A stretch of 64,000 bases of DNA from Prostheceraeus crozeri (lineage: Eukaryota > Platyhelminthes > Polycladida > Euryleptidae): assembly GCA_907163375.1 (NCBI GenBank), contig CAJQUW010003213.1, positions 1 to 64,000 of the forward strand. Direction: 5' to 3'. The position numbers and the translations under genes are program-made. This document shows positions 1 to 64,000 of this stretch, one piece after another (positions within the stretch are counted from its first letter, which is position 1; each line of letters begins with the position of its first letter). Under the pieces are notes generated by a model, which worked only from the letters and a program-made list of their open reading frames with translations, searched no databases and was not told the origin of the DNA.

Positions 1-48
1 CTCTCTCCCTCTCTCTCTCTCTCAAAATTCAAAATTCAAAATTCAAAA
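1..48. repeat. Simple repeats: CT microsatellite then AAAATTC units
   Basis: A (CT)n run is followed by about four copies of a 7-8 bp AAAATTC unit. Low-complexity DNA with no coding signal. Confidence 0.8.
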
Positions 49-812
49 GTTATTGCCCAGGATGAGAGAGCAAACAAGATACATATACGTTAACATATGA
101 CAATACTATTGTAATGGCCAGGGAAAGTAAGATGACAATGATGGATGAAATGGTATGAGTTGAAAGATAAAAGCACACTTTGCACCAGATCGTTGTTGTA
201 TTCGCAGATGAAGTTCGGAGTGAGATGAATGTCTGAAAAGGTCTTGGGATACATGAGTAACATAATGTGGTCGATGATAATGTAGCAATGTTATAAATGA
301 GACATTATTTCATGTTGTATAGGAGAGGAGACAAAGCATGCATCAATGAAGTGTTTGTTTCCTCATTTATTTGAGCAATTATTTTATGTTTATCAGTTTC
401 CCATTTTAATATTTATTTAGTGATTTTTATTTGCGCAATCACACCCAGCAGCAGATTACTAACCTATTATTAATCCTATTATTTGTCCGGGAGGCACGGA
501 TATAATGATATTTATGGTTTTTTAAAGTTCTAAATAATTTCACATACCTGGAAAGTAGTTGAAAATTATTGAGTGACAGCACAATCAATTTTGTCTCCGA
601 CCTCGACGTAGATCTTTTAGCGAGTGACAGAGATATTCGTTTGCTCTAGTGTGAATAGCATAGTGTGAGTAAGTCTCAGCATTATCTGATAATGAAGCAA
701 TGTATTGTTGCTATTGTTGTTCTAGTCCCTTTAGCATTAAGCGATAGCATTGAGTTAGTAGCAATCTGATCAGAAAAACTGTGGTCAAGTTGCCTTATTG
801 TTTGAGACAGTA
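49..812. other. No gene seen
   Basis: AT-rich sequence without a convincing reading frame. It may include the decayed 3' untranslated region of the minus-strand LINE that ends just to the right, but I could not define an end or a poly(A) tail. Confidence 0.4.
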
Positions 813-973
813 TCATTTGTTTATACATTGATTAGTTAAGTCTATCATTGTCATGCTATGGAATGCCAGCACACGTTGATTAGTTAGTCTGCATTTCCGC
901 TGATAATTACCATTGTTCTCTCCATTATTCCATGCTGAACATTTCGTAAATGAAAAATCTAGTCTACATTCCG

Positions 974-1456
974 CTATCTGATGTGTTTCTGACATTCATT
1001 GTCCTTATCAATATAATCATCTATCGGTCTAATCTGTCTGATTGTCAACGAATTCATGAACGCATAGAAATCTGATCGGTGTAGCATCTTTCGATAGGGT
1101 ATTAAAGCATCTCTTTCATTGCAATATCTTGGACATACATATAGTACAATGAAATGATAAATATCTTTCATTCTCTTCTATATCGCAATATTTACAATTA
1201 CAATCTTTATATGTGGTTCGATTTTGTTATGTTCCAACTTCTGCTGCCTGTGTGTGATTTCCAGTTCTTAGTTTAATAATGTTATCGATTTTTGGTTTTA
1301 TCTCTGCTATCCATTATTATAAGGTTTTAATTCACATTGAAATCTACAAAGTTCTAAATATTTCAATCCTTTATTGCTAAGTTTGGCACTGTCAATCCAA
1401 TCTTTTCGGAAATATTCAGTTAGGACATTATTTATTAATTTCTTAATATTTCTACT
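974..1456 (-). pseudogene. LINE ORF2 C-terminal remnant
   Basis: The minus strand continues the LINE ORF2 that lies to the right of the inserted Tc1/mariner element. It gives a stretch containing LTEYFRKDWIDSAKLSNKG, then a frame with KLRTGNHTQAAEVGT, and a C-terminal Cys/His cluster (CNCKYC, CPRYCNERD). This resembles the zinc-knuckle tail usual at the end of LINE ORF2 proteins. Stops and at least two frameshifts break it. Its continuity with the reverse transcriptase beyond 2641 shows that one retrotransposon copy was split by the later insertion. Confidence 0.65.
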
Positions 1457-1457
1457 A

Positions 1458-2639
1458 CAGTCCGTTTCATAAAAAGTGGATCATCCCAAAATTTGACTAA
1501 ATAAAACATAAGTATGATACAGAAAGCATTTTTCATGTTATTTCATGTCCCTAATATATTTAAATGTCCTTATATAATCTGATAAGCTATGATACAGTAA
1601 CGGTTCTTAAGAAGCTAATATTTTGTGGCCCTACCCTTATTGTCAATGACATTGCCAATTCGTCTAGGCATTGATTCGATGATATCGTTGATTTTTGACT
1701 GATCTAACTTTCTCCACTCTCTTTTTAACAGTGAAGTAAGTTGTGATACGCCATCTGTAGGTAGCAGTGAACGACGAACGTTACGTTTTAGAATGCTCCA
1801 TACATTTTCTATGGGATTCAGATCAGGAGAACGAGCTGTCCAAGATAATGTCCTAAGCCCTAATTGAGACTTGCATAAAGGTTGACTTCTACTACTCTGT
1901 GGAATCAAAGTAGCATTATCATCCATAAATAACCATTGTCGATGGTATCACCAAGTTGATCTGTCATTTGGCCAATGTTTCATTCGTAAAACATTCACAT
2001 AGCGTTCAGAATTCATGGTTCCTTGCTGTACTTTTAAATTCATTGGTAGCTTGTGTGTTCTAGCAAAGGGGGTGGCGCAAGTTGCTCTGCGAGGGAGACA
2101 CTTTGCCTTTTGTGAATGCGATCTCGTTATTGTTCATTTGTGCTTTGTATTGTTTTCAACCGGTAGAGATAGATTTCTAGCTGAAAGCAATCAGGAGTGC
2201 TGCCAACACCACCGCAACGAAGTCAGGAAGCTATGGAACATGAAGTCCAGTTAATCACATGTAGCAGTTACATTATTGTTGATGAATAATGGTGCTATAC
2301 TGGCTCTGATTGACCGATTTTCTTTATTTTTGTTTTGCTTGATAGCTTTTGGCTTGTAGAACAACATATTACATAACAAAGGAAACAAATGTCATTTTAT
2401 AAGAGTGAGGTATGATTTTGTGTAACATTGCTAAATGAAGATCAAATTATCTACTACTTTTTTATCTATAACAGGAAAACAACTCAATATTCATGCTTGA
2501 AATTTCCAACAATGATATTAGTAAGCACAACTGACATATCTTCCAAATTTCAGAGAAATTCGTTCAAGTTTGGCGGAGTTAGACAAAGTTGAAGTTAAGG
2601 CGATGTTTAAGGGTGATCCATTTTTTATGAAACAATCTG
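1458..2639 (-). mobile_element. Tc1/mariner relic inserted in the LINE
   Basis: The ends are inverted: CAGTCCGTTTCATAAAAAGT at 1458 is matched by the reverse complement of GATCCATTTTTTATGAAACA near 2615-2639. Both sides are flanked by TA (1456-1457 and 2640-2641), the Tc1/mariner target duplication. Length is about 1.18 kb. The transposase inside is partial. The stretch from about 2045 to 2600 does not read as transposase and may hold further rearranged DNA. Confidence 0.75.
1615..2040 (-). pseudogene. Tc1-like transposase, C-terminal half, decayed
   Basis: Tc1-type DDE transposases cut and paste the element. The minus strand reads GTMNSERYVNVL at about 2005-2040, breaks near 1945, then reads FMDDNA, the block carrying the second catalytic Asp. 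TARSPDLNPIENVW follows and carries the third catalytic acidic residue. The N-terminal DNA-binding domain is missing and the frame is broken, so it is inactive. The frame from MDDNA to the stop is 103 codons long. Confidence 0.75.
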
Positions 2640-4320
2640 TATATTCCAAGCTCTGTGCTTCTGTGAAATGGACTTTATTAAACAGTTTTGAAACTCTTGC
2701 ATACCATGTATTTCGATAAGATGTATTTTCCATGTCACATTTAATGGTCTTAAAAATTCGTGTAATTAGTCTTTTGTCCTCACTTTTATTTAATTTGATG
2801 AAAAAATTTATAGCAGATTTATAACAATAATACTCAATCGGTTTGACTCCAAATTCACCGATGATGCAATAAGTAGGAGTAGTCATCCTCAAATGATAAT
2901 ATCTTTTATAAAATTGCACAGTGATGCGATTTAAATCGGTTAAATTTTTATCGAAGAATAGTTCACTGCCATATTTCATTTTTGAAAGCGTTAGCATTTC
3001 AAATGTTTCATTAATGATCCTACCATCCACTGAATTGAATTCCTTTAAAGTTTTGGCAGTTACATATGAAGATGACTTTCCTTTTTTGGTTAGCTCTTCT
3101 ATGTGTTTCCTATCATTTTTAGCAATCCAAAAACCTAAGTATTTGTATTGATCTACAACTTCAATTGCGGATATGTTATCACCCAAAATAACTACCTTGT
3201 CATATTTTTGCTTCTCACCAAATGTCATTATTTTTGTTTTGTCATAATTTATTTTCAAACTATTTATCTTACAAAACTTATGAAGAAGCCTAATTTGTTT
3301 GATAATTCCGGTATGCGTTTCACTCAACAGTAGAATATCATCTGCATAAATAAGTGCCGCTAATTTTGAGTTGCCTAACTTTATTGGATCAAAACAATCG
3401 ATATCATGATACAAGTCTGTCAAAAAATCATTGATATATATGCAAAATAGAACAGGTGATAAGCTATCTCCTTGTGGGATTCCATTTTCTATCTGAAATT
3501 CTTCACTTTCTTTCCCGTCAAATAAAATTTTGTAAGTTTTGTCTTTTATAATATTTTCCAATAATGAAAGATAGTTACCGGTGGGCAGAATGGCCTTCAA
3601 TTTGCCGATCAATCTGTTTTTTGGAATCGAATCAAATGCTTTAGATAGATCGACGAAACATGTGTATAGTGGTCTTTTGTCGTTTTTATATATTTGTATA
3701 CTTTCTTTTAATATCCAGATGTTATCAATCGTAGAATGCTCTTTTCGAAACCCTGTTTGTGATTCATGCAATAATTCAAATTTCTCAATCCAGTAATTTA
3801 ATCTATCGTTTAATATTCGTGTTAGTAGTTTTTCAATGCATGAAGATAAATTGAGACATCTATAAGAGTCAGCTTCATTTCTATTACCCTTCTTAAAAAT
3901 TGGGGTAATCCAGCTAGAATGCCATGGGGTATTATGGTCATTCATTACTTGATTAAATAAGGTACACAGAATTTGCGCTTGATTCGTGTCATTCTTTAGC
4001 ATCTCATATACAATTTTATCTGGCCCACTGGATTTGGAGGATTTTGAATATTTAATTGCATTTTCCACTTCTGCTATTGTAATTTTTTGATTAAGAGCAT
4101 CGTCATTTCTAGATGGTGGCTTTTGATTTGCAGATATATTTGTATTATCATTAAGATTTTTAGTTTCATTGTCTCTCTTTTGAATATTATTTTTAAATGA
4201 TTGAACATTTAGGGTAGTTTTATACTTATTTTTCCCGTGAGGTTTATTTCTATTAAGTATTTCCCAATATTTTTTGACGTCATTCTTAGCTTTGGCTTCA
4301 TGTAATTCCTTTAACTCCAT
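2518..4320 (-). pseudogene. Non-LTR retrotransposon ORF2, reverse transcriptase part
   Basis: This 600-codon open frame encodes a LINE reverse transcriptase. Visible blocks include SSGPDKIVYEML, SSWITPIFKKGN, TGFRKEHSTIDN, FVDLSKAFDSIPKN, GIPQGDSLSPVLFCIYIND and the catalytic ALIYADDILLLSE (YADD box). The last ~35 residues are not LINE sequence: they come from the right end of the Tc1/mariner element inserted at 2640. The true C-terminus lies at 974-1456. A frameshift at about 4311-4320 separates this part from the endonuclease half. The endonuclease type and PHD-bearing ORF1 suggest the CR1/Jockey group, but I did not settle the clade. Confidence 0.85.
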
Positions 4321-5570
4321 TTGCTGTAATATCCTTCTTTCTCTTTTAATATTTTTGTTAAGTTTCCTTTTCGTTTGTAATAGTAAACATAAATTTTGCT
4401 CAGATTGATCATTTTTATATACTTCAACATTTTGTTTATGTGTTTTCTGAGAATTCTTGTATTTTCAGAGTATATTGGCCGGCTGTTAGAGCTCATCTCA
4501 GTAGGTAATGATTCCTTATTAATCTTAACAATTTCATCATATATTTCAGTTTTATTTAGTTTTTTGTCCTTCATATCTTCCAAAAGTTTTGAACCTTTTT
4601 CTGAAACAGTTTGACGATACTTTTCCAGATTTCTCTCAGTTCTCCATCTGAAGGGGATGATACGCTTCTTAAGATCCTTTTGAAATAAGCTTCTCATATT
4701 TGCTGCTCTATGTGCCGCTGGTTTTATAGGTATTTTTAGATCAATTTTTATTGGTCTATGGTCAGTATACAATTTTGGCTCCATTATTTTGAAGGCTTCT
4801 ATATTCTTCAGCATAGATTCCGAAAGTATTAAATAGTCTATGACTGACTTATAGCATTTATCATTTTGAAGCCTGCAAAATGTATGTTCACCGTTTTCGA
4901 GTCTACCATTAGCTATTATTAGTGAATTTTCATTGCAAAAGTCTATCAGTTCTCGTCCTTGCTTATTAATAATCAGGTCTTCAGAATTTCTTATCGGAAT
5001 ATTTAAGTGCTTGTTATCATTTATGTTGCCTGTTCTGCTATTAAAATCTCCCAGTATGATTATATGTTTCATTCTAAATTTTCCTATATAGTCTTTAATT
5101 TTATTAAGGTAATATTTATCAGCATGTTTAGATTCTCTGCTCTCTCTGTAACAGAAAATCATATGTATTTTATCCACTTCTTTCCATTGTTTGTTTTTCA
5201 CTTCTATTATTATCATGTCTCCATTTTCAGCTATTATGTTCTCAATAACCATGTCTTTAGTTTTATAATACAAATTGATTCCCTTGATTTGGCGGCCAAA
5301 ATTATTTTTAGTTTTACTGGTCGTTTCTATCATGTCATATTGATCGATTGGTAATAAATTATATTCTGATAGGTGCGTTTCAGTGAAACATATTATATCT
5401 GCATCAAGTGTATCTTTGATTACATTAGCATCCTTAATTTTACTAACATTTAATCCATTAATATTGGCATAGAATAATTTTATTGTTTGCATTTCATTCT
5501 TACTTTTCGTCTCTGACGCTACTGTCTCCTCTCCTTGCTCACTTTTGTTAAAAATACTGCTGAGGACCAA
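4311..5570 (-). pseudogene. Non-LTR retrotransposon ORF2, APE-type endonuclease part
   Basis: A 419-codon frame carries an exonuclease-endonuclease-phosphatase domain that nicks target DNA for target-primed reverse transcription. Motifs in order are FYANINGLN, DADIICFTETHLSE, IIILGDFNSRTG (Asp/Asn catalytic block), SVIDYLILSE and YTDHRPIKIDL (terminal Asp-His). A frameshift near 4320 cuts it from the reverse transcriptase, so ORF2 of this copy is broken. Its start overlaps the end of ORF1 by 23 nt in another frame, the usual ORF1/ORF2 arrangement. Confidence 0.85.
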
Positions 5571-6668
5571 CTTGATTCACGTTTTGTTGAAATTGTCCTT
5601 GAGTCACAGGTGGATATGTCGGTGGATATGTCGGTGGATAGTTAGGTTGAACAGGTTGTTGTGGCGGATATGATTGGTACCGTTGGTATGGCTGGTATGG
5701 TGGTCTATACGGTTGTTGCTGCTGTTGTTGGTAGTTGCTTCTTGAACTTGTGTACCATCGTGGTCTCGAGAAGCAATTTCGAGCTATGTGCCTCTTCGCC
5801 CGCATGCGTGGCAAACAGGAGCTGGCCTTCGTTGGTAATTCGATCGATTGGGTCGGTAATTGGCTCGGTCGTAGGGTCTCGATTGTTGTCGGGGTTGTGA
5901 TTGGAAATACGTCTGATTTGGCATTTGTTGTCGCATCGTGTTGTTCACAGTAGCCTTTAAGTCGTCAATCATGTGTTTCATTACAGTCAATTCAGTCTCA
6001 GTATTCTCCCGTTGGTCGTCAATCAGTCTTCTAAGGTCATTGTTATTGCCAGGTTGGTTTGTCATCATTTGATTATTTTCTTCCGTACTATTGGTAGTTT
6101 GGTTCTTCTTTTCTCTTTCTTCGTACTCGCTAAGTTTTGCTTCGTATGTCGCTAATGTCAGTAGCAGGTCGTCATTCTTCCTTTGCACGATTTTCATTTC
6201 CTCCTTGTATGCTTCGAATTCGTCGGTTACTTCATCTCGCTTCAAGCTTATTTGGCGGATAGTCTGTTTCAAATCACTCATTTCTCTTTCCTTGATGCTG
6301 TTGCGCCTTTTGTATTCTTCTGCAAGTTGCTGATTTCCATCGTATTTCTTTATATTTTCCCTGATGAACGCATACTCATTTTCATGCACTTTCTTGACAC
6401 ATTCGTCACACGTGTATTTCCTTTTGTACAGGTTTTCCTTGTGATACTTCACCAGTTCGTATACACCCAGATCAGTGCAGCCATAATGTAGATGGATTTC
6501 ACATCTTTTGCACGAAAGGAACAGCTGATCCTTTATATCTTGCTTGCATAGTTTGCAGCTGACGTGTGAGGTGATGAAACCTTGTTGGGATTGAGATGAT
6601 GATGTAGATGAAGGATTGGGATGATTTGGGGATATGGGTTGAGAAGTCACAGGAGCTGCCGAAGACAT
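5548..6668 (-). pseudogene. Non-LTR retrotransposon ORF1 (PHD finger, coiled coil, zinc knuckle), frameshifted
   Basis: ORF1 proteins bind the element RNA. From ATG at 6668 the frame gives a Ser/Pro-rich start and a PHD-type Cys/His cluster (CKLCKQDIKDQLFLSCKRC, HLHYGC, CDEC; about residues 38-90). A charged coiled-coil-like region follows, then a CCHC knuckle starting CHACGRR. The frame shifts near 5790-5810, and the knuckle and tail continue in another frame as HIARNCF and a Gln/Pro/Tyr-rich tail with PPTYPPTYPP repeats. This is one ORF1 broken by an indel. The 5' end of the LINE probably lies near 6670-6900. Confidence 0.75.
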
Positions 6669-6872
6669 TCATGCAATTATTGCAATAAACACCAAATTTT
6701 TGAGACCGTCAAATACGGCATAGTATATAGCATAGTTCATTCCTTGATAGCAGTTCGAGATTTTCTTGAAATTTGATAAGTAATTTGAATTGTATAATTT
6801 GAAATTGTGTAAGCATTGCATGAATATTTCAGTTGCTCTATTAATGGTCTTCGAAACGTTGGGTAACTCCAA

Positions 6873-7748
6873 AACTTTTCAATTTCGCGGTGAGCCATCG
6901 GGGCGTTTTCTCATTGATCATGCTATCCCATAACTTGATATATCGGGTCACCGAAGCATACTCAATTTCATATTCATTCTATCCAAGATCATTTCTGATG
7001 ATTTAAACTCTTCGGTTCAGTCATTTTGCACCTCTTCCAATTCATGTATAAGATTGTGATATTCAATCATTAATTATCTCAAATCAAAGATAAAATGCAT
7101 TTTGCTTTGAGATTATTAATTAATGACCTGAGATGCAAGATTGCCTTGAAGATTTACCTCAATTCAACTATAGAATTGTCAAAACGATGGTAAATAAGCT
7201 AAAAACAAATGTGAATTCTGGATGTTTTTGGAAGAAAGATTCACTGAAACTCCATTCTTGGATGCATCCCAGTTCCCTATGATGTACCACTATATTTATA
7301 TAGATTCATTTAAATTTTCATTTTCTAAGAATTAAGCTTTGCTGCTTTAATTGTATTTTTATTCATTTCATTTGAGCTTTCGCCAATAATGGCCTTCTAA
7401 AAATATGTGAGAAAATTTATGAAATGCTATTAAAAAGCAAGACTTATTTCTAGAAGAATCAATTGTCAAATTTAATGCCATGATGTTTAACCTTTTTTAA
7501 GACTTTTTAACCCTTTTTAACACATTTTTAGTTCATCTATGCATGTACATTGTACATGCACCTTGTATCTCTGTACAGTCCCAGGAAGCAAAATTGTCCA
7601 CTCTCATGTCATTAAAATATAGAGTTCACTGAAGGTGATGCACACTTCTCTGACGTTCTCTACATTCATAGGCCTAGGCAAGAACTATGAGCATTTGAAG
7701 CCCCCTATCTCTCAATGGCAGTAGAACATGTTGATCAGCTATCGGCCA
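6873..7748. other. No gene seen
   Basis: AT-rich DNA between the LINE and the first CACTG-ended element. It holds only short frames. A near-palindromic ATGCATGTACATTGTACATGCA stretch lies at about 7540-7560. Confidence 0.4.
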
Positions 7749-8693
7749 CACTGTAAATCGCTCAATACCAATCACATACGAAGGATGCATACCAAAATAT
7801 CTTTTGGTATATTTCTGTATTCTCTTGGTATATATTTGTATGCTTTTCGTATGTTATTTCAAATGTGGTATGCTTTACATACTAAAGCCATACTAGCACA
7901 ATGTTAAAAGAAAGCATAAATCATGTCCAAAGTATCTTGATTTCAGGTCTTTTGTCAATAAAGATCACTCTATTGTTACTACTGTTCTGCAAGCAGTCAG
8001 ATAATGACATTCAAGAGTCATTCTTTCAATACTGAATTCGATTTTAATACACGTAGGTCTAAGGCATTTCATGAATAATCAATAAGATTTCAACCATCAA
8101 CAATTATGCATTATGTAATTCTGAAATTAAGCATATTATCAATCCGAAATAAAAGCACATTATAATTCATGAACGCAAAAATAGTTATGTTTGAGATATA
8201 TAAGTCAACATGATTTCACTAAAGATATCGTTTAAATGAAATGATGTTTATTAACTTGAGTCATAAAGTAGAGTTAAATAAACGTCCTGCTAATGTTGCT
8301 AGACAAGTAGAATCGACCACATATTTGAAGAGCATAAAATTCACAATAAATCTAATGTACTCAAATATCACTCTATCAAACAAAAAATATTCACCACTTG
8401 TATTACCGAAAAAAGTTATTTGACAGTAGTATGTAATACATACATTTTTTTGCTATGTGACTTAAAGCTGCGAAACAGTGTGAAAGTGTGAAACAGCCAA
8501 TCACAGATAGAATAGTTCGTATCGCTACATACCAATCACATACTAAAGTAAGTGAGATGTGGTATGAAAAACATACCAGATCTCTGTAGACATACCAGAA
8601 TCTCGTATCAGATGTTAGTTTTAAATTGCATGTAATTTTGGTATATGTTTGTATGTAATTTTCGTATCCAGCGATTTACAGTGCAGCTTTGAA
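7749..8693. mobile_element. CACTG-ended non-autonomous DNA transposon, copy 1
   Basis: The element starts CACTGTAAATCGCT and ends with its inverted copy AGCGATTTACAGTG. Both subterminal regions are packed with short GGTATG/CATACC words in both orientations. The flanks share CA on each side, a possible 2-bp duplication. CACTG ends with dense subterminal repeats suggest the CACTA/Mirage/Chapaev group; the length is 945 bp and no transposase is present. A second copy lies inverted at 17246-19532. Confidence 0.65.
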
Positions 8694-10774
8694 TGGTGAT
8701 TTCAATTTTTTTGGGAATTAGTTAGTTGCGAGACTGACGTGCATAAACAACCGGCATCCAGGTTGGCCTCTTGGAGTTAATTCGTTAGTTTTCTCTACTA
8801 TAAGCGAATGCCGCTCTTATCAATGCACGCTTTTTCTATCCGTGCGTTTCGGAGTAAACAGTTTGTCATTCGTGTTTGTTAGCTTTAACTTGTTGAATTT
8901 CGTTGCTGTGGCACATCACGCAACAGTTTCAACGCAATCAGACTCCGTCCAACACTTTGGCACAGTCGAATTGTCGCAGATGTTCACATTTTTCTGGAGG
9001 TGAAAACTCAGATTTATTAAAGTGAATTCAGGACGCTCCTAAAGTGATGGATACAAACAAGTTCTCTATCCAAACGAACATTCCTTGTCCCACCTCGCGA
9101 ACGATCGACAGTTCCATGCTTGCGGTGTGGAGCTCCAGCAACTATCTACATAATCTTCGTTAACTCTTATGCAGCAACATTTCCTTGATGACAACGAAGG
9201 AGATGCGATTTTTTGGCATATTTGCAGAAAAATCAATCGACAAACGGAACTTCATGGGTTTTTATAGAGATATCTATCACTGATTTGCGAATATTATTTA
9301 TGAGTTGAGATGTGTGACAGCAATTTTCTCTGTCGTCAATAATTAAACATTAGAATTGAGAAACTGCATATTTGAAATAATATTCATGACATCAGAAATT
9401 AGTCAATGAATGTCTGAATTGAAGAACTGTTATTGATTTGAGCACGTTTAACATTGAATTTAGCGATTCGATACATGAACTGGAAAAGGTGTATTATCAT
9501 TATATTTCGTGGATTCACTATTTATTAGGTTCCGAAGCCTACTACAGAAATCAAGTCAAAACTGTTGAAGGACAGCTGATCAAATACAAGTACCGGTAAG
9601 CAGTTTCTTCAAAATATTGCCTCGTGCAATCTTATTTGGCAGATGACAGAAAATGCTTTGAAATGCCCGGTAATTATGTGTAATGTGTAATATCTTGATA
9701 TACAAATATTGATAAAATTAGGTAGCTCACTGTTGATGTCCCCTGAATGTATTTCGGAAGTTTTGGATTTTGTATAGACTTTTTCCAATGATACAGAAGC
9801 AATATCATCAATATCCGTGTGCACCTCCTGTAAGCTATCATGACAATATTAGTTTTTTGCATAACAAATTCAAAAGTTTTTGCTGTTCAAGCACTTATTT
9901 TCATCCTTTTAGTCGACTTACTATTCCTTCTGAATAAAGTCAAAAAGAAGTAAGTACAGCTGTCGTTGATATAAATTCACCTTGAATGATTCTACTATAT
10001 AGACATCTATGGACAAACTGACGCAAGTAACTTGACCACTCAAATATCTATGAAGAACTGATATCTGTGCCATCTAATTTATGGCTTGTCTCTAACTACA
10101 TAGATATCTGTAACATGAATGTTTCATCCACAAATTGAGAAATGATAATCAACTTTTTTGATGACAAACTGTTTATCTGAATGGAAATTGACTCAAGTTC
10201 GCGGTACATCCGGGGGAACTAAGTTGGGGCATGATTGGCCAATTAAAAGCTTTGAATTGCACATGTGACTGATTCTAACACAATGATACAGACGTTGACA
10301 AGCATAGAAATAAACTGTTTATCTGTTTAACTGTTTAGCTTAATTTCCATTCTAGAGGTTTTATTGTTGTCAATTTCTATGTTGACAAGTGTATCTAAGT
10401 GAAAATGCGTGCGATTTATGTGCCGTTATTGTGGATTCAATGAAGCTCAACTTCCATACTAAAGGTTTTATTGTTGTCAATTTTTGTGATGATCAAGCCC
10501 TGAGATGTTCAATTAAAGAAACTCAAAATATTTAAAAGACTCCGGAAAAGTGTCTGAAATTGACTTACGTCACTTTGTGGAATCACCAATGAAAAGATTC
10601 CACTGAAATGACGTTGATCTGTCCTCAACAACATAGAAATTGTTGTATTCATTGGTTCAAATCAGTGAGACTAGAATGGACAATAACGGTTTGTTGATGG
10701 CCATTTCAGGCATCGATCTATGTTAATATGATAGAAGAATATGATGGAAGAATCAAATTACTGAAACATGCAAC
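8694..10774. other. No gene seen
   Basis: AT-rich sequence with only short frames. A GGTTTTATTGTTGTCAATTT sequence occurs twice about 100 bp apart (near 10357 and 10460), suggesting a degenerate local duplication. Confidence 0.4.
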
Positions 10775-11296
10775 CACAGAATTAGATTGTTTAATCGTAT
10801 CACTTTGCTAGAAGTACAAACTGATTGAAAATGACGGCACATGCAGGAACTTAATAAGTGGGCAAAAAGAAATTTTTGATACCTTGTAGAGATAGTAAAA
10901 ATAGTCGTGCGTCGCTTGCGGATTGCTCTGAATTCCTTCAAAATGCTCCGATCGCCACGACTCCTTCAGATTCGAAGAATTCAGATCATTGTGCAAAAGT
11001 TTTCTCGATAATGTTGGGCCCTCAGATCATTTTAAAAAAAGTTAGCAGGCGCATGAAAAAACGTCCACAAACTTCTCTGTAGAACTTGACATCGTCTGTG
11101 TCTCTTTGCTGTGTGATCCGGTAGATAGCAGTCACTGAAACTTTGCACAATTTGGCGTGCTTAATGTTAAACTGGCTGCTCATTGTTCGATTGCTATGGT
11201 ATTTTGTCAGCAGATTGTGCCATTTCAATAACGTTACATGTTCCAATGCTTCCCTTCTAGTCAAACGGAGAAAGAAACGACCTGTCTAATTCTGTG
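10775..11296 (-). mobile_element. hAT-type MITE, 522 bp, copy 1
   Basis: The ends are CACAGAATTAGA and TCTAATTCTGTG. Direct 8-bp flanks CATGCAAC (10767-10774 and 11297-11304) match perfectly, as expected for hAT-superfamily insertion. Two full copies occur in the opposite orientation at 48156-48678 and 48711-49230, and a 37-bp end-to-end remnant at 15156-15192. Short frames inside are conserved between copies but show no transposase motif. Confidence 0.85.
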
Positions 11297-11957
11297 CATG
11301 CAACACTCGTAAATTCTTGCTGTAAAGCGATGTCTTGTAAATTATTTTATCAAGAATGATAATTTGTAAGAAGAAATTACAACATCCATGAATTGCTGCT
11401 GATGCCTTCCCATTGTCAACCACTGGAAGTCGTCATCGTTAAGGCACCGCTGCTACGACAACACATGTCCAAGGCACACAATTGTTTTCAATATCCATGT
11501 CCTCTCTAGTCCTTTATTATTACATAGCATCGGATTTCTATGGTTTCTAATGTCCATTGAATTGGTGCATTGTCAAAGCGACAAGATGCCGAAGTTATAA
11601 AACTGTTTTCAACCGCTATCAATCTCAAAGATCAAGAAAAACGCCGTGTGGAGACCCGCAAGGACTACAAACTGCTAATATCTAAAATACGCCTTTCGGG
11701 TTGGTTGCACGTTATTAAAACTAGCCCACTTAGAATAAAGGGACAAAGGACAGAAAGCTATGAAATTCATTCACTCTCGAGAATACATTGGAAATAGTCA
11801 ATGATTAGCTGTGAATGGTCTATTTTTAGGAGTAAACTTTGAATCTGAATATTTGAACTTGATGAAAATTAATTGCAGAGCTTCGTACACAAGCAGACCG
11901 CATTATCATATTTAGTTTATTAGTTGCCCCTATTATACACATGTGTATTTAAAAGTG
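11297..11957. other. No gene seen
   Basis: Non-coding-looking DNA. A 75-codon + frame at 11570-11797 has no recognisable motif and no supporting signals. Confidence 0.35.
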
Positions 11958-11959
11958 TA

Positions 11960-13739
11960 CAGGGTGATTCCGATCTTCCCGTCACTTTTCAAGTAAGGAC
12001 TACAGCTGTATCACATGTCTGGTTGTAGTGATGGTTCATGATTTATATACTACGTTTCATGGCCTTTCAAATCGTATATTATTTATTTTCTTGTGATCTG
12101 CATTTCTGCTGATACGAGCAATTGAAATTGTTTACCCATATTACAACTTTTTAAATCAATTTTAAGTATTTTTTTAATTTTTTTTATTCCTAGTCTACTA
12201 TTTATTTATTTTATTTTACTATTTAAGTTATTTTTTTCATTTGATTTCGAAAAACATTTCATATCCAAAAAAACTTTATTATAAGTGACAGGTATGCAGT
12301 AACGCAAAATTAACTCACAAGAACTGTTGAAAGTGACCACCACCATTCTCAGAACACAACTCGCATCGGCGCAAGAATGACCTGTACGAAGATCGCATCA
12401 TCTCGACCTCCACGCTATCGAGTAAGCTCGTAAGTCTTTCTTGCAAAGCTTCAAGAGTACGAGGACGTGGATCTCTGTATAGTTTGTCACGAATATAGCC
12501 CCAAAGCCAGAAATCGTTTACTGCTAAATCAGGGCTTCTTGGTGGCCAGTGTATCGGCCCAGCACGACCACTCCATCGGTTCTTCAGCTTGACGTTCAGC
12601 AGACAACGAACAGAATTGGCATAATGTGCAGGTGCACCATCCTGCTCATAAAATTGACGTCGATTTCGTCTATCACTTAGTAGCGGCACAACTTTGTCTT
12701 CAAGGATAGACTGGTAGCGCTGTCCATTCATTGTTTCTTTCTGCACATCGTAAGTGATGCCGTGTTGTGGTGATATCATTGTCCAGCAAGTGATGGAAGC
12801 AGACTTTAATGGTTTCACGATAACAGCGTGAGGATTTTCTTCCGCGTAGATGAAGGCGTTGTGAAGGTTCACAGATCCATTCAAGTGAAACGTTGGTTCA
12901 TCGGGGAAAACGATATTTCCAACGAAATTACTGTCGCGCTGTTGATGTTGAGGGATAAGGTTAGAAAACTGGAGTCTTTGAACTTTATCGTCGTCCGAGA
13001 TCTCTTGCATGCGGGTAAACTTCCAAGCTCTCAAACCTTCATCTTTCAACACTCTGTTCACCGACGATTGTGAAACGCTGCAGAGCTGAGCTGCCTTTCG
13101 TTGCGAAAGTGTTGGATCATCACCATAGGCCTCGACTATTTCGTCTCGTTTGTCGTCGGAAAGCCGTCGATCTGAATGGTCACCGACTCTTGCATTTTCG
13201 GTGAGAGATAGCGAGGTTTTATAGCGCTTTGCCCACCCAATTAAGGTTGTACGTGGTGGAGCTTCTTTCTTAAAATCTACACGAAATCGTCGCCTTGTAT
13301 CTTCAGGATATGAAGAGATTGTATGGGCCACGGCCGTCGCAATTTTTTCATTCGTGAAGCCAGGATAGTTCATTGCTGTCAAGTGTTGATAGTAAATAAA
13401 TTTCAGCCAGTTTAATACCGTCTACACTGAAAAGTCAATCTCAATTAACTTTGCATGGTGTATCTCAAGGCAAGCAATTATTAGATATCTATGCTGAATG
13501 CGGCTGATATTGATTGTTGCGATGTTCCTGTCATAGATATTGATTTAAAAAGTTGTAATATGGGTAAACAATTTCAATTGCTCGTATCAGCAGAAATGCA
13601 GATCACAAGAAAATAAATAATATACGATTTGAAAGGCCATGAAACGTAGTATATAAATCATGAACCATCACTACAACCAGACATGTGATACAGCTGTAGT
13701 CCTTACTTGAAAAGTGACGGGAAGATCGGAATCACCCTG
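11960..13739 (-). mobile_element. Mariner/Tc1-superfamily element, apparently complete
   Basis: Inverted repeats of 201 bp (11960-12160 and 13539-13739) start CAGGGTGATTCCGATC and appear identical by eye along their whole length. TA lies on both flanks (11958-11959 and 13740-13741). The element is 1,780 bp and contains one long minus-strand transposase gene. Near-identical ends plus an open gene point to a recent insertion and possible autonomy. Confidence 0.9.
12315..13382 (-). CDS. Mariner-like DDE transposase (DD41D pattern)
   Basis: A 355-codon open frame encodes the transposase that would mobilise this element in the nucleus. The N-terminal half has a helix-turn-helix region (LSQRKAAQLCSVSQSSVNRV, about residues 92-111). 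The catalytic acids are in VFPDEPTFHLNG, FYEQDGAPAHYA and WPPRSPDLAVNDFW. Counting from the Asp of EQDG to the Asp of VND gives about 41 residues, a DD41D rather than DD34D/E spacing. The frame fills the space between the two inverted repeats and no stop or frameshift is seen. About 150 bp upstream of the ATG separates it from the right repeat. Confidence 0.88.
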   Translation of the reverse strand: MTAMNYPGFTNEKIATAVAHTISSYPEDTRRRFRVDFKKEAPPRTTLIGWAKRYKTSLSLTENARVGDHSDRRLSDDKRDEIVEAYGDDPTLSQRKAAQLCSVSQSSVNRVLKDEGLRAWKFTRMQEISDDDKVQRLQFSNLIPQHQQRDSNFVGNIVFPDEPTFHLNGSVNLHNAFIYAEENPHAVIVKPLKSASITCWTMISPQHGITYDVQKETMNGQRYQSILEDKVVPLLSDRRNRRQFYEQDGAPAHYANSVRCLLNVKLKNRWSGRAGPIHWPPRSPDLAVNDFWLWGYIRDKLYRDPRPRTLEALQERLTSLLDSVEVEMMRSSYRSFLRRCELCSENGGGHFQQFL

Positions 13740-13741
13740 TA

Positions 13742-15150
13742 TAATCAGTTTTCCCGGTTTGCGCGGAGAGTCAAATTTTCTGTTTGTTTTGAGTTTTAGT
13801 GTCTCTTATAACATTACCGGCATCTAGACTGTCCTGGTCGATAAAATGATTCGTATTTTTAGCATGCTTCTGTGCTTCACTCGACATTCTCAGCAAGCCT
13901 TTTGCTGCAACCAACTCTACCAGTTAATGATATCTGTCAATGAATCCCAATCATCTCGCGTGTCTAAATGCACGAAGTTAAAAAAATAAAAATATGGTCT
14001 TTCCTTTTTACTCAAAAGCACTTTATGAGACACATCTCTCTTATAGCCAAGCTCCATTCATCATGCTCTCATTCTTTTACACTTAATCATAAGACCATTG
14101 TGCCGGCAAGAGCAAAAAGTAAGTAAAGTTGTCTAACACCATGGCGCAGGATTCCAAGAAAATCACCTTGCCCCGTTGGCCAGGTTAATTGTTTGGTCGG
14201 CTTCATTGCGTTGTTCTTTGTGAATGCTGAATGTCCGATTAGCAGATAGCAAAACGCATATTTTTCAACAAAAAACACTTTTGTGGTGGTCCAATGTTAT
14301 GAGTGACAGCGATGTTGTAATGAGTAGGCCTAGTCAGCATGAATACGAGATGATGGGATGCGATGATGTGAGATGATTGAAGTGTGAATGTGATTTGGTG
14401 ACGAAATATTGAAAACACTGGAAGGAAAGGGCAGTCATTGGTGCAAATGTATTTTAATGATAATAATCACATCATGAAATGAACGGAAGATAATTATAGT
14501 CATTAGGCCTACAACGAAGAAAAGCGCCATGATTTATACCAAAATAAGTTTTATTATTACACGGAATCCCACCTTGATCTATGTTTTGGCTTAAAATTTG
14601 GCTTAGTGGCCCTTCTTCCGCGCAATATCAAGAAATAAAAACTAACCAAATTTATAAGCAACCCAAATTTTCGCACTGAGGCTTGATTACGGGCAATACA
14701 AATTAATTATGCAGTCTGATCTGTAAATATCCGTAAAAGCAGACGTTTGTTTTAACTGATATGAACGAATTTTAACTGGTACGTAATCACTCATCACGTT
14801 GTGACGTCATCATTTTAAAAGATATTTACGGATATTTTCTGTGAAGTTTAACGGTTATTTTAGCTGTTTTTGACGGTGTACAGTTTACAGTGTAGACATC
14901 ACACACATGACATATATGACATACATTGTGCATGATGAGCGAAGCGTCACACAATAAATAATTAAGCATGGCATCCGACGATTTTTTTTCTCATTCGTTA
15001 TTAAATCAACCTGGTGCGTGGAGGACTGGGCACAATCCCACACAATTTCAATGGTGCAATATCTGTAGCGGTAAATTAATGCTTTGTGGAGCAATCAGAT
15101 TGTGTTGATTCCAAATAATCAGTTCTATTTCTATTTCTTTTAGCATCGTT
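13742..15150. other. No gene seen
   Basis: AT-rich DNA containing TAGGCCTA-type words (near 14327 and 14505). Only short frames are present, none with a recognisable motif. Confidence 0.4.
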
Positions 15151-15155
15151 TGCCC

Positions 15156-15192
15156 CACAGAATTAGACAGGCTTAGACAATTTAATTCTGTG
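15156..15192. mobile_element. 37-bp end-to-end remnant of the 520-bp hAT MITE
   Basis: The left end CACAGAATTAGACAG is followed, after about 5 bp, by the right end AATTTAATTCTGTG. The ~480-bp interior of the full-length copies is absent. Flanks GTTTGCCC and GTTTATCC agree at 6 of 8 positions, consistent with an aged 8-bp target duplication. Confidence 0.65.
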
Positions 15193-15562
15193 GTTTATCC
15201 ATTCGGTTCTAAAATATTCAGTCAACCTGGTTTTAGCGATCTTCTTAGATTGTCTATTGGGTATGTTTAAAGTGGTTACACTTTCATTTAGGTCTGATAG
15301 ATCAACTTGCTTGATGAGTTTTCCTATTCTCCAACATCATGCATGCAAATATTTGTTGTCAGTGAAAATTTAGTGAAATTTAGTCAAAACAAATTTTCAT
15401 AATACTGTTATTCTGATTAAAGGTGATTTTAATCCCAAAATTGATTGCAGCTTTATAATGGTAAAATTCTGAAGGTAATCCAATCTCACCAATCAAACGA
15501 TGGTTTGATGACGTATGTGAAGTTATCGGAACCACTTTTATCTTTGAACTTGAATTTCTCAA
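15193..15562 (-). pseudogene. LINE ORF2 fragment
   Basis: The minus strand reads SSNHRLIGEIGLPSEFYHYK and then a segment ending in LTEYFRTEWINHR. These match blocks of the LINE ORF2 at 2518-4320 and 974-1456 (IIGEFGVKPIEYYCYKSAIN and LTEYFRKDWID). It is a short 5'-truncated, decayed relative. The 37-bp hAT remnant sits at its 3' edge. Confidence 0.6.
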
Positions 15563-16055
15563 TAGCGACTGCTAATTGAGCCCAGATTCATGATCAGGAG
15601 GCTGAAATGATAATTAACTTAGACGTTACTTCGAACAGAATCTCGCTGTAATAAATAGTGGCTCTGCTGTGTGGTCCCGCCAACTTCTCACACGCAGTTT
15701 GATGTCATATTTATTGTGTTAATCTGTGGTTATTATTATGAAGACTTTTTTGTGAATTCAAAACTTGCTTGATACAAATTGATGTTAGTGACTCCGCAAG
15801 TCGTCCATATTAATCGAACAGATATTTAGTGTTAGCGAATACGTGGATGAACATTTCCGAGAATAAAACAACTTTTCATGGGAAATAAAACGATGCTTAA
15901 TTTGTTTTTACAACTCGGGAAGTTGCCTTGTTCCCCAAGAATCATGCTCGTACACATTTCACAGATGTCCGTTATGCTAACTTTCGAGTATACACAGTAT
16001 AAAAGCACTTTGAATAATTTTCTGCAATATGCAACTTTCTTGTCATCTGTTTCAG
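15563..16055. other. Probable intron of the gene ending at 16346
   Basis: There is no long frame. The sequence runs into a good splice acceptor (TCATCTGTTTCAG, ending 16055). A short + frame at 15878-16078 crosses this acceptor and is probably a shadow. Confidence 0.35.
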
Positions 16056-16346
16056 AATATCATAACCATGCTCAATGAAGAAAGATACGATGATGCTGAA
16101 GGTACCACAGGATCATATCTGATGATGCGATTGTTATCAAAATATAAAGTTCGAGGTATCAAGAATGTGATGGTCTACCCAGGAAATTATTTCAACCCAT
16201 TTAGCTGGATAAAAAATCCAAATCCTAAATACTGCAAGATACGCGGTGATATGACTGACAAGGAACTGAGCGTATGTCGTTATACTTTCAGAGATTCATA
16301 TGTTTTGCAGTATCACACAAGAATTTGGCAAGGTGGGAAACCTTAG
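16056..16346 (+). CDS. Last exon of a host gene, possibly a glycosyltransferase
   Basis: The exon follows a pyrimidine-rich acceptor ending at 16055 and runs 96 codons to a TAG stop. A poly(A) signal AATAAA lies at 16488-16493. The peptide contains EGTTGSYLMMRLLSKY, VMVYPGNYFNPFSW and, near the end, VLQYHTRIWQ. The pattern of a YP..YFNPF block followed by an aromatic/His-Trp tail reminds me of the C-terminal part of DXD-sugar-binding (GT32-type) transferases. That is a weak recognition and the exons carrying the catalytic region are not in this window. Terminal-exon structure is well supported; function is uncertain. Confidence 0.5.
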   Translation, partial: NIITMLNEERYDDAEGTTGSYLMMRLLSKYKVRGIKNVMVYPGNYFNPFSWIKNPNPKYCKIRGDMTDKELSVCRYTFRDSYVLQYHTRIWQGGKP

Positions 16347-16487
16347 ATATCATGGCAATTTCTATTTTACTTTAAGAGAGTTTCTAATGCATTGTTTAAT
16401 AATTTTGTACATTTGCAATGTGAGTACCAACTTGTTGTTTTTATGACCCTTGAAACTGTGAACGCGTCGTGTAACGCCTTTTTAACG

Positions 16488-16493
16488 AATAAA
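16488..16493 (+). terminator. Poly(A) signal
   Basis: AATAAA lies 142 bp downstream of the stop of the 16056-16346 exon. Confidence 0.55.
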
Positions 16494-17245
16494 AAGTCGT
16501 CATAAAAGAAGGAGAGATTGCTTTTTCTGTTTTCGAGTTGTTGTTTTTTCTTCAAAGATTATGAGTACCTTCTCGTTGCATGTGTAGCATATGCAGTGCA
16601 AATGTATAAAAATATGCCTCCAAAAAATGTCTACCTTCGAACACAGCCCTAATTGTGTTGGGTAAACTTTTGGGTTGCTGTTTCCAAAGCCTGAAATGTT
16701 CATAAATAGCTTTGTTGAGCAGAAAACGGTGATTTACATCCTTCTACTTCTGTTTCGCTTAACTTTTCATCAAGATGCATGCCCTCGTATGTTGATCAGG
16801 AAATATCAAGAACTTTTTGTTTTAGCAGTTAACTTGATTGTGCTCTTTTTTCTGTCATGTTAATAGCGATGTGGAATTTATTCTCCATCGTCGCTTGATA
16901 GTGAGGCACGTTTCGTGGATTCTGGCATATGTGATCAGTAGCAGTTGGAAATATTAATTCATGCAGTGAAAGTCCAATTTAGAGAAAATTGAGTTGAGAT
17001 TCATGATATCAAAAATCAAGTAGAAAAAGTATCTACAGATCTATGCAAATAAAAGTCTTTCATAATGTCGTGCGGATACAAATAGAAATGCGTGTAGATT
17101 CTCTTGATTTTAATTGTGTTGAAACATGATATCGCAAGCATAGGCCTGATTGTGAACCAGAAGTCATTGTCTGTCCATTGAAATGGAAAATACACATTTT
17201 TTCAATATTTCATTTGTATGTGATCATCTTAGAAGTAAACATATA
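16494..17245. other. No gene seen
   Basis: AT-rich intergenic DNA without a supported frame. Confidence 0.4.
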
Positions 17246-17618
17246 CACTGTAAATCGCTGGATACGAAAATTACATGCAAACATATACCAAAATCATACA
17301 ATTTGAAACTAACATCTGATACGAGATTCTCGTATGCTTACAGAGATCTGGTATGTTTTTCATACGAAATCTCACTTACTTTCGTATGTGATTGGTATGT
17401 AGCGATACGAGCTATTCTACCTGTGATTGGTTGTTTTACATTGAATACGAGATGTTGGTATGTTTTATATACGAGACCCGATGCAAATTCATCCTCATTC
17501 GCATGCCTCTGGTTATGTAGAGCTCTAAGTCACATAGCAAATATATACATATTACATACTACTATCAAATAACGTTTTTCAGTAATAGCAGTCGTGAATA
17601 TTTTTGTTCGATTGAGTG

Positions 17619-17781
17619 ATATTTAACTAGATTACATTTATTGTGAATTTTATGCTCCACGAGATCGTCGTTGCTACTTGTCTAACAACATTAACAGAAC
17701 TCCTGTTAATGTTGTTAGACAAGTAGCAACGACGATCTCGTGGAGCATAAATTTCACAATAAATGTAATCTAGTTAAATAT
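17619..17781. repeat. Near-perfect 163-bp palindrome
   Basis: Two arms of about 78 bp are inverted copies around a ~5-bp centre (CTGTTAATG after TTAACAGAACTC). They differ by only one or two bases. The arm sequence matches single-copy DNA inside the first CACTG element (8296-8362, TGTTGCTAGACAAGTAG), so the palindrome arose by inverted duplication of transposon sequence. Confidence 0.8.
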
Positions 17782-17872
17782 AGAACATGATTTAATATAG
17801 TGATTTAATATTTAATATATTTAATTTAATATAGTGATTTAATATAATGATTTAACATGATTTAATATAGAA
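17782..17872. repeat. AT-rich GATTTAATATAG tandem repeats
   Basis: Imperfect copies of a 12-bp unit lie between the palindrome and the nested element. Confidence 0.6.
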
Positions 17873-19032
17873 CAGAGGCGTCGCGACCGGGGGGGTGTGG
17901 GGGACCGTAACACCCCCCCCAATATGAAATTATTAAAAGATTCAGGTAGACCGCCGGTTTGCCGGCGGTTTAGCTCCAATATTCACTGACGTTGTTCTTA
18001 GCCACAAAAACACGTCTTGTCACAAAAACACATCGTAATGTCGGGAAATTCTCACCCTTTCTAGACACCAGAAAGTATATGGTTAGTTGTTGTTGATGAT
18101 ATTGATTTGTCACGCGAAAGCGGTCAAACATAGCGCGCTGAAAACGACCTCTACCCGGGATGACTGTATATGTGAGCAGGAGGAACAGTCGCCTCGCATT
18201 TTCTTTAGAATTGTAGCATAAGGCGATGTGAGTTAGCTCTGCTAAATTTAAAATATCTAAGTGCAATTGAAATGTAATTCCAGTACCCTATCTATAATGT
18301 GGCCACTGGCCAGTGAATATTAATGAATCACCTAACGCTGAAACGCCTGCAACTCACTCTGCCTAGGTGTGTAGTGCATATTTAACCGTTGATTCATATA
18401 AGTTCTGGGTATTGCGTTGTCCCTTGAGGAGATGACGTCATTGTTAAGGTGGATTTCATCGAACCTTCCTCATACCGCGTCAGTCACACGCACACTGCGG
18501 AAAGCGCACGGTATGAATAAGGCACGCCGTCTTCTTTGTGCGTAGAAGTTTATTGTTAACAGCGTGTTAACTTTCTCGATGCAAACACCATCGAAAATTT
18601 CCTTAACAGTCGAGACTACGTGATCCAATTGCGCACAAATTAACTTAACGTCATCGGCAAATAGACTTACGAAAGTTATCTAGAAAATGGTCAATACTCA
18701 AGAATCGAAGAGAAAAAAATGAGTGAATTCTTACAATTTCAATAGTGAACTTTGTATTACATAGTTGAAAAAAAATTAATTGTCGTTTTTATTCAGTCCC
18801 AATATGAATAATATTCGTATGAACCACCAATTAAATTATTTTTCATTTATAGGCGTCATTTCCGACCGATTAGATGACTAAGTACCTTTTCTGTAGGATA
18901 TAAACATGAAACATGTTGGAATGTGTGTGAGTATGCGTGTGTGCAATAATCAGGTAAATTTAGGTTCTTAGTTGTAAATCAGGTAAAATTTAACAAACAC
19001 CCCCCAATGATGTTTCCTTAGCGACGCCTCTG
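17873..19032. mobile_element. Nested element with CAGAGGCGTCGC inverted ends
   Basis: It starts CAGAGGCGTCGCGACCGG and ends GCGACGCCTCTG, a perfect 12-bp inverted repeat. The flanks share GAACAG if the ends are taken as AGGCGTCGC (TAGAACAG and CTGAACAG), suggesting an aged 8-bp duplication of hAT type. It sits inside the second CACTG element; the matching stretch of copy 1 is uninterrupted. A GC-rich hairpin (ACCGCCGG/CCGGCGGT) lies at about 17950. No transposase is seen. Confidence 0.6.
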
Positions 19033-19532
19033 AACAGGACGCTTATAGTTAGCTCTACTTTATGAACCAAGTTGATTAATATCAATTCAAGCAAACGATA
19101 TTTTTCAGGCAATCATGCTGACTTATCTCAAGCATAACTATTTTTGCGCTCATGAATTATAATGTGTTTTTATTTCGGATTGATAATATGCTTAATTTCA
19201 AAATTACATAATGCATAATTGTCGATGGCGAATACTTATTGATTATTCATGAAATGCCTTAGACTTAAATGTATTAAAATCGAATTCAGTGTTGAAAGTA
19301 TGACTCCTGAATGTCATTATCTCACTACTTACAAAGCAGTAGTAACATTAGTGTAATATTTATTGACAAAAGGACTTAAACCAACATACTTTAGACATAA
19401 TTGATGCTTTCTTTTAACATTTTACATTGTGCTGGTATGGCTTTAGTATGTAAAGCATACCACACTTGAAAAAACATACGAAATATTTTGGTATGCATCC
19501 TCCGTGTGATTGGTATTGAGCGATTTACAGTA

Positions 19533-21891
19533 TAGGCCCACATATACAATGCATGTATGTCATCTGCAATCACACTCCCGTCGTAGATGTCGACGACGAC
19601 GATGCTACACCACATTCAATCACCAATAACATAGGAACAGTCGTCCGACAAAGAGTTCCCTCACCTTCGGTTCAATCTTTACAAGCAAGACATTTCTCCT
19701 ACTACAACCACGGCACTCAAAACAACGGTCTACGCTGCAGACATCACCATCACGACCGCACACCCTAACATCAAGATAGCTGGATTAATCAATGATGCAA
19801 TCAATCAAAATCTTAATCAATTAACTCTTTGAGGATAATCATGATTATAATCATAATCACGTCATTGAAATTTGTAATACAATCATTAATCTCAATCCTA
19901 ATCAAGGTTTCGACAACATTAATCATAATCAAAATCATAAATCAGCGAATTTGATTAAATTTGATTTTCGTCATCCGAACGTAAGTTGAGATTAGAACTA
20001 GGCGTCGATGCCAGAGTGACAGCTAGATACGTAAGTACGGAAAGTACACAATGTTGCAGTGAGAGTCCCTCATTGATGCACGATTGCACGGTCATGAATA
20101 TGCGTTCACGCCTGGTCATGGAATATCTTCCCTACAGGGCAGGTGACCTATCATCATCATATTCAAACTACCCTGTGTTTCCTACCACATTAATCATAAT
20201 CACATTTTCGGACACCTAAATCAATAAAGGATCATATTCAAGCCAATGACCGCCTCAATCATAATTGCAATCATAATCACATTTTTAAGCATTTCAATCA
20301 ATCATAACAATAATCAAACTGCTGAACAATTTCATCATAATCTCAATCATAATCACATTTTTCAGCATTTCAACCAATCATAATAATAATCAAACTTCTG
20401 AACAATTTCATCATAATCTTAATCATAATCAGCATTTTTGAATAATGGCTAATCGTTCCAGCTCTAATCAAGACAGCAAAAGACAACTCCAACCTCGATC
20501 ACCTCAACAGCTGGCCAAGCGACAGGAGATCTCATTCATATTGATAAGCAAATACATAAACCAAGCTCCCCTTTATTTTAAGGTCGAAATTCTCGAGCAT
20601 ACAAAAAAGACAGCACGTACTTCGGCGTCCCGCTCAAACAAAGGTCTATAGAACTAGGGGGCAAGAACTAGTGTTGACAACACTCAGGTACACGTTTGCG
20701 TTTTTCATTACATATTTGGTAGGAAATGAAAATAGGTGATTCATCGACGGCAGCAATAGCTAACCAATGTAGGAAATTAAGCGTATTCATTTTAATGCTA
20801 TTTATATAATTGTTATTAGTAATATAAAAGTCACCATATTTCCTTTTATTTGATATAGCATTAAAATTTGAGAGACTTTTACAGTAGCCGTGTAACGAAA
20901 CCGCCCAATGACCGCCCAAGCTAACACCTCGGCTACAACACATTTTAAAGTTATGAAGGCAATGTTTAAAATTAAAAAAGTTGCAAGACTCCAAAATTCA
21001 CGACTTTGAACATGAAGAAGGTAAAAATAGAAGAGGTTCAGGTTCATTGCACAGCATCGGTTGAAAATAAATTCATTAATGCAGTAATCGATCATTTTTG
21101 AGCGTCAACATTAATCTATTTGCCATGGCCAGACTGAGACCATCACCCTCTCATACATAGATGCGCAAATTTAGTTAGTTCATCCACATCCCCGAGATGA
21201 CATCCATGTTTTCTTGATCTTTTCTTGTCGCTATTCGTTCAGCCAGAAATTTTTGTTACTGTAGTAGCATTATGTTACTAGTGTTGACGAAAGGGAAAGC
21301 AAGGCGTTCGATCTTTTCAAATGTCTGTAATTGCGACAACAATAGCCCGGTATTTATACTCCCCAGGCGGTCTCCGTAATTCTAATCAATCTCACATAGA
21401 TGAGGATCATGACGTCACAGTTAGAGTCTCAGCAAAGTCTTGTTCCTATGACGTCACTCTTCAACTTAGTCAGATGAAATGCCCTGGAGATGACAGATGG
21501 AGTGCTGCTACGATTATACACTCAAATACCAAACCAACCAACATGCGTGATTAACAGCTCACGTCTCCACAACTAGCATGTAACTGATTGCAATTAAATT
21601 GGTCGCAATTAATTGATTGTTGCATAAAAAAGTCGCAATTATTTCATTGATGCGATATCATTACTGCAATTGGTGCAATCGAGCAATCGCAATTTAATTG
21701 ATTGGTGCCATCGAATGAAACAATTCAGCTCCCTGAAGTGCTGGGGAATCAGCATTTAGTTCCGATATGATAGCTTCATGAACAAGGTTGAAAATAATTG
21801 CAATTGATTTGTTCAACGACTATTGCAAGAAAACTCGGCATTCCTTCACTTTTTGATTATTCATAATGACCCTAGGCATTTTTCACAATGG
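19533..21891. repeat. Degenerate AATCATAATC and CAATTAATTGATT repeats, no gene seen
   Basis: From about 19790 to 20430 the DNA is built of imperfect AATCATAATCACATTTT units. From about 21570 to 21720 it is made of CAATTAATTGATTG-type words. Similar ATTGATTG words lie on the other side of the Polinton (44210-44400). Short frames here (19553-19768, 20445-20651, 20668-21095) have no motif and are probably chance. Confidence 0.5.
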
Positions 21892-21897
21892 TATGGC
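21892..21897. repeat. 6-bp target-site duplication, left (TATGGC)
   Basis: TATGGC directly precedes the left end of the Polinton and is repeated exactly at 43889-43894. Polintons make 6-bp duplications on integration. Confidence 0.92.
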
Positions 21898-22684
21898 AGT
21901 AGTAATAAAACGGCGAACACTCGACCGGCGCGCCCCCCCTCTGGAACGTTAGAGTTGGTAGAGGTGTGCAAGGAGTCGTGGTGTGCCGACCATGTTCGCT
22001 GACGTCCCCCCTCTGGAACGTTAGAGTTGGTAGAGGTGTGCAAGGAGTCGTGGTGTGCCGGCCAGGTTGGCGTGGTGTGCCGGCCATGTTCGCTGACGTC
22101 CCCCCCTCCCCTCGATAAAACGACAGAGTGTCGTGGTGGTCTTGAGCGACCGCCAGGTTTTGGCTTGGTTCTTTTTCGTGAGATCTCATGACTTTTGGTG
22201 TGAAAATGGGATGTTTCGATTGGAAGCAGTGCTCGGAGGGCTTTGCAAATGTGATTTTTGGGCTGAGCGTCAAATTCTGCATCTGTGGTATGATTTCCAG
22301 CTCAATCGGTGAAAAAAAATGTTCAACATTTTTCGGAAAAACGACAGAGTTAGCGGCGAATTTGGGTTGGTTTTGGTCTGTAGCGCCGAAACGAAGCATC
22401 GGATGGGAAAACGGAGGCCAGATTCGGATTCAGCGTCAAATTCTGCATCTGTATGGTGAATTTGAAAGCAATCGGAGATAAAAAATTTTCGCTGACGTCC
22501 CCCCCCTCGGCAGCGTTGCTTTCAACTTTGGTTCTAGAGATCGTAGAAGGTCGTGCAATAGCTCGTTCGAAAGCTAAGAGTGAGAAAAATTGAGGGAAAG
22601 AAACGGCTTGTTCATATCTGTCTTCGTTTAGATGTGAGACGCCATTTAAGATTTGGGAGATTGGCGAAAAAGCGACAGAGTTAC
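21898..22684. repeat. Left terminal inverted repeat of the Polinton
   Basis: About 787 bp is the inverted copy of 43100-43888. Near the tip it contains two tandem units of about 72 bp (starting CTCTGGAACGTTAGAGTTGG at about 21939 and 22011). Three copies of GCTGACGTCCCCC lie at about 22000, 22094 and 22490. Further in are diverged repeats with AACGGAGGCCAGATT. Open frames in this region are non-coding shadows duplicated at both ends. Confidence 0.88.
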
Positions 22685-22809
22685 AATTTCCCAAGAAACA
22701 GCTCCAGCGGGCGAAAGAAGGCTCGGATTGGTAAACGGAGGCCAGATTTGGAATCAGCTTGATGTTATTGTCCAATGAGGATCATCATCCAATGAGAATC
22801 AAGCATTTC

Positions 22810-22820
22810 TATATAAATAG
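22810..22820 (+). promoter_or_regulatory. TATA box of the left spliced gene
   Basis: TATATAAATAG lies about 90 bp upstream of the ATG at 22908, just inside the left inverted repeat. It is placed to drive the left + strand genes. Confidence 0.6.
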
Positions 22821-22907
22821 CGAGCCTTCCACAGTGAGAATCATTCCATCGCTGAATCACACGAGTGACGGACGCACATTTTCTCTCTATTCTATTATCC
22901 AACTAAA

Positions 22908-23682
22908 ATGGTAAGTCGCTACTTCCCTCCCTCTCCTCCCTTGAACGTAAACTTAATACAATCTTTTTCATTTTCAGGCATCTACTCCATCTGCTGCACT
23001 AGTAGGACAAAATGGCGGTCAAACGTTACAAGGTTCGCTACGATCAGATCATCTACAACTGAGGCCAGTGGAAGAAACAACCAAGGTACATAATCCTACA
23101 CCGCTACAGCGTAAATTTAAACAAATCTTGCGTTATGACGATCATAGCGTAGTACTCCAAACGGGAATGCTCCCTTCCACGGATGTCAAGATAATGAGCA
23201 ATCAGTATGGGGACTACATACTGATCCCCGTGAGTCCGTACATTCGCCGCCAACTTGATATTATTGAGGAGTACGTGACATTAAATATGGACATTCCTAC
23301 TCCTCTTGCTCAAGAGTGAAAGGCGAGAGATGACAAGGATACTCCCTATAGAAAGATTTGGGATGGTAATCAAATTTGCCTACCGGTATCACATTGGTGC
23401 ACTTACTATAAGAAGGAGGGAGATCATTCAACATCCATCACATGTCACGAGCTCGGAGAAGGTACTTGGGATATCCTTTTCAAAGTGAATGGGCTATATT
23501 ATGGTCGACACAAGGATAATAAAATAGCCTCTCTCTCCATGCATATGGAATCCATCCTATATATTCCAAAACCACCCAACGTGGACGACATAATTGCTCA
23601 AATCCTTAACAGCAGTGGTACGAAGCGCAAGTCGGAGAAGAATGCTGCCTCAAAACGCAAATCAAAGAAGGAGAATTACTAG
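22908..23682 (+). pseudogene. Spliced Polinton gene of unknown function, in-frame TGA
   Basis: The first coding exon is the ATG itself (22908-22910), followed at once by the donor GTAAGT. A 67-nt intron ends in CATTTTCAG at 22977, and exon 2 opens with GCA TCT ACT. The frame runs 114 codons to a TGA at 23317-23319. The same frame then stays open to a TAG at 23680-23682, so a single nonsense codon splits it. The C-terminus has a Lys/Arg-rich tail (SKRKSKKENY) resembling a nuclear localisation signal. I do not recognise a domain. The polymerase gene at the other end has the same ATG-only exon and the same 67-nt intron length. Confidence 0.65.
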
Positions 23683-23716
23683 TCCTTTCCTAACTCTACC
23701 CTATGACAATTCGCTT

Positions 23717-23842
23717 ATGTGCTTTGAGTGTCGTAGACGTGGTCTTATTAGATACATTTTACTTCTTCGTTGCAATCATATCATTTGTGTATTTTGTCGT
23801 GAAAAGCATCGATGTAATTCTTCATTTTGTAATATGTTATAG
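23717..23842 (+). CDS. Small RING-like zinc-finger ORF
   Basis: A 41-codon frame begins MCFECRRRGLIRYILLLRCN and continues HIICVFCREKH. The spacing Cys-x2-Cys, Cys-x-His-x2-Cys-x2-Cys is that of the first two-thirds of a RING finger; the last Cys pair is loose. It may be a complete mini-RING, an exon of a larger spliced gene, or a remnant. A RING could act as a ubiquitin ligase on host or element proteins, but only the cysteine pattern is seen. Confidence 0.4.
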   Translation: MCFECRRRGLIRYILLLRCNHIICVFCREKHRCNSSFCNML

Positions 23843-23876
23843 AACGTTTCCTTAGATGTGTAAATTTCCGTTTTAG

Positions 23877-24425
23877 GCTTCTATCATCATTTTTATGGAT
23901 TGTGAGGGTGAACCTGTACAGGAGCTCAGTGCTATTGCTATGAACAATTGGACATATCAGATTGTTAGTGTCTATCATCAACATGCCAACTGCGATCCCA
24001 ATGTTGATCAATGGGCGAGAAAACACATTCATGGACTTAATCTGAAATATTTGCAAGACTATGGCTTTTCTTGTGAGAGTGCTCTTCTTATTGACTTTAA
24101 ACGATGGTTAGATGCTTTCAATGTTATACGCATCTTTTGTAATAATTCTGGTAAGGAGAGGAAAGTATTTCCCAATCTAATCATTGATGATATTTTGCTC
24201 CCGCCTTGGGATAGTAGAGTGAATCAACATTATCATGAAGTCACGAAACGTTTTAAGGATTTGTGTGTTCCTATTTTGTCTGTTCGTTGTAGTAGCTACG
24301 TTCATAACCAATGCTTCTTTCCTCCTTACCTCAACACTGCCAAAGTCCTGTATGGTTATCATTGCTCGTTGTATGATAGTTACCAGCTGTATCTATTCTA
24401 TCTGTTTCAAACCATTGATTTATAA
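23877..24425 (+). CDS. DEDD-type exonuclease-like protein
   Basis: The ATG at 23895 opens a 176-codon frame starting MDCEGEPVQELSAIAM. Six in-frame codons upstream (ASIIIF) complete a hydrophobic strand before the Asp-x-Glu pair and directly follow an acceptor-like GTTTTAG at 23876. The true start may therefore be supplied by an upstream exon. An Asp-x-Glu after a hydrophobic strand, then an HGLN block and LLIDFKRWL, resembles the ExoI to ExoII order of RNase H-fold DEDD 3'-5' exonucleases. The last acidic residues are not certain. It might act in replication or DNA processing. Fold assignment is moderate and the role is inferred. Confidence 0.5.
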   Translation, partial: ASIIIFMDCEGEPVQELSAIAMNNWTYQIVSVYHQHANCDPNVDQWARKHIHGLNLKYLQDYGFSCESALLIDFKRWLDAFNVIRIFCNNSGKERKVFPNLIIDDILLPPWDSRVNQHYHEVTKRFKDLCVPILSVRCSSYVHNQCFFPPYLNTAKVLYGYHCSLYDSYQLYLFYLFQTIDL

Positions 24426-24512
24426 TGCATGCTTGTCACAATTATTCAATAAATGTTACTATGAGAAGAGTTGTTGTTTTCATGCAATGGATGGGTTAGA
24501 TAAAGGGCGATC

Positions 24513-24905
24513 ATGTCTTTCTCAAATGACTGCGGAACATTACATTTTCATAGGCAAAGTTTAAAAGGAGCTGTTCAAGATTATGCGATAAATTTTCATA
24601 AAGATGAGACCGACATCGAAGCAGTGATCGATGATGCTAGCACTCTATTTCTAGAGTTAATGAATACATTCTCTGATAGCATTGTCATGGCGCGATTAGT
24701 TGCGAAAATTAAATTTAGTCATTTTGGAAAGGAGGAGGTGGAAACTCGCTCTTTCATGGAAGTGGTAGATCACCCCGAAGAATTTTTTAAAAGACATATG
24801 ATAAAAATTGCTGAACGTCTTAACGCATTTAACCATCATGGTAGCAGTCTAGTGATTGAAGCGATTTCAGATATTCACATTCAACTTTCTATAAAGAAAA
24901 ATTGA
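24513..24905 (+). CDS. Polinton protein of ~130 aa, polymerase-leader-like
   Basis: An intact frame from ATG 24513 to a TGA ending at 24905. No catalytic motif is visible. The predicted alternation of strands and helices, with FHKDETDIEAVIDDASTLFL, MARLVAKIKFSHF and SSLVIEAISDIHIQL, recalls the region after the zinc finger in the N-terminal extension of this element's own polymerase (GALFNNLVNFRMKALIFLKI to ETAMIKITLLEN). It may be a paralogue of that leader domain. The similarity is weak by eye. It overlaps no other likely gene and lies 3 bp before the next ATG. Confidence 0.5.
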   Translation: MSFSNDCGTLHFHRQSLKGAVQDYAINFHKDETDIEAVIDDASTLFLELMNTFSDSIVMARLVAKIKFSHFGKEEVETRSFMEVVDHPEEFFKRHMIKIAERLNAFNHHGSSLVIEAISDIHIQLSIKKN

Positions 24906-24907
24906 AA

Positions 24908-25231
24908 ATGCAGTGGTACTTGATTGTAGCACAACTGGTTTTCGAGCTATGTCTGCTCACTCTCGAAGTATATTCCTTCTGTACATGCGTCTATTATTTA
25001 GAAAAGGCTAGCAAATTCATATCTTCAAAAAGACTTGCTATAGACATCAGAAACGGTGAAACTATGTGTTGTGATGTATGTAAGCGAAAGGATGGAAATG
25101 AAAAGCGCATCTTCAAGAGATGTAAGCATGCTTTTTGTCAACGCTGTTTCATACGTAATTGCATTCAACTTTGCAAATGTAACCACTGTGATATTGCTCA
25201 TTTCGAGTGTCACTTATACCGCAATAGTTAG
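24908..25231 (+). CDS. Membrane-anchored RING finger protein
   Basis: The ATG at 24908 is 3 nt after the previous stop. The 107-aa product starts with a hydrophobic stretch (VAQLVFELCLLTLEVYSFC, residues ~7-28), long enough for one membrane span or a signal anchor. The C-terminal half has a RING-type cluster: CCDVCKRKDGNEKRIFKRCK, then HAFCQRC and CKCNHC, giving Cys-x2-Cys, Cys-x-His-x2-Cys-x2-Cys and Cys-x2-Cys. RING proteins usually recruit ubiquitin-conjugating enzymes. A membrane-tethered one could alter host surface proteins or membranes, which is inference. Confidence 0.65.
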   Translation: MQWYLIVAQLVFELCLLTLEVYSFCTCVYYLEKASKFISSKRLAIDIRNGETMCCDVCKRKDGNEKRIFKRCKHAFCQRCFIRNCIQLCKCNHCDIAHFECHLYRNS

Positions 25232-25282
25232 TACCTATGCAAATGTGGTAAAGATAGGTTTTAGCAAAGACTAACACGGAAA

Positions 25283-25639
25283 ATGGCGAAACGTAAAATG
25301 ACGAAACGTAAAAGTCAAAAGTTTTCTTCAGCCATTCAAGCTCTCCGACGAATGAAAGCAAATCAGCGATACAATGCTATACGACATGCCAACGATAAAT
25401 TCATTTGTGAAATTATTTCTCATGTGAGAAAGTTGAGGACGAAGAAAATAGCACCAAAACAACGAAAGTTACTTAAGCGATATGCTACAAAATTGCGTTT
25501 CATCTCCAATCCTAAAGTCACCCTTCAAAGAAAGAGGAAAACTCTAACACAAAATGGCGGTTTCCTTTCAGCAATACCTCCGATGTTAGCTCCTGTCGTG
25601 GGTAACCTATTGGGTAATATCTTTGGCTCTAAGCGTTAA
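25283..25639 (+). CDS. Small basic core-like virion protein
   Basis: The 118-aa product is very basic (MAKRKMTKRKSQKFSSAIQA at the start, many Lys/Arg throughout). It ends in a Gly-rich hydrophobic segment containing GGFLSAIPPMLAPVVGNLLG. Polintons and adintoviruses commonly encode such a protein next to the packaging ATPase, with a basic body and amphipathic or hydrophobic tail. By position it may bind DNA or act on membranes during entry, like adenovirus core or pVI-type proteins. That role is inferred and not shown. Confidence 0.65.
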   Translation: MAKRKMTKRKSQKFSSAIQALRRMKANQRYNAIRHANDKFICEIISHVRKLRTKKIAPKQRKLLKRYATKLRFISNPKVTLQRKRKTLTQNGGFLSAIPPMLAPVVGNLLGNIFGSKR

Positions 25640-25670
25640 TTATGCAAATGTTGAATCTCAAAGTATTAAA

Positions 25671-26288
25671 ATGGATTTCAGACTTCAATGCGATAAAGTT
25701 CTGACTGTATCAGGTCCATCTCATGCAGGTAAAACTGTTTTCACGCTGAATTTATTGGATAAAAGAAGGGAGTTGTTTAAGGAACCTATCAATCGAGTGA
25801 TTTGGTGTTATGGTATTTATCAACCGTCGCTGTTTCAGGAATTGCAAAGTCGCAACTTTATTCGACATGAAGGAATTATTGCAGTGGATAAACTTCAGTC
25901 TAATGATGTTGTTGTATTGGATGATTTATTAAAAGAAAGTAAGAATTCCAAAGATGTTACAGATATGTTCACTCGCGCAGCACATCATAAAAGGTGCTTT
26001 ATCATCTATATCACACAAAATTTGTTTCCTGATGGAAAAGAAGCTCGTACACGAAACCTGAATACACACTATTATGCTATTTTCAAGAATCCGCGAGATA
26101 AAAGTCAATTTGAAATTTTAGCGCGACAAGTTGCACCAAGAGGATCAAAAGCCTTAATTGAAATTTTTCAAGCAGCTACTGAAAAACCACACGGTTACTT
26201 ATTCATTGACTTTACGCAAGAGTGTCCGGAAGAATTTAGATTTCGAAGTGATATTTTGAAAACTCCCATGATTGTCTACAAACTATGA
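25671..26288 (+). CDS. FtsK/HerA-type genome-packaging ATPase
   Basis: This ATPase would pump element DNA into capsids. The ATG at 25671 is preferred because it follows the previous stop and leads directly into strand one and the P-loop. Walker A is GPSHAGKT (residues ~15-22). Walker B is VVVLDDLL (~82-89). A polar block FIIYITQN (~112-119) fits the sensor motif of this family. The length of 205 aa is usual for Polinton ATPases. Its stop overlaps the next ATG (ATGA at 26285-26288). No damage is visible. Confidence 0.9.
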   Translation: MDFRLQCDKVLTVSGPSHAGKTVFTLNLLDKRRELFKEPINRVIWCYGIYQPSLFQELQSRNFIRHEGIIAVDKLQSNDVVVLDDLLKESKNSKDVTDMFTRAAHHKRCFIIYITQNLFPDGKEARTRNLNTHYYAIFKNPRDKSQFEILARQVAPRGSKALIEIFQAATEKPHGYLFIDFTQECPEEFRFRSDILKTPMIVYKL

Positions 26289-26976
26289 GTTCTTATTCTC
26301 GCATGATTGTTATTCCTCAGGATGAATATGTACAATTGACTGCTATGCAACAAGTAAAGCAACCTCTTGCAAATCGAATGTATAGGAAAGAATTAGATTA
26401 TCAGCAAAATGTTCACATCAAAGATCCACATCGTGCTGTATTATTACAATCGGAAACTGTTGAGCAATTGAAAATTTGAAGAATAAGATGCGTGACTCTG
26501 TATCGACTGCTACACCTTTAGCATCTCGTGCACATGCCATATCTCTTTTCAACAGTATTGAACCCCACCTCAATGTAAATGATAGAGGAGAAGTCATTAC
26601 AGATGAAAATAAAGTGATTGATGCTTCACGTTATGAAGACTTGATTCAGTATGCGACACGTAGAAAGCGCCGTCAGGGCTATGTTCCACCTGGGTGGACA
26701 TACTTTCTTAAACTATTGAAAAAGCATAATGTGCCAAAATTTGCTTTGAATAATGAGACATTGAAAGAACTTGATTCAACAGTGGCTACTGCTCCAATGC
26801 TTCGGACGATGAAAATGCCAACAAATTGGTTTAAGACGTCACCTGCTACATCCCCTCCCACACTCACTAAGCAAACAAGAGGAAGAACTCGACGTAGATC
26901 TACGCCACCACTAAAACTAGTAAAAGGAAAACATAAAACAGCTCCTCCCAAGAAATACATGTTCTCAGACTATTAA
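26285..26976 (+). pseudogene. Conserved Polinton gene of unknown function, frameshifted
   Basis: The first frame (ATG 26285) runs 64 codons from MSSYSRMIVIPQDEYVQL to a TGA at 26477-26479. A second frame, shifted by one, begins immediately (first ATG 26488, MRDSVSTATPLASRAHAI) and runs to 26976. It contains EDLIQYATRRKRRQGYVPPG and a basic, Pro/Thr-rich C-terminus ending PPKKYMFSDY. Both halves resemble a single protein that usually follows the ATPase in invertebrate Polintons, so I read this as one gene broken by an indel near 26470-26485 (AAAATTTGAAGAA). Two separate overlapping genes cannot be excluded. Function is unknown. Confidence 0.6.
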
Positions 26977-26977
26977 T

Positions 26978-27193
26978 ATGAAGCAGATGTGTTGCTTGCC
27001 ATGTAATGAGCCGCCAGAGGTGAATGTCGTTGTCACTTGCACTTGCTGCGCCAGCTCTCACAATGAAACCCCTAAGCAATGTGAACACGATCGCAAAACC
27101 GCTAAAGCTAAATGCTGCAGTTGTTGTAAATGTAGAAAGGCAAGAAAACAAAAAGATGAGAAGGAGAAAAAAGAGTCAGTCGTCATCGACTGA
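26978..27193 (+). CDS. Cys-rich basic ORF overlapping the integrase start
   Basis: A 71-codon frame from ATG 26978 has 14 cysteines, including CCLPC, CTCC and CCSCCKCRK, and a Lys/Glu-rich tail. It overlaps the first part of the integrase frame in a different phase. Paired cysteines could bind zinc, but the pattern fits no family I recognise. It may be a real small protein or chance coding of a Cys-codon-rich leader. Confidence 0.35.
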   Translation: MKQMCCLPCNEPPEVNVVVTCTCCASSHNETPKQCEHDRKTAKAKCCSCCKCRKARKQKDEKEKKESVVID

Positions 27194-28244
27194 ACGCTTG
27201 AAGTCAATCTATTATGATGTAAAACATCCGGCAGGATTTGCATCGATCAAGAAATTATCAAAAGCGAGTGGTCTTTCACAATCACAAGTGAAACGATGGT
27301 TAAAGGGTCAGGCTACCTACACACTCCACAAACAAGCGAAAAAGAAGTTTCGCACCCGCCATTATATTGTTCATGACATCGATGAACAGTGGCAAGCAGA
27401 TTTGTGTGATGTCGCCTCCATTTCAAAACATAACTCGGGCAATAATTTTATTTTAACCGTCATTGATATTTTCTCGCGTTATGCGTGGGCTCAACCTTTA
27501 AAAACTAAAGAAGGGAAAGGAGTAGCAAAAGCATTCCAAACAATTTTTCGAGAAGGTCGCATTCCAAAAAGAATTCAGAGTGATCAAGGAAAAGAGTTTG
27601 AAAATCAGCATGTGAGAAGATTATTTGAGAGGCATGACATTGAGTTGTTTAGTGTAAAGAGTGCTTATAAAGCTGCACTCGTTGAACGTTTTAATCGCAC
27701 ATTAAAAAATCGCTTGTGGCGACATTTTACTGCCAACTTGACACAAAATTGGACAAAGGTTCTACAAGATACACTCCATGCCTACAATCACTCTATCCAT
27801 CGTTCTATTGGACTCAGACCAGTAGATGTAAATGCTGACAATGTAGATAAAGTGCGCGAATCATTCCAGCGTAAACGCACTCATGTGAAAAGTGATGTGA
27901 AAATTGGTGATAAAGTTCGTATCTCAAAAGTGAAGAGTGTTTTTGCTAAAGGGTACCTTCCGAATTGGACAGAAGAGGTATTTACAGTATCAAGGATTGA
28001 TCAAAAAGACTCTCCCACCACCTACAAGTTGAAAGATTACGATAATGAAGAAATTGAGGGTAGCTTTTACCGCGATGAGATTGAGGTAGTCACTGAAAGT
28101 GAAACATATTTGGTAGAGAAAATCATTCGATGTAAAAAACGACAAGGTGAAGAATGGTGTCTTGTTAAATGGACTGGCTATCCTTCAAGTATGAACTCTT
28201 GGATGCGTCGTGCCGACATCTTTCATCTTAGTGATCGACAGTGA
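27156..28244 (+). CDS. INT: Retroviral-type integrase with chromodomain
   Basis: This integrase joins the element ends to host DNA and makes the 6-bp duplication. I choose ATG 27156 because upstream codons of the same frame overlap another ORF and look non-homologous. A helix-turn-helix-like segment comes first (ASIKKLSKASGLSQSQVKRW). The catalytic core follows: WQADLCDV (Asp ~82), IQSDQGKEF (Asp ~143) and ALVERFNRTLKNR (Glu ~177). A C-terminal chromodomain (YLVEKIIRCKKRQGEEWCLV followed by KWTGYP) would read histone marks or guide target choice. The frame is fully open at about 362 aa, a normal length. Confidence 0.93.
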   Translation: MRRRKKSQSSSTERLKSIYYDVKHPAGFASIKKLSKASGLSQSQVKRWLKGQATYTLHKQAKKKFRTRHYIVHDIDEQWQADLCDVASISKHNSGNNFILTVIDIFSRYAWAQPLKTKEGKGVAKAFQTIFREGRIPKRIQSDQGKEFENQHVRRLFERHDIELFSVKSAYKAALVERFNRTLKNRLWRHFTANLTQNWTKVLQDTLHAYNHSIHRSIGLRPVDVNADNVDKVRESFQRKRTHVKSDVKIGDKVRISKVKSVFAKGYLPNWTEEVFTVSRIDQKDSPTTYKLKDYDNEEIEGSFYRDEIEVVTESETYLVEKIIRCKKRQGEEWCLVKWTGYPSSMNSWMRRADIFHLSDRQ

Positions 28245-28285
28245 TTCATGCAAAGTTGCAACTAACAATGTTTAGGGTTTGAGCT

Positions 28286-28741
28286 ATGAATCCAACTGCC
28301 TCATTTTATTCACGACCCTCCTATGTAAGTGGTGGAGGACAAATTTACATCGGTGCTCGCCGCCAACGTGGAGGTAGCATACTTGGTGCACTGAAATCTG
28401 TTGTAGCACCTCTCATATCCAATGTCGGAAGATCTTTAAAACGAAATGTTTTAAGTAATGCCGTTGGCTTTGCTGGTGATGTTGCTAGTGATCTTTCCAG
28501 AGGTAGAAGTTTTAAGAGCAGTTTGTTGAATCGTGGGAAGGAACGCGGTTTAAAAACATTGAAGCAGACCTTTGCTGGTGTTACTCAAGGAAAGAAATCG
28601 CCTAAACGAATGAATAAAGGAAGAAGGAAACATCGCGGAGCTGGTAAGGTGCGATCTTCAGTCAAAAGGCATTCACGCAAACGTCGCAGAGGCTCTAATC
28701 ATTCATCAGGCGCTAAACGACGACGCTGTTATAACTTCTAA
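28286..28741 (+). CDS. Basic minor virion protein (pVI/pVII-like position)
   Basis: The 151-aa product has a Gly/Tyr start, an amphipathic segment (GGSILGALKSVVAPLISNVG, residues ~29-48) and a strongly basic C-terminal third (KRHSRKRRRGSNHSSGAKRR). Polintons regularly place such a gene just before the major capsid gene; it is thought to link DNA to capsid or help membrane passage. That role is inferred from position and composition. The stop lies 2 nt before the next ATG. Confidence 0.6.
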   Translation: MNPTASFYSRPSYVSGGGQIYIGARRQRGGSILGALKSVVAPLISNVGRSLKRNVLSNAVGFAGDVASDLSRGRSFKSSLLNRGKERGLKTLKQTFAGVTQGKKSPKRMNKGRRKHRGAGKVRSSVKRHSRKRRRGSNHSSGAKRRRCYNF

Positions 28742-28743
28742 TC

Positions 28744-30021
28744 ATGGAGTGTAAAATTTCTGGGTTTTGTTTGTTTGATCAACAAGCCATACAGACAGAT
28801 ATTCTTAGTTCAAGTATTGTAGATTATCATCCTCGAACAGCTGAGAATGCTGGCCCCATTGAATTTGTTATTCCTGGTGGTAGTGATGACTACATAGATT
28901 TGAGTTATGCGATGGTTGATTTGAGGTTTAGACTTCAGCAAGCAGATGGAACTGCTATTGACGATGCACATAAAGTTGGACTGAACAATTTACCATTGAC
29001 TACATTACTTCGTGATGTTTCTCTAACGATTGGAGAGCAGCAGGTGGAAGGTGGTCAAAGCGATTATCCCTATAAATCATATTTCAATCATGTATCACAG
29101 TTTCATCCAGCAGCACAAAAAAGTCATATGGAAGCCATGGGATGGTACAGAGATGAAGCAGGAAAATTTGATGTTGAAACAAACAGTGGCTTTGTAAAGC
29201 GATCTGCTATGATTAAAGATAGTAGAGTATGTCAGCTATATGGTCCGCTGAATTTAGACTTCTTTAGACAGTCAAAGTTTTTACTCTGTAATACCAGCAT
29301 GCGACTCAAGCTGACATTGAATAAGCCTGAATTTGCGCTGAATGCATTTGCTGAAGTTGACAATTTTAGAATTCATGTGGAAGATATTGCACTTTACATT
29401 CGTCGAGTAGTACCGAATCCAAGTGTCATTAGAGGGCATGCTGAAGGTCTTAACCGCCAAAATGCCATTTACCCCGTTCAGCATACAACGCTTCTCACCT
29501 TTACAATTCCGAAAGATCAAAAGAGTTTCATGAAAGATGGCCTCTTTCCATCGGAAGCACCGAAGCTCCTCATGGTGGCAATGGTTGAAAATGATGCATT
29601 TAATGGTAATATAAAGAAGAATCCTTTCAATTTTAAACACAATCAGTTAAGTGAAATTGCTTTACGTGTAAATGGTGTGAGTCATCCTGGTCCACCCTAC
29701 AAACCAGATTTTGCTTCGGATCAATTTATGCGCAGTTATATTGATTTTATGGATGTCTTTGGCTTTTACAATACGGATGACACCAACGGACTCACTATGA
29801 AAGAGTTTAAGAGTGGATATACTATTTATGCATTTGATTTGACTGCTGACAGCGATATTAGTGCACCCTATCGTCAAGCGAACGTGCCTCATAATATTCG
29901 TTTGGATTTGACGTTCAAAAGAACACTACCTGAGACGATCAATGTATTAATTTATGCAGTCTTCGATTCAAATATTGAAATTACAAAGTATCGTGACGTG
30001 ATTCTTCAGTATAATCGTTAA
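28744..30021 (+). CDS. Major capsid protein (double jelly-roll, F54H12.2-like)
   Basis: The 425-aa frame matches the family often annotated F54H12.2-like in animal genomes, now known as Polinton/adintovirus hexon. Recognisable blocks are PIEFVIPGGSDDYIDLSYAM (residues ~38-57), SDYPYKSYFNHVSQF, MGWYRDEAGKFDV, NDAFNGNIKKNPFNFKHNQL (~280-300), GYTIYAFDLTAD and the end LPETINVLIYAVFDSNIEIT. The frame is intact. Its TAA overlaps the ATG of the protease gene by one base. It should form the icosahedral shell. Confidence 0.85.
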   Translation: MECKISGFCLFDQQAIQTDILSSSIVDYHPRTAENAGPIEFVIPGGSDDYIDLSYAMVDLRFRLQQADGTAIDDAHKVGLNNLPLTTLLRDVSLTIGEQQVEGGQSDYPYKSYFNHVSQFHPAAQKSHMEAMGWYRDEAGKFDVETNSGFVKRSAMIKDSRVCQLYGPLNLDFFRQSKFLLCNTSMRLKLTLNKPEFALNAFAEVDNFRIHVEDIALYIRRVVPNPSVIRGHAEGLNRQNAIYPVQHTTLLTFTIPKDQKSFMKDGLFPSEAPKLLMVAMVENDAFNGNIKKNPFNFKHNQLSEIALRVNGVSHPGPPYKPDFASDQFMRSYIDFMDVFGFYNTDDTNGLTMKEFKSGYTIYAFDLTADSDISAPYRQANVPHNIRLDLTFKRTLPETINVLIYAVFDSNIEITKYRDVILQYNR

Positions 30022-30483
30022 TGAGTTGGTTGACTGCTGACGATATTAAAACTAAAGTACAGCGTAATGCAGACGAAGCGACGTTGAAAGCTTTCGATAA
30101 TGTCTATTCGCTCGATACCTTACCACCTGCAGTAAATCACTATCCCATCTTTATTGTGCTAACACACTCATTCGCAGAATTTAGGCGGTGAGCATTGGAA
30201 AGCGATCTTTATTGGAGAAGACCGACGTGGTGAACTATTTGACTCTCTTGCTCAACCTCCAAATATACCAACACAGCAGTGGTTGAGAAAAAATACGCGT
30301 CAATATCAGCGAAATGAACGCATACTACAACATCCACTTTCATCAACGTGTGGTGCTTTTGTGCTGTACTTCATCTTAAAACGTTTACATGTATCTCGAT
30401 TTGTATCTATTATTCAAAACTTTTCATGTAATCCATCCTCTAATGAAAAAATGATTTGTAAGTTCTATCATGATTTGAAATAA
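30021..30483 (+). pseudogene. Adenain/Ulp1-like cysteine protease, frame broken (or spliced)
   Basis: Adenain-type proteases cut capsid precursors during maturation. The frame from ATG 30021 (MSWLTADDIKTKVQR) ends at a TGA at 30189-30191. The rest of the enzyme continues one frame over: GGEHWKAIFIG with the catalytic His at 30193-30195, LFDSLAQPP, and SSTCGAFVLY with the catalytic Cys at 30349-30351. Either an indel lies near 30150-30180, or a 46-nt intron is removed: GTAAAT at 30132, CTAAC branch-like site, TTCGCAG ending 30177. The latter would keep the frame. An AATAAA overlaps the stop. Confidence 0.75.
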
Positions 30484-30514
30484 AAACTTCATGTTGGAAA
30501 AATTGTTTTTTATT
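30479..30514. terminator. Back-to-back poly(A) signals between convergent genes
   Basis: AATAAA on the + strand (30479-30484) overlaps the protease stop. TTTATT (30509-30514), the minus-strand AATAAA, overlaps the stop of the TBP-like gene. The two convergent genes are only 26 bp apart. Confidence 0.6.
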
Positions 30515-31055
30515 TTACAATCCGCTGGGTACGTACATACTCGATGAGATAGTCTAGGATCACATTTGCTTGCACATGAGATTTTAGTCCAGTAATGATC
30601 ACTTTACTATTATGAAAGATTGCAACATGCACAGGTAACCAACAACTAATGAGAGCTGCAGGAAAAAGTTCGGGTTCATAACAGAAATTGTAACTGCTGG
30701 TACGAATCTTCAAAAATGATACACTTTCACTCAATTGAGTAGAGATCACCATATTGTCCACAGTCAGATTCGACATCACACACCTCTCTCTCTTCCATAT
30801 CCGACGTAGTAGTCTCTGTAGCTCTAAGCGCATTGACTGCGTCGATGAATGAGAAAGGGCGCCGAGAATCTGTACAGTTCCATTTGGGAAGAGTTGAAGA
30901 TTCCGTGAATTGTTCATCTTCACCACTAACATTTGAGGTCGGCCCGGGTAATACTTGCTGTTTGGAAGGTGTTGGTGTAATGTTGTGAGACCGATTTTGG
31001 TATAGAGTCTGAAGCGACGGAGAATGTTGACGATGGTGTAGCGATGGCGCTTCAT
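30510..31055 (-). CDS. TATA-binding-protein-like protein
   Basis: The ATG at 31055 opens a 181-codon intact frame with the two-repeat layout of TBP. Repeat one reads RYTIVNILRRF, then YYPGRPQMLVVKM and LFPNGTVQILGALSHSS. Repeat two reads VDNMVISTQLS, NFCYEPELFPAALISCW, HVAIFHNSKVIITGLKSHVQ. YEPELFP is identical to the box in cellular TBP repeat two, and IF-x2-(S/G)KV-x2-TG also follows TBP. TBP bends TATA DNA and nucleates transcription; TATA-like boxes precede genes at both ends of this element. The full saddle is nearly TBP-core length (~180 aa). The first 329 nt overlap another frame of the PC4-like gene. A TBP-fold assignment is strong by eye; the function in the element is inferred. Confidence 0.78.
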   Translation of the reverse strand: MKRHRYTIVNILRRFRLYTKIGLTTLHQHLPNSKYYPGRPQMLVVKMNNSRNLQLFPNGTVQILGALSHSSTQSMRLELQRLLRRIWKRERCVMSNLTVDNMVISTQLSESVSFLKIRTSSYNFCYEPELFPAALISCWLPVHVAIFHNSKVIITGLKSHVQANVILDYLIEYVRTQRIVK

Positions 31056-31377
31056 GATGAAAAAATGAGTAAATTGAGCGATGTACCTTCCTTTTATACT
31101 TTTCCCAACTACCTTGATGAAATGTGAAGTTAGTATGAAGTTGGGAATGATAGAGTTGAATTCGCCGATTGTTGACGCGCAACCAGATGCGATTTCCAAT
31201 ACGTGAATGTCTTTTCATATAGAAGTATTTCAAATCCTTCATGATATGATGTAGAGATTGAAAATGACGATAAGATACAGCAAACTCTCTTCTCACATTT
31301 CCAGTTGAATCTTTGAAATAGACGTTTTGATCATGATCCGTTTCAATACGTTGTAGGGAATCTAATTTCCAACTCAT
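30727..31377 (-). CDS. PC4-like protein, copy A, with C-terminal extension
   Basis: The 216-aa frame starts MSWKLDSLQRIETDHDQNVY. Residues ~1-108 are clearly paralogous to the neighbour at 31400-31756 (shared LDSLQ, IWLR/VWLR, IQL-x-HS, WEKY+R-x-VHRSI). The block IWLRVNNRRIQLYHSQ followed by FTFHQGSWEKYKRKVHRSI resembles the strand-strand-helix of PC4/p15 single-strand DNA-binding coactivators; this is tentative. The Ser/Thr-rich, acidic C-terminal half (for example EEREVCDVESDCGQYGD) has no counterpart in copy B and lies over the TBP-like frame. It may be an overprinted extension or chance opening. Confidence 0.6.
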   Translation of the reverse strand: MSWKLDSLQRIETDHDQNVYFKDSTGNVRREFAVSYRHFQSLHHIMKDLKYFYMKRHSRIGNRIWLRVNNRRIQLYHSQLHTNFTFHQGSWEKYKRKVHRSIYSFFHHEAPSLHHRQHSPSLQTLYQNRSHNITPTPSKQQVLPGPTSNVSGEDEQFTESSTLPKWNCTDSRRPFSFIDAVNALRATETTTSDMEEREVCDVESDCGQYGDLYSIE

Positions 31378-31399
31378 GGTGCGTGGTAGTCATGTCTGA

Positions 31400-31756
31400 T
31401 TAAGATTTGCATAGTAGGGCGATGAACTCACGACGAATAAATGTCATGATGGAGCGATGTACGTATCTTCTATACTTCTCCCAATTATATTTGCGAAATG
31501 AAAAACAGTTTGCGGAATGAGAATGACAGAGTTGAATTTCATTGTTGCGACGTCGAAGCCAAACTTGATCACCTAAGGAGATGAATCTTAATGTTTCAAA
31601 ATATTCCAAATCCCTCATGATATCATTGCGGTTAACAAATTGTCGCCATGTTAATGTAATACCTCTTGCGGTATGACCATGAGAATTTTTGAAATGCACG
31701 TTTCCATTACGATCAACTCTGATATATTGTAGAGAGTCCAAAATCCAAGTCTTCAT
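31400..31756 (-). CDS. PC4-like protein, copy B
   Basis: I prefer the ATG at 31756 (MKTWILDSLQYIRVDRNGNV) because it matches the start of copy A; an in-frame ATG also lies at 31768. The 118-aa product covers only the conserved domain and ends soon after VHRSIMTFIRRE. Tandem paralogy with copy A is plain from shared residues. Fold and role (single-strand DNA binding or transcription) are tentative. Its start is about 36 bp from the presumed start of the divergent capsid gene. Confidence 0.65.
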   Translation of the reverse strand: MKTWILDSLQYIRVDRNGNVHFKNSHGHTARGITLTWRQFVNRNDIMRDLEYFETLRFISLGDQVWLRRRNNEIQLCHSHSANCFSFRKYNWEKYRRYVHRSIMTFIRREFIALLCKS

Positions 31757-31791
31757 GATGTTATGCAAAGCTGCAGATCATCAATATAAAA

Positions 31792-33195
31792 ATATCGTTT
31801 TATCATATTTTTCTTAGCAATGCGGCCGCAAATAGATTTGCTAGTAATCGAGCCGCACTCTTTTCTACTCACATTGATCATACACAACAGCTAAATGGAA
31901 AGTGGGAAGTGGGTGTCACTCAACTTGTTCATAGCAACTGTGTCTATACTTTTGATCATGAGGTGATGACTATTAATATGAGACGCACAGCTGCTTACCA
32001 ATGTGAAAAGGGCTGCCGAGTATACATTCCACAGTGGCCAAAGAAAGATCTCTTATCATGTAAAAAGTTTATATATGATTTCCTGAATAAAGCGTGTAAA
32101 CATATTGTCCAATTTACTCCGCACAATGATGATTATAATTATAATTATGTACATCATGTAGTTGAGAAAGATTGGATTGCTGGTCTAAGTCCAAGTTTAA
32201 TAAATGATTTAGGTTACCTCGCTAGCGCCTTAACAAGCTATGATAATTATAACGTTAATTACCACATAAGTGGTCATAAACAGTTAATATATCGAGAGGA
32301 AGCTTATTATGTAGATCTTATTCCAAGAAATGAGAAGACGTTGGTGAAGAAGATTGTGATTAAGCCAAGAAAGACAAACTTGACTCCTGAAACATTAATG
32401 AAGAAATTTAATTATCTCCTTCGAGTTGATGGTAAACAAGTGGCAACATTGACTTATATCAAATCATCTAATCATATTGCAATAAGTAAATTAAATGATG
32501 ATGATCTAGTATTAGTTTGTTCAAAAGATTTTCATCAGTTCTTACGACATCGTTCTGCAGCTGTTCATGGAAAATTTTATATGCAACATTTGCCATGTGA
32601 AAGGTCAAATCAATTTGATACAGAATGGACCGTATCTTTATACAGAAAGTGTGTAGAGCCTTTAGGTGGTATCTTACATGAAACAAGAGTGTTGATGCCT
32701 CGCATTATTACTTCAGTTAAATTGGTTGTAGATTATTTAAATGAAGTGATTAATGACCAACATATTTCATTTTCTGAAAAAGAAGGTGCTTTGTCTCTCA
32801 CTATAAGTGGAAAAGGTATTGAACTAATTATGGATAAAACTCTAATGGACATTTTGGGTTTTGATCAAAATATCTTTAAAAGTGGTACTGTAACCAAAGC
32901 TAGCGCAGACATGTCGCTATCGCGTCGTATTAACTATTTTCAGATATATTCCAATATTGGTGAAGATGTACGTGTGGGAGATGTTGAAGCTCCATTGCTA
33001 GCAATGATACCATACCAGCCAAAAAGCTGCAGTATTTTATCTGAGCATACTTTCAAGAAAGTGCATTATACAAAGCTGAAATCAAACTACATCCCACAAA
33101 TTGATATTGCAATTTATGACGATGCTGGTGCGTTGATTCCTTTTCATAAAGATGCTGTAACAAGTATCACACTCCATTTCCGAATGAAGAGTTAA
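31792..33195 (+). CDS. Capsid-associated (minor capsid/penton-type) protein, start codon apparently lost
   Basis: The frame is open from before 31792 to TAA at 33195 (about 467 codons from 31792). It contains GKWEVGVTQLVHSNCVYTF near the start and, near the end, VRVGDVEAPLLAMIPYQ, SNYIPQIDIAIYDDAGALIP and ITLHFRMKS. These blocks are typical of a second structural protein of invertebrate Polintons. Homology with the downstream paralogue (SNASM...LEGEWEVGV versus SNAAA...LNGKWEVGV) shows the N-terminus extends upstream of the GTG at 31909, yet there is no ATG there; the likely start position holds ATA (31792-31794). A non-AUG start, an upstream exon (TTTTTCTTAG acceptor at ~31826) or start loss are all possible. 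Confidence 0.68.
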   Translation: MSFYHIFLSNAAANRFASNRAALFSTHIDHTQQLNGKWEVGVTQLVHSNCVYTFDHEVMTINMRRTAAYQCEKGCRVYIPQWPKKDLLSCKKFIYDFLNKACKHIVQFTPHNDDYNYNYVHHVVEKDWIAGLSPSLINDLGYLASALTSYDNYNVNYHISGHKQLIYREEAYYVDLIPRNEKTLVKKIVIKPRKTNLTPETLMKKFNYLLRVDGKQVATLTYIKSSNHIAISKLNDDDLVLVCSKDFHQFLRHRSAAVHGKFYMQHLPCERSNQFDTEWTVSLYRKCVEPLGGILHETRVLMPRIITSVKLVVDYLNEVINDQHISFSEKEGALSLTISGKGIELIMDKTLMDILGFDQNIFKSGTVTKASADMSLSRRINYFQIYSNIGEDVRVGDVEAPLLAMIPYQPKSCSILSEHTFKKVHYTKLKSNYIPQIDIAIYDDAGALIPFHKDAVTSITLHFRMKS

Positions 33196-33234
33196 TGCAA
33201 AAGTATGCTAATATATTTTTCCAATGTCATTAGT

Positions 33235-34710
33235 ATGGAAAGTGAAAATAGAGATTCGTTTCTAATTTACTTACCCAGTAATGCTTCTATGGATAAATTT
33301 CCCAAAAATAAACCATCAGACTATCGAGTAGAATTAAATCGTCCACTACATTTAGAAGGTGAATGGGAGGTTGGCGTTTCTAGTATTTGCTATGATAGCA
33401 ATATTCAGAATGTGAATGATGTGGAAGAAATGATATTGACTCCTCGCACCCATGATGGAATAACGATGAATAATGCATTCCAGTTCCCATACAATTTAAC
33501 GTCAGATGGAAAGTGGAACTATGAATGGATTCAGATAAAATCAGATTAATATGGTCCATTTGGGAATGAGAAAATTATTAAGGCATTCAACAGTGGTAAT
33601 ACTTCCATCATGAAGAATAAGGATCAGAAAGTTTATGAGTTTACTATCTATCATTGGAGTGGGAGACAGTTCCTTCGCTTTCATTTTTTTACTAAAGGTC
33701 TTACGCTGAGGTTGGATAATGAATTCTATCCACATCTCGGTTTTGGCCATGGACTACATCTAACGTCAATTGCTACTGCAAATGTTAAAAAAGTTTATTC
33801 AAATTGAATCAACAAATTTCATTATAAATTTAAAATATTTTATGAAGATGTTGTAGAATGTGAAGAACGCATCATTTTGAAAAAGCGTGGTGTTCAACCT
33901 TTATCATTTATTGAGTTAGTAAAACGATGGAATGAGACTGTGGGTAAGAAGTATGGAGAGAAAATTATGGCGGACAAAGATAAGTTGGTCATTCAGAAAT
34001 ATAATGACAAACTTACAGTTTATTTCTCTCCAACCTTGCGTCATTTTGTAAGACATTATACACCTATTATTGGAAGTGGTGTGGTGTATGCTTCTCATGA
34101 ATATTACACTAAAGCTGATTCAGTTAATGATGAATGGTGGGTGGACATCTATGGTGATCGCATCAAGAAAATTTACCAGTCTTATCAAGAATCTAAAGTT
34201 GCTATCAATATAATGCCGCGTCTATATCATACAGTTGAAAGCTTCATTCATGTAGTAAATCCTTATATACAACAGAAGTTGAAGCATGTGATGAAAAGTA
34301 AATATGATGTAAAGACACACCACATTTCGTTTTCAATTGAAAATCAACGCGTTGTTCTGAAACTGGGCGATGACATTCAATGTCAATTGAGTAAAAATTT
34401 GAAAAAACTCTTTGGTTTTTCAATGCTACAAAATATGTTTACTGCTGCACATGCGATTGGTATAGAAACACCAATGACACTTGATAAACATGAACAACAC
34501 CTTTACATTCAAAGTGATTTGATTCTACCTATTTCTGTTGGCGAGGAAAAAGAACACATTTTATGTGATTTCATTCATGATAAGGATGCTTTATATGGAA
34601 TAGTCTAGAAGATGTTTCAACCTATTTTCTACCATCCTGTTATCAAACAAACTATACCCTCTATTTCTATCAAAATTACAAATGGTCTACATGAATGCAT
34701 CCATGTCTAA
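33235..34710 (+). pseudogene. Second capsid-associated protein, paralogue, three in-frame stops
   Basis: From ATG 33235 (MESENRDSFLIYLPSNASMD) one frame continues for about 1.47 kb, paralogous to the preceding gene. Both have LPSNA-like and GEWEVGV blocks near the start and a similar C-terminal region (YHPVIKQTIPSISIKI). It is interrupted by TAA at 33547-33549, TGA at 33805-33807 and TAG at 34606-34608, with no frameshift between them. The final stop is at 34708-34710, before the terminal LHFR-type block of the other copy, so the end also seems truncated. An in-frame ATG at 33205 is an alternative start. This reads as a decaying duplicate or second structural protein. Confidence 0.72.
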
Positions 34711-35057
34711 GATACTAAATCCCTCGTAACTTTAGTGTTTCGGAAAACAAAGTGAAGTCATTGTGATATGTTTATTGAAATATATACATGTGTGAAGTGA
34801 TAGACTTTATACAACAGTCATTGAAAATATGTACATGAGCGCACTTCAATAGACATTGTTATATACAAAAATCTTTTTACTTCGTAAAGTGAGGAAATAT
34901 ACAGGGGTAGGAAAAAATGTCTTTCAGCGGGAAAGTCTTCACATGGGGAATGTACAGATGTGGACACATATTCACAAGGAAGTGCAATCTAAAGCGATAC
35001 ATAAAACAGCAATGTTTATCTACAGAAATCAACATGAAAATACTAAGTTAAGGATGA
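34711..35057. other. Intergenic between convergent capsid pseudogene and polymerase
   Basis: There is no supported gene. TTTATT near 34772 would give a minus-strand AATAAA for the polymerase transcript. A + frame at 34856-35092 has no motif and runs into the polymerase end. Confidence 0.45.
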
Positions 35058-38000
35058 TTATGCTAAGACGTCTCCTGAATATGGTAGTGTGAGTTTAATT
35101 CTTTTGGGTGGTGGTATGTCTGTATCAGGATGTCCATGTGGAAGAGATGTGTTATGTCCTATCCAACACCTCTTATCCTCCCATGCTGAAAGCGCCCGTT
35201 TCCTAAAAGTATGAGTTTTGATCTCATGCGACTTAGATTTTAAGATTGTCATATTGACAAACGTTATATTTTTATTTCTATAGGCTTCCCTGAAATTTTT
35301 ATGTTTCATGTTAGAGACCAATGATCTTGATATGCCTTTAGCACGCTTAATACTATCGTCGCTATCCTTTAATTTCATACTGTACATTTTTGGGCGGAGG
35401 AGAATCATTTCATCTATTTCCTTCCCTGCTATCTCATCCTTAAAGCATCCAAGTTTTGCCTTATTTTTGATGGAGTAGAGTGGATGATCAGTAGGATAAT
35501 TTGATGTATCAAAATATCTTTCTAAAGATTTTCCTACTTCATTGAAATTTAAATCTTTTTGAGTGGTAATACCTAAGAAGAAACTATCTGTATCACCACC
35601 CAACAAACGAACCTCTTTTACGAGAGGACATGGTTTTAGTATTTTATAAAAGAGTTGGTACATTTCAAGCTTACAGTAATCTAGTACAGCTTGGCCAATA
35701 TAGATGGGCTTGCACAACTCAACTTCAGATTTTATCATTTTAACACCTACAAGGTCCTCATCGATAATGTCTCTATCGATGAATAGAGATGATGAGACCA
35801 ATTTCTTAAATTTTGTAACATCATTGACTAGTTTATAGTTTACACGTTTTCTAACATCCTCCATCGTCTTACCAAATAGACTATTGTTCTTATACTTATA
35901 AAAATCTTTTTCAAAGTTATTTTGGGCGAGTGCACGTTTCTGGTTGTTGATATCAATACATGATTTGAGGAAGGCTTTCTGTCTAAATTTAATAATGCGG
36001 TGAACTCTTTTTAAAATCATGCCCATTTCTAAATAAAATTTTAAGATGCTAAAGTGAACTAGATAGTTTTCCTTATCATATTGGGTGAGTAAAAGTTTGC
36101 GGCAAGGCTTATAGTCGGGTTGATCGCATGATTCTAAATCTTTATGAAATTGTTTCATAAAGTCGGAAAACATATCTTTGGTCACTTCACCTGATTCGGG
36201 TGCGAGTGGAAAATCTACGGTTTTATGTTTAATATTATTTGGATAGATTAGATCTATCTCAAAATAATATCCCCAATCACCTTCATCTGGAATTGCTAGC
36301 ATGTTAGAAGGGTTGGAGAGATGCTGAATTTCACTATCATCTAACCAGCTAAACTCAGAGTTAGGTAGTGGTTTGGATAGTGAACTACCATATAAATTAT
36401 TTTGGTCATCATAATTAAGATGAGTCTGATCATCGCCTACTAATTTTGATTTTAACCTATGTTTATTTATAAATGTGAGACCACCGCGAATTCCTCGCTC
36501 AAATAAATTATACATCTCTGGATCTTGTAAGAGATGAATGGTCTCACCAGTCATTTTAAAAGCAGACTTAAGTGACATGGCTGACAGACTGACAAAGTGG
36601 ACGGGATCTAACTTATCTTCTTCTAATGCCACTCGTCGAAACTCCTGAAATACATCAGCCAGCAAAAATACATCTAACTTAAGATAGGCAATCATATATT
36701 CGCCAAATGTATGGCAGTCAAATTTTATCCATGCATCTTGTGCATGATCATAATCTTCGGCCTTACATTCTGCGCCGGTCAAATCATTTTTAAATTTATC
36801 TATGGGCGGAAGAGAAGTCTCGCCGAGTTTACTAATCGCATCAAAATATGCATATGGAAAGACTCCTTTCCGTGTGATGACTTCATCGGTTAGATTTGGA
36901 TATTGTTTCTTAAGATTTTGTGTTAGTGGAAGAGACTTTAGATTTTGTACGAGAGAGGCCAGTGATGTAGTCATAAATTGGTAGGAATCTAAAACTTTTA
37001 TATCAAAATATACCGTCTTATTTTCTTTAGTTTTATCGACAGGCACTTTTACTGTCATGGCCATAAACTTCTCTCTCGTTTGTGCTATTACATCAAGCTT
37101 CCACTCTTTCATTTGACCTAAACCTCCTTTTATTATCATATGGCTGTCGTAGCCCTTGAAATTATGGAAAATGACGGGTAATGTACGCCGTTTCATCCTA
37201 AGTGAAAAATTGCATTTTGAACATAGTGCGTTTCTAAATTTACCAGTGATGTGATCATGGTCGCGCACTTTCTTAATCTTATCATCATCAAATGTTTTAC
37301 TACATTTGAGGCAAACGTTGCAACTATCAAATTTTTCTTGATCATCTGCTGTCACATACAATGATCTGCGATAGAGTTCACCATCATACTTTTGTTGAAA
37401 TTTTACAGCCTGTTCGAGGAATTGTAGGAATTGGTAAATGCAATCCTCACCTTGCCAGACGTGCATTTTATTTTTTCTATTTTGGAAATGGTCATGCCAT
37501 CCTTCATAGCAGGAAATGGCTGCTGCTCGATGGGTGTTATCATCGATATAGCATTCGATGTCAGCATAAATGACACGAAGAGGACTTAGTTCATCGCCAT
37601 TCTCTCTATATGAAAACTCCTTATCTTTGGGCATGCGCTCCATTCGTAGTTTACCTCGCTTACACCATTCGTAATGAGCTTCAAATCTATTTTTAATCCT
37701 AAAGTTGCGAATGCATCTGTCACAGTAATAAATCTCTGATGAGCTAGAATTTCTTAAGTGGTGGTATAAGCGAAAAAGTTTGGGAATACCGCAGTAGTGC
37801 CATTCTTCACTATCATCCTGTCTTACTAATAAAAGGTTGACAACGTGGTCATAACAACTCGAACGCGAGCTGTAGCGGACACCCTTCAATCCCTTTTCCC
37901 AAACATGGAGGACTATTTTGATGTTGTTCAATTTTTCAAATTTTTCTATATCTTTAATTTTCATATCTTCACTATTGCAGTCATCAAACTTTAATTCATT

Positions 38001-39065
38001 CTCCCACTGTTGATACTTACTGTTACGGTATCGGCTATTCTGTACATCATTATAGTGGAGAATGGAGAGGACGGCATACTTAAATCATTGCGATTCGCAA
38101 TCTATGGAAATGACTGCTGCTTTATTTCTTAAATTTTTCGGAAGTTTAAAGGAGCCTCGTCCAGAGTAGTTCTCTAATAAAGTGATTTTAATCATGGCGG
38201 TCTCAATACCATCAAAAACGAGACCACTATCAAGCTCGTTAAATTTATCTATGTTTAATTTTAACCCTTGGATATGAAAATTTATCCAAGACTCGCAGTC
38301 TACAACTTCGGTTGCAGGAGAGGAGGGTATGTGAAACTCCAACCTCTCTACTATTTGACCAGTATAGTGGTCGATTTTTGCATATTTTATTTTGAGAAAG
38401 ATGAGCGCCTTCATTCTAAAATTGACTAAATTGTTGAAGAGCGCACCAATCAAAGATGAATTTTGATGAAACCATTCTTCAAAGTCAGTAATGGTTTCTG
38501 AGGATTCCATCTGGTAGCTCCTCACTAAATTATTTATCGACACTTCAGAGAGTCGGATAGAGGAGGTGCTGTTAGTATAACTATCGTCACTGTGTGTATG
38601 TCGAAGTCTATGTGAAGATAGTTCAAAATGTGACTCAAAAGACTGAATGCATAAATCGCAAGAAAAGGAGACATCGTTAACAGAATAATCCCCACCTTCG
38701 GAGATTGATGCTGACTTAGGTCTACAAACACCTCGCTTGATGTGTCGGGCGAGATCACTCTTCCTCGTGAAGATGTTTCCACAGTCAGCACATTCCCGAT
38801 CGTTGCATTCCCGCGACAATGTTGACATGGAGTCGCTGTTGTTATCCGACTCGCTCGAGATGGGACTGGTATCACCTGAAAGAGAAATCATTCTTTCATC
38901 TCTGTTAATGTCTCAGTGTATTGTTACAACCTACCTTCACTCAACAGCTCTAAACTTTCCTCGAGAAGCGAGCGCTTTGATGATGAAGTAGATGCCTGAA
39001 ATTGAGAAAGATGCTATTAACCTAACGTTTAAGGGAGATGACCGATGAATTCCTTAATTTACCAT
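35058..39065 (-). CDS. POLB: Protein-primed family B DNA polymerase, three exons, one in-frame TGA
   Basis: This enzyme replicates the element from its ends. Exon 1 contributes only ATG (39065-39063), then a 67-nt intron. Exon 2 is 38995-38935, followed by a 59-nt intron (donor GTAGGT, acceptor CTTTCAG), and exon 3 starts at 38875. The N-terminal extension has a C2H2-type finger (CADCGNIFTRKSDLARHIKR) and a second Cys/His pair. A TGA at 38085-38087 interrupts the frame, which stays open on both sides. The 968-codon remainder carries Exo I VIYADIECYI, a Cys/His insertion (CLKC, RDHDHITGKFRNALCSKCN), Exo II FHNFKGYDSH, Exo III YLKLDVFLLADV, polymerase A DDQNNLYGSS, B KNNSLFGKTMED and C LGGDTDSFF. 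Motifs appear intact. Confidence 0.9.
38085..38087 (-). other. In-frame TGA inside the polymerase gene
   Basis: The minus strand reads CAA TGA TTT. Codons before (ending SIDCESQ) and after (starting FKYAVLSILHYN) are in the same frame, with no other break. It is a single nonsense change or a recoded codon. Confidence 0.85.
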
Positions 39066-39233
39066 TTCAACGAAATTAAGTCAAAATGTGATACTTTGAT
39101 AGTCAGAATGTAGTAATTGACTCAAACCAAAATAGGATACGTCAGCAACGTTAGATTATATTTGAGTGGAGGGAAAAGCTCACTTAGTGCTAATATATCT
39201 CAAATATCGAATGAAATCTAGTCTATTTTTCCC

Positions 39234-39242
39234 TTTTATATA
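39234..39242 (-). promoter_or_regulatory. TATA box of the polymerase gene
   Basis: TATATAAAA on the minus strand lies about 170 bp upstream of the ATG exon at 39065. The divergent ORF at 39340 starts about 100 bp away on the other side, so this ~270-bp interval is probably a two-way promoter. Confidence 0.6.
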
Positions 39243-39339
39243 CTCCCATACTCAAAATTCATTGGATATTCATTCTGATTGGTTGCTTGTTTATACTTAA
39301 GAATTAGGAAACATTTCAAAGTTATTATTCACAGTCAAC

Positions 39340-39795
39340 ATGACAAGCCCTCCAAAAACACCGAACACTACATTGGAGTTCTCTTCTCCATGCTCATCAT
39401 CAAAGACGCTCGTTGCACCAAACGCTCTAACGAAGGGGAAGGTAGAGAAGGTGTACCGACTCGACAACATTAGAAAGTTGTCATTACCAGCGGACGACGA
39501 AGAGGAAAGTGTATGTGAGGAGGAGTGTCCCGACTTAACAGGCGTGAGGTGGAAGTATCTGCAGTACGATACTGATGATGTGATGGAGATCACCAGCACC
39601 AAATTCCTCCATCAATTATGGGAATGGTACACCCCTAACTCCCAGCCACGAACTATGGCGGAGTGGGAGTACATCGACAAAGTGAGGCTCGCGGTAGAAG
39701 AACGATTGAAGCAACTGAACTGTTTTTGTGATCTATGTGAAGCCAGACTCTGGGACGATATTGACGATGAAGACCTTTTGAAATACATGCCATAA
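39340..39795 (+). CDS. Acidic Polinton protein of unknown function
   Basis: The 151-aa frame is intact from ATG 39340 to TAA 39795, followed at once by AATAAA. It has a Ser/Thr/Pro-rich start, an acidic patch (DDEEESVCEEECPD, residues ~53-66) and a C-terminal region with CFCDLCEARLWDDIDDEDLL. The CxCxxC group could bind metal. I recognise no family. Divergent placement from the polymerase suggests joint regulation, perhaps early expression. Confidence 0.6.
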   Translation: MTSPPKTPNTTLEFSSPCSSSKTLVAPNALTKGKVEKVYRLDNIRKLSLPADDEEESVCEEECPDLTGVRWKYLQYDTDDVMEITSTKFLHQLWEWYTPNSQPRTMAEWEYIDKVRLAVEERLKQLNCFCDLCEARLWDDIDDEDLLKYMP

Positions 39796-40539
39796 TAAAT
39801 TTTTATTTCGTATTATCTTTGCTTTCATACTGACTTACTTGAATGGGGCTTCAGTGGATGATTTAACCATGTATACTTTTTCATTTGGAAATAGTAGCAC
39901 GCTTAGTTTAACTTGCAAATCTTATAACATTTCATATGGGTGATAATGGTAGTTGAAATAGTGTTAAATAAAATTAAGATAGCTTACACTTCTGATACAG
40001 GAATAGCAATCGACTGCAATCCATGTGTAAAGAGCTTGTTAGACTACGGAAGAGAGAAGTGTGTTATGTTGCGTGTGGCGCGTGAGTGTCCTCCCATTTC
40101 ATTCATCAATTCGTCTCATTGATAGAGACAGGTAGAACTCATGGTTCTCATAACGTATGCAATGGAAAGTTTTAGGCAACCTTCGACAGTTGGCTAAATG
40201 TCACCCTGGCGCGAATGCATACTACGTTGAGACAGAGGCAATCACTTGCAAGCATGACGCAGAGAGGTTTAACAAGATTGACCATTGCCGAATGTCCCTT
40301 GCGGTATACATAGCTACGGGTTTCACCGCCGCCCTTTACAGGAACGCCCGTCGAAAGGAAGTATTACACCGAACTTCATTTGCAACGTTCAAGTTGACTG
40401 ATAGCAGATTCAACTTAATGATAGTATTCGCCAGTCTAAAGACTGCCCAGGGCAAACCGCGAGGAGGTTCTATCAAATCTTGCCCCATGGTGGTCCCATA
40501 AGGACCGTTTGCGGCGTTCTCGGGATGTGGGATAGGGAC
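39796..40539. other. No supported gene
   Basis: An AATAAA lies at 39793-39798. A 114-codon + frame (40157-40501, starting MQWKVLGNLRQLAKCHPGAN) has an ATG and good length but no motif. It runs antisense just beyond the end of the zinc-finger/coiled-coil gene and remains unresolved. Confidence 0.35.
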
Positions 40540-41723
40540 TCAGGCTTGCCGTTTCGACTGCGGCTCCGGCAACGGGGCGGGTGGTCGCTTCTCTTGGATG
40601 TCTGTAAAGAAAGAAGTAGTGAGTTATCATCTTACATTTTAATTTAGTCATTTTTACTTACAGATCTTCTCGGACGCTTCCTCATAAAGGAAATTCGAGA
40701 TCGGATCACGATGATCGAAGGTGAAGTGTAGACACTCCACCCCTTTCTTCGCCCGAGAGTAGCATTTCTCCCCTCTTCCACGCTCGTACAAGAGAGGAGT
40801 TTCTGCTACTCTCCCCTTTCTAATAGGGATGTGCAGACGGCTGGAACGCACCCTTCGATCGCGATCCACCAGCTGCGCCGAACGGTGCAGCTCGTGGTTC
40901 GTCTCGACCACCTTAGCCATCTGCACACGGAGTCTCTCCACTTCCTCCTTCAACCTTCGTATCTCCTTCTCCCTACTTTCCCTCTCTGCTAGCAAAGCAG
41001 CTAGCTAGCTTCTCTGGCTTTCCTCTCGAGAGTCTTGAGCCTCTCCTGCTCCAACTCGCCATCCCGCTCGCTTAATCTCTCCTTCACCTTCTTCATCTCT
41101 CCGGCCACGTTCTTTAGGTCCTCATACTTTGCCTTGTATGAGAAGGCCTCCTCCTTCAACTTCTCCACCTCTTTCTTTAGTTTATCCCGTTCGGCGATCA
41201 CCGGCGGGCGCTTGACAAAATTGCGAAATTGCGTTGCAATTCCGCTCGCAGTCATGGCTGCAGGGGTCTCGCGATCGAGGTCGACGTCCTCGATATGTTG
41301 CGGCTGTAGCTCTCCCTCCTCCTCCTCCTCACTATCGCTGCTGGACAGCGAGCTCTCGCTACTAAGCGAGGATACAGCGGCAATCGCTTCAATGGCGGAT
41401 TGTAGCTCAGTGGCCTCAGTGGCGAAGAGTGAACTCCGTTCTTGTTCGTTGGCGGATTGTAGCTCCAAAGAACGGAGCTCAGTGGCGAAGAGTGAACTCC
41501 GTTCTTCTTCGCCTACTTCGCCTGTTTGACACTCGCTGTGTTGTGAGTGCCAATCCTCCAGCCGCTCACTTAAGCGACTGACTTAATGGGCTCCGCAATA
41601 GTAGCGACCGACCCCTATCTGTTTCTTGCTAGTGCAAGCGTGTTTCTTGAAGGCGTCAGCTCGGAATACCTTCCGGCATTGACACAGTTTGGAACTGGTC
41701 TTCACATCATTGTATTTCGGCAT
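40540..41723 (-). pseudogene. Zinc-finger/coiled-coil Polinton gene, broken and spliced
   Basis: ATG 41723 follows an acceptor-like TTCGCTTCAG and opens a 46-codon frame with a C2HC-type finger (CQCRKVFRADAFKKHAC), ending at TAA 41585-41583. The same frame then runs open through a Ser/Glu-rich acidic segment (SSSDSEEEEEGELQ) into a heptad-rich coiled coil, and stops at 41001. The coiled coil continues one frame over (RESREKEIRRLKEEVERLRV, from 40995). A 60-nt intron (GTAAGT at 40661, TTTACAG at 40602) leads to a short Pro/Lys-rich end at 40540. The zinc finger resembles the one at the polymerase N-terminus. A direct repeat of AACGGAGTTCACTCTTCGCC occurs near 41420 and 41500. It is a decayed gene of unknown role. 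Confidence 0.55.
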
Positions 41724-42649
41724 TTCTGAAGCGAAAAACGGAAAACAATGATTTTAAACTCAAATCATCATGTTATCAATACTTGAGGATAGACAAGTTA
41801 AGCTGATGAATCCGTTACAGGTATTACTCAGAGGGGATCTTATCCCAGCTCCAAGGCCTCGACCCACAAATCCAACCTCGGACGGACAGAGCGTGCGTCA
41901 TGTCACTGTGTTGGTATCCGGGCCCCGATTTTGACATAAAAATCGGTGGAGTTATTTACAAGAGGAAACATCCCAAGTCGTTGCTTTGATCAGCTTGATA
42001 GCAAGCCGTAGAGAGCTTGATTCACCAGCGTTTTGCAATGGAGATGTTTAGAGGCCACCCATGACAAGATAGCTAAGACTCAACCGATTGGCGTTCAAAG
42101 TGCTACGTTGAGAACTGTGTCAAATGCCCAACATGAGACATGAGTTGCCCCAGCGTTTTCGGTCTAAACTATGACACACTCCCTTGCCACACTTATCACT
42201 ACGGCATCATCCGCCGTCCCGAAGGAACACCCTGTCAGTGGAATATTACAGCAAAACTCTCCGTGTCTTGCTCGCTTTCAGTGAAAAGCTGCTTGTAACA
42301 TGAGAAGACTGGCTCGGACATCATTAAAAATCCTTTCATTGACTTCAGCAGGGTCGAAAACCCCAGAAAACCTCCAAAACTAGTGAATTTAAATTTTTCA
42401 GCTTTTTATCACTACTTATGAAATTTTATAAGTAGTCTATCACTTAGGGCAGGTCAATAGCGACCGAACCTTTTTTGAATCAAGTCAAACGGACTTGTAG
42501 AAGCAAAGTTACAAGCCTTTAAAGTTTTGGAGTCTTTTATGGCCTGGAGACGAAGGCCATCTCCTGACGAACCTCTAAGTCTGACGCCTTAGCTGACTTC
42601 AGCAATGAAATTTTCTGAGTCGTTTTCTTACTGAACCTGGAATTTGGAA
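41724..42649. other. No supported gene
   Basis: This may contain an upstream exon and promoter of the zinc-finger/coiled-coil gene, but no frame can be assigned. A + frame at 42649-42849 runs into the repeat zone and looks like chance. Confidence 0.35.
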
Positions 42650-42789
42650 TGTCCGAAGCTATCATCGGAACTCAGAAAGACGACTTACCGTTGACAATCT
42701 CTCGTATTAATGACAAGTCTCTGTCGGTTCCCAGCTTATATAGTTTGTGGCGATCTGCTGATGGCGTAATATCCATCATCCAAACACTT

Positions 42790-43099
42790 AAAACGCTTCT
42801 ATCGCCGATTCTAGAGGTCCGATTGAGCTGGAAAAACACCATTCCATGAAGAATTTGACGCTGAATCCAAATCTGTCCTCCGTTTTCCCATCCGACGCTT
42901 CGTTTTGGCTCTACAGTAGGCAGCCATCGCAAAAATTCTAACTCTGTCGTTTTTCGGAAAAATGTTGAAAATTTTTTCTCTCCGATTGACTTGAAACTCA
43001 CCATGTTGATAGAGAATTTGACGCTGATTCCGAATCTGAAATCCGTTTTGCTCTCCGATGCTTCGTTTTGGCGCTACAGCCCAAAACGTCCAAAATTCT
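42790..43099. repeat. Right subterminal repeats inside the Polinton
   Basis: Diverged copies of a unit with GACGCTGAATCC, CCTCCGTTTTCCCATCCGA and TGCTTCGTTT recur at about 42850-42920, 43013-43085 and (inside the inverted repeat) 43340-43410. The right end therefore has extra units that the left end lacks. Confidence 0.7.
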
Positions 43100-43888
43100 A
43101 ACTCTGTCGTTTTTTCGCCAATCTCCCAAAATCTTAAATGGCGTCTCACATCTAAACGAAGACAGATATGAACAAGCCGTTTCTTTCACTGATTTTGTCT
43201 CACTCTTAGCTTTCAAACGAGCTATTGCACGACTTTCTACGATCTCTAGAACCAAAGTTGGAAGCAACGCTGCCGAGGGGGGGGGACGTCAGCGAAAATT
43301 TTTTTATCTCCGATTGCTTTCAAATTCACCATACAGATGCAGAATTTGACGCTGAATCCGAATCTGGCCTCCGTTTTCCCATCCGATGCTTCGTTTCGGC
43401 GCTACAGACCAAAACCAACCCAAATTCGCCGCTAACTCTGTCGTTTTTCCGAAAAATGTTGAACATTTTTTCTCACCGATTGAGCTGGAAATCATACCAC
43501 AGATGCAGAATTTGACGCTCAGCCCAAAAATCACATTTGCAAAGCCCTCCGAGCACTGCTTCCAATCGAAACCTCCCATTTTCACACCAAAAGTCATGAG
43601 ATCTCACGAAAAAGAACCAAGCCAAAACCTGGCGGTCGCTCAAGACCACCACGACACTCTGTCGTTTTATCGAGGGGAGGGGGGGACGTCAGCGAACATG
43701 GCCGGCACACCACGCCAACCTGGCCGGCACACCACGACTCCTTGCACACCTCTACCAACTCTAACGTTCCAGAGGGGGGGACGTCAGCGAACATGGTCGG
43801 CACACCACGACTCCTTGCACACCTCTACCAACTCTAACGTTCCAGAGGGGGGGCGCGCCGGTCGAGTGTTCGCCGTTTTATTACTACT
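43100..43888. repeat. Right terminal inverted repeat of the Polinton
   Basis: Inverted copy of 21898-22684, ending in TTTTATTACTACT. It includes the two ~72-bp tandem units and the GGGGGGACGTCAGC blocks. Identity is high by eye over about 790 bp and then falls off at the subterminal repeats. Confidence 0.88.
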
Positions 43889-43894
43889 TATGGC
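43889..43894. repeat. 6-bp target-site duplication, right (TATGGC)
   Basis: Exact match to 21892-21897. Confidence 0.92.
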
Positions 43895-46800
43895 AACTTT
43901 TAAAACTCTACTTTATGTTCTGCTATCTAGGTGCGTGCAATTATTATTCATTCGCTTGCTTCAAAAATTGATTATTGCTATTTATAAATATGATGGTGAT
44001 GCATGAACTTAAGTCTAATAAAATCTATCAATATTTGCATACATTTATGCACATAAACCTACACATTTCATGTAATGTGTCCGTCTACTACTCAAGTCAT
44101 TATCCAGATTGATCATTATTCGACTTTATAAAGTAGGTAGGCTATGTTACATATCCTAGTTCGCTAAAGTGAAACATCAAAATCAAAAATTAGTCAATTC
44201 AAGTAGTGATAACAGATAATTGCAATTAATGATTGATGACACCAATTAGCGACAATTAATTGATTGTTATCAAATAATGTAACTAATTGATTGGCATAAC
44301 TATATCATTAGAATGAATTGATTGCTGATTCCTGCTCCAACTAAAATCAATTGATTGCTCAGCCAAAATCAGTTGCAATCAAAATTTTTGACAACCCCTG
44401 ACTCAATGCATTTGCCAATGCTCAGTCCACGAAAAATCCTGCAAAGGCCTACTATGAATTCTTCGTGGATAAGATCAATTTCTGTCATTTTCATTCCTTT
44501 CCAATATCGCTGCCAATATTCACGTTTAACAGCAATGGATAGGTACTTGTATTCCTTCCCCTCCATCTTTTCCAATTATTCCGAATTCATCAAATTTCGT
44601 CAAGCTTAGTGTCATAGAGAATAGGCTTCAGTCAAAGTCAAAGGTGATAGTGCAACATCACTGAGAAGTTTTGCTTGAACGCCAGCACGAAGGATTGCTC
44701 CCAAGGATGCTGCTAGAATTTAAGATGCGAAGGCGAAATCCAACAGAAACCGTTGTGATTCGTGGGAATGCTGTTTATGTAGTGAACGACGCAGCGTGCT
44801 GTAAATTTTCTACAAGCCAGAGCAATTTTGCGTGACATTGCTCTCCGCAACCAGTACCTTGTAAATCCTCGTAGTTTTCGCTCTTCTTGGATTAAACTTA
44901 ACACGGATTTTTAAAAATTCTGAAAATGTGGGGTTGGTAGGTGTAGCATCCGTTAGTTTAAGTCTGTATGGTTTGCATAGACAGGAATAATTCCAAATGT
45001 TTAACTCCTTCACCAATACAAGACTCAAATTCAATTCTCAAAAATTGATGTTGTGTGATGCAACCATTTGAAATTTAAATTCAATTGATAAAAATGGATT
45101 TTGTACAGTACCATTGTCCTTAACCGCTGTCCTAGTAGGCCTGCGTCTTTTCAATGAGCGGTCAAAGACGGAACGGGTATTACATACAATATAATCCTGA
45201 ATTATCTGTAGCTTGTCTTCTTTGACATAGGACTATATCACTTCCAAAATGCTATCAAGAACGTGCTCCTTTCAATACTTGACAAAATTAGACACATGCA
45301 TTACATGTACTAAGAATTTCGAAAGCGATGTTAGGGGGCGCAGAAATGCCATTTCTTAGAATCACAGTAAACAAAAACGCATAAATTATGCATAAATTTT
45401 GTAATATGTTATCATTTTGCAAGGCTTCTATCAATAATTTACAGGAACATATAAGCTTAATAATAACACAATAGGCATAATTGCAAATTCATTATGTCAA
45501 ATATCTACTATTTTTATTTATTATTTTTATTAAACGTCTATTTAATTTCAAAGTAATCATTTTATTGATTTATTCATAATAAAGATGATGAGTATAGAAA
45601 TTGAAGTTGGCTTCATGCATCTGAAATCGGATGAATAGAAGTCTCACTGTAAGTCATCGGTCTGACCATGCAAGACAGCAGCTCTGACTAGAGTCGTGTA
45701 TTAATCTGCACCATTTAGGAATTTATTATAGTAGCCCTTTACTTGCATACAAGTTTAATGTCAGCATCTCGTAGGCTATTCCTAATTACGATTTGTTATC
45801 TATTCAACATGAGTTCACCAATTAAAGAAATTATTCGGCTGAATCCTCGACGTCGCTTATCAGCAATATCGACATCCGATTTCGTTCGGTTGAACTCGAG
45901 GGCAGCAGACTACATCGCTTCATGTTTCTGTTTCAGGGACATTTCGATGAAAGCTATCGACCAATAAATCGGGGTTCGTCCCCTTGTCTCACTAAGAAGC
46001 AAGAGCAGTGCCATATGTTTATCATAGAAAACTTTGCAGTCTTTTATTTAGCGACATGTGGCAGATTTGGCAGCATCAGTCATGGAGATGTCTCCACATG
46101 GATATCATTTTGAACATTTTCAATGTAAGCAGCATTACCGGTACTCTCCCTCGATGTATTACTAATATTATCAGCACTGACATGACCAGTGTTCAAAAGC
46201 TCCCATTTTTATATTTTATCTGTGAATTACAGCTCAATTGATGTCTTGCATTTTTGTCATTTTAATTACATCCTTGCATAAAGTTATGATAAGCTGCTTA
46301 CTTTTCTCTTTAAATCTTATTCAACTTTTCATTTTGTGCTACATATCAGACATTATTGGGCATGCATCAGCGGAATAAAATGAAACATGCTCGAAAACAA
46401 CGACAGTCGAATTAAAGATCAGCAGAATCACATCACTCGGATATGGCATGCCCGTTAATCTTCAGTGAAATATCGAGGATTTTGTTCAAAATCTTCACAG
46501 TTTACTGAGCTCATACACTAAAAAGTTGCAGAAGAATTACTCAATTGTTTACTACTAATAGAAGCAAGAATATCGCATGATGAATGTTGCATCGGATATA
46601 CTGTAGCCGAAAAAGTGAACAAGCGGTCTAAAGAACAGCCGAAAAAGCCTGATGACTGTTTTACTCGCAAAATGTCTTGGCGCTGCTATACACGGATAAT
46701 AATTTTGCGGCTCTATTCAAACCAGTATTATGCACTCCAATGTGCGTTTGTAGGCCTGGCATTTTTGTAGCCCATATATCCATTGCCCTACACCAAATAT

Positions 46801-47699
46801 TTTTCAGAAAGCATCATTTAAGCCTGAAGCTTTAATAATTATTAGCTTGATAGCTTTACAATTACCGGAATTTGCCGGCTATGGGAGTATGCAGAAATAT
46901 TAAAATTGTGCGTTATGCTGACATTTCATTAGTAGAAGCAGAGTATAAGGATTACTGATCGGAACGCTCAGGGGCTTACTGAAAGTCGTGGTCTGAACCG
47001 TTCGTTGACTGTCAATCAGACGAAGCTGCAGAAAAATGGCGATGAGAATTAAGGTTCACAGAGAAAGCCATCCGTTGCAAATCATTGGGGGACTTTGTGA
47101 TCTTCTTGTTGTTATGATGTTCTGAGACGCAAATATTCGGAAGTGTTTATGTACACAATACATTATGTTTAGGTAGTGTTTTTTGTGAATTCTCGGCTGT
47201 TTTATTTCGAGGACTCTAACTGTCGGTGAAGTTTGCTGGTGAAGTTTGCGAAATTTGAAATGATTTTGCCTACAAGTCTTGAGTCGCGGATATCATAGAC
47301 TTTAACGTTCAAATATCGAGTTTAGCTTTGCAAATGTGAATAATTGAAATTTAATTTTCCTATCTAATGCGGAAAGTGCAAATTGTGGGACAATTTTTAA
47401 CGACTGCATGGAATAATATCTGATCGAAGGATATTTATCAATTGTGACATATTTCAATCAAATGCGAACGACGCACCGTTATTGTTATTTTGCTGCGATG
47501 AGGCACGCTAGAATTTCTATCCCAGACAAGCAGCGATTGTATGATGCTAACTTGGAGGTGAAGATTTGTGACTCTTGCAGAACAGTTGGGCATCATTAAG
47601 GGAGCAAGTTTGGGACACAACTGCCGCTATCATGAGTCGAACACAGAAGAAAATGGGAGAAATGTACTGCCTCGAGGAGTGTTCCGTCAGCAGCACACT
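43895..47699. other. No gene recognised
   Basis: AT-rich flank with ATTGATTG-type degenerate repeats at 44200-44400. Minus frames at 44369-44575 and 44713-45034 (containing KIRVKFNPRRAKTTRIYK) look like decayed retrotransposon coding DNA but I could not place them. The rest shows only short frames. Confidence 0.35.
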
Positions 47700-48110
47700 T
47701 AAGCAACGAAGAAACTAAATGTGTTGACTTTTTACTTCGGATAATCGATCAACATCCGGAGTATGCGCTGCAAAGTGATTAAGCTGACAGACAGTTGAAT
47801 GACCGACCGCATTTATCCATTTCAACGATTTTAAGAATTTTTTGAGGTCAGCTCATTACTTGGACAAAATCGTGCACTTCGAGAACGAAACCCTGAATCC
47901 ATCAAGGACGACAGAGTTATTTTGCAGATTGATTAATGCGAGATGGATTAGCACATGAGCTCATTTTCATTGACGAATCCGGAATCAACGTGTGGTGAGA
48001 ACGGACCAGGGGTTGTGCTGTGAGAGGAGAACGTGGTGTTCAAGTCGTTCAAGGATCGTCGAGTATCGACTTTGACGATGATCTTCACAGTTAGCCATAG
48101 ATACTGTACA
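47700..48110 (+). pseudogene. DDE (IS630/Tc1-like) transposase relic
   Basis: The + strand, in shifting frames, reads ALRERNPESIKDDR and then LIFIDESGINVW followed by RTRGCAVRGERGVQVV. A hydrophobic-Asp-Glu block followed by an Asn-x-Trp and an Arg-rich loop is typical of the first catalytic block of IS630/Tc1-superfamily transposases. Stops are frequent, the C-terminal catalytic block is missing, and a hAT MITE sits just downstream. Confidence 0.5.
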
Positions 48111-48155
48111 TGAACTTACTCGTCATGATCGTCACGATGCGTGCAATATTCAACC

Positions 48156-48678
48156 CACAGAATTAGACAGGTCGTCTCTTCTTCTGTTTGACTAGAAAGG
48201 AAGCATTGGAACATGTAACGTAAATGAAATGGCACAATCTCCTGACGTAATACCATAGCGCAATCGAACAATGAGCAGCCAGTTCAACATTAAACACGCC
48301 AAATTGTGCGAAGTTTCTGTGACTGTTATCAACCGGGTCACACAGCAAAGAGACACAGACGATGTCAAGTTCTACAGAGAAGTTTGTGAACGTTTTTTCA
48401 TGCGCCTGTTAACTTTTTTAAAATGATCGGAGGGCCCAACATTATCGAGAAAACTTTTGCGCAATGATCTGAATTCTTCGAGTCTGAAGAAATCGTGGCG
48501 ATCGGAGCATTTTGAAGGAATTCAGAGCAATCTGCAAGCGACACACGACTATTTTTCCTATCTCTATAAGGTATTAAAAAATTCTTTTTGCCCACTTATT
48601 AAGTTCCTGCATGTGCCATCTGTTTGAATCAGTTTGCACTTCCAGCAAAGTGAAACGATTAAACAATCTAATTCTGTG
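48156..48678 (+). mobile_element. hAT-type MITE, copy 2
   Basis: The ends are CACAGAATTAGACAGG and CTAATTCTGTG, with perfect 8-bp flanks ATTCAACC (48148-48155 and 48679-48686). It is collinear with copy 1 in reverse orientation. Confidence 0.88.
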
Positions 48679-48710
48679 ATTCAACCAATGCCTCGAGCAT
48701 ATGGCGACAC

Positions 48711-49230
48711 CACAGAATTAGACAGGCCGTCTCTTCTTCTGTTTGACCAGAAAGGAAACATTGGAACATGTAACGTTAATGAAATGGCACAATCGGCTGA
48801 CGCAATAACATAGCAATCGAACAATGTGCAACCAGTTCAACATTAAACACGCGAAATTGTGCGAAGTTTCACTGACTGTTATCAACCGGATCACGCAGCA
48901 AGGAGACACAGACGGTGTGAAGTTCTACAGAGAAGTTTGTGAACGTTTTATTATGCGCCTGCTAAATTTTTTAATAATGATCGGAGGGCCCAACATCATC
49001 CAGAAAACTTTTGTGCAATGATCTGAATTCTTCGAATCTGAAGGAAGCTTAGCGATCGAGGCATTTTGAAGGAATTCACAGCTAACCACAAGTGACGCAC
49101 GACTATTTTTTCCTATCTCTGTAAGGTATCAAGAGTTTTTTGCCTACATAGTAAGTTCCTGTATGTGCCATCGTTTTGAATCAGTTTGCACTTCTAGCAA
49201 TGTGACACGCTTAAACAATCTAATTCTGTG
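48711..49230 (+). mobile_element. hAT-type MITE, copy 3
   Basis: Same ends as copy 2. The flanks GGCGACAC (48703-48710) and AGCGACAC (49231-49238) match at 7 of 8 positions. It lies 32 bp from copy 2 in the same orientation but has its own duplication, so it is an independent insertion. Confidence 0.88.
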
Positions 49231-50551
49231 AGCGACACTCTTGAAACCGGATGTACCTTTGCCATGTCTTGACTTGATCTTCGATAGCTATAATATAATT
49301 ATAATTAATAGTTATAATTATGAATAATTATAATTATAACATAATTATAGATCTATAATTACAATTACTGTAAAATCAAAATCTTCAATTACAATTGCAA
49401 TTACAATTGCACGACTTTTATTCAATTACAACTACAATTACAATTTCATGTGTGACTTTGCAATTACAAATACAATTACAGTGAACTCTCGTTTTAAAAA
49501 TCACTCGTTATAAGAATAAACTCATCATTAGAATCAAATCCATTTTCCTGAAGCATCTCTAAACAGCGTAATAAGTATTCCGCTGGTTGTAGGAATAATT
49601 ATCATGTCACTTTCGTTATAAGAATCAATGTCGAAATAGTCATGCAACAAATTAGTATGAAATACTATGTATTTTGCACTCGTAAGAATAAATAAGGACA
49701 CACTTTCGTTATAAGAATCAGTGAATGACACTTAAACTTTCATTGGCTGAAATACTCACCAATGGCGTAATCCTACTTTTTATTGATTATATTTGCCAAT
49801 GGACGTCAGATAAAAGCGTCATTGATATCACGATTAACCTTGAGAAGATGGAATGCACTGAAATGCACATTTTTCTTCAATTACGATTTCAATTACAATT
49901 ACATCATAAAAATTTAGCTACAATTATAATCACAATTACTTCAAAATCAAAATCCTCAATTACAATTACAATTAGTGTAATTGTTCCAACGCTGATAGCA
50001 ACTACAATTGAATTTTACAATTCCTTTCCCAATTTAGTTTTCACTGCACACCTAACATTGTATTATTAGTCATGGTGAACAAATATTTTTCTCAAAACTC
50101 GGTTGCAATTTTTTGTTCTTTTGAGCATTGATTCTTTCATGAAGAATTTTTAAAACTTTTTAAGTACGAGTATGTTTAGGACGTATGTTTGTTAGTGTAT
50201 TTGTTTACAATTCTTACATTAACTGCATGCATTCTACGGCATCCTGCATCTCATTAGAAAATCAACAATCCACATGCCTATTTAGGTTATAATATATACA
50301 GGTTATGCTTCAAAAGAATCTGTCCAATCAATCTGAATTCGTTGGACAAGATCTTTTTTTATTGAATTAACAAGTCTCAAAAAATAAGTTTTAAAATGAT
50401 TGTAGAGATGACGTCTCACATACATCAAGTTAAAAAATTTACAAAATTAAGCAAATATTTCTTGCAAAGTTTCCTAGTCTTCCATATGACCTCCTCTGGA
50501 GTTTCGTTTAACATCAATACGTTAGTCCATCTCATGGCATAGGCCTACGTA
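49231..50551. repeat. Degenerate AATTACAATT repeats, no gene seen
   Basis: Runs of TAATTATAATT and CAATTACAATT occupy about 49280-49480 and 49870-50000. A repeated CGTTATAAGAATCA word appears at about 49500-49710. The remainder is AT-rich without a supported frame. Confidence 0.55.
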
Positions 50552-50560
50552 CGTTACAAA

Positions 50561-51170
50561 GTACTTATGGGTTATCTCCCCCACGTTTTCAAATTTGTCT
50601 AAAATCCTTAGAAAAGAATCAATCGTCACAAAACTTAAAGCACACGTAAGTGAAGATGCTTTCTGCCCACATGCCAAAATTTGTGCAAATCGGACAAGTA
50701 GTTTTTGAATTAGGGGCGATCACTTGAAGTGTAGCGATGTCTGCAGCTTGATCTGACTTCTTCTGACGTTATCGTCAGAGCAGAAGGCACTTGAGGTCAA
50801 CAAAGTCATTTCCCGACAACTCGTGAAGGATACATTTCCTACACTAACATTTTTAACTTAAAAAGGTGTGGCAAGGTAGTGGTCGTGGGAAGATTTCAAA
50901 TAGTAGTGGATAAGACGAAGAGGGAGAGAGAACAATGCACAATGAGTAGCATAACGCGTCGAACAGATGAAGTCAGATCAACTGCTGACATTGCTACACC
51001 TCACGTTATCGTCTCTAATGCAAAAAGCGCTTGTCCAATCTGCATGAATTTTTGTATGTAGATAGAAAATATGCATAAGTACGTCTACCTGAAGTTTGGT
51101 GACGATTGATTCACTTTTGCAGATTTTAGAAAATTTGAAAACCTGGGGGGGGCGATAACCCATAAGTACC
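50561..51170. mobile_element. Mutator-like non-autonomous element with long inverted repeats
   Basis: It starts GTACTTATGGGTTATC and ends GATAACCCATAAGTACC. The two ends are diverged inverted copies for about 200 bp (shared TTTTCAAATTT, AATCAATCGTCAC, TTGATCTGACTTC). Direct 9-bp flanks CGTTACAAA (50552-50560 and 51171-51179) match perfectly, the duplication length of Mutator-like elements. No transposase is present. Confidence 0.72.
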
Positions 51171-51431
51171 CGTTACAAAGCATGCTGTTTGTCACTATCG
51201 CTACTTCTTCAGTAATTCAGCTAATGCTCAGTTTACTGTCGCAGTTCAGTGAGTGTCACCCTTATATTTCGCTCTGCTCAAAGCAAAAATAGAGCAAACT
51301 GTTAGTAGAGTCCGGTGATGTCTGTGGCCATAAAGTTTAATCTGTAGCCCATTAGACCGATTACTCGATAAGGTAGCTAGTTGTTAAAAATAATCATAAA
51401 AAAATTGCACACACATATTATAGAATTTTAC

Positions 51432-51845
51432 CAGAGCTGCGGTGTCGTGCTGTTTTCCAACCGACAACGACACCGGAGAAAAATAGAATTATCAAAAACA
51501 TCTGTATTTCTAAAAATTTAGAATGATTTGTAACAATTTCATGTAACTCAAGATGATAGCAGAATCAATGAGTTGAAAGTAAAACTCCCTCAAGTTGCTC
51601 GTTGGATTCTGCAATGATCTCCCGTCGCATCGTCAATTACAAGATCACAACACTTTAGATAAACAATGAGTGTGATAAGATGATAAACAATTTGTAACAA
51701 TTAACTCAAGATGATGTTTTTTTACTTTCACAGTTTCACGTGACATGGTATATGCCTTCAGGTCGGTGTCGGTGTCGTTCTTATTTTCACGACACTGACA
51801 CCGGGATAAAAGGCATGACACCACGACACCGACGCCGCAGCCCTG
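51432..51845. mobile_element. hAT-type MITE with CAGAGCTGCGG ends
   Basis: The left end CAGAGCTGCGGTGTCG pairs with the right end CGACGCCGCAGCCCTG. The flanks AATTTTAC (51424-51431) and AATTATAC (51846-51853) match at 7 of 8. The subterminal zones are rich in CGACACCG words. No coding frame is seen. Confidence 0.7.
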
Positions 51846-51853
51846 AATTATAC

Positions 51854-53693
51854 ACACCGTTTGTCAGTTCTGAAGTATCATTCTCAAGCAAGTGTCAACC
51901 ATTGCAACACTTAAAAATGTATATTTGATTGAAATTGTCTCATTTAATATTTGTATTTCTTTAAATTGATTAGAATTAATCATATTTAAATGAAGTAGTC
52001 ACATTTGAAGAACGCGTTCGTCATATTTCATTAAAATATGGGTTAATCCGTGTTTGATTAATTATTTGAAAAACTAAAAAGTTAAGCTCGAGTACCTGTG
52101 CTAAAATCTCTGGTTTCCGATTATGCACACTTTTAAAAAAGTTCGTCCAGTGGTTGGTGACTTCAGCGACATTCTTTTCCAGAAAACATGTGGTATTTCT
52201 GTTCCGTTTTCATCGAAATTCAAACAGGTGACTCTCTCAAATGGATCTTACTCTGCATGAAGATTTTAGACCGGAGATAGGCCCGTTGTCAGAGCCCAGG
52301 CTGATGCCATCGTAGTTAGTTAGTATCTACTTTTGCTCGAGACTATAATAGCACAGACATCTGATATCTAAGTTGAGTCTCATTCATTCCCAATAATGTA
52401 TCACATTTTCATACACTCGAAAGTCAAGTTCATGAATTCAATTAAGTTTGTCTCTGCAGCTATATTCAAGAAATCGGAATTTCAACTTTATTGTCATTCC
52501 TGCTGTCTTGTTCAATACAGTGTATTGTTCAGCGTGGTCGATTTCATACATGCGACACAAACACAATCCACAATAGGTTATCTGAATAGTTAAACGCTGT
52601 TGTAATTCCAGCACCGCTGTTGTCTGTCCTCTCTGTCTCTCTCAGTGAATAACACTGTGGTGGTGTGCGACTGTGCGGGGTTCGTCGACCTATCTATGCA
52701 GTGAATGGCATTCAATCACTATAGATTAGTTTTCACCATACCGTTGGCGTAGCGCTGTGTTGCTAGCTTATTGTGCCTGTCTACGCGTGTGTGTGTGCTA
52801 GTGCTTTTGAGTGTGTGCTGTGTGTCTCTGCAGAGCGTTGTACATTATAGTCTTGTGATAAGCTTGTGAACAACGCTGGCTGGCTCTGTGAAGGTGGCTT
52901 CACGGAGGTAAGCTCCAATACAATATATAGCTATAGTGTGCAAGAAGTGAGCGTGCGTCAGCGAACACGCACATAGCACACAGCATTGACTGACTAACAG
53001 ACAACTAACATCTTGCGTTCATTCGGCTGTAGTGGGTTGTGTGCACTCATCGCTTTTGTGCGCGCGCATCCGGTCATAGACGTGAACATTTTCAAGCAGG
53101 CTCTGTTCTGTCGAAGCGCGCCTGACAAAGCATCATTTACTTCGTCGGTCACCACTTCTGAGAGCTTTGCGTCGACATCTACCTACTCACTCGAATCCGT
53201 GATATTGAAAGAACAACGGTAGGCAAAGTTTCCAAATAGCGCACGCATCAAGGCAGTGAAAGGATTCTGTGAACTCGGAATTCCTCTTCTTAAACTCGGT
53301 GGCGAGTGAATGTGTCTCCTCTTGCGGTGAGGATTTGTAGACCGGCGAATGTGCAGACGCGAAAAGGAAAGGCTGTTGGCCAAGCTGCGCATGGTGTGAA
53401 GATTGTACATAGCCGATTCAACATCGATTCGTGCTTCCTAACTGACGATTAATCACTACATTCAGCTCTGCTGCACTCTTCCTACCCATATCTCTCTTCC
53501 TCTTTCTCCCAAAAGTTGAATACTTACTTGTGTGAAGCGTGCATGTACACTAAACATATCCTCTACACCCACTGCCAACTTTGGCGTTAAACAGATCAAC
53601 CGCGTGACTTCAAACGGGACTGGCGCTCAAATTAGAGGAGTCCTCTTGAGGCCTTCAATCGGCTAAGCCTGCTGACTGGAAAGTGCTAAGATA
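51854..53693. other. Probable promoter/5' untranslated region of the gene at 53694
   Basis: No long frame. From about 52600 the sequence becomes GT-rich and less AT-rich than its surroundings (for example CGTGTGTGTGTGCTAGTG near 52785), as often seen near transcription starts. The exact start site and any upstream exon are not determined. Confidence 0.4.
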
Positions 53694-54111
53694 ATGGCCG
53701 AGATCGAATCTGACACCAATAATCATAGCGCGAAAGAAGATGAAGAGACCGAATTTTTCATAATGCGCAAGAATAATGATCACTTGAAACTGAATAAAAA
53801 CGTCGCTTCGATTGATGATGACATAAAAGGAGAACCTGCCTCAGTTAATGACAAAATAATACTGAAGGAAAATGACAGTCCGACTGCATCAACTAAACCA
53901 TCGCCGGCGAACAACAACACGCCAGTTTTCGATACTGGTGCGACAATAGCTGCTGCAATTCAAGCTCTAAAAGCTAGTGCTTCCAATCTCAACTCCGAAA
54001 ATACCAAAGCTGCTGCTCAAAATTTTCCTTTTGGAACCACATTTTTCCCAATGCCTGCTTTTACGCTTTCCCTCCCTAATAATTCAGAAGCAATGAATGT
54101 TGGAAATTCTG
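53694..54111 (+). CDS. First coding exon of an unidentified host gene
   Basis: An ATG in good context (AAGATAATGGCC) opens 139 codons that end at a splice donor (TCTG|GTAAGC at 54112). The peptide is acidic at first (MAEIESDTNNHSAKEDEETE) and then Ser/Thr/Pro/Asn-rich. It ends in an Ala- and Phe-rich stretch (AATIAAA-like: ATIAAAIQALKASASNLN, then FPFGTTFFPMPAFTLSLP). Low-complexity N-termini of this type are common in transcription factors and RNA-binding proteins, but there is no domain to name. Downstream exons are not found in the window. Confidence 0.5.
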
Positions 54112-57100
54112 GTAAGCTTCAAATATTCATAGCTTTAAAGATTCTGTAGTTGGTTTGTTTGTTTATTAAATACCATCGCAGTTGGTGACATGACGGTCCA
54201 CCGTGTTTTCCAGGATTATCAAAAATTAATCGAATTTCAATAAAATTGGCGTCAATTGATTGCTCAGTAGTTTCAATGTTAAATTAATTTATAGCGAAGA
54301 GCAACTAAATGGCAATCAATTTTTGCTTATCCCAGATGTTTTCTCCGATAGAAACCGCGCACCAATTGAAAAATAGCCCAATAACCCAGCCTCACAAATA
54401 GAACCCGCACATGAATTAATTTAGATTGAATATAATTTCCTCACAGGTTTCAGTATAAAACCACTCATTGGAATGTGACTCCATATTACTCAGCCTTTTT
54501 ACACCGATTGTTTAACAGCGGCTGTCACTTATTATTCCTCAACAGTTGACCTAACGGCAATAGGAGTAGGCCTATATAGGGTCATGAATTCTATCTAGTC
54601 AACATATCATTGATTATTGAAATTATTTCACCGTATTAGTTTTCGGGTGAAATCGAGCGTGATTATGTACGATGTACCGTTCTCTGATAAGTACCGCAAC
54701 TATGTAAGTGAAAAGTAATAAGCGCCGCCGCGCTTACCACATATTTCTATAATAATTGGCGTCCTCTAACTACAGCCTCAGTTGTTAAAATTCGAGGCCG
54801 CTGCACTTAATAATGATAATGCGACTAGGTTTTATTTTGCGCATGACTTATGAGTAGGTACTTGTAAACCGGAAAATTTTCGAGTCAGTTCTAATTCGCG
54901 ATTTTCACGAGAATAAAACTTTAACAAAAACATTGCGAAATCATGTATAGGCAGCAAGCATGTTCAGAAACAAAGAAAACGACAAGCGAATTTGTTTGCC
55001 TGTCCCTATGTACATTGTACATGGTATGTACCACACTTTCTTCAGGTAATCTTTATCTATCTAGTGTTTAGACATTTCCACTATATCATTAACTAGATTA
55101 CTAAGTCTTCTCTCCACCCCCCCCCCTATTAGGACATTTATTCGTATAAAACATGGTATTTACATGAAAGTTTTGAATCAAGACGGTCTTATTAGAGAAA
55201 AAGACAGCAATTACTCATTCACTTGCAGGATGTCATCGTTACCGGGTATTTTAAAAGACAGAGATTGAATGGAATTAAATTCTTTAACATGTCTTGTCAA
55301 GAAGTATTTGCGTGAAACCGATTCCTAACTCATCTGTGAAGATATCACATTTTTTCTAACATTGCGAGACGACAAATGCATTTGATAGCCAAGCTACTGA
55401 TCACATAACTGTTTCACTTTTGAAACATACAGAGGCTTGTCACCAGATGAGCAAAAGAAAGGCATAAAGAAAATACTATTCCTGGAGCAGTTGCAGAGCC
55501 TTCAGGAGGAAAGTTGAAAAACTTGAAAAGCAAGTCGAAGAAACGAAAGCATCTTCAACAAGCAGTCAGTTTAGCATCTTATTTCAGTCACCCTGTTGCT
55601 TGTATCATAGGCTTTGAAGAAGCTGCTCAGTTGCCGTGCAGGAATCAATCCTCGATAAGCATTGATGTAACAGTGGAATAATGCTGTTTCACTCGCTTTT
55701 GATATACATTGTCGAAATCTTCCTGAAAATTCCGTTCGAGACAAATTGTAATTTCTCTCTTTTCCTGATGAAATTTAGAGGTCAACTAATAATACACGTA
55801 TCAAACGCTAGCTGTAATCCATATAGATATCATCATAGTACAGGAATATAAGTGCATGCTGGCACCCATGAGTGTCTATGAAACATAAAAAGTGTTCTCC
55901 GTGGTTTATAGACATCCCTGCTGGCACACTTCGAAAAACAAAATTGGTCGATGTAAAACAGCGGTCGGCAACTTGTGACCCGCGTTTTCAAAATACTCTC
56001 ACGTGCGACCCATGAGGTCTACAGCAGCTTTTTTTGTAAAACTGATAGACAATAATCATTGTTTGGGTCTACATATTCTCGTAAAACTGTCCGGATGCAT
56101 GAAGCTGGCTGAAAGTAAAATATGAGCTTAACGATCAGAGGCTCACCTTCAAGACGTCTTCCGTCGAGTCTCCTCTTCAGTCAAACCTGACACTGACTCG
56201 TTTTCTAGCTCAACAAATCACCAATATTGACATTATTGAGCCAATATGAAGAGCGGGGACTAGTTATTGTTCCCTTTAACTCACGGTCTGTGCATTTTGT
56301 ACTTTATTAATATATCGTCGTTTTGATTGTTGAGATCATGCTTTTATCGTGTTTTAATGTTTTTATTACCTTCATTATTGTTTTTGCAGTTATCTCTTTC
56401 TATAGCTATAACTTGTTCTCTGCATTTTGTAATTTGAATGTTATGTTTACATATCTTAAAGCCTGTATTGTCACAGTCATGGTTTGATTGGTTGGACAAC
56501 TTTTGTTGGATTTAGTACTTCAGTGCATTTGGTGCTATTTTGTTTGATAAATCTCATCTAATCCATGAGTATAATATACAATGCTATTGATATGATGTTA
56601 TACGAAAGGTAGGGTTGCGATATTTGAAATATGATATTTTAATGTATATTTAAAAGATGCTTCAAATATGGTTAAAACAATTATTTTTTAATTTTTTTGT
56701 GTTGTTTTTCCTGCTAAAGGCATTTTTTCTTTTTTCGATACACAATCCACAATTCTTAACACAATGTAATCCCGTCTGTGTATGTACAATTGCGTATGAA
56801 ATGTCAGCAGATCTTTTGACAAGTGCACATTCGCAATACAACTATAGCCAGAGCAGTTTGCTCGATACACAGTTAGTGCACATAGTACAGTTACAGCGAT
56901 AATCGAATTCACCGTGGCAGAATTCATGTGGAATTGCGGTGCTATTGCTGATTATCATCAGCATTGCCATGACAAGGTTACTAAACTTAAGAAGATTGCG
57001 TGTAACAGCAAATTTCAAGAAGACATTTTTGTAAATGACTTCTTGTTGAATTCCGCTGATGAAAGTGACATTGTGTGTTTTCAGTGATGCTTAGTGTGTT

Positions 57101-57699
57101 GAGTGAACGTGAGTGTGTTTCAGTGATGTTAGTGAGTGAAGGTTATGTTTTGAGTAAATATCCCTATTCATCAGGAACTGCTATTGCTGTAATTTGCATC
57201 CATTCAATATGGTTTTGTCAACCTTCGTCTTCTTTTACGACATACGCCTACCAGTAGTACATTTTTTCAATTGTCACTTCATTTTCTGTCATTATCTCTA
57301 TAATAATCTATTATTAATTCATTTCTAGCTAAATTATTTATTACTTCAAAAGCGAACCTGTGTATTAAAATGAATTAAAAAAGAAATGATAAACATTCTG
57401 ATTCCGAAAAAATTACAAAAAATTCCACTTTCAGTCATAAACTTTAAATGCTATTGTAATCTCGATTGTATCGTTAATATATCAGTCGCCTCAAGTGTGG
57501 AGAATTAATTTGAAATTAATATTACATTCAGTCCATTGAGTGTACTTTCTTCTGCAAAGTACTTCATCATATTTTACATTCCTATTGTGAAAATACTATA
57601 CGATCTTTGAAGAGTGGGATTCTCATTCTGTGGAGCCATGAGGGTGATCAGATATTTGCACAAACATGTGTTAGAACATTGGCCGGTAGCGCTACATGT
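54112..57699. other. Probable large intron; no gene recognised
   Basis: This follows the donor at 54112. It holds TAGGCCTATA near 54569, a poly-C tract at about 55120, and a hAT-like end CAGCGGTCGGCAACTTG at about 55967 with no partner end found. Frames at 56657-56927 and 57075-57257 have no motif. Confidence 0.4.
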
Positions 57700-59919
57700 G
57701 TTTAAAACAGGGTTGGAAAAAATCACGATTTTTTTAAAAAATCAAAAAAATCGGATTTTTCTTATTTAAATCAGATTTTTTTGATTTTTTAATGATTACC
57801 TTACTTTATTCTATCAAGGTGGAAATAAAATGAATAAAGTATGCAATGGAGTTTTCACAAGCAATTATTTACATCATTTAATCCATAACATGTCTGTAAT
57901 TTTCAATCATTACTGAATTCACATTGATTCTAATTACCGGTATCTACCACCGACTGATTTAATCTTTAAAATACTCAGTTCAAAGTTGATCTGTGAATAT
58001 TTTCATACTTATGGGCACCTTTGCGAACACATGTATTACCTTGTATAGGCTATATTAACTGATTGTAAATTTAATTATACTGTTATTTTTTATAAAACCA
58101 TTTATTTAGATCCATCTAGGTATGTATCGATTAACTTACTTCACTTAAAAATAGTAATGCTTTATTCAATTGTAAAATTACTTTCATTTGAAAGCTTTAT
58201 TACCGACTCAACGTTCAATTTTAGTTAACTTACTTTTTATCAATTCTGTGAAATGCCGTACAAAAGGTTAAAAGTTCATTTAAATACAATCATATGAATG
58301 TACAACTGTAGGTTTATTGCAAATATACACTGTGCCATAATACTCTGGGGTAGCGTGTACAGTACATATAGATAAATTAGATAACTTATCTGTTATCCAT
58401 GTAGTTAAGATGAATTACCTTTATCCAAATGACCTTTTTATCCATCTATTAAGTTTGTTCTAACACCCAAAATTGTAATTATATGGAATGCAAAAGATTT
58501 ACGAAACAACAAGAATCTTTACTCAAAGTCTAAGCTATTTAAGAAGATCAAAGGTATCGTTTATTCCTTTAGTTCAAAGCTTTGAACAAAAATACGAGTT
58601 TCTTGGCCTTCTCATTGCCGAGTCGATTTCGTAGTTTCGACTGGACAAGTCCATAGGAACTGAACATTCTCTCGACGCTAGCTGAGCTTGCTACAGCGGA
58701 GAACAAACAACGCAAAAATATAGTAATGGTCTCATCTAGGGAATTTTTGTGGAACATCCACCAATCACATGCATTCATCGATTTTACCACGTTTTCTTCG
58801 AATGTGCACGGCATAAAAGGCGATGATTTTGATTGGAATTTCATTAAGAAAGGAATGATCTTTGGACACTTTTCATTTGCAAATGACATTGCTTCATTTC
58901 TTTCTTTTTCAGTCAAGGACTTCCCTGTATATCTGGGATGCAAGAAGTTAGATAATAGATGTACAGGTGTGACTGCCTGTTCGTATCGTTTCTGGAATAT
59001 TTTCATGATTTCACGATTCTTCAGGGTCTGGAACTTTTCACCCAGCTCTTTCCATATTTCAACAGCCTCAGCTAACTTAGTATTGTCTTGAATATGATCC
59101 AGAGCCTCAGCGACTGGCGCCAGCCTGTCCTTCAGCTCTTCCACTGAACGCTGCAAGACCATGTTGTTGACTTTGTTGCGAATAACATTGTCAATTTTAT
59201 CTCGGTGATCTTCGCAGATCTTGATAAGCTTGGACCAGTTGTCAATGTATGATTTCAAGCTGTCACACATACTGTTCCATCTGACGTCTTGCGGCATGAT
59301 CAACTTTGTCCCATTCTTTTGACGATATTTTGCAGCTGCGAAGTGGTTGTTCCTAAAGAATTTTATGACTTGCACTACGTGTTCATGCACATCAGAAATT
59401 GAAAGATCTTGTGCAAGCAAATTTAAGTAATGTGCTGAGCAACCGTAAGTCAATATATCGTTTCGGCATATTTCTTCCACTTTCTTCCTCATCAGAGTTA
59501 CATTGGCCGCATTATCTGTAACTACGCTGCCTACCTTGCAGCTGTATTCGGATTCGAGTCTCCGAATCATTGATCCCGAGATCTCAGCCAGGTACTCTGC
59601 CGTGTGAGATTGGTCGGCTGTGTCTACTGAATCAAACAGATAAACAAGTCCATCCTCTGTAGTAACTGTAGAACTGACAATAGGCTCATTATGAACATTT
59701 GACCATCCATCAAATCCTAAACATACAACTTTATCCTTCAAGTTATCCCCACATTTCAGCCACTCTTCATCGTGAATTTTATCCAACAGTTTGCCAGAAA
59801 TGTCTTTCCTACTTGGAGGATGGTAACCAGGTCGTAACATTTCTATCATTTTGATAAAGTGAGGATTCTCAACAGAACGAAAGGATGAATTAGTAGAAAA
59901 AACGAATCTTGCAATTTGC

Positions 59920-60297
59920 AGGGATGCAAGACTTCCGGATTTATCCGGATTTCCGGATTTTTGACCAAGATTTCATTGGGTCTCGGGATTCGTTGAAAAA
60001 TGCCATAAAAATTAAGGGGGTAACCCCTAGGCCTATACTTTGTCAGACGCAGGTATGAACATGATTTCAGTTAAAATGTGCATTGGAGTGTCATTCCGGA
60101 TCATTACGTGTCATTGGAGCAGGGTGTTCGTTTGGTCAGAATGCATAGTTTTTTTATACATGTATGTACGGAATGATGACAGGGACCATGGCTGGGCCAG
60201 CTTTATCTAAATCATTGAAATGTTTAAGTTAGTAGTAAGTAAAAGGCGCATCCTAGCTGATTTTCCGGATTTTTCATCAATTTGCACTTGCATCCCT
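59920..60297. mobile_element. 378-bp MITE inside the hAT transposase exon
   Basis: It starts AGGGATGCAAG and ends CTTGCATCCCT. The flanks CAATTTGC (59912-59919) and GAATTTGC (60298-60305) match at 7 of 8, as for hAT insertion. TTCCGGATTT words recur near both ends. Removing it together with one flank leaves the transposase reading frame continuous. Confidence 0.8.
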
Positions 60298-60525
60298 GAA
60301 TTTGCGAATCAATTTCGTTTGATAGAGATGCAGGTGTTCTGACGATGAATTTATCAATCGCACTTTTGCCTGAAGACTTAACGGAGGCACTAGTAGTACT
60401 TTTCTGACAGACGGAGCTTTTGTTGAAGACCCCCGCAGTTGAGTCAGAATTCACGTTTGCCAGACTCTCCTCTGTCGTTCTGCTACTAGCTCCAGCTTCC
60501 GTAGATGGAGAACCATTTGGTTTAC

Positions 60526-61478
60526 CTGAAAAGAAGAAGGTAAAATTAAGAATCTTATTAGTTCAATGTATGCAGTCCACTAACTACTGTGTAATAAGTA
60601 GGCCCTACGCGTGAGTTTAAGCAAAATAAAGTCTAGATATCATCATTTTCTGAACAGTAGCTTAAACCCGGAGTAAGTAAGGCAATTAATTAGCACAATT
60701 GATTACCAAGATGAGACAAGATTACCGGGACGGCGGCTAACGTGGTGATACTAAATCACTGCCAGCGAACTATATACGGTATGAAACCATAAACTTTAAC
60801 AAAGAAATTATTATCTGACAAAAAGTTCAGTTTGTCACTACATAGCAGGACACAGCTTATAACAATATACTAAGTTAGAGAAAAAGGCTTTATCTGCATC
60901 TTTGATCATTCAAAAACCAATTGTACACTACTACTGATAATTAGGGCAATTGTTTAGAGCAGTATGAAGTTAAAAATGGTACATTTATGAAATGGTAATT
61001 ATGTAAAATTGTGTGTTTATACATATAACACAATATTGCGTTTTACCTATAATTCATTAGTTTACGGTAGGGTTAGCCTATATCGGCTTCAGCTATATCA
61101 ATGTCTCTTCCTTGTTCCCACCAGCCGCCAATACAGGCGAATTATGCGGGCCTAGGTCGAGCGACCCTATGCTGCTCAATTTTTTAGAATTTGACCTTAT
61201 TTACTAATCAACAATTAGACCATTTTTTATTCATATACCTATAACTTAAGTAAATAACATTCTAAAACCCACAGCCTCTTATTATTTTGAATTGGTTTAG
61301 TAAAAGTACAATAACGATAAAAATCTTTAGAACCAGATAAGGCTTTTTTGGTATAATACAGTAACAAGTAGCTAAGTCTTTTGCTGTAAATACACACTGT
61401 ACTGTTCAATAAATATTTAATGCAGCTATACCGATACTTTAAGTTTTAGATCTAGACTGTTGTTCGATTGACACTCAC
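60526..61478 (-). other. Intron of the hAT transposase gene
   Basis: About 950 bp bounded by GTGAGT (61478) and TTTTCAG (60526) on the minus strand. AT-rich and non-coding. A TAGGCCCTACG word lies near 60600. Confidence 0.6.
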
Positions 61479-62480
61479 TTGTAGTATTAGGTTCGACGAT
61501 TTCTACTTCTTTCTCGGTCGAATTTGAAGTAGAGTACTTAAGTTGATGCGTTCGTAAACGTGCAACCAATCCTTGTAACTCATATTTGCAAGATTTACAT
61601 CGCGCCCGACATCCAGTTGGTGTTGTAGACGGAATTTTGTCGTAAAATGCCCAAATAGGATCAGCTTTTCTACCCGCCATTTTCGTCTATGATATTTCCG
61701 AGAAAAAAGCATTTCCAGATTCCCGTGTGAATCCTAACATTTTCGATTAGCCATTAGTCGGCCAATGAGGCAGCCAACCGGTGTTATTCCCAAGAACCAA
61801 TATTTCCAAGAAAATATCCATCATGACGTCAGCTAAAACGGGTACGAGCACATGAATGATTCATGGGTATCACGCTGATTCAGGAATTCTATCTGACAGA
61901 TGAGTACAACGAGTATAAAACACATGATTCAGTAGCATATGTTAGGTTATTAAGCAGACTCTTGCGCGGCAGTCTAATGAGTGTTTAACGATTAACAGTT
62001 TGATAAATATCAAAAACCGGACAATATAATCAGTAATTGAATTCAGGATTTCAAATACTGTTTTTTGAATGAGACTTTCCATATCACTATGCGATATGTA
62101 TATGTACATGTATACATACAAATATAATTTTACGTGTATTCAAAGTATGATAGAAATCAAGTGATTAAATCGACAGCTTACTTAATCAGATGATTTAAAT
62201 CGAGTCTGTCGATGATTGTTTTGATTTTTGGCAATCCTGAACCATGTACAGGTAGGCCTATGTAGTCTACATGTATGATACATACATGCCTATGTTGGTT
62301 TTGAACTGAATTTCGCTAGTTTTAATACCAAGCTAGTTAAAGGAGTAAAAGAAATGAGTCGAAAGACAAATTTTCAAAAAAATCAACTTTTGATTTAAAT
62401 CGCTGATTTTTTAAAAAAATCAATTGATTTAAATCGCGATTTAAATCAGTGATTTAAATCAAGCCAACCCTGGTTTAAAA

Positions 62481-63642
62481 CATCAAAGTTCCGAGAATTT
62501 GACGATGCTGGTATGCGGTCAATCTATTGTCCAACTTCTATATGCAGCTCTCTAAGTTACATTGTCATTACGAATTTCATAACAACACTGCCCGCTCAAT
62601 TTTCACTCTCAAGAGAAGCAATATCAGCAATTTCACAATTATGTGGTAAAACTTTTGTCACAGTATCGACCTCTTATTTGATTTCTGAGGGTTCGAGGCC
62701 CGAAGGCAATCGCGGCAAATTGTAATTGGCCGCGACAGACTAATATAACACTGTGCATGTACAATTATGGGGGAGGAGGAAGAGAGCGAACATCGAAGGA
62801 GAACAAACATCAGGAGGAGAACGAACATCAGAAGGAGAACGAACATCAAGAAGAGAGCGAACATCAAGGAGAACGAACACCGGGAACGGACGGACAACAA
62901 CACCTCCTCCGCGACACAAGGCGACACTTTGCTTTCGACTGACAATATTCTTCGGCGATGGACGCTGCCCCTCATAACGCATAAGTTCAGACGGTGTCAT
63001 TTTTACTCTTTATTATTATATTAGTAATTAAGATAATGTCAAATTTTATTGAAAGCTATGATTTTATGAGGTGTTGAATAAAGTTTAATTGTACATGTGT
63101 CTTGCTATTCCTTTAGTCAACTCTGGACGAGTTATCTTTTGTAATTTATAGAATTTTGAGTAAGCAATAAAATTTGAGTCATCGAAATATTGAACCTATA
63201 TTTATTAAGGACGAGTTATCTCTCCTTTAGATTTTTGATTAAGAAGTCAGTGATTTGAAACGAACCCTAAGTAATTAGCTAGTAAGCTATTTTAGCTACA
63301 AAAAAAGCTAATTACACTATTAGTAGGCATTCAAACTTATAGGTTAACCATATTAAAGAAGTATTTTGACTTATCAGTGTCATGTTATGCTTTCCTTTAA
63401 TTCACTTAAGTCTTAGGGAATAATATATTAATCCGCTTTCAGTTTATAATAATTTGATTCGCTTTCAGTGCTGCCGCGATTCTCGTCAAATATATAAAGA
63501 CAGAAAACATATTTCGGATAAATCACATTTAAAACATAATTGATAAAGAAAACACTTTTTTACAACCCTAATGAAAGGTGCGATATAATAATTATAATGT
63601 ATTTAAGTTTTGAGCCATTTAATGACTTCTCCATGAACAGAA
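62481..63642. other. No gene seen apart from a minisatellite
   Basis: Short frames at 62513-63024 arise from tandem repeats. Past 63000 the DNA is AT-rich with no supported gene. Confidence 0.4.
62785..62883. repeat. ~18-bp minisatellite
   Basis: About six imperfect units of GGAGAACGAACATCAGAA are arrayed head to tail. They keep several frames open by chance. Confidence 0.75.
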
Positions 63643-64000
63643 TTACAATGAGGATTTCCACCGTGCTTCTCTTGCAACTCCATGTTGATGAAAGCAACAA
63701 CTAAGATTCCATTTCGTATTGGTTGTAAGGGGTTTCGGCCGCGAGGAGGTTGAGCCTGAGTCTATGGCCCGCGGGTTGGTTGAGGCTGCGACCCCTGATG
63801 TAAAACTAGCAGCTCGGGAATGTGATGAAATCGCCCTGGAGTAACCCGGGAATTTGAAGCTTGAATCTTGGCCGCCAACCCGAAATAAGCGAATTTTTAA
63901 ATTTTCATTTCGATTTATCCAGTCTTTGTAGGACCCTGCTTTTATACCTCGTAATTGGGTGTTATCAAACAGTGGCTCTACTATCATAGACAGTGTGAAA
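63643..64000. other. Unresolved minus-strand frame at the window edge
   Basis: A 114-codon minus frame (63987-63643, starting MIVEPLFDNTQLRGIKAG) contains YKDWINRNENLKIRL and a Ser/Arg-rich middle. I recognise no family and cannot see whether it continues beyond the window. Confidence 0.25.

Follow-up and report, generated by a model that had tools for sequence, protein, structure and literature searches.

The window, the whole stretch of 64,000 nucleotides analysed here, contains a Polinton that carries an intact gene for a protein which is nearly certainly a member of the TATA-binding protein (TBP) family, with one lobe of the predicted TBP saddle largely kept and the other rebuilt. Judging from the sequence, it is plausible that the element supplies a promoter-recognition factor of its own. 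The more specific reading favored here, to which we assign a probability of about 0.5, is that the element-encoded TBP would act as the Polinton's own promoter-recognition factor and would bring TFIIB and RNA polymerase II to non-TATA genes. Polintons are thought to lie near the root of several groups of eukaryotic DNA viruses, and to our knowledge little has been established about how they control their own transcription.

The TBP-like open reading frame runs on the minus strand from an ATG at 31055 to a stop ending at 30510 (30510..31055), encodes 181 amino acids and is intact in the present copy of the element. TBP (PF00352) is the sole Pfam family found for the protein at E up to 10, with a match (E 2.5e-19) that scores 69.3 bits where the cut-off is 22.9 and that falls in two stretches. 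Against the PDB, phmmer gave matches to 35 different sequences with E no higher than 10, the best at 1.6e-12; these are named as TBP/TFIID or TBP fusions with one exception, the ECU04_1440 protein, and this too aligns as a TBP; the family profile of the protein reaches PDB TBPs at E down to 1e-24. In a profile–profile comparison (hhalign) with a four-sequence alignment of cellular TBPs, the probability was 99.3 and E was 1.8e-20 over 169 columns that cover both lobes at 21% identity. The heptapeptide YEPELFP is identical in human and yeast TBP. What the earlier note had read by eye, namely a gene at these coordinates, both TBP-like halves and the TBP box, is thereby borne out at the level of sequence.

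The element spans 21898-43888 (21,991 bp) and is bounded by terminal inverted repeats of 601 bp (21898..22498, plus strand) and 603 bp (43286..43888, minus strand), with a 6-bp target-site duplication, TATGGC, on either side (left 21892..21897, right 43889-43894). It encodes an rve integrase with a chromodomain (27024..28244, plus strand; PF00665, E 5e-11; PF00385, E 6.2e-7) and what is probably the C-terminal piece of a Ulp1-type protease (30163..30483, plus strand; PF02902, Peptidase_C48, E 0.00054, with a score of 20.3 bits that falls just short of the curated 20.7); the protease is split within 30021-30483, its N-terminal piece lying in another frame. A polymerase-like frame (35058..38912, minus strand) contains an endonuclease VII domain (PF02945, E 3.9e-7). 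The repeats, the duplication, the integrase with its chromodomain, the protease piece and the endonuclease VII frame together identify the element as a Polinton, so that the TBP-like gene does sit inside an element of the kind to which it had been assigned.

The remaining genes are less readily classified by database matches. A capsid-like ORF (28744..30021, plus strand), with 262 relatives at E up to 1e-3, is a candidate for the major capsid protein; it has no Pfam match, and its profile matches nothing in the PDB. The 968-aa polymerase-like ORF (35058-37964, minus strand) is, by its motifs, a candidate PolB; Pfam and PHROGs give endonuclease VII alone (residues 216-254), and the PDB gives no match. 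A packaging-ATPase-like ORF (25671..26288, plus strand) has weak matches to AAA_14 (E 0.0065) and Pox_A32 (E 0.022), both below the cut-off. Although its terminal inverted repeats are ~99% identical, the present copy is defective, with in-frame stops in the polymerase-like frame (38085-38087), in the leftmost gene frame (23317-23319) and, twice, in frame 33196-34608 (33547-33549 and 33805-33807).

Several further features of the window were recorded. Frames 31909-33195 and 33196-34608 (plus strand) have by eye a common motif ending W-E-V-G-V and are perhaps penton-like duplicates; pieces of the two searched in Pfam gave nothing significant. Two small cysteine-rich ORFs (23594-23842 and 24860-25231, plus strand) look RING-finger-like by eye, and Pfam gave nothing significant for 24860-25231. 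For the capsid-like homologue P0068, an 86% identical protein is attributed to a Pseudomonadota MAG (AAGK05_12265); here Polinton DNA may have been binned by mistake with bacterial contigs. The flanks hold LINE-type, Tc1-like and hAT-like elements (2518-6668, 12315-13382 and 58569-59849): the LINE-type element has endonuclease, reverse transcriptase and a PHD-like ORF (below cut-off), the Tc1-like transposase gene is likewise below cut-off, and an hAT-like transposase gene is also present.

Immediately upstream of the TBP gene lies an ORF that overlaps it in another frame (30727..31377, minus strand), and the N-terminal part of this ORF is 42% identical to 31400-31753, in a 118-aa neighbour gene (31400..31756, minus strand) with three homologues. 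By eye, the two paralogues had brought to mind PC4, a transcription coactivator, and this idea found no support: the profile of human PC4 was matched at no better than E 0.25 and probability 0.2, and the best matches were at E 0.024 in Pfam (one of five members) and E 0.08 in the PDB.

The TBP of the window has 61 homologues at E up to 1e-3 (105 candidates), which are 36-81% identical in local alignment, and all 62 members of the resulting alignment, the window protein included, match PF00352. A tree was made of 41 rows, namely 26 of the 62 family rows, three eukaryotic TBPs, that of M. jannaschii and 11 of 14 IMG/VR viral TBP loci; L005 (protein the same as L004), L008 (near-identical to L006) and L013 (frame ending after 98 residues) were omitted, and the viral rows are all IMG/VR loci. 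The 26 family rows form one group with support 100/100, far from the four cellular and 11 viral TBPs. The stem leading to the family measures 1.29 changes per column on its side of the midpoint root, against 0.99 on the other side; the tree is probably subject to long-branch effects, and its M. jannaschii row is flagged for composition. Phylogeny, which had been proposed as a check, sets the family apart from both the cellular and the IMG/VR viral TBPs, and a host, an archaeal-like or a viral TBP may have been its source.

No relatives of the element were found in IMG/VR, scanned with the window TBP, the TBP family alignment, the capsid-like protein and its alignment, or in the GTDB genomes scanned with the TBP-family and capsid-like alignments, and the genomic context of the homologues is therefore known by traces only. 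One trace is the overlap with the upstream gene: among the 12 homologues that extend 55 residues or more ahead of the RPxM motif, a W-x-x-Y-K peptide is possible in the shifted frame in seven, 53-56 residues before that motif, compared with 5 of 10,558 at later positions as a control. Another is given by contigs. The nearest TBP homologue (P0002, 81%) and a neighbour-gene homologue (P0065, 71%) each have a longest contig of 1771 bp, so that one of the three neighbour-gene homologues has its longest contig in common with a TBP homologue (expected 0.015), and two of the three have theirs in common with the two best capsid-like matches (12876 and 11119; expected 0.037), the capsid-like side of the comparison being the best 120 of 262 matches. 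A coincidence between TBP and capsid-like homologues (longest contig 7106) is uninformative, with 0.52 expected. The overlap and the common longest contigs point indirectly to a common neighbourhood among the relatives.

A further regularity concerns the sequence directly before the start codon, where the reading IKx8Hx2-3M occurs in 9 of the 12 homologues with enough upstream residues, as compared with a control rate for IKx8H of 1 in 10,020 residues. This is what would be expected from TATAAA and CAT 30 bp apart, and conservation of the IK...H reading can also arise from coding constraint of the overlapping upstream gene. Among the more distant members P0049-P0062, the two with long upstream readings carry neither of the two context traces.

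The case for a changed specificity comes from the residues of the two lobes, which were counted over the 62-row family alignment in the numbering, and with the DNA- and TFIIB-contact roles, of yeast TBP. In the C-lobe, the contacts N159 (62/62), V161 (62/62), F190 (61/62), P191 (62/62), F207 (62/62) and T215 (61/62) are kept, as are the TFIIB contacts of the C-terminal stirrup, E186 (61/62), E188 (62/62) and L189 (55/62), and K211 is kept in 46 of 62. Other C-lobe positions vary: R196 is Arg in 31 of 62 and Ser in the window protein; L205 is kept in none, with A, T or S in all 62; S209 is kept in two and is mostly N (48/62); and V213 is kept in four and is mostly I or M.

The N-lobe retains N69 (50 of 50 non-gap members) and F116 (62/62). 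F99 has become Pro in 58 of 59 non-gap members, including the window protein; L114 has become Gln in 58 of 62, V122 Gln in all 62 and T124 Leu in 56 of 62, and at V71 Met predominates (38 of 55 non-gap). Q62 of P0001, a new N-lobe residue, is invariant (62/62). Three of the four DNA-kinking Phe residues are thus present (F116, F190 and F207) and F99 is lost, a departure from canonical TBP. Among the IMG/VR viral TBPs (14 loci), F99 is kept in 12 of the 13 rows that have a residue there, or in 10 of 11 once the near-copies L005 and L008 are removed; in the exception, L012, Phe99 and Phe116 are both altered. Because the new set of N-lobe residues is nearly invariant, it speaks for constraint, not decay, and the exchange of Phe for Pro together with the new Gln argues that the site read by the element TBP is not a standard TATA box. 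The pattern suggests that the N-lobe may read an altered half-site while the TFIIB-binding end has been preserved.

A candidate for such a site is ATGCAAA, which stands 46 bp before ORF 25283 (25237..25243, plus strand), 29 bp before the ATPase-like ORF (25642..25648, plus strand), 38 bp before ORF 28286 (28248..28254, plus strand), 35 bp before the ORF starting at 31377 (31406..31412, minus strand) and 40 bp before the ATG at 33235 (33195..33201, plus strand). These are five starts with the motif 29-46 bp ahead, one of which counts only if the start is 33235 rather than the in-frame ATG at 33205, 10 bp from the motif. A further copy lies 146 bp before the GTG that is the candidate start of ORF 31909 (31763..31769, plus strand), and the variant ATGCAAT lies 31 bp before the 24513 ORF. 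The motif is absent before the capsid-like, integrase and protease starts. When 21 starts are chosen mechanically, ATGCAAA comes out as the most frequent of the 7-mers (four starts; p 0.021 over all 7-mers, with random positions in the element as reference) and ATGCAA as the most frequent of the 6-mers (five starts; p 0.037), p values that depend on the choice of start codon. The occurrence of ATGCAAA near the TATA position of several genes, at a corrected p of ~0.02, is suggestive. For TATTWAA, the herpesvirus late motif, a search of the 120 bp ahead of each of 13 starts gave a single occurrence, which lies 7 bp from the ATPase-like ORF.

These sites might instead be octamer (POU) sites for a host factor, or be due to chance, and in either case be unrelated to TBP. 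This is a real possibility, if one short of an even chance. Three of the pre-start sites read, as 8-mers, ATGCAAAT, the classic octamer, and the motif shows no overall enrichment (8 in the element, 14 outside), with two of the eight sites in the element preceding no listed start. However, five of the eight stand 29-46 bp before starts, which is core-promoter distance.

A second set of promoters has a TATA box. The TBP gene is preceded by TATAAAA, 43 bp before its start codon (31092..31098, minus strand), and by an initiator-like TCATT (31064..31068, minus strand) whose A lies 32 bp past the first T of the box. The earlier note had placed TATA boxes ahead of the genes at both ends of the element, and these are indeed there, at 22810 and 39242: TATATAAATA with TCATT (22810..22845, plus strand) is the putative core promoter of the leftmost gene, and TATATAAAAG with TCATT (39210..39242, minus strand) that of the rightmost inward gene, on the polymerase side. 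Each of the three boxes (22810, 39242 and 31098) has a TCATT ~30 bp further on. This pattern, which was defined after the promoter of the TBP gene had been seen, has six matches (five sites) in the element and one in the other 42 kb, and 200 Markov control sequences contained 0.7 on average and never more than 4. Of the five sites, the two at 29071 (plus strand) and 42742 (minus strand), have no obvious gene downstream, and most other starts in the element have no TATA box within 200 bp. The TATA/initiator promoters, that of the TBP gene among them, resemble the ordinary promoters of host TBP, and the link that had been drawn from the TATA boxes to the element TBP may run the wrong way round. 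The two terminal genes (22835-22991, plus strand, and 38982-39124, minus strand) have a like 5' layout, TATA/initiator and then start codon, and in both the start codon is directly followed by what appears by eye to be an intron-like GT...AG stretch with a similar acceptor.

That the TBP gene is one of three with a TATA/initiator promoter would fit a protein that is simply a second ordinary TATA reader, boosting the promoters at both ends and its own in a positive loop, and so would the retention of three of the four kinking Phe and of both groove Asn. Nevertheless, Pro has replaced one kinking Phe in 58 of 59 non-gap members, two new Gln have arisen in the N-lobe and 12 of 13 IMG/VR viral TBP rows retain that Phe; we consider an ordinary TATA reader unlikely. 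Improbable, too, is a decoy whose stirrup would sequester host TFIIB (or which would block TFIID) and so lower host transcription, with no recruitment of polymerase to element promoters: E186 and E188 are nearly invariant and the N-lobe is remodelled, as such a decoy would allow, but several C-lobe DNA contacts are conserved as well as the TFIIB ones, and the invariance of the new Q62 of P0001 (62/62) favors a DNA site. A move to single-stranded DNA or to replication or packaging work, for which the lost Phe and the precedent of Giardia TBP might speak, is quite improbable, since the element TBP has three of the four Phe, unlike the Giardia protein, and keeps the TFIIB stirrup, whereas Giardia is described as having no TFIIB (PMC12209930).

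If the protein is instead the Polinton's own promoter-recognition factor, host TBP would first switch on the TATA/initiator genes, that is, the left-end gene, the polymerase-side gene and the TBP gene. The C-lobe of the element TBP would then kink DNA and hold host TFIIB, its rebuilt N-lobe would read a different half-site, and RNA polymerase II would thereby be brought to other genes, several of which have ATGCAAA at the TATA position. A bolder version, which we put forward as a speculation and think unlikely, is an early-to-late switch in a Polinton clade: host TBP would fire the TATA/initiator promoters, and the element TBP, its N-lobe rebuilt with Gln and Pro for a half-site containing G/C, would use (T)ATGCAAA core promoters to claim host TFIIB and polymerase II for the late genes, so that a TBP would have changed its alphabet mainly by remodelling one lobe.

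If a 22-kb element has a dedicated TBP, then promoter recognition owned by the virus extends beyond giant viruses, mirusviruses and herpesviruses. The family provides, moreover, a natural experiment with two similar halves, one largely held and one rebuilt over 62 sequences, and for this reason how TBP reads A/T and rejects G/C becomes directly testable. What we rate as new here is the presence of a TBP in this kind of element, together with the rebuilding of one of its lobes. In the portions available of the Polinton, Maverick and adintovirus literature (mostly without subscription papers; virophage terms included), no TBP was found, and searches within six texts gave no TBP of a Polinton, Maverick or adintovirus (PMC11071296, PMC11071308, PMC10120064, PMC4642659, PMC4028283, PMC8097293). 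Since most subscription papers lie outside this literature, the absence is no proof of novelty.

Apart from its TBP, the element is similar to Polintons/Mavericks and adintoviruses in its terminal inverted repeats, 6-bp duplication, rve integrase, protease piece and size. With cellular TBPs (human, yeast and archaeal), its TBP has in common the two repeats, YEPELFP, the C-lobe Phe pair, the Asn pair and the TFIIB stirrup residues, but it also differs: it is 21% identical in the profile alignment, is changed at F99, L114, V122 and T124 of the N-lobe, has no N-terminal extension and is encoded in a mobile element. Viral TBPs, unlike this one, belong to large DNA or archaeal viruses, have the standard Phe99 in 12 of 13 IMG/VR rows and, for the 11 IMG/VR loci in the tree, are not close to the family. 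True TBPs are present in 59% of mirusvirus genomes and 0% of Nucleocytoviricota for that gene cluster (PMC10132985), and virus-encoded TBPs are described for Chrysochromulina parva virus (PMC12085832) and megavirus (PMC11464507); in passages of these and two other papers, the TBPs are those of mirusvirus-like elements, of mirusviruses, of giant viruses or of cells (PMC10675990, PMC10132985, PMC7786948, PMC12085832, PMC11464507). An annotated TATA-box-binding protein of Haloarcula virus HJTV-2 (MZ334513, 31251-31595) is a weak match to the window TBP (E 0.2).

Two further proteins offer parallels. Giardia TBP, in which three of the four kinking Phe are substituted and which binds single-stranded DNA (PMC12209930), is likewise a natural TBP that has lost kinking Phe, unlike the element TBP in that three of the four are lost in place of one. 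KSHV ORF24 is described as a TBP mimic of viral origin that serves late TATTWAA promoters and has a polar interface with DNA (PMC12529657). It differs from the element TBP in being multidomain, in working with other viral factors and in requiring four TBP-like Phe (PMC12529657), and the likeness drawn here is one of function. As a TBP-like fold of a virus by which host polymerase II is directed to non-TATA late promoters, however, ORF24 provides a functional precedent for the role proposed here for the TBP of this Polinton.
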